Below, one piece after another: positions 1-32,306 of a DNA stretch of 32,306 nucleotides (position 1 is its first letter; every line of letters begins with the position of its first letter). The notes below the pieces were generated by a model. The model saw nothing but the letters and a program-made list of their open reading frames with translations. It was not told the origin of the DNA and did not search any database. Location of the stretch: NCBI GenBank assembly GCA_003241965.1, contig QBMB01000018.1, forward strand, positions 25,203 to 57,508. The letters run 5' to 3'. The DNA is from Burkholderiales bacterium. Its GTDB lineage: Bacteria; Pseudomonadota; Gammaproteobacteria; Burkholderiales; Burkholderiaceae_C. The position numbers were made by a program, and so were the translations under genes.

Positions 1-821
1 GACACGTCGCTGCCGAAGACGATGGGTGGGTGGCCTTCCGGCCAGTCGCGCTGCTGACGCTCGGCGTCTTCCAGAAGCGGTATCCACACGTGCGACTGGA
101 ATGGCAACAGCTTCTCGAACGCGAAGCGGCGCAGCAGGCCAGGAGCGATGTTGAGCGCGATTTGCGCGGCCTCGATCACCACCGTGCCGCTGCCGCAGCA
201 GGGGTCGTACAGCGGCACGATGGCGTCCAGCGGCTGGTCGACACACGCGTCCCAGCCGGTGGCGGCGATCATGGCCGCAGCCAGGGTTTCCTTCAGCGGC
301 GCGTCGCCCTTGTCTTCTCGCCAGCCGCGTTTGAACAGCGGCTCGCCCGAAGTGTCGATGTACAGGCTCACCGTGTCGGTGGTCAGGTGCACGTAGATGC
401 GCACGTCGGGCCAGGTGGTGTTCACGCTGGGTCGCTCGCCGCGCTTCTCGCGGAAGCGGTCGCAGATGGCGTCCTTCACCTTGAGCGCAGCGAAGTTCAG
501 AGAAGTCAGCGGGCTGTGCTGCGCGGTGATCTCGACCTTGATGGTCTGCGCCGGCGTGAACCAGATCTCCCAGGCCACGTCGCTGGCGGCGTGGTAGAGG
601 TCTTGTTCGCTGCGGTACTCACCGTGCCAGAGCTGCACCAGCACACGCTGCGTGAGGCGGCTGTGCAGGTTCAGGCGCATGGCGTCGCGCCACGAAGCAT
701 TCAAAGCCACACCGCCGCGCGCCTTGTGCGGCGCGTCCACGCCGGTGATGCGTTTCACCTCGGCGGCGAGCATGTCCTCCACGCCGGCGGCGCAGGGGAG
801 AAATATCTGGAGCTGGTTCAA
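1..821 (-). CDS. rlmL: THUMP-domain class I SAM-dependent RNA methyltransferase (RlmL-like), 3' part cut by window edge
   Basis: Reading the minus strand from 821 gives an open frame that runs off the left edge (273 codons visible). It begins LNQLQIFLPCAAGVEDMLAAE, typical of THUMP-containing RlmL/YpsC-type 23S rRNA guanine-N2 methyltransferases, and carries the SAM/catalytic signature DPCCGSGTVVIEAA near residue 205. The THUMP region (about residues 45-160) should bind RNA and the C-terminal Rossmann fold, mostly outside the window, should transfer the methyl group to G in 23S rRNA. The chosen start is a TTG that overlaps the rpoN stop codon (TTGA), which suggests translational coupling. No better ATG is seen before ATG codons inside the conserved region. 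The family is confident; the exact target base is inferred, because the short single-domain form differs from the fused E. coli RlmKL. Confidence 0.85.
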   Translation of the reverse strand, partial: MNQLQIFLPCAAGVEDMLAAEVKRITGVDAPHKARGGVALNASWRDAMRLNLHSRLTQRVLVQLWHGEYRSEQDLYHAASDVAWEIWFTPAQTIKVEITAQHSPLTSLNFAALKVKDAICDRFREKRGERPSVNTTWPDVRIYVHLTTDTVSLYIDTSGEPLFKRGWREDKGDAPLKETLAAAMIAATGWDACVDQPLDAIVPLYDPCCGSGTVVIEAAQIALNIAPGLLRRFAFEKLLPFQSHVWIPLLEDAERQQRDWPEGHPPIVFGSDV

Positions 822-2458
822 AGTGTTTTTCTGAGATTGGCGGGCGCGATACGCAGCGCCTCGCGGTACTTGGCCACGGTGCGGCGCGCGCACTCGATGC
901 CCTGCTCGCGCAGCAAATCGGACAGCTGGTTGTCCGACAGCGGCTTGGCGGCTTCTTCGGCGGCGATGAATTGTTTGAGCAGCGCACGCACGGCCGTGCT
1001 CGATGCGTTGCCACCGGTTTCGGTACCGAGCGACGAGCCGAAGAAGTACTTGAGTTCGTAGGTGCCGAAGGGCGTGGACATGTACTTGGCGGTGGTCACG
1101 CGGCTGATGGTGGACTCGTGCAGGCCGAGCTCGTCGGCAATCTCGCGCAGCACCAGCGGGCGCATGGCGAGTTCGCCGTGCATGAAGAAATTGCGCTGGC
1201 GTTCCACGATGGCGCTGGACACGCGCAGGATGGTGTCGAAGCGCTGCTGGATGTTTTTGATGAACCAGCGCGCCTCTTGCAGGCGCTGCTGCATGGCGGC
1301 GTGGCCGGCTTCGCCGCCGTTGTCGCGCCCGCCGCGGTTCTGGCGCATGGCGCTGGCGTACACGTCGTGCACGCGCAGACGCGGCATCACCTCGGGGTTG
1401 AGCAGCACCTTGAAGCCTCGGCCGGCGCGCGTCACCAGCACATCGGGCACGACCACGTTGCGCTCCACGTCCACGAAGCGGCGGCCCGGCTTGGGCTCCA
1501 GCCGGGCAATCAGGCCGAGCGCGGCGCGCACGGTTTCGTCGTCCAGTCCGCACAGGTTGCACAGGCGCTTCACATCGCGCTTGGCCACCAGCTCCATGGC
1601 CTGCCCGCAAATGGCCAGCGCTGCGCGGGCCTGGGGCGTGTTGCGCATCTCCAGAATCTGCAGGCGCAGGCACTCGGCGAGGTTGCGTGCGCCCACACCG
1701 GCGGGCTCCATGTGCTGCAGCAGCTGCAGGGCCATGGCCAGGCGCTGTTCGAGTGCTTCGCGTTCTTCCAGCCCTTCGTTGGGGTTGTCGGTTTCCATGC
1801 GGCCCGAGAGGGCTTGCCAGGCCGCGGCCAGCTCGGCCAGCGTGTCTTCGATGTAGCCGTCATCGCTGAGCGATTCGATCAGGAAGTACAACGCAGCGCG
1901 GTCTTCTTCGGACAGGCGCAGGCAGCGCGCCTGGTCGTGCAAATGATCTTGCAGGCTGATGTGCGCGCGGGCCAGATCGGCGGCGCTGGCGGTGTCGTCG
2001 TCGCCCGACGAATTGTTGTTGCGTGCGGGCGCGTCGCCGCCCCATTCGCTGTCGTCCGGCGCCATCTCCACGGTGCCGTCGCCCTCCCAGCTCTCTTCCA
2101 CCGGCGTGGCGCCATCGAGCTTGCCTTCAAGCGCATCGCCCTCGCTGGACTCGCTGCTGGTGCTGCTGCTCGATTCGCTGCTGGAGAGCATCGGGCCGGG
2201 CGCCTCGGGCAAGTCGGGCGCCACCGAGGCTTCGGCGATCTGCTCGCCCGCACTCACCGGCACATCGGTCTGCTCCAGCCCGAAGGTCTCGCGGTCGGCC
2301 GCGTCTTCGGAGCGTTCCAGAAACGGGTTCTCGTCGAGCATCTGCTCGACCTCCTGCGCCATCTCCAGCGTGGAGAGCTGCAGCAGGCGGATGGATTGCT
2401 GCAACTGGGGCGTGAGCGCCAGGTGCTGCGAGACGCGCAACGACAGGCCTTGTTTCAC
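818..2458 (-). CDS. rpoN: RNA polymerase sigma-54 factor
   Basis: This 546-residue protein is sigma-54, which directs core polymerase to -24/-12 promoters and needs AAA+ activators. Region I is clear at the N terminus (KQGLSLRVSQHLALTPQLQQ, about residues 2-50) and interacts with activator and core. A long acidic Ser/Glu/Asp-rich linker covers about residues 60-165 (region II), followed by the core-binding domain, a helix-turn-helix (LGLHESTISRVTTAKYMSTP) and the RpoN box ARRTVAKYRE near the C terminus. The frame stays open upstream to an ATG at 2641, but the family normally begins (M)KQGL, so I choose GTG at 2458. It is preceded by a GGGGAGG ribosome-binding sequence contributed by a G-rich intergenic repeat. 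It follows lptB and overlaps the downstream methyltransferase gene by 4 nt. Confidence 0.96.
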   Translation of the reverse strand: MKQGLSLRVSQHLALTPQLQQSIRLLQLSTLEMAQEVEQMLDENPFLERSEDAADRETFGLEQTDVPVSAGEQIAEASVAPDLPEAPGPMLSSSESSSSTSSESSEGDALEGKLDGATPVEESWEGDGTVEMAPDDSEWGGDAPARNNNSSGDDDTASAADLARAHISLQDHLHDQARCLRLSEEDRAALYFLIESLSDDGYIEDTLAELAAAWQALSGRMETDNPNEGLEEREALEQRLAMALQLLQHMEPAGVGARNLAECLRLQILEMRNTPQARAALAICGQAMELVAKRDVKRLCNLCGLDDETVRAALGLIARLEPKPGRRFVDVERNVVVPDVLVTRAGRGFKVLLNPEVMPRLRVHDVYASAMRQNRGGRDNGGEAGHAAMQQRLQEARWFIKNIQQRFDTILRVSSAIVERQRNFFMHGELAMRPLVLREIADELGLHESTISRVTTAKYMSTPFGTYELKYFFGSSLGTETGGNASSTAVRALLKQFIAAEEAAKPLSDNQLSDLLREQGIECARRTVAKYREALRIAPANLRKTL

Positions 2459-2600
2459 AGGCCTCCCCCCCGCCGCGCTGCGCGCGTCCCCCCCAGGGGG
2501 GCGCACCCTGGGACCGGCAAAGCCGGATCCGCGGGAGCCCTTGATGGGGCACCTCGCGCCGGTGAAATTGCACAGCAGTGCAACCGGTGGCTGGTTTTCA
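2459..2600. repeat. G/C-run palindromic intergenic element between lptB and rpoN
   Basis: This 142-nt gap holds several nested inverted repeats: a C-run/G-run pair CCCCCCC-A-GGGGGG around 2488-2501, CCGGC-AAA-GCCGG at 2514-2526, and TTGCAC-AGCA-GTGCAA at 2568-2583. The first two modules resemble dispersed intergenic elements I associate with Comamonadaceae genomes; that match is from memory, not a search. A second element with related modules lies at 26890-26955. On the minus strand the hairpin at 2568-2583 follows the lptB stop closely and could attenuate lptB-to-rpoN read-through, but it has only a short T run. The edge of the element provides the ribosome-binding G run of rpoN. Confidence 0.6.
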
Positions 2601-3404
2601 TCACATCCGGAAATGTTCGCCGAGGTACACCCGGCGGACATCTGCGTTTTCCACGATTTCGGCCGGCGTGCCGCTGGTGAGCACGTGGCCGTCGTTGATG
2701 ATGTAGGCGCGGTCGCAGATGCCCAGGGTCTCGCGCACGTTGTGGTCGGTGATGAGCACGCCGATGCCGCGCGACTTGAGGAAACCGATGATCCGCTGGA
2801 TCTCGATCACGGCGATCGGGTCGATGCCGGCGAAGGGCTCATCGAGCAGGATGAAACGCGGGTTGGTGGCGAGCGCCCGGGCGATCTCGACCCGGCGGCG
2901 CTCGCCGCCCGAGAGCGCGGGTGCGGGCGAATCGCGCAGGTGATCCACGTGCAGGTCCTTGAGCAACTCGTCCAGCCGGGCCTCGATGGCCGCCTTGCCC
3001 AGCGCCTTGCCGGCCTCGTCCTGCTGGAGTTCCAGCACGGCGCGCACGTTGTCGGCCACATTGAGCTTGCGAAAGATCGATGCCTCCTGCGGCAGGTAGC
3101 CCAGGCCCAGGCGCGCGCGGCGGTGGATGGGCAGGTCCTGGATGGGCTGGCCGTCGAGCAGGATCGTCCCGGCGTCAGAGCGCAGCAGACCGACCAGCAT
3201 GTAGAAGGAAGTGGTCTTGCCCGCGCCGTTGGGACCCAGGAGACCGACGACTTCACCTTTGAAGACCGCCAGCGACACGTCCTTGACCACCTTGCGGCTG
3301 CCGTATGCCTTCTGCAGGCCCTGGGCTTCCAGCCGGCTGATCTCGGGCTGGGTGGCGGCGCGCTTGGCCGGCCTGCGCACCGGCTCCGACGACGTTGCCG
3401 TCAC
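2601..3404 (-). CDS. lptB: LPS export ABC transporter ATP-binding protein LptB
   Basis: LptB is the cytoplasmic ATPase of the LptB2FGC complex, which extracts lipopolysaccharide from the inner membrane and drives it along the LptA bridge. The 267-residue sequence has a Walker A motif GPNGAGKTT (residues 57-65), a Q-loop (YLPQEASIF), the ABC signature LSGGERRR, Walker B ILLDEPFAGIDP and the switch histidine in ITDHNVRE. It is about 25 residues longer than E. coli LptB because of a basic N-terminal extension ahead of the ABC fold. The start is GTG at 3404, sharing GTGA with the lptA stop, so the two are probably translationally coupled. lptF/G are not in the window. Confidence 0.96.
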   Translation of the reverse strand: MTATSSEPVRRPAKRAATQPEISRLEAQGLQKAYGSRKVVKDVSLAVFKGEVVGLLGPNGAGKTTSFYMLVGLLRSDAGTILLDGQPIQDLPIHRRARLGLGYLPQEASIFRKLNVADNVRAVLELQQDEAGKALGKAAIEARLDELLKDLHVDHLRDSPAPALSGGERRRVEIARALATNPRFILLDEPFAGIDPIAVIEIQRIIGFLKSRGIGVLITDHNVRETLGICDRAYIINDGHVLTSGTPAEIVENADVRRVYLGEHFRM

Positions 3405-4036
3405 TGCTTGCCCTCACCGAGCTGGTTGCTGGGTCGAAGATTGGCCGGTGGTGCCGGCGTGGGGGCAGGGGCACCGTCCTTCGGCACGGGGGTGAGCATG
3501 GCGCGCACGCGGCCGGTGGGGTTGTTGGCGGTGCGGTTGGCCACGCCACCGTCCACCGTGAAGACATCGGTGGTGTTGTTGTAGACGATCACGCTGCCGG
3601 TGGTTTCGTCGTTGAGCTGGGTGCCCTTGAAACGTTTGAGCACCGCGTCTCCCACGAAGCGCACGGTGTCGGCCTGGCTGTCGTACTCGATGCGCTGGGC
3701 GGTGCCTTCGATGAACTCGTCCACCAAGTCGCGCTTCTGGCGGAAAAAGCCCGGGCTGCCGTTGACGGTGCCGAACTGGTTGCCTTGGGCGTCCTGCCGG
3801 ACTTCGACCCGGGCACCGCGGATCACGATGGTGCCCTTGGTGATGACCACGTTGCCGGTGAAGATGCTGGTCTGGCGCGCGTCGTCGTAACGCAGCGCAT
3901 CGGCCTCGGCGTTGAGTGGCAGGCTGCGATCGGCCTTTTCGGCCTGCGCCGCACCGGCCAACAACAGGCCGGCCAACAGGCAGATGCCTGGCCAGAACGA
4001 TGGGCGGCGGGGATGCGCAGGGGTGTTGAAATGCAT
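3401..4036 (-). CDS. lptA: LPS transport periplasmic protein LptA
   Basis: LptA forms the periplasmic beta-jellyroll bridge that carries LPS to the outer membrane. The sequence has an N-terminal signal peptide (hydrophobic run ICLLAGLLLAGAAQA, cleavage probably after AQA) and then an OstA/LptA_N-type domain with regularly spaced beta strands (PLNAEADALRYDDARQTSIF, GNVVITKGTIVIRGARVEV, YNNTTDVFTVDGG). The C terminus is a Pro/Ala-rich tail. I choose the ATG at 4036 (211 residues) because it places basic residues just before the hydrophobic core. Other in-frame starts lie at 4066 (ATG) and 4075 (GTG), but a promoter-like TACAAT overlaps the 4066 ATG. The gene directly upstream is not lptC, the usual partner. 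It overlaps lptB by 4 nt. Confidence 0.92.
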   Translation of the reverse strand: MHFNTPAHPRRPSFWPGICLLAGLLLAGAAQAEKADRSLPLNAEADALRYDDARQTSIFTGNVVITKGTIVIRGARVEVRQDAQGNQFGTVNGSPGFFRQKRDLVDEFIEGTAQRIEYDSQADTVRFVGDAVLKRFKGTQLNDETTGSVIVYNNTTDVFTVDGGVANRTANNPTGRVRAMLTPVPKDGAPAPTPAPPANLRPSNQLGEGKQ

Positions 4037-4064
4037 GGTGTTTGAGGGCACGAAACTTGCATTC

Positions 4065-4092
4065 ATTGTAGCCACGTGATGCGACCCGCAAG
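4065..4092 (-). promoter_or_regulatory. Candidate promoter for lptAB-rpoN
   Basis: On the minus strand a TACAAT (4070-4065) is preceded at 16 nt by CTTGCG (4092-4087), a passable sigma-70 pair. An inverted repeat GACCC-GCAA-GGGTC at 4083-4096 overlaps the -35. If real, transcription would start near 4058, which favours the lptA start at 4036. The -35 match is weak. Confidence 0.35.
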
Positions 4093-4143
4093 GGTCAAAA
4101 GCCCGCTTTACCGGGACTTTTCTTGAATCACAGCAAGAAGTTG

Positions 4144-4186
4144 CCCCAAAGACAAAGCCCGCCAGAGGCGGGCTTTGTCTTTGGGG
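4144..4186. terminator. Strong hairpin terminator between dsbA and lptA
   Basis: A perfect 20-bp stem (4144-4163 pairing with 4167-4186) with the 3-nt loop AGA lies 10 nt past the dsbA stop. The stem contains AAAGACAAAGCCCGCC and its complement, so U-rich stretches lie within the arms and there is no separate T tract. It separates the dsbA block from lptAB-rpoN. Confidence 0.8.
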
Positions 4187-4195
4187 GTGCAGATG

Positions 4196-4846
4196 TCAGA
4201 CCTTGCGGGCTTCGGCGATCAGGGCGTCGGCCACCACCAGGGTGCGAGGCCCCTGGCCATTGACGTAGAAACGACCTGCGACACCCAGTGAGGGCGTGCC
4301 TTCAACGCTGTAGGCATCCTGCAACTGGGTGGCCTTGGCCGCCAGCGGCCCGGCTGCGCCGTTGAAGAACTCGTTGAAACGGGCCATGTCCACACCGCCC
4401 TGTTTGTCGATCCAGGCGGTGATGGCGGCCTGTGTGGTGAGCGGCTGGCGGTCCACATGGATCGCCTGGAACACCTTGGCATGCAGCTTGTCGACCAGCT
4501 TCATGGCTTCGAGCGTGAAGTACAGGCGCTGCATCGGCTGCATGGTCGGGCTGAAGGCCACCGGCATGCGGCGCACGTTCACGTTGGCCGGCTTCTTCTT
4601 CATCCACTCGTCAAAGATCGGCTCGAAATTGAAACAGTGGATGCAGCTGTAGGCGAAAAACTCGACCACCTCGACCTGGCTGGCCGGACTCTCCACCGGT
4701 GCCGGACGGCTCAGGCGGACGAAGTCGGTGCCTTCTTTCGGTCCCACGCGCTGGGCCAGCGCGGGCGTGAGCGTCAGGGCGCCTGTGGCGGCCAGGGCGG
4801 TGGTGCCTGCCGCCAGCAGGGACCGGGAAAAATCGCGACGTTGCAT
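4196..4846 (-). CDS. dsbA: DsbA-family thiol:disulfide oxidoreductase with twin-arginine-like leader
   Basis: This 216-residue periplasmic thioredoxin-fold protein should introduce disulfides into exported proteins. The active site is C68-I-H-C71 in EFFAYSCIHCFNFEP, followed by the alpha-helical insertion and a cis-proline loop EGTPSLGV. The leader MQRRDFSRSLLAAG contains an RRDFSRSL twin-arginine-type motif followed by an Ala/Leu/Thr hydrophobic stretch and a likely cleavage site after ALAQ. The start at 4846 is supported by AAGGAG 9 nt upstream; the frame continues further upstream without family similarity. It lies downstream of the SPOR protein and argS on the same strand and ends at a strong terminator. 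The CxHC dipeptide matches classical DsbA (CPHC) less closely because Ile replaces Pro. Confidence 0.92.
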   Translation of the reverse strand: MQRRDFSRSLLAAGTTALAATGALTLTPALAQRVGPKEGTDFVRLSRPAPVESPASQVEVVEFFAYSCIHCFNFEPIFDEWMKKKPANVNVRRMPVAFSPTMQPMQRLYFTLEAMKLVDKLHAKVFQAIHVDRQPLTTQAAITAWIDKQGGVDMARFNEFFNGAAGPLAAKATQLQDAYSVEGTPSLGVAGRFYVNGQGPRTLVVADALIAEARKV

Positions 4847-4922
4847 GGATTCAGACTCCTTGGTTGGACTTGATTGGGGCTGACACCGGCGCTTTAAGTT
4901 CCCGCCGGACCATCTCGACAGT

Positions 4923-5627
4923 TCAGCGCTGCACGCGCACCAACGCTGCTTCGACACCGTTGGTCTGCAGCTGCTCCTGCGTGAGATCGGCCAGGGCTTT
5001 CTGGTTGAACGGCCCCACCCGCACGCGGTACACGGTTCGACCCGCTTGTTCGCGCTCACTCACGTCGGCATTGATGCCCAGCATGGCCAGTTTGGCGCGT
5101 TGGGCCTCGGCGTCTTCGGGCGTGCGGAAGGCTCCGGCCTGCACGAAATAGGTGAATGGATCGGCGCCAGGCGCCGCAGCAGGTGCACTGGCGGCGGCAG
5201 GTGCGGCGGCTGCGCCGGCCTGTGGCTGCCCGAGCCGGGACTGCACCAGCTCACCCAGCGGATCGGCCGCCGGTTTGCTGCCCGCCGCCGGTACTGGCGG
5301 CAAACCTTTGCCGTCGGCTGGCGGCACCACGATGGCGCCAGCGCTCTCAGGCGCAACAACGGCGGCTGGGGCGGGAGCGGTCGCCGCATCGCCGTTGAGC
5401 ACCTTGTTGGGGTTCCAGCCTTTGTTGCGTTCGGCTTCGAGCGCGTCCTGGCCGGCGTTGCGCGACACGTTGCGGTCGACAAACGGGATCGGCACGCGCG
5501 TGACGTAGACCGCCACGGCAAGTGCAATGCCCAGGCCGACCAGCAGGCCCACCACGAGGCCGATCAGGGTGCCGCCGAGCGAACTCCGGGACTTTGCAGG
5601 TTTCTTTTTCATCGCTTGTTTTGTCAT
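4923..5627 (-). CDS. SPOR-domain inner-membrane protein (FtsN-like architecture)
   Basis: This 234-residue protein has a short basic cytoplasmic tail (KKKPAKSRSS), one transmembrane helix at about residues 18-43 (GTLIGLVVGLLVGLGIALAV), a long Ala/Pro-rich periplasmic linker and a C-terminal SPOR domain at about residues 155-234 (TYFVQAGAFRTPEDAEAQRAKL to VEAALVRVQR). SPOR domains bind denuded peptidoglycan at the division septum, so a role in cell division or wall turnover is likely. The layout is that of FtsN, but ftsN identity is not proven. The ATG at 5627 overlaps the argS stop by 1 nt (TGATG); a GTG one codon upstream is also possible. Gene order argS-SPOR-dsbA suggests one transcript. 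Confidence 0.9.
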   Translation of the reverse strand: MTKQAMKKKPAKSRSSLGGTLIGLVVGLLVGLGIALAVAVYVTRVPIPFVDRNVSRNAGQDALEAERNKGWNPNKVLNGDAATAPAPAAVVAPESAGAIVVPPADGKGLPPVPAAGSKPAADPLGELVQSRLGQPQAGAAAAPAAASAPAAAPGADPFTYFVQAGAFRTPEDAEAQRAKLAMLGINADVSEREQAGRTVYRVRVGPFNQKALADLTQEQLQTNGVEAALVRVQR

Positions 5628-7300
5628 CACATTTTCTGCGGGGCACCGACGCCCAGCACTGCCAAACCATTGTGCAACACCTGTGCGGTGGCCGCGACCA
5701 AAGCAAGCCGCGCCGTCTTCACCGCCAGATCGTCCACGAGGATGCGCTCGGCGTCGTAATAGCTGTGGTAACTGGCTGCCAACTCGCGCAGGTAGAAGGT
5801 CACGTCGTGCGGCGCCAGGTCGCGCGCGGCGTCGCTGAGCATCTCGGGGTATTTGGCCAGCAGCAGCATCAGGGCCTGGGCCGGTGCGCTGTCCAGCGCC
5901 GAGAGGTCGGCGTCTTTCAGCGTGGCCACATCACCGCCCCAGCTGGCCAGCACCGAGCAGATGCGCGCGTGTGCGTACTGCACGTAATAAACCGGGTTGT
6001 CGTTGTTCTTCTGAACCGCCAGGTCCACGTCGAAGGTGTACTCGGTGTCGGGCTTGCGGCTGAGCAGGAAAAAGCGCACCGCGTCCTTGCTGGTCCACTC
6101 GATCAGGTCGCGCAGCGTCACATAGCTGCCGGCGCGTTTGCTGATCTTGACCTCTTCGCCACCCTTGACCACGCGCACCATGGTGTGCAGCACGTAGTCG
6201 GGGTAGCCAGCGGGGATGCCCACGTTGGCCGCCTGAAGGCCGGCGCGCACGCGGGCAATGGTGCCGTGGTGGTCGGTGCCCTGGATGTTGATGACCTTGG
6301 TGAAGCCGCGCTCCCATTTGCTGATGTGGTACGCCACATCGGGCACGAAGTAGGTGAACGAGCCGTCGGACTTGCGCATCACGCGGTCCTTGTCGTCGCC
6401 GTAGTCGGTGCTCCTGAGCCAGAGCGCGCCGTCCTGCTCGTAGGTCTTGCCCGCGTCGATCAGTTTCTGTACCGTGGCCTCGACGCGCCCGCTGGTGTAC
6501 AGGCTGGACTCCAGGTAATAGTGGTCGAACTTCACCGCGAAGGCCTGCAGATCCAGGTCTTGTTCGTGGCGCAGGTAGGCCACGGCGAACTGGCGCATGC
6601 CGTCGAGGTCGTTGATGTCCCCGCTGGCGGTGAACGTGCGGTCATCGGCCTTCACGGTCTTCTTGGCCAGGAAGTCGGCCGCGATGTCGGCGATGTAGGT
6701 GCCGTTGTAGGCGGCTTCGGGCCACTGCGGATCGCCCGGCTTGAAACCCTGTGCGCGCAGGTGGGTGGAGGTGCCCAGCGTGGCGATCTGCACGCCAGCG
6801 TCGTTGTAATAGAACTCGCGGTGCACGCTCCAGCCCTGGGTCTGGAACAGGCTGCAGATCGCATCACCCAGCGCAGCCTGGCGGCCGTGGCCCACGTGCA
6901 GCGGGCCAGTGGGGTTGGCCGAGACAAATTCCACCATCAGCTTCTGGCCGTTGGGCTCGGCAATGCCGAAGCGCACGCCGGCACCCAGCACCTCGCGCAC
7001 GATCTGCTGCTTGGCCGACGGTTTGAGCCGGATGTTGATGAAGCCGGGGCCGGCGATGTCGATGTCGGACACCCACTGCGCGTATTCGGGGCGGGCCAGC
7101 AGTGCGGCACGCAGGGTTTCGGCCACCTGGCGCGGGTTGAGCTTGAGCGGTTTGGCCAGCTGCATGGCCGCAGTGCTGGCGAAATCGCCGTGCGCCGCCA
7201 CCTTGGGCGACTCGAACGCCGCGCGCGCACCGGCGCCGGGCAAAAGTGTGTCGAGCTCGGCGGCAAGGCCGTCGAGCAGTTCCTGTTTGATCTTGAGCAT
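5627..7300 (-). CDS. argS: Arginyl-tRNA synthetase
   Basis: This 557-residue class I synthetase charges tRNA-Arg. It has an N-terminal Add-1 domain (about residues 1-95), the HIGH-type motif as H135-V-G-H in [21 protein letters not shown], and a KMSKS-equivalent [13 protein letters not shown]. The C-terminal anticodon-binding DALR domain includes [13 protein letters not shown] and ends with LYNGLAVLG-like sequence. The start is ATG at 7300; the frame extends upstream to 7324 but the family begins MLKIKQELL. It is followed directly by the SPOR-protein gene and preceded 30 nt upstream by argP on the same strand. Confidence 0.97.
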
Positions 7301-7330
7301 GGGCTGAATTTTAGGCGGCCACACCCGCCC

Positions 7331-8239
7331 TCATGGTGGAACGGGGCGCAGGTGCTGCGCAGCCGCCGCCTTCACCGCCGCCGTGAGCCGCTGGGCCGAG
7401 AGCGACTCGTGTGCCCAGTGCTGCCAGTACAGCACCACGTCCACGGTGGCGTCGGGCAGGATTTCCTGCAGGCCGGGGCGGGCGGCCAGGTGCTGCTCGG
7501 GCACCATGCCCCAGCCCAGGCCGAGCTCGATGGCGGTCTCGAACGCCTCCACGGCGGGCGCGAAGTGGCGTGGGTAGTTGGGCTGGCGCAGACCAAAGTG
7601 TTGCTCCAGAAACGCGTCCTGCAGTGCATCCTTGCGGTTGAAGATCACCGCCGGCTGCGCCAGCATTTTGTGGATCGACACGGCGCCGCGCGGCGTGCGG
7701 CAGCGCTGCGCCACGGCGGGTGCGGCCACGCAGCGGTAGCGCATCACGCCCAGCGGCTCGGACACACAGCCACGCATGGCGGTGGTGAGTGTGGTCACGC
7801 AGCCGGTCACGTCGCCGCTTTTGAGCGCATCGTGCGTGTGGTCCTGGTCGTCGATCAGGATCTCCAGCAACAGGTGGTGGCGCTGCAGCAAGGCCGCCAC
7901 ACCGGGCAAAAACCAGCTGGCCACCGAGTCGGCATTGATCGCCACGCCCAGGGTTTGCCAGCGCACGCCGCCCCTGGGCTGCGCGCCGCCGTGCAAGCCG
8001 TCGAGCAGATCGGCCTCCATCAGCCGCACCTGTTTCACATGGCCCAGCAACGCCTGCCCGGCCGGCGTGGCGCGCACCTGCTTGCCGCGCACCAAGAGGC
8101 GCTGACCCAGCGTGTCTTCGAGCGATTTGATGCGCAGCGAGACCGCTGCCAGCGTGATGGAAAGGGCCTTGGCGGCCGGGCCGAAACCGCCGTGTTCAAT
8201 GACAGCGTTGAGGGCTTCGAGTTGGCGGGCGTCCAGCAT
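7331..8239 (-). CDS. argP: LysR-type transcriptional regulator ArgP/LysG family
   Basis: This 302-residue protein has an N-terminal winged helix-turn-helix (residues about 1-60: LEALNAVIEHGGFGPAAKALSITLAAVSLRIKSLE) and a LysR substrate-binding domain. The sequence follows the ArgP/LysG subfamily, which senses lysine or arginine and controls lysE/argO-type exporters. A LysE/ArgO exporter is present in this window at 13936-14571, but about 5.7 kb away and not divergent, as is common for this pair. In between lie the ethanolamine genes. Effector and target are inferred from the family. The start ATG at 8239 begins MLDARQLEALNAV, typical for the family. Confidence 0.88.
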   Translation of the reverse strand: MLDARQLEALNAVIEHGGFGPAAKALSITLAAVSLRIKSLEDTLGQRLLVRGKQVRATPAGQALLGHVKQVRLMEADLLDGLHGGAQPRGGVRWQTLGVAINADSVASWFLPGVAALLQRHHLLLEILIDDQDHTHDALKSGDVTGCVTTLTTAMRGCVSEPLGVMRYRCVAAPAVAQRCRTPRGAVSIHKMLAQPAVIFNRKDALQDAFLEQHFGLRQPNYPRHFAPAVEAFETAIELGLGWGMVPEQHLAARPGLQEILPDATVDVVLYWQHWAHESLSAQRLTAAVKAAAAQHLRPVPP

Positions 8240-8253
8240 GCTTGAGGAAAACT

Positions 8254-8279
8254 CAACCCGACGGGGTTTGGTCGGGTTC
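8254..8279 (-). terminator. Possible terminator after eutC
   Basis: An 8-bp perfect stem AACCCGAC/GTCGGGTT (8255-8262 with 8271-8278) with an 8-nt loop starts at the eutC stop codon and is followed on the minus strand by GAGTTTTCC. The T run is short, so termination may be partial. It also occupies the region in front of argP. Confidence 0.5.
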
Positions 8280-9066
8280 AGTTTAAGCCGGGAGGGCTCC
8301 TCGGGGCGGTGGGCAGCCCCGTCAGTGGAAGGCCGCTGTTGTCCTTGAGGCCCACGCCGGTGAGGCCCAGGCGGCGGCTCTCGCCCAACAACCAGGCCAG
8401 GCGGCGTGCGGCGGTGTCCAGGTCCTGCCCGGCGGGGCGCACGTTGGAAATGCAGTTGCGCTGGGCATCGCTGCAGCCCACGCGCGGCGCGTGGGTGAGG
8501 TAGATGCCTACGCTGTCGGGCGAGCTCAGGCCCGGGCGTTCGCCCACGACCATCGCCACCGCCTTCGCTCCCAGGCGCTCGCCCACCTCGTCGGCCACGG
8601 CCACGCGCGCCTGGCGCACGACCAACAGCGGCCCCAATCGCAGCGCAGGGTCAAGCGCTCGGCGGATCGCGCCCAACAGCGCTGCACCGTGTTGCTGGAT
8701 GCCCAGCGCCGAGAGGCCGTCCCCGAGCACGAGCACGAGATCGGGGCTCTTGGCAGGCGCCGAGCCGAGCCGCTGCACGCTCGCGTCGTCGAGCCGCCGC
8801 CCGAGGTCGGGCCGCAGCAGGTACTCATGGCGGTCACGCGCCTGGCTGTGCAGCAGCAGCGGCGCGGGCCAGCCTTGTTGCTCAAGCTCGGCGCACAAGG
8901 CTTCGGTGTCCAGCGGCAGGTGGATCGCGTCGCGCGCTTGCGCGTGGGCGAGTGAGAAATCAAGCAGCTCGCGTGTGGGCAGGCTCACGCCGGTGCGCCC
9001 GAGTGCGATGCGCGCGGTGGTGTGCTGGCGCAGGTGCGCCCAGAGGTCGCGGGCGGGTGTGGTCAT
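8278..9066 (-). CDS. eutC: Ethanolamine ammonia-lyase small subunit
   Basis: EutC is the light subunit of the adenosylcobalamin-dependent ethanolamine ammonia-lyase, which converts ethanolamine to acetaldehyde and ammonia. The 262-residue sequence shows family blocks: ARIALGRTGVSLPTRELLDF near the N terminus, DLVLVLGDGLSALGIQQHG, LLVVRQARVAVADEVGE, AVAMVVGERPGLSSPDSVGIYL and RNCISNVRPAGQ, which contribute to cobalamin and subunit contacts. The start ATG at 9066 overlaps the eutB stop as ATGA. Gene order is permease-eutB-eutC. No eutA reactivase, eutE aldehyde dehydrogenase or shell protein is visible here. Confidence 0.96.
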   Translation of the reverse strand: MTTPARDLWAHLRQHTTARIALGRTGVSLPTRELLDFSLAHAQARDAIHLPLDTEALCAELEQQGWPAPLLLHSQARDRHEYLLRPDLGRRLDDASVQRLGSAPAKSPDLVLVLGDGLSALGIQQHGAALLGAIRRALDPALRLGPLLVVRQARVAVADEVGERLGAKAVAMVVGERPGLSSPDSVGIYLTHAPRVGCSDAQRNCISNVRPAGQDLDTAARRLAWLLGESRRLGLTGVGLKDNSGLPLTGLPTAPRSPPGLN

Positions 9067-10457
9067 GCGGCTTTGGGCAAGGTCCAGAGCGAATGGGGCA
9101 GTGCCGGCTGGCGGGGCGCGGGCAGCAGCTGCCCCTGCGCACCCGTGAGGCCCACGCGCTGCAGCCAGGCCTCGAACTCGGGCGCGCGTTTGAGGCCCAG
9201 CAGCTCGCGCAGCACCAGCGCGTCGTGGAACGAAGTGCTCTGGTAGTTCAGCATGATGTCGTCGGCGCCGGGCACGCCGATCAGGAAGTTCAGCCCCGCG
9301 GTGGCCAGCAGCACCATGAGGTTGTCCATGTCGTCGCTGTCGGCTTCGGCGTGGTTGGTGTAGCAGATGTCGCAGCCCATGGGCAGGCCCAGCAGCTTGC
9401 CGCAGAAGTGGTCTTCGAGCCCGGCCCGGGTGATCTGCTTGCCGTCGTACAAATACTCGGGCCCGATGAAGCCGACCACGGTGTTGACCAGCAACGGCTT
9501 GTAGCGCCGCGCCACCGCGTAGGCGCGCGCCTCGCAGGTCTGCTGGTCCACGCCATGGTGGGCGTTGGCCGAGAGCGCGCTGCCCTGGCCGGTTTCGAAA
9601 TACATGACGTTCTGGCCCACCGTGCCGCGTCCCAGCGCCTGCGCCATGGCATGGGCCTCGTCAAGCAGCGCGAGGTCGATGCCGAACGAAGCATTCGTCG
9701 CCTGCGTTCCGGCAATGGACTGGAACACCAGGTCCACCGGCGCGCCTTGCGCCATGGCCTGCATGCTGTTGGTCACGTGGGTGAGCACACAGGTCTGCGT
9801 GGGGATTTCGCCGCGCGCCAGCACGTCGGCCAGGATGTGGTTCAGGCGCACCAGGTCGGGCACGCTGTCGGACACCGGGTTGATGCCCACCACCGCATCT
9901 CCTGCGCCGTGCATCAGGCCGTCGATCATGCTGGCCACGATGCCGGCGGGGTCGTCGGTCGGGTGGTTGGGCTGCAGGCGCACCGAGAGGTGGCCGCGCA
10001 GGCCCTGCGTGTTGCGAAACCGCGTGATCACCTCGCAGCGTTTGGCCACCAGCATCAGGTCCTGGTTGCGCATGAGCTTGCTCACCGCGGCCACCATTTC
10101 GGGCGTGAGGCCGGGCGCCAGCGCGCGCAGCACCTCGGGCGTGGCCCGAGGCGAGAGCAGCCAGTCGCGAAAGGCGCCCACGGTGAGCGAGGCCACGGGT
10201 GCAAAGGCCAGTGCGTCGTGGCTGTCGATGATGAGCCGCGTGACTTCGTCTTCTTCGTAGGGAATGAGCGCCTCGCTGAGGAACTCGGACAGGGGCACAT
10301 CGGCCAGCACCCAGCGTGCGGCCACCCGCTCCTGCTCGGTGGCCGCGGCCACGCCGGCCAGGCAGTCGCCTGAGCGCAGCGGCGTGGCCTTGGCCATCAC
10401 CTCGCGCAAGTTGGCGAACCGGTGGCTGCGTCCTCCCAGCGTGGCGCTCAGGTTCAT
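9063..10457 (-). CDS. eutB: Ethanolamine ammonia-lyase large subunit
   Basis: EutB is the catalytic TIM-barrel subunit that binds ethanolamine and adenosylcobalamin. The 464-residue sequence shows long family-typical stretches such as MRNQDLMLVAKRCEVITRFR, SVRLQPNHPTDDPAGI, AGDAVVGINPVSDS, THVTNSMQAM, FETGQGSALSANAHHGVDQQ and FLIGVPGADDIMLNYQS, in the expected order. The frame stays open far upstream inside the permease gene, but the ATG at 10457 overlaps the permease stop (ATGA) and matches the family start MNLSATLGG. It is about ten residues longer than E. coli EutB. Together with EutC and the permease it would let the cell use ethanolamine as a nitrogen or carbon source. Confidence 0.97.
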   Translation of the reverse strand: MNLSATLGGRSHRFANLREVMAKATPLRSGDCLAGVAAATEQERVAARWVLADVPLSEFLSEALIPYEEDEVTRLIIDSHDALAFAPVASLTVGAFRDWLLSPRATPEVLRALAPGLTPEMVAAVSKLMRNQDLMLVAKRCEVITRFRNTQGLRGHLSVRLQPNHPTDDPAGIVASMIDGLMHGAGDAVVGINPVSDSVPDLVRLNHILADVLARGEIPTQTCVLTHVTNSMQAMAQGAPVDLVFQSIAGTQATNASFGIDLALLDEAHAMAQALGRGTVGQNVMYFETGQGSALSANAHHGVDQQTCEARAYAVARRYKPLLVNTVVGFIGPEYLYDGKQITRAGLEDHFCGKLLGLPMGCDICYTNHAEADSDDMDNLMVLLATAGLNFLIGVPGADDIMLNYQSTSFHDALVLRELLGLKRAPEFEAWLQRVGLTGAQGQLLPAPRQPALPHSLWTLPKAA

Positions 10458-11845
10458 TCCACAGTGCCGAGCATGGCGTCCATGGGCGCTGCGTCGCGCT
10501 GCCCGCTGGTCAAGTAGAAGTACAAGTAGGCCAACGCCATGAGCGCCAGGAAGAGCACGGTGATCATGGCGTTGAAGTAGACCACCGCCACCAGGCAAAC
10601 CACGCCGCAAAACAGCGCGATGGCCGGGAACACCGGGTAGAACGGCGCGCGGTAGGGGCGATCCAGCTGGGGCTCGCTCATGCGCAGCTTGAACAGCGAA
10701 GCCATGGACACGATGTACATCACCAGCGCGCCGAGCACGGCCATGGTGACGATGTTGGCGGTGAGCGGCAGGCCGCCGAAAGTGACCCACTGGTCGCTGA
10801 ACACGGCGATCACACCGACCACACCGCCGCCGATGAGCGCGCGCACCGGCGTCTTGAAGCGCGGGTGCACCACGGCAAAGTAGGCTGGCAAGTAGCCAGC
10901 GCGGGCGAGTGCAAACATCTGGCGAGAGTAGCCCAGGATGATCCCGTGGAAGGAGGCGACCAACCCGAACAGACCGATCCAGATCAGCATGTGCAGCCAG
11001 CCGCTGGACTCGCCCACCACCATCTTCATGGCCTGGGGCAACGGGTCGTTGAGGTTGGAGAGCTTGGTCCAGTCGCCCACGCCACCGGCCATGATCATCA
11101 CCAGGAAGGCCAGCACGACCAGGGTGAGGATGCCGGTGATGTACGCAATGGGGATGGTGCGGCGCGGGTCCTTGGCTTCTTCGGCGGCCATGGCCGCGCC
11201 TTCGATGGCCAGGAAGAACCAGATGGCAAACGGGATGGACGCGAAGATGCCGGCCCAGGTGCCCATGGTGAAGGTGTCGGAGCCGGCCCAGCCATTGGCG
11301 GTGAAGTTGGCCAGCGACCAGCCGGGCGCCACCACGCCGGCAAACACCAGCAACTCGCCCACCGCCAGCAGGGTCACCACCAGCTCGAACATGGCGGCGA
11401 TGCCCACGCCCAGCGCATTGAGGGTGATGAAGATCACGTAGGCGCCCAGGGCCGCCACCTTCGGGTCGAGCGATGGAAACTGCAGACCCAGGTAAGCGCC
11501 GATGGCCAGCGAGATGGCGGGTGGTGCGAACACGAACTCCACCAACGTGGCGTAGCCAGCGATGAAACCGCCAGTGGGCCCAAAAGCCCGCCGCGCGTAG
11601 GCGAACGGGCCACCCGCGTGGGGGATGGAGGTGGACAGCTCGGTGAAGCTGAAAATGAAGGTGGTGTACATCAATGCCACGAAGATCGTGGCCACCAGAA
11701 AGCCCAGCGTGCCGGCGCTGGCCCAGCCGTAGCTCCAGCCGAAGTATTCGCCCGAGATCACCAGGCCCACGGCAATGCCCCACAGGGAAAAAGCGCCCAG
11801 CACGGGCTTGAGATCCCGCGACACCTGCTTGGGAGTTGTTGACAT
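10454..11845 (-). CDS. eat: Ethanolamine permease (APC superfamily)
   Basis: This 463-residue protein has about 12 hydrophobic transmembrane segments and the APC-superfamily layout: SLWGIAVGLVISGEYFGWSYG in helix 1, PHAGGPFAYARRAFGPTGGF in helices 2-3, and AAEEAKDPRRTIP in the cytoplasmic loop. These are typical of the eat/EutP-type ethanolamine permease family (TIGR00908-like). The start ATG at 11845 gives MSTTPKQVSRDLKPVLGAF; the frame remains open upstream without family similarity. It is the first gene of a permease-eutB-eutC operon and diverges from an AraC-type regulator across a 213-nt intergenic region. Confidence 0.95.
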   Translation of the reverse strand: MSTTPKQVSRDLKPVLGAFSLWGIAVGLVISGEYFGWSYGWASAGTLGFLVATIFVALMYTTFIFSFTELSTSIPHAGGPFAYARRAFGPTGGFIAGYATLVEFVFAPPAISLAIGAYLGLQFPSLDPKVAALGAYVIFITLNALGVGIAAMFELVVTLLAVGELLVFAGVVAPGWSLANFTANGWAGSDTFTMGTWAGIFASIPFAIWFFLAIEGAAMAAEEAKDPRRTIPIAYITGILTLVVLAFLVMIMAGGVGDWTKLSNLNDPLPQAMKMVVGESSGWLHMLIWIGLFGLVASFHGIILGYSRQMFALARAGYLPAYFAVVHPRFKTPVRALIGGGVVGVIAVFSDQWVTFGGLPLTANIVTMAVLGALVMYIVSMASLFKLRMSEPQLDRPYRAPFYPVFPAIALFCGVVCLVAVVYFNAMITVLFLALMALAYLYFYLTSGQRDAAPMDAMLGTVE

Positions 11846-12058
11846 GTTGTTGCTCGCATCTGTCACCCGAAACGGCTCGGGCAGCCCGCTGGCATCTTGT
11901 GCGGGGCGGCTCGCGAGTCGGTATCCCGTTTGGGCAAGCGGCACACGGGCGGGAGCACTTTTTCCGATTTGGGATAGCGCGCACCTGGAATCAGCAGGCG
12001 GTGGCATGAAACTTGATGTACACCTCGCGTTGGGAAAACCGCCGGGAAGGAGAGCGCC
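11846..12058. promoter_or_regulatory. Divergent regulatory region between the ethanolamine permease and the AraC regulator
   Basis: This 213-nt non-coding region separates divergent genes. Two direct repeats of TTTGGGnnAGCG occur at 11929-11940 and 11968-11979, 39 bp apart (about four helical turns), and a weaker TTGGG copy lies at 12030. They are candidate sites for the AraC-type protein. An AAGGAG ribosome-binding site (from 12047) precedes the regulator start. I see no convincing sigma-70 or -24/-12 sigma-54 promoter. Confidence 0.45.
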
Positions 12059-13033
12059 ATGATGGTGCAGCCAGACGCTGCCGCTGCTTGCTTTCGCGTC
12101 AAGCGAACGCAGAACGTGGACATCCATGCCCGCAACCTCGCGTCGTGGGAGCAACACTACGAGCAAACGTCACGCGGCAACTTTTGCGGTGAGGTGCGCG
12201 AACTGCTCGACCACGACCTGCAGGTCTTCGAAGAAGTCGCCAGTTGCGCCACCAGCCAGCGCTGCCGGCCCTGGCGCGGCGGCGTGTGGATCGGGCTGGC
12301 CGTGCCGGAAACCGATGGCGGCCTGCGCTTCATGGGCCGCCCCTCGCATGGCCTGCAGCTCATGCTGGCCGGCGGCGACGAACCCTTCGATCTGCAGGTA
12401 CCCGCCGGCCACGGCCTCTATGGCATGGTGCTTGAAGAAGCGCAACTGGCCCACCACGTTCAAGCCCTGCACCAGCAGCCCTGGCCCGAGCACCGCGCCG
12501 GCGTGCCGCGCGTGCAGGCCATCACCGCCCTGCAGCGCTACCGGCTCGCGGGCATGCTGCGCGAGGTGCTGCGCTGCCTGCAGGAACAGCCCGAAGCCCT
12601 GAACCACGACGCCAGCCGCCGCACCCTGCGCGAAGCCCTGTTGACCGTGCTGTGCGACGTGGTGGTGCCGCAAACCTTGAGCGAAGCCGTGAGCCCGCGC
12701 CAGCTGCGCCGCCAGGAGCTGGTGCACCGGGTGCGCGAGCTGGTGTTCGAACACCCGGAGCAGCCCCTGAGCGTGGCCGAGCTGTGCACGCGCCTGCACG
12801 TGACCCGGCGCACGCTGCAAAACGGCTTTCAAGAAGCGTTGGGCACCAGCCCCGCCACCTACCTGCGCACCGTGCGGCTCAACGCCGTGCGCCGCGCCCT
12901 GCGCGAGGGCGATGCCCCGGCCACCATCGCCGACACCGCAGCCCGCTGGGGCTTCTGGCACATGGGCCACTTCTCGCAGGACTACAAGGCGCTGTTTGGC
13001 GAAACGCCTTCGCAGACGCGGCAGCAAGGTTGA
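12059..13033 (+). CDS. AraC-family transcriptional regulator, probable ethanolamine (EutR-like) activator
   Basis: This 324-residue protein ends in an AraC double helix-turn-helix (about residues 217-318): the first HTH is LSVAELCTRLHVTRRTLQNGFQEALG and the second lies around ATIADTAARWGFWHMGHFSQDYKALFGETP, the classic AraC signature. The N-terminal part resembles the ligand domain of EutR-type regulators. It is divergent from the permease-eutB-eutC operon, so it most likely activates that operon in response to ethanolamine and/or cobalamin, as EutR does in enterobacteria. That role is inferred from position. Two consecutive ATG codons (12059 and 12062) follow AAGGAG, so either could start translation. 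Confidence 0.88.
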   Translation: MMVQPDAAAACFRVKRTQNVDIHARNLASWEQHYEQTSRGNFCGEVRELLDHDLQVFEEVASCATSQRCRPWRGGVWIGLAVPETDGGLRFMGRPSHGLQLMLAGGDEPFDLQVPAGHGLYGMVLEEAQLAHHVQALHQQPWPEHRAGVPRVQAITALQRYRLAGMLREVLRCLQEQPEALNHDASRRTLREALLTVLCDVVVPQTLSEAVSPRQLRRQELVHRVRELVFEHPEQPLSVAELCTRLHVTRRTLQNGFQEALGTSPATYLRTVRLNAVRRALREGDAPATIADTAARWGFWHMGHFSQDYKALFGETPSQTRQQG

Positions 13034-13186
13034 AGGGTTACAGGCGCCTCGGCGAGGCGACGTTCTGAAAACTTGGTGCGGCTTCGAACAGACCCACCCC
13101 CACCAAGTCCCTAACCTCGGGTCCAGCCCATCAACATGGCTGCAATCCCCCAACGCTGCCCCGTGCAGCAACTTCGAAGGTTTCTC
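13034..13186. other. Intergenic region with two inverted repeats
   Basis: The gap holds a short hairpin CGCCTC-GGC-GAGGCG (13045-13059) just past the araC-type gene, without a T tract, and a separated inverted repeat ACTTGGTG / CACCAAGT (13071-13078 and 13101-13108, 22 nt apart). The second pair sits upstream of the repeat-protein gene and could be an operator. A GAAGG ribosome-binding site lies at 13176-13180. Confidence 0.4.
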
Positions 13187-13633
13187 ATGAACGTTTCGCG
13201 CGCCATCACCGCTTCCATCACGGCCCTGGTCATCGCTGGCAGTGCCGGTTTGGCATTCGCCCAATCGAACACCTCGAGCTCGCCTTCCACGCCTGCACCG
13301 GCGGCAGCCAATCAGCAACCGCCCGCCGTCGGCTCGAAACCCATGGAAACCAAGCCCCGCACCAAGACCAAAGCCCAGCGCAAAGCCGCCCCTCGCGCAG
13401 AAGGCAACAACACCTCCAGCTCGCCCTCCACGCCAGCACCGGCTGCAGCCAACCAGGCTCCACCCGCCGTCGGCTCCACCCCCATGACGAGTTCGACCGG
13501 CAGCGTCGCCATGCCCGACCGCACGCCCCCACGCACGACCGGCAGCAACACCTCCAGCTCGCCCTCCACGCCAGCACCAGCCGCAGCCAACCAGACGCCC
13601 CCACCTGTCGGCTCCACCCCCATGACCAAGTGA
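13187..13633 (+). CDS. Small secreted low-complexity protein with three 26-residue repeats
   Basis: I do not recognise a functional family. The 148-residue product has a clear Sec signal peptide (MNVSRAITASITALVIAGSA, cleavage probably after AFA near residue 25) and then a Pro/Ala/Ser/Thr-rich body with no cysteine and no predicted hydrophobic segment. The unit NTSSSPSTPAPAAANQ followed by xPPxVGSxPM occurs at residues 28-53, 75-100 and 121-146. The first spacer is basic (KPRTKTKAQRKAAPRAEG), the second neutral. Such composition suggests a disordered periplasmic or secreted protein, perhaps wall- or envelope-associated; no role is claimed. ATG 13187 has GAAGG 6 nt upstream, and a strong terminator follows, so it is a monocistronic unit. 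It would be invisible to domain searches. Confidence 0.8.
   Translation: MNVSRAITASITALVIAGSAGLAFAQSNTSSSPSTPAPAAANQQPPAVGSKPMETKPRTKTKAQRKAAPRAEGNNTSSSPSTPAPAAANQAPPAVGSTPMTSSTGSVAMPDRTPPRTTGSNTSSSPSTPAPAAANQTPPPVGSTPMTK
13268..13624 (+). repeat. Three in-frame copies of a 78-bp coding repeat
   Basis: Copies lie at 13268-13345, 13409-13486 and 13547-13624, with periods of 141 and 138 bp. The core begins AACACCTCSAGCTCGCCYTC and is nearly identical at the DNA level, more than protein selection alone requires, which points to recent duplication or gene conversion. Confidence 0.85.
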
Positions 13634-13705
13634 AGGCAAGCACGTCGATGACCAGGTCTGTCGCTCGCACAGACCTTCACTGACGCGCCCGTTTCGTCGC
13701 CCTGC

Positions 13706-13745
13706 GCGCCCCCCGAGACCTGTGGTCCGGGGGGCGCTCTTTTTT
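13706..13745 (+). terminator. Intrinsic terminator of the repeat-protein gene
   Basis: GCGCCCCCCG at 13706 pairs with the G-rich arm ending at 13737 (stem of about 14 bp with one bulge, loop TGT), followed by TCTTTTTTT. This is a textbook Rho-independent terminator. Confidence 0.9.
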
Positions 13746-13804
13746 TCGCGCCCCCGCTGCACACCCCGCCCTGCGTGCAACCCGAAGGAATCGTCGAGCA
13801 TCCC

Positions 13805-13841
13805 TTGACTCAATTTTTACTTGATCAAATATAGTTTTGAT
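13805..13841 (+). promoter_or_regulatory. AT-rich promoter and candidate ArgP operator of the lysine unit
   Basis: The AT-rich island at 13805-13855 stands out in a GC-rich window. TTGACT (13805-13810) is followed after 17 nt by AATATA (13828-13833) or after 19 nt by TATAGT (13830-13835). The -10 lies inside a perfect inverted repeat, ATCAAA-TATAGT-TTTGAT (13824-13841). LysR-type proteins such as ArgP often bind AT-rich dyads, and a LysE/ArgO gene lies 95 nt downstream, so ArgP control is inferred. Confidence 0.6.
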
Positions 13842-13935
13842 TGATTCAGTTTAATTCTCCGGGCTGAACAGGCACACTGCCTCCATTCACCCGTCTCGCC
13901 TTCGCGAGCATCCACGGTTCCCGGAGCAGCTCGTC

Positions 13936-14571
13936 ATGACACTCGCCTTCCTCTCCCCCACCTTCACCGCCGGCATGGTGCTGAGCATCTCGCTGATCAT
14001 GGCCATCGGCCCGCAAAACGCGCATGTGCTGCGCATGGGCCTGCAGCGCCAGCACCTCGGGCTCACCGTGATCACCTGTGCGCTGGCCGACGTGGTGCTC
14101 ATCGGGCTGGGTGTGATGGGTCTGGCGCAGCTTGGCGGCCTGTCCGACAAGTTGCTCGGTGCGCTGGTGGGTGCGGGCGTGCTGTTCCTCGGCGTCTACG
14201 GCTGGCAGGCGTTCCAGCGTTTCCTGCACCCGCGTGTGCTCCAGCTCGAAGACAACGCCACCGTGGTGGCCGAGCCGGTCTCGCGCCGCCAGGCCGTGCT
14301 CTCGGCACTGGCTTTCTCGTGGCTCAACCCGCACGCCTGGCTCGACACCGCGGTGCTGATCGGCACCGCCTCGCTGGCCTATGGCCAGGGCAGCAAGGTG
14401 TTTGGCCTGGGCGCGGCGGCTGGTTCGGTGGTGTGGTTTCTGGCGCTGGGCGTGGCCGCCTTCTGGCTTGGCCGCCGGCTCAATTCGTTGCATGTGTGGC
14501 GTGCGCTGGACGGCCTGGTTGCGCTCATGATGTGGGGCACGGCCATCTGGCTCCTGACCAGCCTGGTCTGA
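13936..14571 (+). CDS. LysE/ArgO-family basic amino acid exporter
   Basis: This 211-residue inner-membrane protein has about six hydrophobic segments and the family signature AIGPQNAHVLRMGLQRQHLG in the first loop, with a second conserved SWLNPHAWLDT in the middle. LysE/ArgO proteins export lysine and/or arginine by proton exchange when intracellular levels are too high. It is the first gene of a plus-strand unit with davB 16 nt downstream. That pairs an exporter with a lysine-degrading oxygenase, so lysine is the likely substrate. A GGAG sequence lies upstream of ATG 13936. The family regulator ArgP is encoded elsewhere in the window (7331-8239). Confidence 0.92.
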   Translation: MTLAFLSPTFTAGMVLSISLIMAIGPQNAHVLRMGLQRQHLGLTVITCALADVVLIGLGVMGLAQLGGLSDKLLGALVGAGVLFLGVYGWQAFQRFLHPRVLQLEDNATVVAEPVSRRQAVLSALAFSWLNPHAWLDTAVLIGTASLAYGQGSKVFGLGAAAGSVVWFLALGVAAFWLGRRLNSLHVWRALDGLVALMMWGTAIWLLTSLV

Positions 14572-14587
14572 ACCCCTGAGGTCTTCC

Positions 14588-16264
14588 ATGTCCACTGCAC
14601 CGCGCGACGCCGATGCGCCCGTGACCGTTTTCGGTCCCGACTTTCCCTTCGCCTTCGACGACTGGATCTCCCACCCGAAAGGCCTGGGTGAACTGCCCGC
14701 CGAGCGCCTGGGGCAGGAGGTGGCCATCGTGGGCGCCGGCATGGCCGGCATGGTGGCGGCCTACGAGCTGATGAAGCTGGGCCTCAAGCCCGTGCTTTAC
14801 GAGGCCTCACGCATGGGCGGGCGGTTGCGCTCGCAGGCTTTCGAGGGCACGCAGGGCGTGGTGGCCGAACTGGGCGGCATGCGCTTCCCGGCCTCGGGCA
14901 CGGCCTTCTTTCACTACGTGAGCCGCCTGGGCCTGAAGACCCGGCCATTTCCCAACCCCCTGACCGCGGCCGCCGGCTGCACGGTGATTGATCTGGAAGG
15001 CCAGACGCACTGGGCGCGCGAACTCGCCGATCTGCCGCCGCTGTTCACCGAGGTGGCGCAGGCCTGGGCGCAAGCGCTCGAAGAGGGCGCGGGCTTCACC
15101 GGCCTGCAGCAGGCGCTGCGCGAGCGCGATGTGCCCACGCTCAAGGCCCTGTGGGACCGGCTCGTGCCGCTCTGGGACGACCGCACCTTCTACGACTTTG
15201 TGGCCACGTCCGAGGCCTTCGCGAAGCTGTCGTTCCACCACCGCGAGGTGTTCGGCCAGGTCGGTTTCGGCACCGGCGGCTGGGACTCGGACTTTCCCAA
15301 CTCCATGCTGGAAATCCTGCGCGTGGTGCTCACCGGTTGTGATGAGGACCAGCACCTGATCGAGGGCGGCGTGCAGCAGGTGCCGCTGGGCCTGTGGCAG
15401 CACGCGCCTGCTGCCGATGAAATGCGCCACTGGCCCGCCGGCACCACGCTGGCCAGCCTGCACAACGGCGCACCGCGCGCGGGCGTCACTGCCATCAGCC
15501 GCGCGGCGGGCAACCAGCTGGCCGTCACCGACACCTGGGGTAATACGGGCACCTACCCCGCCGTGCTCACCACCTGCCAGAGCTGGCTGCTCACCACGCA
15601 GATCGCGGTGGAGGAGTCGCTGTTTTCACAAAAGCACTGGATGGCGCTGGACCGCACGCGATACATGCAGTCGTCCAAAACCTTCGTGATGGTGGACCGC
15701 CCGTTCTGGAACGACCTGAAGGCCGACGGCTGGCCGACCCTGGGCATGACGCTCACCGACCGGCTCACGCGCGGCACCTACCTGTTCGACAACGGGCTGG
15801 ACCAGCCCGGCGTGATCTGCCTGAGCTACGCCTGGATGGGCGACGCGCTCAAAATGCTGCCGCACGGCACCGAAAAGCGGGTGCAGCTCGCGCTCTCGGC
15901 GCTGGCCAAGATCTACCCCGATGTGGACATCGCCAGCCACATCATTGGCGACCCGATCAGCGTCTCGTGGGAGGCCGACCCACACTTTCTCGGTGCCTTC
16001 AAGGGCGCGCTGCCCGGCCACTACCGCTACAACCACCGCATGTACAGCCACTTCATGCAAGGCGGCTTCGCGAGCGCCGAACGCGGCATCTTCATCGCCG
16101 GCGACGACGTGTCGTTCACACCCGCGTGGGTGGAGGGTGCGGTGCAGACCTCGCTCAACGCGGTGTGGGGCATCGTGCACCACCTCGGTGGCAAGTCCTT
16201 TGCCGACAACCCCGGGCCGGGCGACGTGTTTGCCGAGCTCGGACCGGTGGCGTTGCCGGACTGA
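14588..16264 (+). CDS. davB: L-lysine 2-monooxygenase (DavB)
   Basis: This 558-residue flavoprotein of the amine-oxidase family should oxidatively decarboxylate L-lysine to 5-aminovaleramide, the first step of the 5-aminovalerate pathway. It has the FAD-binding fold VAIVGAGMAGMVAAYELM (GAGMAG, residues 49-54), the ribose-binding acid in LYEAS, the GGRLR motif (77-81) and a C-terminal flavin block GIFIAGDDVSFTPAWVEGAV. The stretches FGPDFPFAFDDW, VGFGTGGWDSDFPNSMLEI and SWEADPHFLGAFKGALPGHY match my memory of Pseudomonas putida DavB very closely. The related IaaM (tryptophan) and phenylalanine 2-monooxygenases share the fold, but the davA gene downstream and the LysE gene upstream favour lysine. 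Confidence 0.92.
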   Translation: MSTAPRDADAPVTVFGPDFPFAFDDWISHPKGLGELPAERLGQEVAIVGAGMAGMVAAYELMKLGLKPVLYEASRMGGRLRSQAFEGTQGVVAELGGMRFPASGTAFFHYVSRLGLKTRPFPNPLTAAAGCTVIDLEGQTHWARELADLPPLFTEVAQAWAQALEEGAGFTGLQQALRERDVPTLKALWDRLVPLWDDRTFYDFVATSEAFAKLSFHHREVFGQVGFGTGGWDSDFPNSMLEILRVVLTGCDEDQHLIEGGVQQVPLGLWQHAPAADEMRHWPAGTTLASLHNGAPRAGVTAISRAAGNQLAVTDTWGNTGTYPAVLTTCQSWLLTTQIAVEESLFSQKHWMALDRTRYMQSSKTFVMVDRPFWNDLKADGWPTLGMTLTDRLTRGTYLFDNGLDQPGVICLSYAWMGDALKMLPHGTEKRVQLALSALAKIYPDVDIASHIIGDPISVSWEADPHFLGAFKGALPGHYRYNHRMYSHFMQGGFASAERGIFIAGDDVSFTPAWVEGAVQTSLNAVWGIVHHLGGKSFADNPGPGDVFAELGPVALPD

Positions 16265-16275
16265 CGCATCACAAG

Positions 16276-16301
16276 CCGTTCACCCTGAGCCTGTCGAAGG
16301 G
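16276..16301. repeat. Dispersed repeat containing CACCCTGAGCCTGTCGAAGG
   Basis: This short element lies in the 62-nt gap between davB and the beta-lactamase gene. From memory the same sequence occurs as a dispersed intergenic repeat in many proteobacterial genomes. Here it separates two genes of one apparent transcription unit and carries no obvious promoter. Confidence 0.6.
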
Positions 16302-16326
16302 TCGAAGCCCCGGTAGAGTGTTCAAC

Positions 16327-17208
16327 ATGATCCAACGACGCCATTTCACCGCCGCCACCTCGCTGGCCCTCGCCAGCCCCATCGCGCTCTTCTCCACGCG
16401 CGGCCACACCGCGTCCAGCCTGCAGACCCAACTGCAGCAACTCGAAGCCACCGCTCAGGGCCGCCTGGGTGTCCACATCATCGACACCGCCACGGGCCTG
16501 AGCCATGGCCACCGGATGGACGAGCGCTTCATGATGCTCAGCTCTTTCAAGCTGGTTGCCAGCGCCTTCGTGCTGGCGCGGGTGGACCGAGGCCAGGAAT
16601 CGCTGGAGCGGCGCATCACCTTTGCCAAGACCGATCTCGTCACTTACTCGCCCGTGACCGAACGTTTTGCTGGCACCGCCGAGGGCATGAGCCTGGGCGG
16701 CCTGTGCGAAGCCACCCTCACCACCAGCGACAACAGCGCCGCCAACTTCATCCTGGACAGCTTCGGCGGCCCGGTGGCGCTCACTCGCTTTGCGCGCGAA
16801 CTGGGCGACGACACCACGCGCCTGGACCGCCGCGAGACCGAGCTCAACACCGGCACCGCCGCCGCCCTGCTCGACACCACCACCCCGCGCGCCATGGCGC
16901 TCACCCTGCAGAAACTGCTGCTCGGCAACGCACTCTCACCCGCCTCGCGCCAGCAACTGCAGCGCTGGCTGGTGGCCAACACCACGGGCGACAAACGCCT
17001 GCGCGCCGGCCTGCCCAAGGGCTGGCGGGTGGGCGAAAAAACCGGCACCAACGCCACCGATGCCAACGACATCGGCATCGTCTGGCCCGCCAACGGTCGA
17101 GCACCACTGATCATCACCGCCTACCTCGCCGAGAGCACGGCCAGCAGCGCGGTGAAAGAGGCCGCGCTGGCGGGTGTGGCACGGCTCGTGGCCGGTCTCG
17201 CGGGCTGA
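16327..17208 (+). CDS. bla: Class A serine beta-lactamase with twin-arginine-like leader
   Basis: This 293-residue protein has all class A motifs: S72-S-F-K75 (Ambler S70-x-x-K73), S134-D-N136 (SDN loop), E170-T-E-L-N174 (omega loop, Glu166 equivalent) and K238-T-G240. It should hydrolyse beta-lactams through an acyl-serine intermediate in the periplasm. The leader MIQRRHFTAATSLALASP looks like a Tat signal with RRHF. The ATG at 16327 is chosen because the frame upstream has no family similarity. It is sandwiched between davB and davA with no promoter seen, so it may be transcribed with lysine catabolism. Spectrum cannot be told from the sequence; a carbapenemase-type Cys69/Cys238 pair is not seen. 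Confidence 0.93.
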   Translation: MIQRRHFTAATSLALASPIALFSTRGHTASSLQTQLQQLEATAQGRLGVHIIDTATGLSHGHRMDERFMMLSSFKLVASAFVLARVDRGQESLERRITFAKTDLVTYSPVTERFAGTAEGMSLGGLCEATLTTSDNSAANFILDSFGGPVALTRFARELGDDTTRLDRRETELNTGTAAALLDTTTPRAMALTLQKLLLGNALSPASRQQLQRWLVANTTGDKRLRAGLPKGWRVGEKTGTNATDANDIGIVWPANGRAPLIITAYLAESTASSAVKEAALAGVARLVAGLAG

Positions 17209-17213
17209 CCACC

Positions 17214-18005
17214 ATGCCCACCGACAGCCTCACCCTCGCACTCTGGCAGAGCCCCTACGCAGCCAACACGGCCGACGCCCTGGCGCGGCTCGACGCCACC
17301 GCCGCGCAAGCCCGTGCGCAAGGTGCCGAGCTGCTGGTCTGCCCCGAGATGTCGCTCACCGGTTACCAGATCGGCGCCGCTGCTGTGGCCACGCTGGCCG
17401 AGCCGGCGGAGGGCGCGATGGCGCAAGCCGTGGCAACCCTCGCGCAGCGCCACGGCATCGCCATCGTCTACGGCTACCCCGAACACAACCCGCAAGGCCG
17501 GCCGTTCAACGCCACGCAGTTGATCAGCGCCGACGGCCAGCGCATCGCGAACTACCGCAAGACCCACTTGTTCGGCGGCATCGACCGCACCCAGTTCAGC
17601 CCCGGCCCGCAAGCGCCTGCGGTCTTCGACTGGAACGGCTGGCGCCTGGGCCTGCTGGTCTGCTACGACATCGAATTCCCCGAGCCCGCGCGCGGGCTTG
17701 CGCTGCAAGGCGCCGACGCCATCCTCGTGCCCACAGCCAACATGCTGGCGTTCGACGAGGTGCAGCGCGTGCTGCTGCCCGCCCGCGCGTTGGAGAACCG
17801 TGTGTTCGTGGTCTACGCCAACGCCTGCGGGCAGGAAGGCGACACCACCTACGGAGGTCTCAGCACCGTGTGCGCGCCGATGGGTGAAGTGCTCACGCAA
17901 GCCGGACGCGACGAACAACTGGTGCTCGGCACGTTGACGCGCACCGCGCTGCACACCGCGCGCGCCAGCAGCCCGCTGGGCGACCGGCGAATCGACCTGT
18001 ACTGA
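17214..18005 (+). CDS. davA: 5-aminopentanamidase (DavA), nitrilase superfamily
   Basis: This 263-residue carbon-nitrogen hydrolase should hydrolyse 5-aminovaleramide, the DavB product, to 5-aminovalerate and ammonia. The Glu-Lys-Cys triad is visible as E45 (LLVCPEMSLTGY), K116 (NYRKTHLFG) and C150 (LLVCYDIEFPEPARGLALQG). Sequence blocks such as RHGIAIVYGYPE and ILVPTANM match DavA of Pseudomonas putida as I remember it. The ATG at 17214 lies 5 nt after the beta-lactamase stop. The next steps (davT aminotransferase and davD dehydrogenase, to glutarate) are not in the window. It converges with the minus-strand gene at 18010, only 4 nt away. Confidence 0.93.
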   Translation: MPTDSLTLALWQSPYAANTADALARLDATAAQARAQGAELLVCPEMSLTGYQIGAAAVATLAEPAEGAMAQAVATLAQRHGIAIVYGYPEHNPQGRPFNATQLISADGQRIANYRKTHLFGGIDRTQFSPGPQAPAVFDWNGWRLGLLVCYDIEFPEPARGLALQGADAILVPTANMLAFDEVQRVLLPARALENRVFVVYANACGQEGDTTYGGLSTVCAPMGEVLTQAGRDEQLVLGTLTRTALHTARASSPLGDRRIDLY

Positions 18006-18009
18006 ACGC

Positions 18010-18690
18010 TCAATCGCGAGCGCGGCCGAACCCCAGCCCCGCTGCCGCCACCAGCACCGCACCCAACATCACCCAGCCCTGCGCCGACCCCATGGTGGCC
18101 AGCGTCGCCGCGCTCACCGCACACCAGGCCAGCGCACCCCCTCGCAACATCCCCAACAGAACCCGGGTGGCGCGGGTGCCAGCATCGGCACACAAGAGCA
18201 CGCCCAGCGTGGCGATGGCGGTGGGGTCCGGCGCCAATCCCAACACTTCGGCCTGCACCCACGGTCGGCCCGTGGCCAGGGCCAGCAGCGGGTGCACAAA
18301 CACCGCCCAGAGCAGCAGACCCAGCCCCACCCGGAGGCGCACTCGCCCCGTTGTCAACGCCAACGAAGAGCGCGTGGACAGCACCAGCAAGCCACTCGCC
18401 AGCGCACCGAAGGCCCAGGCCAAGCCCTCAGCCGCCCAGTTGATCGCCGCGTAGCGTTGCCACAGGAACGCCCACGCCACAAAGGCGCAACTCAAGGCCA
18501 GCACCGTGGCGGCGAACCGCAGCGTGCCGGGCTTGCCTCGCCACAGACCCACGGCAATGGCCAGCCCCGCCACAACGGCCAGCACCTGCGCCGGCCACCA
18601 CGCCTGGTTGTGCAACTCGAACCGCCGCCAGTACGTGCGCGGCGCGAACATCAGAAAGTCTTCGGGCCGGTAAGTCCACCATTCGCTCAT
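18010..18690 (-). CDS. DUF6064-type integral membrane protein
   Basis: No biochemical function is known to me for this 226-residue protein. It starts MSEWWTYRPEDFLMFAPRTYWRRFELHN, the conserved N-terminal block of the DUF6064 family, and then has about six or seven hydrophobic helices separated by short basic loops. The frame is open further upstream, but the family start is the ATG at 18690. It lies 19 nt downstream of the aldo/keto reductase gene and is probably cotranscribed with it. Its stop is 4 nt from the convergent davA stop. No clear ribosome-binding site is seen. Confidence 0.8.
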   Translation of the reverse strand: MSEWWTYRPEDFLMFAPRTYWRRFELHNQAWWPAQVLAVVAGLAIAVGLWRGKPGTLRFAATVLALSCAFVAWAFLWQRYAAINWAAEGLAWAFGALASGLLVLSTRSSLALTTGRVRLRVGLGLLLWAVFVHPLLALATGRPWVQAEVLGLAPDPTAIATLGVLLCADAGTRATRVLLGMLRGGALAWCAVSAATLATMGSAQGWVMLGAVLVAAAGLGFGRARD

Positions 18691-18709
18691 GTTGAAAAAC
18701 CGGGATCGG

Positions 18710-19648
18710 TCACAGCGCAGCCACGTCACGCGCCATGCGCTCGCGCAGCGCCGCATCGGGCATGGGCCCCAGGGCCGCGCCCATGTTCTGCCGCAGGTGC
18801 GCCACCTGGCTGGTGGCCGGGATGGCACAGGTCACGGCGGGGTGCGACACCACGAACTTGAGCGCCACCTGCGCCCAGCTGTCGCAGCCGATCTCGCTCG
18901 CCCAACCGGGCAGCGGGTGGCGCGCGAGCTGGTCCAGCAGGGCCCCCTGGCGAAAGGGCCGGTTCACCAGCACGGCGATACCGCGCTCCTGCGCCAGCAG
19001 CAGCAGCCGCTGCTCGGCCTCGCGATCGAGCAGGTTGTGGGTGAGCTGCACGAAGTCGATTTTTTGCGTGCGCATGATGCGCTCCAGCTCTGCGTGACGC
19101 CGACCTTCCGAGGTGCTGATGCCCACGTAGCGCAGGCGCCCGGCCGCTTTCATCTCCAGCAGGCGGGGCAGGTGTTCTTCCCACGCGAGCAGGTTGTGCA
19201 CCTGCATCAGGTCGAAGCGCGGCACGCCCCAAAAAGCGCGCGAGGCCTCCATCTGCGCAATGCCACGCGAGACGTCTCCGACCCACACCTTGTCGGCCGA
19301 CAAAAGCGCGGCCGGGCGGCCCAACTTCGCCAGCGCATGGCCGATGACCGGCTGGGACGAGCCGTACATGGGCGAGCTGTCGATCAGACGCCCGCCGGCA
19401 GCGAAGAAGGCGCGCACCACCTCGGCACAGGCGTCGCGCGCTTTCGGGTCGTTGCCCACGTTGAACGTGATCCAGGTGCCCAGACCTACCGCCGGAATGG
19501 CCTCGCCGCTGGACGGAATGCGGCGCACCAACACCGATGCGGCTGTGTTCGGCTGCGCCAGCGCGGGCCAGGCGAGCGGTGCCAGCGATGCGGTGGCGGC
19601 GGCCAGCCAACGGCGGCGGTTGGGCCTGGGCGGCTGAGGAGTCGGCAT
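18710..19648 (-). CDS. Aldo/keto reductase with predicted Tat leader
   Basis: This 312-residue protein has the aldo/keto-reductase TIM barrel with the tetrad D90, Y95 (LIDSSPMYGSSQPVIG), K120 (SADKVWVG) and H151 (MQVHNL). The family reduces carbonyls with NADPH. The N terminus carries NRRRWLAAATASLAPLAWPALAQ, an arginine-pair leader with a likely cleavage site after ALA, so it appears to be exported. The start at 19648 keeps this leader intact; an upstream ATG at 19756 is also in frame but adds no recognisable sequence. Substrate unknown. It is divergent from the pigment operon and lies just upstream of the DUF6064 gene. Confidence 0.86.
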   Translation of the reverse strand: MPTPQPPRPNRRRWLAAATASLAPLAWPALAQPNTAASVLVRRIPSSGEAIPAVGLGTWITFNVGNDPKARDACAEVVRAFFAAGGRLIDSSPMYGSSQPVIGHALAKLGRPAALLSADKVWVGDVSRGIAQMEASRAFWGVPRFDLMQVHNLLAWEEHLPRLLEMKAAGRLRYVGISTSEGRRHAELERIMRTQKIDFVQLTHNLLDREAEQRLLLLAQERGIAVLVNRPFRQGALLDQLARHPLPGWASEIGCDSWAQVALKFVVSHPAVTCAIPATSQVAHLRQNMGAALGPMPDAALRERMARDVAAL

Positions 19649-19749
19649 GCCTTGTTTCCCGAGGATGAAGAAGCCTGTGGGATGCGGCGCGCTCGTGCGA
19701 AGTTCCGACCCGGCCAGGCCCTCTGGTGCGCCCGCCGATGGCGCGGCCG

Positions 19750-19778
19750 TTAGCACCTTCGAATTACCCCGCTACAAT
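19750..19778 (+). promoter_or_regulatory. Candidate sigma-70 promoter of the plus-strand pigment operon
   Basis: TTAGCA (19750-19755) and TACAAT (19773-19778) are separated by exactly 17 nt and lie 65 nt upstream of the halogenase ATG, in a 194-nt gap between divergent genes. The implied transcript start is near 19785. No regulator-binding dyad is evident. Confidence 0.5.
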
Positions 19779-19842
19779 TTTCACCCGTCCACTGCTCCAA
19801 CACCCCAGGGCCTGCATGAGCAGGCGCTGACGGTGCATCCCC

Positions 19843-21180
19843 ATGAACAACGACAACCCGGCACCCGAACGACATGCGTGCGACGTTCTCGTGATCGGCG
19901 GTGGGCCCGCCGGCTCCACCGTCTCGCCCCTGCTGGCCGAGAAGGGCCACCGCGTGGTGCTGCTGGAGAAGGCCCACCACCCGCGATTCCACATTGGCGA
20001 ATCACTGCTCCCAGCCAACCTGCCCTTGCTTGAGCGCCTGGGCGTGGCCGACGCGGTGCGCGCCATCGGACAACACAAGCCAGGCGCTGAATTCGTCTCA
20101 CCCCACCACGAACACACGCAGACCTTCGAGTTCGCCGATGCCTGGGACAAGTCCATGCCATTTGCCTACCAGGTGAAGCGAGCCGACTTCGACGAGATCC
20201 TGATCCGGAACGCGCAGAGCAAGGGCGTTGAAGTCCACGAGGGCTGCAAGGCGCGCTCGGTAGAGTTCCTGCCCGAGGGCGGTGTGCGCGTGCACGCCGA
20301 ACACGACGATGGCCGCACCACCGTGTGGGACGCGAAGTTCCTGGTGGACGCCTCGGGGCGCGACACCTTTCTGGCCTCGCGCTTCAAGATCAAGGAGCGC
20401 AACCCGCGCCACAACAGCGCCGCTGTGTACGGCCACTTTTCCAACGCGCGCCGCAACGAAGGCGAGGCCGCGGGCAACATCACCATCTTCTGGTTCGACC
20501 ACGGCTGGTTCTGGTTCATCCCGCTGAACGACGGCGCCACCAGCGTGGGCATGGTGACCTGGCCGTACCATATGAAAACGCGCGCCGGGCGCAGCGTGGA
20601 GCAGTTCCTGATGGACAACGTGGCCACCTGCGCAGGCCTGGCCGATCGGCTGAAGGACGCCCACCTGGTGACACCGGTGGAAGCCACGGGCAACTTCTCC
20701 TACGCCGCCCAGCGCAACCACGGCACCAACTACCTGATGCTGGGCGACGCCTACACCTTCATCGACCCAGTGTTTTCCTCAGGCGTGTGGCTGGCCATGA
20801 GCGGTGGCGAACTCGGCGCGCAGACCATCGACACCTGCCTGCGCCACCCCGGTCAGGCACGCGGTGCGCTCAAGCGCTTTGACCGCCAGAGCCGCCATGG
20901 GCCCAGGGCCTTTTCGTGGTTCATCTACCGCGTCACGAATCCGATCATGCGGGACTTCTTCATGGGTCCGCGCAACATCTTCCGCGTGAAGGAGGCGCTG
21001 CTCTCCACCCTGGCCGGCGACGTGTTCGGCGGCGCGCCGATCGGGCGTTCGCTGCTCGCGTTCAAGGCCCTGTACTTCGCCGCCAACGTCATGCAGCCCC
21101 GGCGCGCGTTCGCCGCCTGGCGCAACCGGCGTGCCAACATCCGTCCGGTGGACGACTCGGCCCTGGCCCAGACTCCGTGA
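19843..21180 (+). CDS. Flavin-dependent halogenase, xanthomonadin-type
   Basis: This 445-residue flavoprotein has the FAD-binding GGGPAGS (residues 19-25) and the diagnostic halogenase motif WFWFIP (W222 to P227, WxWxIP). Phenolic-type halogenase features are also visible: HPRFHIGESLLP at 47-57 and a Lys at K79 within KPGAEF, which could be the catalytic lysine that carries the chloramine/bromamine adduct. By analogy with xanthomonadins, which are brominated aryl polyenes, it may halogenate the aryl head or polyene of the pigment. The halide and substrate are inferred. It needs a separate flavin reductase, not seen here. It is the first gene of a five-gene plus-strand operon, and its stop overlaps the chorismatase start (GTGA). 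A related non-halogenating oxidoreductase is the main alternative. Confidence 0.85.
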   Translation: MNNDNPAPERHACDVLVIGGGPAGSTVSPLLAEKGHRVVLLEKAHHPRFHIGESLLPANLPLLERLGVADAVRAIGQHKPGAEFVSPHHEHTQTFEFADAWDKSMPFAYQVKRADFDEILIRNAQSKGVEVHEGCKARSVEFLPEGGVRVHAEHDDGRTTVWDAKFLVDASGRDTFLASRFKIKERNPRHNSAAVYGHFSNARRNEGEAAGNITIFWFDHGWFWFIPLNDGATSVGMVTWPYHMKTRAGRSVEQFLMDNVATCAGLADRLKDAHLVTPVEATGNFSYAAQRNHGTNYLMLGDAYTFIDPVFSSGVWLAMSGGELGAQTIDTCLRHPGQARGALKRFDRQSRHGPRAFSWFIYRVTNPIMRDFFMGPRNIFRVKEALLSTLAGDVFGGAPIGRSLLAFKALYFAANVMQPRRAFAAWRNRRANIRPVDDSALAQTP

Positions 21181-22166
21181 CGCTGCACCACACGGCCTGG
21201 CCAGCACCGGGCGCCCCCGGCAACCTGCTGGGGGGCGTGGCCATCGGTGATGTTCCCTCAAAGCCTGCTGTGGATTGGCCGCTGCAGCACCTGCGCGCGC
21301 CATTGCTCTCTGCCGGCGCGGCCAGCCTGCACGAGGTGTGGCGCACCGACGAACCCGTGGCGTCAGGCCACAGCGAAGGCATCCAATGGCGGCGCAGCGC
21401 CGATGTGCTGATGGGTGTGATCGAGCTGCCGGAAGACGCAGGCAACGACACGCCGCTGCAGGCGGCCAGCCAGCTCGTGTACGAGCGTGTGTTCGCCCTG
21501 CTGCGCGCGCAGGGTACGCCCCACCTGTGGCGGGTGTGGAACTACCTGGCCGACATCAACGGTGAATCGCATGGGCTGGAGCGGTACCGGCAGTTCAACC
21601 AGGGTCGGTACACCGCCTTTGTGCAGGCGCAGCGCGACACCGGCGGACAGGTTCCCGCGGCCTGCGCCATCGGCGTGGCGGGGGGTCCGCTGTCGGTGGC
21701 TTTTCTGGCCGGCACTTCGCCGCTGGTGCCGCTGGAGAACCCGCGCCAGGTCAGCGCCTGGAACTACCCCGCGCAACATGGGCCACGTGCTCCCTCTTTC
21801 TCCCGCGCGGCGCTGGCCTACCCGCGCGGACAAGAGGTGTTGTTCGTCTCGGGCACGGCCAGCATCGTCGGGCACGAAACGGTGCACCCCGGCGATGTGG
21901 CCGCGCAGTGCCACGAGACCGTGCGCAATCTCGAATGCATCGTCCGGGAGGCCAACCGCGTGGCCCGCTCGGCCCAGCCGTTTTCACTCGCCGGGCTCAG
22001 CCACCGCGTCTACGTGCGGCACGCGGGTGACGCCGGCACCGTGCGGCGCACGCTGCAACCGCTGCTGCGCGGTGCGCCGTTCGTGTGCGTGCAGGGCGAC
22101 ATCTGCCGGGCCGATCTGCTGGTGGAGATCGAGTCCCAGGCCCTCCACCCGCTGGACCCGGCATGA
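21177..22166 (+). CDS. xanB2: Chorismatase, XanB2/FkbO/Hyg5 family (hydroxybenzoate synthase)
   Basis: This 329-residue protein belongs to the chorismatase family, which releases pyruvate from chorismate to give hydroxybenzoates or dihydroxycyclohexadienoates. XanB2 of Xanthomonas makes both 3- and 4-hydroxybenzoate, feeding xanthomonadin and ubiquinone synthesis. The diagnostic block RVWNYLADINGESHGLERYRQFNQGRYTAF lies at residues 119-148, followed by the conserved C-terminal FVCVQGDICRADLLVEIE. The start is GTG at 21177, overlapping the halogenase stop; the frame is open upstream into that gene. Position beside a halogenase and polyene-forming ketosynthases strongly suggests it supplies the aryl starter unit. 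Whether it gives 3-HBA, 4-HBA or both cannot be read from the sequence. Confidence 0.9.
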   Translation: MTLHHTAWPAPGAPGNLLGGVAIGDVPSKPAVDWPLQHLRAPLLSAGAASLHEVWRTDEPVASGHSEGIQWRRSADVLMGVIELPEDAGNDTPLQAASQLVYERVFALLRAQGTPHLWRVWNYLADINGESHGLERYRQFNQGRYTAFVQAQRDTGGQVPAACAIGVAGGPLSVAFLAGTSPLVPLENPRQVSAWNYPAQHGPRAPSFSRAALAYPRGQEVLFVSGTASIVGHETVHPGDVAAQCHETVRNLECIVREANRVARSAQPFSLAGLSHRVYVRHAGDAGTVRRTLQPLLRGAPFVCVQGDICRADLLVEIESQALHPLDPA

Positions 22167-22936
22167 GCGCTGTGAACCGGCCGACCTCGCTGCTGTGGAA
22201 GGTGTACGAACACGTTGCAATGGTCGTGGGCCTGGGCACGCTGGCGGTGCTGTGCCTGAGCTGGTTGCCCCTGGCGCTGGCGCTGTACCCGGTGCTGCCA
22301 GGCGCCATGGGCCGCTGGCTGGGCCGCCAGGTGGTCATGCGGGGCTTTCGCTTGTATCTGGGCGTGCTGCGCCTGCTGTGCGCCTGCCGCTTCGACCTCA
22401 GCGCCATCGACGCGCTGCGCGACCAGGGGCCGATGGTCATCGCGGCCAACCACCCTTCCCTGCTCGACGCGGTGCTGATCACCTCGCGCCTGCCCAACGC
22501 GGTCTGCATCATGAAGGCCAGCCTGATGGACAACCCCTTGTTCGGCGCGGGCGCGCGCATGGCGCGGTATGTGCGCAACGACAACCTGCTGGGCGCCGTG
22601 CTGAGATGCCGGCGCGAGCTGCGACAAGGCGCGCAGCTGGTGATCTTCCCTGAAGGCACGCGCACGCTGGGCTACCCGGCCAACCCGCTCAACGCGCTGT
22701 CGCGCTCGACCGCGCTGATCGCCATCAGCGCCGCCGTGCCGGTGCAGACCCTGATCATCGAATTCTCCAGCCCCTACCTGGGCAAGGGCTGGCCCCTGTG
22801 GCGCAAGCCCACCCTGCCGCTGACCTGCAGCGTGCGCCTGGGCAAACGTTTCGAAGCGCCCCGCGATGCGCGGGCCTTCACCACCGAGCTCGAAGCCTAC
22901 TTGCGTGCCGAGCTCGCACAACCCACAAGCCCATGA
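22163..22936 (+). CDS. 1-acylglycerol-3-phosphate acyltransferase-like protein (PlsC fold)
   Basis: This 257-residue membrane-associated acyltransferase has one or two N-terminal hydrophobic helices (about residues 19-45), the catalytic NH97PSLLD102 (HX4D) motif and FPEGTR at 161-166, which binds the acceptor phosphate. The family usually acylates lysophosphatidate. In aryl-polyene clusters such proteins are thought to attach the polyene acyl chain to a glycerolipid-type or sugar acceptor. The ATG at 22163 overlaps the chorismatase stop (ATGA). The acceptor here is unknown. Confidence 0.88.
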   Translation: MSAVNRPTSLLWKVYEHVAMVVGLGTLAVLCLSWLPLALALYPVLPGAMGRWLGRQVVMRGFRLYLGVLRLLCACRFDLSAIDALRDQGPMVIAANHPSLLDAVLITSRLPNAVCIMKASLMDNPLFGAGARMARYVRNDNLLGAVLRCRRELRQGAQLVIFPEGTRTLGYPANPLNALSRSTALIAISAAVPVQTLIIEFSSPYLGKGWPLWRKPTLPLTCSVRLGKRFEAPRDARAFTTELEAYLRAELAQPTSP

Positions 22937-23691
22937 CCCCACCCAGCACCACCCACCTGGTTCTCATACCGAGCTACAACCCCGGCCGCAAGGTGCTGGC
23001 CACGGTGCGCGCCGCGCGCGCGCAGTGGACGCCGGTGTGGGTGGTGGTGGACGGCAGCACCGACGGCTCGGCCGACTGGCTGAGCACCGAGGCCACCGCC
23101 GACCCGGGCCTGCGCGTGCTGGTGTTGCCGCAGAACCAGGGCAAGGGCTCGGCCGTGCTGCACGGCATCACGCTGGCGGCGCAGGCCGGCTTCACCCACG
23201 CGCTCACCATGGACTCCGACGGCCAGCACCCGGAGACCTTGATTCCCGACTTCATGGCGGCATCGCAAGCCGCGCCGGGTGCCATGGTGCTGGGCAAGCC
23301 GGTGTTCGGGGCCGAGGCGCCCGCGCTGCGCGTGAACGGGCGCAAGGTCTCCAACGCCTGGGCCAACCTGGAAACGCTGGGCATGGGCATCGGCGACTCG
23401 CTCTACGGCTTTCGCGTCTACCCCATCACGCCGCTCATGAAAGTGATGCGCAGCACGCGTTTCATGCGCCGCTTCGACTTCGACCCCGAGGCCGTGGTGC
23501 GCCTGTGCTGGGCTGGCGTGCGCCCGATCAACCTCGCCGCCCCGGTGCGCTATTTTTCGGCGCAGGAAGGCGGCGTGTCGCACTTCAAATACCTGCGCGA
23601 CAACGTGTTGCTGACCTGGATGCACACGCGCCTCTTCATCGGTTTCCTCTGGCGACTGCCGCTGCTGGCGTGGCGACGACTGAAGGACTGA
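22933..23691 (+). CDS. Family 2 glycosyltransferase
   Basis: This 252-residue protein has a GT-A fold with LIPSYNPG (nucleotide-binding strand), VVVDGSTDGSAD (D40-D44), GKGSAVLHG and the metal-binding DSD of TMDSDGQHP (D94-D96). This resembles dolichol-phosphate-mannose-type transferases. The C terminus has a hydrophobic/basic segment (LFIGFLWRLPLLAWRRL) that could anchor it to the membrane. It overlaps the acyltransferase gene by ATGA. In xanthomonadin-type clusters a family 2 transferase accompanies the acyltransferase, so it may attach a sugar to the pigment lipid. Donor and acceptor are not evident. Confidence 0.9.
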   Translation: MTPPSTTHLVLIPSYNPGRKVLATVRAARAQWTPVWVVVDGSTDGSADWLSTEATADPGLRVLVLPQNQGKGSAVLHGITLAAQAGFTHALTMDSDGQHPETLIPDFMAASQAAPGAMVLGKPVFGAEAPALRVNGRKVSNAWANLETLGMGIGDSLYGFRVYPITPLMKVMRSTRFMRRFDFDPEAVVRLCWAGVRPINLAAPVRYFSAQEGGVSHFKYLRDNVLLTWMHTRLFIGFLWRLPLLAWRRLKD

Positions 23692-23698
23692 ACCCACC

Positions 23699-24913
23699 AT
23701 GAACACGACCGAAATTTTCCTGATCGCGATAGTGATCATCTTCACCGTGCCCTGGCTCATCTGGCGCGTGGCGCGCACCGACTACTGGGCCCCGCTGGTG
23801 GTGGTGCAGATCATCACCGGCATCCTGCTGGGGCCGGGGGTGCTCGGCCAAGCCTGGCCCGAGGCCTACCGGTTCGTGTTCAATCCCACCGTCATCCAGT
23901 CGCTGAGCGGCATTGCGTGGTGGGCGGTGATGCTGTTCGTGATGATCGCGGGCGTGGAGCTGGATTTGCGCCAAGCCTGGAAAGACCGGCGCGACAGCAG
24001 CATCACCGCCGGCCTGGCGCTGGGCACGCCGCTGCTGCTGGGCTGCGCCGCTGCGCTGGTGTTGCTGAGCCAGTCCGGCTGGGTCGGCAGCAACGCGCGG
24101 CCCTGGCAGTTCGTGCTGGGCGTGGGCATGGCCTGCGCGGTCACCGCCCTGCCCATCCTCATCTTGCTGATGGAGAAGATGCATGTGCTGCGCCAGCCGC
24201 TGGGCCAGCGCATCCTGCGCTATGCCAGCCTGGACGACATCGCCATCTGGGGCGTGCTCGCGCTGATCCTGATGGACTGGCAGCGCGTGGGCAAACAGGC
24301 GACGTTCATCCTCGCCTTCGTCGTGCTGAGCTGGGCCTTCCGCCACCTGATGCGCCGCCTCCCCGAGCCCGACCGCTGGGCCGTGAGCCTGATCTGGCTC
24401 GCGCTGTGCGCCTTCGGTGCCGACTGGTGCGGCCTGCACTACATGGTGGGCGCGTTCCTCGCCGGCGTGGTGATGGACGCGGAGTGGTTCGATCAGGAGA
24501 AGCTCGACCTGCTCCGCCACCACGTGCTGCTGGTGCTGATGCCGGTGTTCTTCCTCTCCACTGGCCTGCGCACCGAATGGGCGGTGGGCGGCGCGGCGGT
24601 GTTCGGCGCAGCGGCCCTGCTGCTGGTGGCATCCGTCAGCGGCAAGCTGCTGGGCGTGCACGCCGCCGGGCGCTGGCTGAAATGGCCCCCGGGCGAAGCC
24701 TCCATCATCGGCTGGCTGCTGCAGACCAAGGCCCTGATCATGATCATCTTCGCCAACATCCTGCTGGACAAACAGGTCATCACCAACGAGACGTTCACTG
24801 CGCTTCTGCTGATGGCGGTGGCCAGCACGATGCTGACGGTGCCGATGGTGGCGCCGCGGCTGCGTCAGGGCCGCAGCGAGAACCCTGTCGAGGTCAGGCC
24901 ATCGCCCCATTGA
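23699..24913 (+). CDS. CPA2-type cation:proton antiporter
   Basis: This 404-residue membrane protein has about 12 hydrophobic segments and the Na_H_Exchanger-type layout: GILLGPGVLG in the early re-entrant helix, FVMIAGVELDLRQAW (the acidic VELD helix typical of Kef/CPA2), and TALPILILLMEKMHVLRQPLG. It should move Na+ or K+ against protons. It starts 7 nt after the glycosyltransferase stop and is the last gene of the plus-strand pigment operon. I know no established role for an antiporter in aryl-polyene synthesis, so its presence here is noteworthy. Its stop lies 20 bp inside the 3' end of the convergent fabG-like gene. Confidence 0.85.
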   Translation: MNTTEIFLIAIVIIFTVPWLIWRVARTDYWAPLVVVQIITGILLGPGVLGQAWPEAYRFVFNPTVIQSLSGIAWWAVMLFVMIAGVELDLRQAWKDRRDSSITAGLALGTPLLLGCAAALVLLSQSGWVGSNARPWQFVLGVGMACAVTALPILILLMEKMHVLRQPLGQRILRYASLDDIAIWGVLALILMDWQRVGKQATFILAFVVLSWAFRHLMRRLPEPDRWAVSLIWLALCAFGADWCGLHYMVGAFLAGVVMDAEWFDQEKLDLLRHHVLLVLMPVFFLSTGLRTEWAVGGAAVFGAAALLLVASVSGKLLGVHAAGRWLKWPPGEASIIGWLLQTKALIMIIFANILLDKQVITNETFTALLLMAVASTMLTVPMVAPRLRQGRSENPVEVRPSPH

Positions 24914-25613
24914 TGGAGATGACCTGCCCGCTCACATAGGCCGCCTTGTCCGACGCCAGAAACGCCACAAGCTCGGCCACCTCATCAACACGCCCTGCGC
25001 GCTGCATCGGCACCAGGCGCTTGATGGCCTCGGCATCGAATGCGCCTTCGATCATGTCGGTTTCGATGATGCCGGGGGCCACCGCGTTGACGGTGATGCC
25101 GCGGCTGGCGAGCTCCAGGGCGAGTGACTTGCTGGCCGCGTGCAGCGCGCCCTTGGCAGCGGCGTAGTTCACCTGGCCGCGGTTGCCCATGACGCCGGCC
25201 ACCGACGAGATGCTGATGATGCGGCCCCAGCGGGTGCGGATCATCGGTAGCGTGAGCGGCTGCGTCACGTTGTAGAAGCCGTTGAGCGACACATCGAGCA
25301 CGCGGTCCCACTGTTCGCCGCGCATGCCGGGGAACACGGCGTCGTCGTGGATGCCGGCGTTGTTCACGAGAATCTGCACCGCGCCGGCCTCGGTCAATGC
25401 GGCGAGCGCGGTGGCGGTGGCGGCGCGATCGGTCACGTCAAACGCCACGGCTTCGGCGCTGCCGCCTGCCTCACGAATGGCTAGCGCGGTGGCCTGGGCT
25501 TTGTCGAGCGCGCGGTGGGCGTGCACGATGACATGGTGGCCGTCGGCGGCCAGGCGCTGGCAGATGGCAGCGCCGATGCCGCCGCTGCCGCCGGTGACGA
25601 GGGCTCGTTTCAT
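24894..25613 (-). CDS. fabG: 3-oxoacyl-ACP reductase, FabG family (polyene ketoreductase)
   Basis: This 239-residue short-chain dehydrogenase has the NADPH motif TGGSGGIG (residues 7-14), NNAG (84-87), N111 and the catalytic S137, Y150 and K154 in ISSVAGVMGNRGQVNYAAAKG. It ends with the typical YVSGQVISINGAMA. It should reduce the beta-keto group on each cycle of polyene elongation. Start ATG 25613 overlaps the dehydratase stop (ATGA); the frame stays open upstream for 230 codons but without family similarity. It is the last gene of the minus-strand operon. It may substitute for the housekeeping FabG, but its position makes a dedicated pigment role likely. Confidence 0.94.
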   Translation of the reverse strand: MKRALVTGGSGGIGAAICQRLAADGHHVIVHAHRALDKAQATALAIREAGGSAEAVAFDVTDRAATATALAALTEAGAVQILVNNAGIHDDAVFPGMRGEQWDRVLDVSLNGFYNVTQPLTLPMIRTRWGRIISISSVAGVMGNRGQVNYAAAKGALHAASKSLALELASRGITVNAVAPGIIETDMIEGAFDAEAIKRLVPMQRAGRVDEVAELVAFLASDKAAYVSGQVISINGAMA

Positions 25614-26074
25614 GGGGGTGTCCTTGTTGCAAGCTGGTCGGCGTCGAGCACCACGGCGGCGCGCCCTTCCACCAGGCAGCGTTCGCCGTGGTGGAGCGAG
25701 AAGCGGTAGAGCACGTTGTTCACGTCGCTCGACACACGTTCGGCACGCACGCTCAGCGGGCCTTGCAGATCGTCGAGCCGCTCGGCGTGCAGGGTGACGC
25801 TGCGCACGCTGGTGAGGTAACCCTGGCGAGGTGCGGCGTGGGCGCCGGCCACCAGCGCGCCGTGCACCGCCATGGCCTGTGCGGCGTATTCGATGCCGTT
25901 GGCCGCGCCCAGGCGACCTGCTGCGCGCAGCGGGTGCGCCGGGTCGGTGTGGCCCACGGCGCGGCAGACGATGTGATCGGCCGACCACTCGGTGACCGCG
26001 TCGAGCAGGCACATGGTGCCCTGGTGCGGAATGCGCGCGGCGATGCCGTCGTGGTTCAAGACGGCTGGAATCAT
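25610..26074 (-). CDS. Hotdog-fold 3-hydroxyacyl-ACP dehydratase of the aryl-polyene pathway
   Basis: This 154-residue protein has a FabZ/FabA-like hotdog layout: IPHQGTMCLLDAV (H17, catalytic His candidate) and ANGIEYAAQAMAVH (E62, catalytic acid candidate). These are the family motifs of APE dehydratases (ApeI/ApeP-like). It should dehydrate 3-hydroxyacyl-ACP to the trans-2-enoyl-ACP that builds the conjugated polyene. Because no enoyl reductase is seen, double bonds would remain. ATG 26074 overlaps the preceding gene stop (ATGA) and its own stop overlaps the fabG-like start (ATGA). Confidence 0.88.
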   Translation of the reverse strand: MIPAVLNHDGIAARIPHQGTMCLLDAVTEWSADHIVCRAVGHTDPAHPLRAAGRLGAANGIEYAAQAMAVHGALVAGAHAAPRQGYLTSVRSVTLHAERLDDLQGPLSVRAERVSSDVNNVLYRFSLHHGERCLVEGRAAVVLDADQLATRTPP

Positions 26075-26955
26075 GCTGGCTCGATCCGGACCGCGAGCTG
26101 CAGGCCAGGCAGGTAGTCCAGGCACACATCGCCGCTGCGGCCCTGCGCCAGGCACTCCAGCAAGGGGAGTGAGCGCAGGGCGGGAATGGTGGCACGCAGC
26201 GCTTCCAGCGTGGGCTGCTGCAGCGGCAACACAGGCGCTTCAGTGGTCTGCACGGTGATGCGCGCCAGCGCCTGCGCCGTGCGCGTGGGCTCCAGCCGCA
26301 GCGCCACACCCGCGCAGTCAGGCACCGAACGTTTGGCGAGCAACGGTTCGGGGTATTCGCTGTCGTAGGCCAGCAGCAGGGTGGCCTGCTGGTCCAGCAC
26401 CACCTGGCCCAGCGCGTCGATCAGGCCTGCACCGAAGCTGCCGTCGAACGCGCACATCACCTGGCAGGGCGCCATGGATTTCGTGGCGATGCCCCAGTAG
26501 CCTGCCGGCGCGTTGTGCACCGAGTTGTGAAAGCGCGTGGGCGAGACATGGCGGTCATCGGTGGCGAGTTGTTCGCACAGCGCGTGGCAGTTGTGGCCAT
26601 CCGAACCCGACGAGCTGAACACGGTGGCCAGGGTGGCCACGTCGGCGCCGGCCGCCGCCTCCAGGCCGATGCCCAGCGTGAGTTTGATGACGCGGCTGGC
26701 GCGGCGGCGCTCGGCGGGCGGCAGGATCACAGGCGCTGGCAACACGGAAGGCGCCGACACCCAGGCCTCTTCGCCGCGCAGCACGGCGCGTGCGCTCGGC
26801 CAGTCGGGCAGGCCGGGTGCGATCAGGCCGATACCGGAGATCCAGGCACTCAAGGGCGCAGGAGGGTTGAAGCGATCCGGCGTCGGGCCGCCACAAGCCG
26901 GATCAGCCCCCTCGGGGGGCAGCGACCCGTGCAGCGGTGGAGCGTGGGGGCTCAT
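26071..26955 (-). CDS. Beta-ketoacyl synthase chain-length-factor-like protein
   Basis: This 294-residue protein resembles the half-size Ketoacyl-synt_2 family found next to aryl-polyene ketosynthases. It has KS-like segments (ISGIGLIAPGLPDW, TVFSSSGSDGHNCHALCEQL, NSVHNAPAGYWGIATKS) but no cysteine nucleophile or His-His pair, so it probably acts as a chain-length factor or scaffold paired with the KS encoded by the preceding gene. ATG 26955 shares ATGA with the KS stop. Residues 1-25 are encoded by a G/C-rich dispersed repeat, so the conserved protein really begins near LSAWISGIG, where a TTG codon could also start. The repeat seems to have been incorporated into the frame. Confidence 0.85.
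   Translation of the reverse strand: MSPHAPPLHGSLPPEGADPACGGPTPDRFNPPAPLSAWISGIGLIAPGLPDWPSARAVLRGEEAWVSAPSVLPAPVILPPAERRRASRVIKLTLGIGLEAAAGADVATLATVFSSSGSDGHNCHALCEQLATDDRHVSPTRFHNSVHNAPAGYWGIATKSMAPCQVMCAFDGSFGAGLIDALGQVVLDQQATLLLAYDSEYPEPLLAKRSVPDCAGVALRLEPTRTAQALARITVQTTEAPVLPLQQPTLEALRATIPALRSLPLLECLAQGRSGDVCLDYLPGLQLAVRIEPA
26890..26955. repeat. G/C-rich dispersed element forming the 5' end of the chain-length-factor gene
   Basis: On the plus strand GCCCCCTCGGGGGG (26906-26919) forms a hairpin, followed by GCGACCCG and, near the start codon, GAGCGTGGGGGCTCAT. Its neighbour segment AAGCCGGATC also occurs in the element at 2459-2600. From memory this is a common intergenic repeat in Comamonadaceae, here translated as MSPHAPPLHGSLPPEG. 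Confidence 0.65.
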
Positions 26956-28157
26956 GTTCTCACCTTGCCGAACACCAGGCTGCAGTTGCTGCCGCCAAAA
27001 CCGAACGAATTGGTGAGCGTGTGGCGCAGCGTGGCAGGTGCTCCGCGCAACTGGTAGTTCATCTGCAAAGCGGGGTCCAGCGCGCGCGTGCCCGGGCTGC
27101 CGGGTATGAGGCCGTCGACCAGCGCGAGCGCACACAAAACAGCTTCCACCGCACCGGCCGCGCCCAGGGTGTGGCCGGTGGCGCCTTTGGTGGACGAACA
27201 CGGCACCCGCTCGCCGAAGACCGCCAACACAGCCTTGCCTTCGGCGCTGTCGTTGGCCGGCGTGGCCGTGCCGTGCAGGTTGATGTAGTCGATGGCGTCA
27301 GCCCCCAGCGAGGCCGAGCGCAACGCAGCCTGCATGGCCATCTGCGCGCCCAGACCCTCGGGATGGGGCGCGGACATGTGGTACGCGTCGCTGGACTCGC
27401 CCGCACCCAGCAGCCACACCGCGTCGGCGGGCAAGGACGGGGCATCGGGGTCGGCGCGCTCCAGCAGCGCATAGGCCGCGCCTTCGCCGATGGAGATGCC
27501 GTTGCGGCCCGCGTCGCAAGGCCGGCAGGGCTCGGCAGAGGTGAGTTCGAGCGAGGCAAAACCGTACAGCGTCGTCAGGCACAGCGAATCCACACCGCCC
27601 ACCAGCGCTGCGTCGATGGTGCCCAGCTCCAGCTGGCGCGCTGCGGCGGCGAACACCTTGGCGCTGGACGAACAGGCAGTGGAGATGGTGGTGGCCATGC
27701 CGGTGATGCCGAGGTGCTCACGCAGCAACTCGGCCAATGCGTACGGGTTGTGCGTGTGGCCGTAGCTGAAGGCGGCGGGCAGTGCGCCGGTGGCGGGGTC
27801 GCGCGCTCGGTAGGCCAGCTCGGTCTGCAGGATGCCGGAGGTGCTGGTGCCCATGAAGACGCCCACGCGGCCCGCACCAAAACGTTCAATGGCGGCGCGC
27901 GCACGCGCCTCGAAACCGTCGGCCTTCAGGGCCCACAGGGCCAGCCGGTGGTTGCGGCATTCGTAGGCAGCCAGAGCCGTGGGCAGCGGGTGCGCGTCCA
28001 CCCCGGGGACCTCACCCACCCAGGTGGGCAGGTCCACCGTCTCGAAGGTGCAAGGCTGCAGACCACTGCGGTCCTCGCGCAGGGCGGCCCGGTGGGCATT
28101 GAGCCCCACACCCAGGCAGGTGGTGGCGGTAAAGGCGGACAGCAGCAGGGGCTTCAC
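26952..28157 (-). CDS. Beta-ketoacyl-ACP synthase of the aryl-polyene pathway (KS-I/II)
   Basis: This 401-residue FabB/FabF-type condensing enzyme has the Cys-His-His triad: C162 in STACSSS, H295 in NLHGTATPAND and H329 in STKGATGHTLGAAG. It should condense malonyl-ACP onto the aryl starter and growing polyene. The start GTG at 28157 gives MKPLLLSAFTATTCLGVG, close to the typical APE ketosynthase N terminus, but no good ribosome-binding site is visible. It lies 53 nt downstream of the methyltransferase gene, the largest internal gap in the operon. Its stop overlaps the chain-length-factor start, consistent with a KS/CLF heterodimer. Confidence 0.93.
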   Translation of the reverse strand: MKPLLLSAFTATTCLGVGLNAHRAALREDRSGLQPCTFETVDLPTWVGEVPGVDAHPLPTALAAYECRNHRLALWALKADGFEARARAAIERFGAGRVGVFMGTSTSGILQTELAYRARDPATGALPAAFSYGHTHNPYALAELLREHLGITGMATTISTACSSSAKVFAAAARQLELGTIDAALVGGVDSLCLTTLYGFASLELTSAEPCRPCDAGRNGISIGEGAAYALLERADPDAPSLPADAVWLLGAGESSDAYHMSAPHPEGLGAQMAMQAALRSASLGADAIDYINLHGTATPANDSAEGKAVLAVFGERVPCSSTKGATGHTLGAAGAVEAVLCALALVDGLIPGSPGTRALDPALQMNYQLRGAPATLRHTLTNSFGFGGSNCSLVFGKVRT

Positions 28158-28210
28158 GGCAGGACGCTGGACATGGGGTCGGGCATTGTCTCAGATGGGC
28201 TGAAGCAGGC

Positions 28211-28933
28211 TCAGTACGGTACCCGACACACCAGCATCACGTTGGCAAAGGGTTTGCGCCCGCTCATGGGCTCGGCCTCGACCACGAAGCCCAGGTGCTG
28301 CAGCTCGGTCACCCAGTCGGCCAGCGTGCGGCAGTACAGGCGCGGCAGGCGGTGGCCGCGTGTGTAGGTGACGAGGCGGTCCACCCCGTTGCAGATGCGG
28401 TAGGTCAGGCCTGCGCCGGCGTCGCCGATGCGGGTGAGGAACACACCGCCGGGGACCAGCGCCTGGCGGATGCGCGTGAGCACGGCGCGCTGCGCCTCAA
28501 AGCTGAAGTAGTGCAGCGCATCCAGGATCAGGATGGCGTCGGGCCGGCCGAAGTCGACCGTGTTCATGTCGCCTTGCTCCACCCGCACCACCGGGTGCTG
28601 CGGGCCGAAGGCGCGCACGGCGCGCTCCACGTCGCGCTGCATCAGCTCCACGCCACGCAGTTCCCTGGGCACCGGTGGCGGCGTCCAGCCGGCGGGCCAG
28701 TGGCCCTGCTCGTGCAGCCGGCGCGCGGCCAACAGCCAGGCGAACAGGCTGCCCTGACCACAGCCCAGGTCCAGGTAGTGGCCGCCTTCGGGCAGCAGGC
28801 CGCGGCGCAGCAGCTCGTGAAAGATGCTGTCGTAACCGAGCTTGCCGCGCGCATAGTGGTAGGCAAAACGCCCGCTGGCGCGGAAGGTCTGGCTGGCTTC
28901 GTTCACCAGGGATTTGACGAAGGGTCGGCTCAT
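28211..28933 (-). CDS. SAM-dependent methyltransferase
   Basis: This 240-residue protein has the class I SAM-binding signature LDLGCGQGS (residues 54-62), the acidic post-II segment VEQGDMNTVDFGRPDAILILDALHY and a post-III GGVFLTRIG. Substrate is not evident. In a cluster with a chorismatase-made hydroxybenzoate starter, O-methylation of the aryl hydroxyl is attractive, since xanthomonadin I has been described with a methoxyphenyl bromide head. That is inference. The ATG at 28933 overlaps the deacetylase-like gene stop (ATGA). Confidence 0.86.
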   Translation of the reverse strand: MSRPFVKSLVNEASQTFRASGRFAYHYARGKLGYDSIFHELLRRGLLPEGGHYLDLGCGQGSLFAWLLAARRLHEQGHWPAGWTPPPVPRELRGVELMQRDVERAVRAFGPQHPVVRVEQGDMNTVDFGRPDAILILDALHYFSFEAQRAVLTRIRQALVPGGVFLTRIGDAGAGLTYRICNGVDRLVTYTRGHRLPRLYCRTLADWVTELQHLGFVVEAEPMSGRKPFANVMLVCRVPY

Positions 28934-29730
28934 GAAAGGGCTTGGGTCAGCGTGACAGGGTGCAACTGGCGCTCGGTGATGGTCTGCAGCAGGCGCGGCA
29001 GCACCGCGAGGATCACCGGTTCACCAGCGGGGGTGCGGGCGGCGTGGCCGTCGTGCATGAGCACGATGTCGCCAGCGCCCAGGTGCTGCGCCAGGCGCTG
29101 GTGCACCCGCTGCGGGTCGCCGGTGCGGGTATCAAAGGCGCGGCGCGTCCAGGTGGCGAGCTGCAGGCCCAGGCCGTGCAGCACCGGGTCCAGAAACGGG
29201 TTGCGCAGGCCGGCGGTGGCGCGAAAGAACTGCGGTGCCTGGCCGGTGATGTCGCTCAACGTGGCCTGCGCACGCACGATGTCGCGGCGCATGGCCCCCG
29301 GCCCCCACAGCGAAAAAGCGTTGCTGTGCGCAAAGCCGTGGTTCTCCACGCGGTGGCCGCGCTGCACGATGCTGCGGCACAGCGCGGGGTGTTGCTGCGC
29401 GATGCGGCCGATGCAGAAGAAGCTGGCGCGCACGTTCGCAGCGTCCAGCAGGTCGAGCACACGCGGCGTCACATCGGGGTCGGGCCCGTCGTCGATGGTG
29501 AGCGCGATTTCGCGCCGCTGCGCGGCCGCCTCGGGCAGGCGGGTGAGGTTGGGGCCGAGCAGGCGCGAGCTCGGCCACAGCCCGGCGCCGGCCAGCAGCG
29601 CGTGGTTGGCCACCAGGGCTCCCACCGCCCAGGGCCAGACGGCGGGCACGGCGAGCGTGCCCAACAGGGCCGCGCCGTGCACCGCGGCGCTCGCGCTCAA
29701 GAAGGGGGTTGGGGTCCAGCGCGAGGACAT
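28930..29730 (-). CDS. Membrane-anchored polysaccharide deacetylase-family (NodB homology) protein
   Basis: This 266-residue protein has one or two hydrophobic helices at about residues 13-50, followed by a NodB-type domain: TIDDGPDPDVTP (D80-D81, catalytic and metal Asp), the metal-binding His pair in ENHGFAHS (H131 and H135) and FFRATAGLRNP as the third motif. The family deacetylates N-acetyl sugars in polysaccharide or glycolipid. In xanthomonadin-type clusters it could process the sugar part of the pigment lipid. ATG 29730 lies 1 nt past the hydrolase stop; the frame is open far upstream without similarity. Substrate unknown. Confidence 0.86.
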   Translation of the reverse strand: MSSRWTPTPFLSASAAVHGAALLGTLAVPAVWPWAVGALVANHALLAGAGLWPSSRLLGPNLTRLPEAAAQRREIALTIDDGPDPDVTPRVLDLLDAANVRASFFCIGRIAQQHPALCRSIVQRGHRVENHGFAHSNAFSLWGPGAMRRDIVRAQATLSDITGQAPQFFRATAGLRNPFLDPVLHGLGLQLATWTRRAFDTRTGDPQRVHQRLAQHLGAGDIVLMHDGHAARTPAGEPVILAVLPRLLQTITERQLHPVTLTQALS

Positions 29731-29731
29731 G

Positions 29732-30376
29732 TCAGGCGGGGAAGTGACCGGCATCGAGGAACTGCTCCCACAGCGGCGACCAGGCGGCCCAGTCGTGCCC
29801 ACCCGGCACCGTGTGGCGCGACGCGGGCGGGAAACGCTCGGCCACGCGCTGGATGCGCGCAGCGAACCGGTCTTCGGTACCGTGGCCGATGAACCCGGGA
29901 AGCTCGGGGGGCGGGCGCTGCAGCCACTGCCACACGCGCAGCTCGGGGTCGCGCAGATCGTCTTCGTTGGGCTGCCAGTGGTCCGGCCCGCCCGCACGCT
30001 CAACCACGTTGACGCTGGGGCGGCTGCCCGGATACGGCGCGAGCAGGCAGAGACCATCGGCCACTCCGGGTCGCGCGGCCACATGCGCCATGGCCACCAT
30101 GCCGCCCAGCGAGATACCGCCGAGCCACACGCGGGCACCGCGCTCGCGCGCCGGCAGGACGATGTCTTTCTGCAAGGCATCCCAGGTGTCCACCGCATCG
30201 AGCCCGAGCCCGCCGATGTCCACCGAAAGCAGGTCCAGCGGCAGGCGGCGGTGCTCGATGGCGCGGGCAAAGCCGGCGTCGAACAGGGCCTCGGGGCGCA
30301 TGCCCACACCGGGCAGCATCACCAGCAGGTTCGGTGCAGCGCTCAAGCGGCCCACGGTGCGCAACGAGGTCGTCAC
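29732..30376 (-). CDS. Small alpha/beta hydrolase
   Basis: This 214-residue protein has the nucleophile elbow GISLGG with S89, and likely acid and His partners D169 (GHGTEDRF) and H194 (VPGGHDWAAW). No lid domain is apparent, so it resembles small esterases or thioesterases. It may release or transfer the polyene acyl chain or hydrolyse an ester of the pigment; this is inference from position. Translation starts at GTG 30376, sharing GTGA with the MMPL stop. It is the second gene visible in the minus-strand operon. Confidence 0.85.
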   Translation of the reverse strand: MTTSLRTVGRLSAAPNLLVMLPGVGMRPEALFDAGFARAIEHRRLPLDLLSVDIGGLGLDAVDTWDALQKDIVLPARERGARVWLGGISLGGMVAMAHVAARPGVADGLCLLAPYPGSRPSVNVVERAGGPDHWQPNEDDLRDPELRVWQWLQRPPPELPGFIGHGTEDRFAARIQRVAERFPPASRHTVPGGHDWAAWSPLWEQFLDAGHFPA

Positions 30377-32306
30377 GGCATGGGCTTTCGCGCGGCGAAT
30401 GCAGCCGACAGCACCAGTGCGAGCATGGCACCCGGCCCCACCGTCACGCCGATCGCCTGCAGCACCGGCACGGAGGAGAAGGCCAGCACGCCAAAGCCGA
30501 TGGCGGTGGTGGCGCTGGCCACGCCGATGGACAGCAGGGTTTCGTCGTCCAGGGCTTCACCGAGCGAGAGGCGGTCGAAGAACAGCGCGTAGTTGGAGCC
30601 CACGGCCACGGTGAGCAACACACCCACCAGGTGCAGCAGGTGCAGGCGCACGCCGAAGACATGCAAACCCGCGATCACCACCATCACCGCCATCACCAGC
30701 GGCAGCATCACGCCCGCCAGCCGCGCCGGGCTGCGCAGCACGAAGGCCAGCACCACCACGATGGCCAGGAAACCGGCCATCGACAGCAGAACCGCCTCAT
30801 CGATGTACTCGCCATACAGGGTGTCGAACTCACCCTTGAGGTCGATGAAGATCGCGCCGCTGCCCGCCAGCGCAGCGCGCACGGCCTCCACCGGAATCTC
30901 CGCGCCCACCGCGCCCGGTGCCGGGCGCAGCGGCAACAGCACGCTCCAGCCACTGGCGCGTTGCAGCAGCAGCGCGTCCACCGCCAGGCCCAGGCCGGTG
31001 CCTTCGAGGTCCTGGCGCGAGAGGTTGGCCGCGCTGCGCGCGGCCTGCACATCCTCCAGAAAAGGTTGCAGGCGCTCGGCCGAAATCGGTGCATCGGCCA
31101 GCGCCACCCGCAGGCGCGTGGCGAGCTCGTCGGGTGGTGGCAGGCTGGCGCGGCGTGCGTTCTGCATCGCCTCGCTGGGCAGGAAACGCGCCGGGGTGTC
31201 GAAGCCGCCGATGAATCCTTCGTCCACCAGGCGGCGCAGCTGTGCGCCCGCGCGCTCGGCCGCCTGCAGTGCGCTCTCCCGGTCGGGCGCGGTGATCACG
31301 GCCATGTAGCGCGCATCGGGCGCACCGAGGTCGGCGCGCAAGCGGGCGTCCAGCTCACCTTCGGCCTCGGTCACCGTGGACAGCGCGGACAGATTGGGGT
31401 ACCAGAGTTCGTTGCGGTTCTGGGCCAGGTACACGCCCGCCACGAGCACCAGGGCCAGCAAAGGCCAGCGCAACACGCCGGCGTGTGCCACCAACGGGCG
31501 CAACACGCGGCCCTGGCGCGCACCGTCGGCCAGATGCACGCCGGGGCCTGCCAGGTGGGGCAGGAGATAGCGCGTGACCAGCGCAGCGGTGAGCACACCG
31601 CTGATGGCGTACAGGCCCAGCTGCGCCAGACCGGGGAAGCCCGAGAACAGCAGCGCACCAAAACCCAGCAGCGAGGTGAGCACGCCCAGGCGGATGGTGG
31701 GCCAGTACTGCTCGCGCCAGGACACCGCGCCCATGCGCCCGGACTGCACGAAGTAGTAGATGGCGTAGTCGACCGCCTCGCCGATGAGCGCGGCACCAAA
31801 GCCGACCGTGATGCCGAACACGGTGCCGTGCACCAGCCCGACCGTGACGATGGCGGCCAGCGTGCCGCTGAGCACCGGCACCAGGGTGAGCAGCATGAGG
31901 CGCGCGCGGCGGTACACGAAGCCCAGCAATACCGCGATGATCACGGTGCTCATGATCGACAGGCGCGTGACCTCTTGCTGGATGGTGGCGCGCGCGCGCA
32001 CCGCGAACAGGCCCGGGCCCGACATCTCCATGCTCAGGCCGCTCAGCCCCGGCTGCTGCGTGGCGGATGCAAAACGCGCGCGGATCAGGTCGATGGCAGC
32101 CGATTGCCCGTCGGTGTCGGAGCCCAGCGCGTGTGTCTGCACCAGCAGCATGGCGCGCTCGCCATCGCGCGAGGCCCAGACGCCCTCCACCTCGTTGGGC
32201 TGCACACCGCCGCCCAGGCCCGAGACCAGCTCGACCAGCTCGCCCGGGGGGTCGCGCGCGAGGTAGGGTTTGAACAGCAGGCCGGCCGACGAGCTGAGCA
32301 GGTCGA
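30373..32306 (-). CDS. MMPL/RND-superfamily exporter, 5' end beyond the window
   Basis: The frame is open from the right edge to the stop at 30373; 643 residues are visible. They contain about nine or ten hydrophobic helices in two MMPL-type blocks (for example IMSTVIIAVLLGFVYRRARL and DEAVLLSMAGFLAIVVVLAF) separated by a long periplasmic loop, with GFGALLFSGFPGLAQLGLYA and GFGVLAFSSVPVLQAIGVT as paired RND signature helices. Such exporters in aryl-polyene clusters are thought to move the pigment lipid across the inner membrane. The frame has no stop before the right edge, so the true start is outside. It is the most upstream visible gene of the minus-strand pigment operon. Confidence 0.9.
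   Translation of the reverse strand, partial: DLLSSSAGLLFKPYLARDPPGELVELVSGLGGGVQPNEVEGVWASRDGERAMLLVQTHALGSDTDGQSAAIDLIRARFASATQQPGLSGLSMEMSGPGLFAVRARATIQQEVTRLSIMSTVIIAVLLGFVYRRARLMLLTLVPVLSGTLAAIVTVGLVHGTVFGITVGFGAALIGEAVDYAIYYFVQSGRMGAVSWREQYWPTIRLGVLTSLLGFGALLFSGFPGLAQLGLYAISGVLTAALVTRYLLPHLAGPGVHLADGARQGRVLRPLVAHAGVLRWPLLALVLVAGVYLAQNRNELWYPNLSALSTVTEAEGELDARLRADLGAPDARYMAVITAPDRESALQAAERAGAQLRRLVDEGFIGGFDTPARFLPSEAMQNARRASLPPPDELATRLRVALADAPISAERLQPFLEDVQAARSAANLSRQDLEGTGLGLAVDALLLQRASGWSVLLPLRPAPGAVGAEIPVEAVRAALAGSGAIFIDLKGEFDTLYGEYIDEAVLLSMAGFLAIVVVLAFVLRSPARLAGVMLPLVMAVMVVIAGLHVFGVRLHLLHLVGVLLTVAVGSNYALFFDRLSLGEALDDETLLSIGVASATTAIGFGVLAFSSVPVLQAIGVTVGPGAMLALVLSAAFAARKPMP

Follow-up and report, generated by a model that had tools for sequence, protein, structure and literature searches.

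A xanthomonadin/arcuflavin-type aryl-polyene cluster with a halogenase gene in a Burkholderiales bacterium

A xanthomonadin/arcuflavin-type aryl-polyene cluster occupies positions 19843-32306 of the window (the whole 32,306-nucleotide stretch analyzed), as read from open reading frames, start codons and Pfam and NCBIfam matches (Table 1). Its genes are open, overlapping or tightly packed, and stand in two facing rows, 19843-24913 on the plus strand and 24894-32306 on the minus strand. The rows converge at the stops of the antiporter (24913) and ketoreductase (24894) genes, which overlap by 20 bases, bearing out the convergent layout proposed in a first-pass annotation of this DNA. All twelve functions named in that annotation lie where it placed them, the dehydratase and the hydrolase being the weaker assignments; the CPA2 antiporter was absent from its list. 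On the right the window ends at a scaffold gap that falls within the MMPL gene. A scan for promoter-like sites returned one, at 19750-19778 before the halogenase gene (0.6 expected), and a scan for terminator-like sites returned 11 (5.2 expected, s.d. 2.8), all 11 inside genes.

Table 1. Genes of the cluster. Positions are those of the window, except for the acyl carrier proteins, which are numbered in the right-flank sequence L005.
Feature	Position	Strand	Evidence and remarks
FAD-dependent halogenase (ArcA-like)	19843..21180	+	PF04820 3.6e-30
Chorismatase (ArcB/XanB2-like), FkbO/Hyg5	21177..22166	+	PF21168 2.4e-40; TIGR04444 2e-70, below model cut-off
Phospholipid/glycerol-type acyltransferase (ArcD-like)	22163..22936	+	PF01553 2.3e-15
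Family 2 glycosyltransferase (ArcE-like)	22933..23691	+	PF00535 9.4e-17
CPA2 cation:proton antiporter (ArcG-like)	23699..24913	+	PF00999 1.1e-34; TIGR00932 4.2e-25, below cut-off
3-ketoacyl-ACP reductase (ArcH-like)	24894..25613	-	NF004200 FabG 370 bits, above cut-off
Dehydratase-like protein (ArcI-like), named by position	25610..26074	-	conserved between ketoreductase and CLF in relatives
KS-like chain-length-factor protein (ArcJ-like)	26071..26955	-	PF13723 3.4e-23
Ketosynthase (ArcK-like)	26952..28157	-	NF006618 1.7e-159, above cut-off
SAM methyltransferase (ArcM-like)	28211..28933	-	PF13649 1.2e-9
Polysaccharide-deacetylase (NodB-like) protein (ArcN-like)	28930..29700	-	PF01522 3.5e-27; start codon uncertain
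Alpha/beta hydrolase (ArcO-like)	29732..30376	-	S89, D169, H194; sub-threshold Pfam match
MMPL-family exporter (ArcP-like)	30373..32306	-	PF03176 7e-13 on 30373-32205; cut by scaffold gap
Acyl carrier proteins (ACPs)	L005 4938-5231 and 6513-6761		

The plus-strand row opens with the halogenase, whose structurally solved relatives include the halogenases 8zop, 3e1t and PltA (5dbj). K79 and the WxWxIP and FxxPxxSxG positions are invariant in 21 of 21 aligned sequences, and both motifs occur in all 30 halogenase loci examined; we take the meaning of K79 and these motifs as generally understood. The GTG start of the chorismatase gene overlaps the halogenase stop, and residues G226, C310 and E317 of its product align with G240, C327 and E334 of 5ag3. 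With the Gly, Cys and Glu of the 3-hydroxybenzoate (3-HBA)-forming type kept, the enzyme is predicted to make 3-HBA, and its family matches together with these residues are consistent with a XanB2-type chorismatase supplying the starter.

On the minus strand, the ketosynthase (KS) gene adjoins that of its chain-length-factor (CLF)-like partner, a pairing read from NF006618 and PF13723. The KS has the TACSSS cysteine and two motifs containing His, which we take to be those of such enzymes, and the methyltransferase is presumed to O-methylate an aryl hydroxyl. The dehydratase-like protein is without a Pfam or NCBIfam match and was identified by its place in the published arc gene list and its conservation in relatives. 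The hydrolase was identified on the same grounds and also from its predicted structure (pLDDT 93.2), which resembles esterase/lipase folds; S89, D169 and H194 are invariant in 19 of 19 aligned sequences.

The first-pass annotation had forecast ACP, AMP-ligase, LolA-like and second KS genes to the right, and the contig continuation beyond the MMPL gene holds all of these: LolA, an acyltransferase, a second dehydratase, an AMP-ligase, two ACPs and a second KS. The LolA-like protein, the MMPL exporter and the acyltransferases were all found by profile matches. One assembly gap each crosses the MMPL gene and the ligase gene, and the right-flank sequence contains a gap and a repeated stretch. The C-terminal part of the putative aryl AMP-ligase matches PF00501 (7.4e-21), the rest of the gene being crossed by the gap. 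Alongside the ketoreductase, which matches a FabG model above cut-off, L005 2514-2852 is weakly FabA/ApeI-like.

We compared the locus with known systems. Compared by function list rather than by sequence, it shares functions and order with arcA-L and arcM-X of Azoarcus sp. BH72 as published (PMC3949708). The listed functions common to both are halogenase, chorismatase, acyltransferase, glycosyltransferase, antiporter, ketoreductase, dehydratase, CLF-like protein and KS, followed by methyltransferase, polysaccharide deacetylase, a hypothetical protein, exporter, LolA, acyltransferase, dehydratase, ligase, a further hypothetical protein and ACP; the order is that of arcA-K and arcM-V, except for arcC and arcF (PMC3949708). 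We saw no counterparts of arcC (MipA-type), arcF or arcW/X in the stretch from 19843 to the PAP2 gene. The Azoarcus genes are described as split between two loci (PMC3949708), whereas here the locus is continuous.

By their descriptions, the Xanthomonas xanthomonadin cluster shares the chorismatase XanB2, KS, CLF-like protein, ketoreductase, dehydratase, acyltransferase and a halogenase gene (PMC3691225, PMC3949708). The yellow-pigment cluster of Lysobacter enzymogenes is described with a KS and ORF16-type partner, ketoreductase, two dehydratases, acyltransferase and ACP, as well as lipoprotein-carrier and exporter genes and a XanB2 homologue, ORF5; the CLF-like gene stands beside the KS gene here as in its ORF16-17 (PMC3691225). 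The flexirubin cluster of Chitinophaga/Flavobacterium, as reported, shares the polyene enzymes, polysaccharide deacetylase, acyltransferase, LolA, glycosyltransferase and exporter but differs in its tyrosine ammonia-lyase start and dialkylresorcinol ester, and the word halogenase is absent from the main text of that paper (PMC3992019). Clusters of this type were already on record in the group: for Hydrogenophaga sp. SL48, an arylpolyene region appears in an antiSMASH listing, with Xanthomonadin I among the similar known clusters (PMC12993520).

Unlike in arc, the minus row is headed by an additional ACP and KS, and there is one KAS III-type gene only. The extra KS and ACP are formally like darJ and darC and the polyene gene list is the same as that of arcuflavin, so that an arcuflavin-like polyene esterified to a dialkylresorcinol was considered. 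DarB would presumably match PF08541, and the 99.97% complete genome gives a single match to that family, in a gene beside an ACP and a FabF-like KS that looks like part of an ordinary fatty-acid locus. The single KAS III-type gene speaks against the resorcinol ester, which we regard as highly improbable.

Relatives of the halogenase are common, with at least 588 confirmed stretches. Across a family sample of 200 genomes, our own included, a polyene KS is present in all 35 halogenase-positive genomes, and 22 of these have the two genes within 20 kb of each other on a single contig, whereas 13 do not; they co-occur more than expected by chance. A strong polyene KS occurs in 44 of the 200. Among named relatives in which 8.5 kb or more follows the halogenase gene, a downstream ketoreductase gene is present in 42 of 52, and 33 of the 52 satisfy a strict convergent rule (halogenase and glycosyltransferase on one strand, ketoreductase and KS on the other), making the convergent arrangement common. 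Similar clusters, also headed by the second ACP and KS, occur in two further genera of the family (genomes G178 and G042). At loci L039 and L040 the other cluster genes are 78-93% identical; an ArcM match and the antiporter were found in neither, and no chorismatase was found in L039. A general chain-release role for ArcO is unlikely: all 17 genomes with an ArcO relative have a strong polyene KS, but these are only 17 of the 44 such genomes, and several ArcO relatives are distant from the KS or sit on a different contig.

The halogenase and chorismatase do not form a fixed unit, because 13 of the 35 halogenase genomes lack a chorismatase match at E<=1e-20; in a quick tree the chorismatase switches between present and absent on the locus 6 times or more. 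Those 13 genomes suggest that relatives may use another starter, and XanB2-type enzymes are described as also making 4-HBA (PMC3949708), so the aryl polyene could be built on a different starter with the chorismatase feeding ubiquinone only. The overlap of the chorismatase start with the halogenase stop and the retained residues of the 3-HBA-forming type argue against this, and we consider it improbable.

Gene content, order, motif residues and co-occurrence, which are the observed basis of our reading, lead us to conclude with high confidence that the locus encodes a xanthomonadin/arcuflavin-type aryl-polyene pigment pathway. In the proposed scheme the chorismatase would form 3-hydroxybenzoate, which the AMP-ligase would load on an ACP; both the starter and the ligase activity are taken from papers on relatives. 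ArcB has been described as forming 3-HBA and 4-HBA, and ArcT as acting on 3-HBA (PMC3949708). The KS and its CLF-like partner, both expected to be needed from work on relatives, would extend the starter with malonyl units, and with the ketoreductase and dehydratases give a conjugated polyene. The methyltransferase would cap the aryl hydroxyl, and the flavin halogenase would probably place bromide or chloride on the ring, the chain or both. Acyltransferases, hydrolase, glycosyltransferase and NodB-like protein may then transfer the polyene acyl chain to a lipid or sugar carrier; we infer this carrier, as well as the roles of the hydrolase, glycosyltransferase, deacetylase and antiporter. The MMPL exporter and LolA would deliver the pigment to the outer membrane, where, going by papers on relatives, it would shield against light and oxidants. 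Lysobacter KS, ACP, ketoreductase and ORF16 mutants are reported to lose the pigment and to show greater sensitivity towards light and towards H2O2 (PMC3691225).

The first-pass annotation proposed a halogenated aryl-polyene pigment lipid, matching it to the aryl-octaene xanthomonadins; the aryl-polyene cluster type stands, and neither halogenation nor the octaene length is established. By its sequence the locus has the putative halogenase gene, with its motifs, that would be looked for in a brominated producer. The conservation of WxWxIP and FxxPxxSxG in 30 of 30 loci and of K79 in 21 of 21 aligned sequences speaks for retained halogenase chemistry; together with the polyene KS in every halogenase genome, it lends the halogenated reading partial support. 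Yet in Azoarcus sp. BH72 arcA is listed as a halogenase and the pigment is described as a non-brominated aryl-heptaene (PMC3949708), and 9 of the 44 genomes with a strong polyene KS lack a halogenase match (E<=1e-60). Xanthomonas xanthomonadin is described as a mixture carrying 0-2 bromines (PMC3691225), and the L. enzymogenes pigment, from a cluster without a halogenase gene, was judged non-brominated (PMC3691225). The same pathway could yield a non-halogenated mature pigment, with the halogenase unexpressed, starved of bromide or acting as a hydroxylase, a serious possibility that we place somewhat short of an even chance. That the pigment is halogenated we put at even chances.

Photosynthesis and carotenoid genes are present in the same genome, crtI- and crtB-type genes among them, which makes untenable here the idea of an aryl polyene as yellow pigment instead of a carotenoid. 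The data do not support a connection of the cluster with phototrophy: across the 200 genomes there is no association, with a strong polyene KS in 9 of 34 reaction-centre genomes versus 35 of 166 others (Fisher p 0.50) and a halogenase in 8 of 34 versus 27 of 166 (p 0.33). At the level of titles, literature on aryl polyenes with bacteriochlorophyll or anoxygenic phototrophy contained none on an aryl-polyene cluster in a phototroph, and a literature search gave no match combining 'aryl polyene' and 'chorismatase'.

Aryl polyenes are widespread protective pigments. The kind of cluster is already known, giving a yellow pigment that protects against light and oxidation, and the present locus is an ordinary member that brings halogenase, chorismatase and polyene machinery together at one place. 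With these functions side by side, and with Hydrogenophaga, including isolates, as the closest named relatives, the role of the halogenase in arc-type clusters is experimentally approachable; the nearest named genome is that of Hydrogenophaga sp. IBVHS1, whose halogenase is 89% identical. We tentatively suggest that in this bacteriochlorophyll-bearing Hydrogenophaga relative a halogenated aryl polyene placed in the outer membrane may work alongside the photosystem carotenoids as an outer filter for light, and that the halogenase may be kept by selection across Betaproteobacteria although the one arc-cluster pigment we found described was non-halogenated. The locus suggests a phototroph equipped with two systems of polyene pigments.

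The aryl-polyene genes lie in two convergent rows; the plus row is contained in the window (contig C87, 25203-57508), and the minus row continues to the right on locus L005 (C87:57000-76999). Overlaps of 4 bases occur at the halogenase/chorismatase, chorismatase/acyltransferase and acyltransferase/glycosyltransferase junctions, and the 3' ends of the antiporter and KR genes, where the rows meet, overlap by 20 bases. If each row is one transcript, as this packing suggests, the minus operon would comprise 16 genes, against 5 in the plus operon. We checked for absence of the ACP and ligase genes, which the first-pass annotation had expected to the right, and found both on L005. The window's right end is a scaffold gap within the MMPL gene with a short stretch repeated either side of the N; on L005 this gap lies at about 510, and a second one at about 3880 falls in the ligase gene, with short repeats beside both; these repeats and gaps are likely assembly artefacts. 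Outside the cluster, the window carries a beta-lactamase-family gene (16327-17208, PF13354, 5.9e-40) followed by a carbon-nitrogen hydrolase gene, and EutC and EutB genes for the light and large subunits of ethanolamine ammonia-lyase (8278-11984) with an AraC-type regulator gene beyond.

Genes of the aryl-polyene cluster and the PAP2 gene to its right (window coordinates unless marked L005)
Gene	Position	Strand	Remark
Halogenase	19843-21180	+	
Chorismatase	21177-22166	+	
Acyltransferase	22163-22936	+	
Glycosyltransferase	22933-23691	+	
Antiporter	23699-24913	+	
MMPL		-	first in minus row as seen in window; cut by scaffold gap
Hydrolase (ArcO-like)	29732-30376	-	
NodB-like	28930-29700	-	
Methyltransferase	28211-28933	-	
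KS	26952-28157	-	
CLF-like	26071-26955	-	
Dehydratase-like	25610-26074	-	
KR	24894-25613	-	
LolA	L005 1046-1615	-	
Acyltransferase	L005 1612-2517	-	
FabA/ApeI-like dehydratase	L005 2514-2852	-	weak family matches
AMP-ligase	L005 2821-4245	-	gap inside
Protein without family match	L005 4242-4904	-	presumably COG4648-like
ACP	L005 4938-5231	-	
FabF-like KS	L005 5232-6509	-	
ACP	L005 6513-6761	-	
PAP2 phosphatase	L005 6999-7655		diverges from minus row

Compared as function lists, with arc letters given here by function and order, the cluster resembles the arcuflavin genes of Azoarcus sp. BH72 in functions and order but forms one locus rather than two (PMC3949708, Table 1). The first Azoarcus locus lists halogenase, chorismatase, outer-membrane protein, acyltransferase, GT, reductase, Na/H antiporter, KR, DH, CLF-like and KS, and the second MT, PS-deacetylase, hypothetical, exporter, LolA, AT, DH, ligase, hypothetical and ACP; the outer-membrane protein (arcC) and reductase (arcF) are exceptions to the shared list. 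Halogenation of the aryl-polyene pigment, as first proposed, is less secure; the main counterpoint is that the Azoarcus pigment is described as non-brominated although the function list there, halogenase included, is the same (PMC3949708).

Both WxWxIP and FxxPxxSxG are found in 30/30 halogenase loci examined, the window being one, and the 21 sequences aligned (the window and 20 of the 29 relatives) show no variation at K79 or at the motif positions. K79, WxWxIP and FxxPxxSxG are marks of halogenases, and K79 is matched by a lysine in each of the three alignments to solved relatives that were inspected. These solved sequence relatives (8zop, 3e1t, which we take to be CndH, PltA 5dbj, 5buk, ChlB4 7fco and CmlS 3i3l) are all halogenases. 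Near the cluster, relative locus L046 encodes a further FAD protein that resembles halogenases distantly (about 25%; 8196-9836, the one covered by a Pfam check), with similar proteins on L049, L063 and L070.

Three chorismatase residues, G226, C310 and E317, occupy the alignment positions of G240, C327 and E334 in chain 5ag3, whose numbering fits Hyg5. According to PMC7170507, the subfamily is marked in a Hyg5-type enzyme by Gly-231 and Cys-318, each numbered 9 below its counterpart in 5ag3 (G240 and C327), and Glu-334 is a catalytic residue of Hyg5; the third mark in that paper is a Gly, whereas the window has Ala (A164). Among 95 chorismatase matches across loci, a set including three window copies and other duplicates, all positions could be read in 92; G, C and E are conserved in 92/92, and at the third position 87 have Ala, 3 Gly and 2 Cys. 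Because these residues are kept, the window enzyme is likely a 3-HBA-forming chorismatase. XanB2 and ArcB are reported to make 4-HBA as well, and the G/C/E residues give no indication on this additional activity.

The ArcO-like protein (214 aa) is predicted to be an alpha/beta hydrolase (pLDDT 93.2, model from a 19-sequence alignment), with S89, D169 and H194 invariant in 19/19. Fold neighbours include monoglyceride lipases, S-formylglutathione hydrolases and feruloyl/cinnamoyl esterases, with TM-scores of 0.53-0.65 to the query across the 50 rows listed, which indicate fold, not function. We infer that the protein may release or transfer the polyene acyl group. ArcO is an accessory gene, with relatives in 17 of the 44 family genomes carrying a strong polyene KS.

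Those 44 come from a sample of 200 family genomes, source included, searched at E<=1e-60 (halogenase), E<=1e-100 (polyene KS) and E<=1e-20 (chorismatase). A halogenase relative was found in 35/200, all 35 with a polyene KS; the two genes lie <=20 kb apart on one contig in 22/35 and not so in 13/35. Halogenase and chorismatase accompany the strong KS in 22 of the 44, halogenase only in 13 (the 13/35 halogenase genomes with no chorismatase match at its cut-off), chorismatase only in 5 and neither in 4; two genomes have chorismatase without strong KS. The one other same-genus genome sampled had no KS, halogenase or chorismatase match at these cut-offs.

A GTDB genome scan with the halogenase matched at least 596 stretches, at least 588 of them confirmed, and the best 80 were taken further. 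Among these, 52 have >=8.5 kb after the halogenase, 42 of them with a downstream ketoreductase gene; the full halogenase-GT against KR-KS pattern, under a strict rule, holds in 33/52 and fails in 19/52 through missing genes, different order or locus end. On the 50 loci of >=15 kb, chorismatase and antiporter each match in 31, some antiporter matches being weak and on the other strand. Close relative L039 has a DNA cytosine methyltransferase gene and two open frames between GT and KR (12968-16344), at the window's antiporter site; chorismatase and ArcM matches were not found on that locus. L063, L066 and L070 carry a second KS/CLF-like pair. The Bordetella parapertussis label of L108, a cluster-bearing contig in a metagenome bin, is probably wrong.

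A quick tree of 47 halogenases (the window and 46 of the 80 loci; 34, many on short contigs, were dropped by hand with no fixed rule) places the window's halogenase in a group with three rows from Hydrogenophaga and one from Comamonadaceae (SH-aLRT 100). The remaining Hydrogenophaga halogenases are scattered in several places, one adjoining a Rhodocyclales-rich group (support 87), and presence of a chorismatase on the same locus switches at least 6 times across the tree. On this halogenase tree, transfer between lineages is possible. Among the best 80 of at least 588 confirmed matches, the halogenase has its nearest named relatives in Hydrogenophaga sp. IBVHS1 (89%), in two further bins of Hydrogenophaga (87% and 88%) and in one of Comamonadaceae (87%); the source organism would be Hydrogenophaga or close to it.

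The source genome (4.89 Mb, 177 contigs, 99.97% complete) also encodes two reaction-centre L/M-type genes (PF00124), puhA, bchL, bchM, acsF and puhE above their cut-offs, one crtI-family gene and one crtB-type gene above the Pfam but below the NCBIfam cut-off. These photosynthesis and crtI/crtB-type genes lie on contigs C91 (locus L133) and C115 (L186 and L187). Across the 200 family genomes, phototrophy and the cluster show no association. Given its photosynthesis and carotenoid gene set, the source organism is therefore probably an anoxygenic phototroph with both carotenoids and an aryl polyene.
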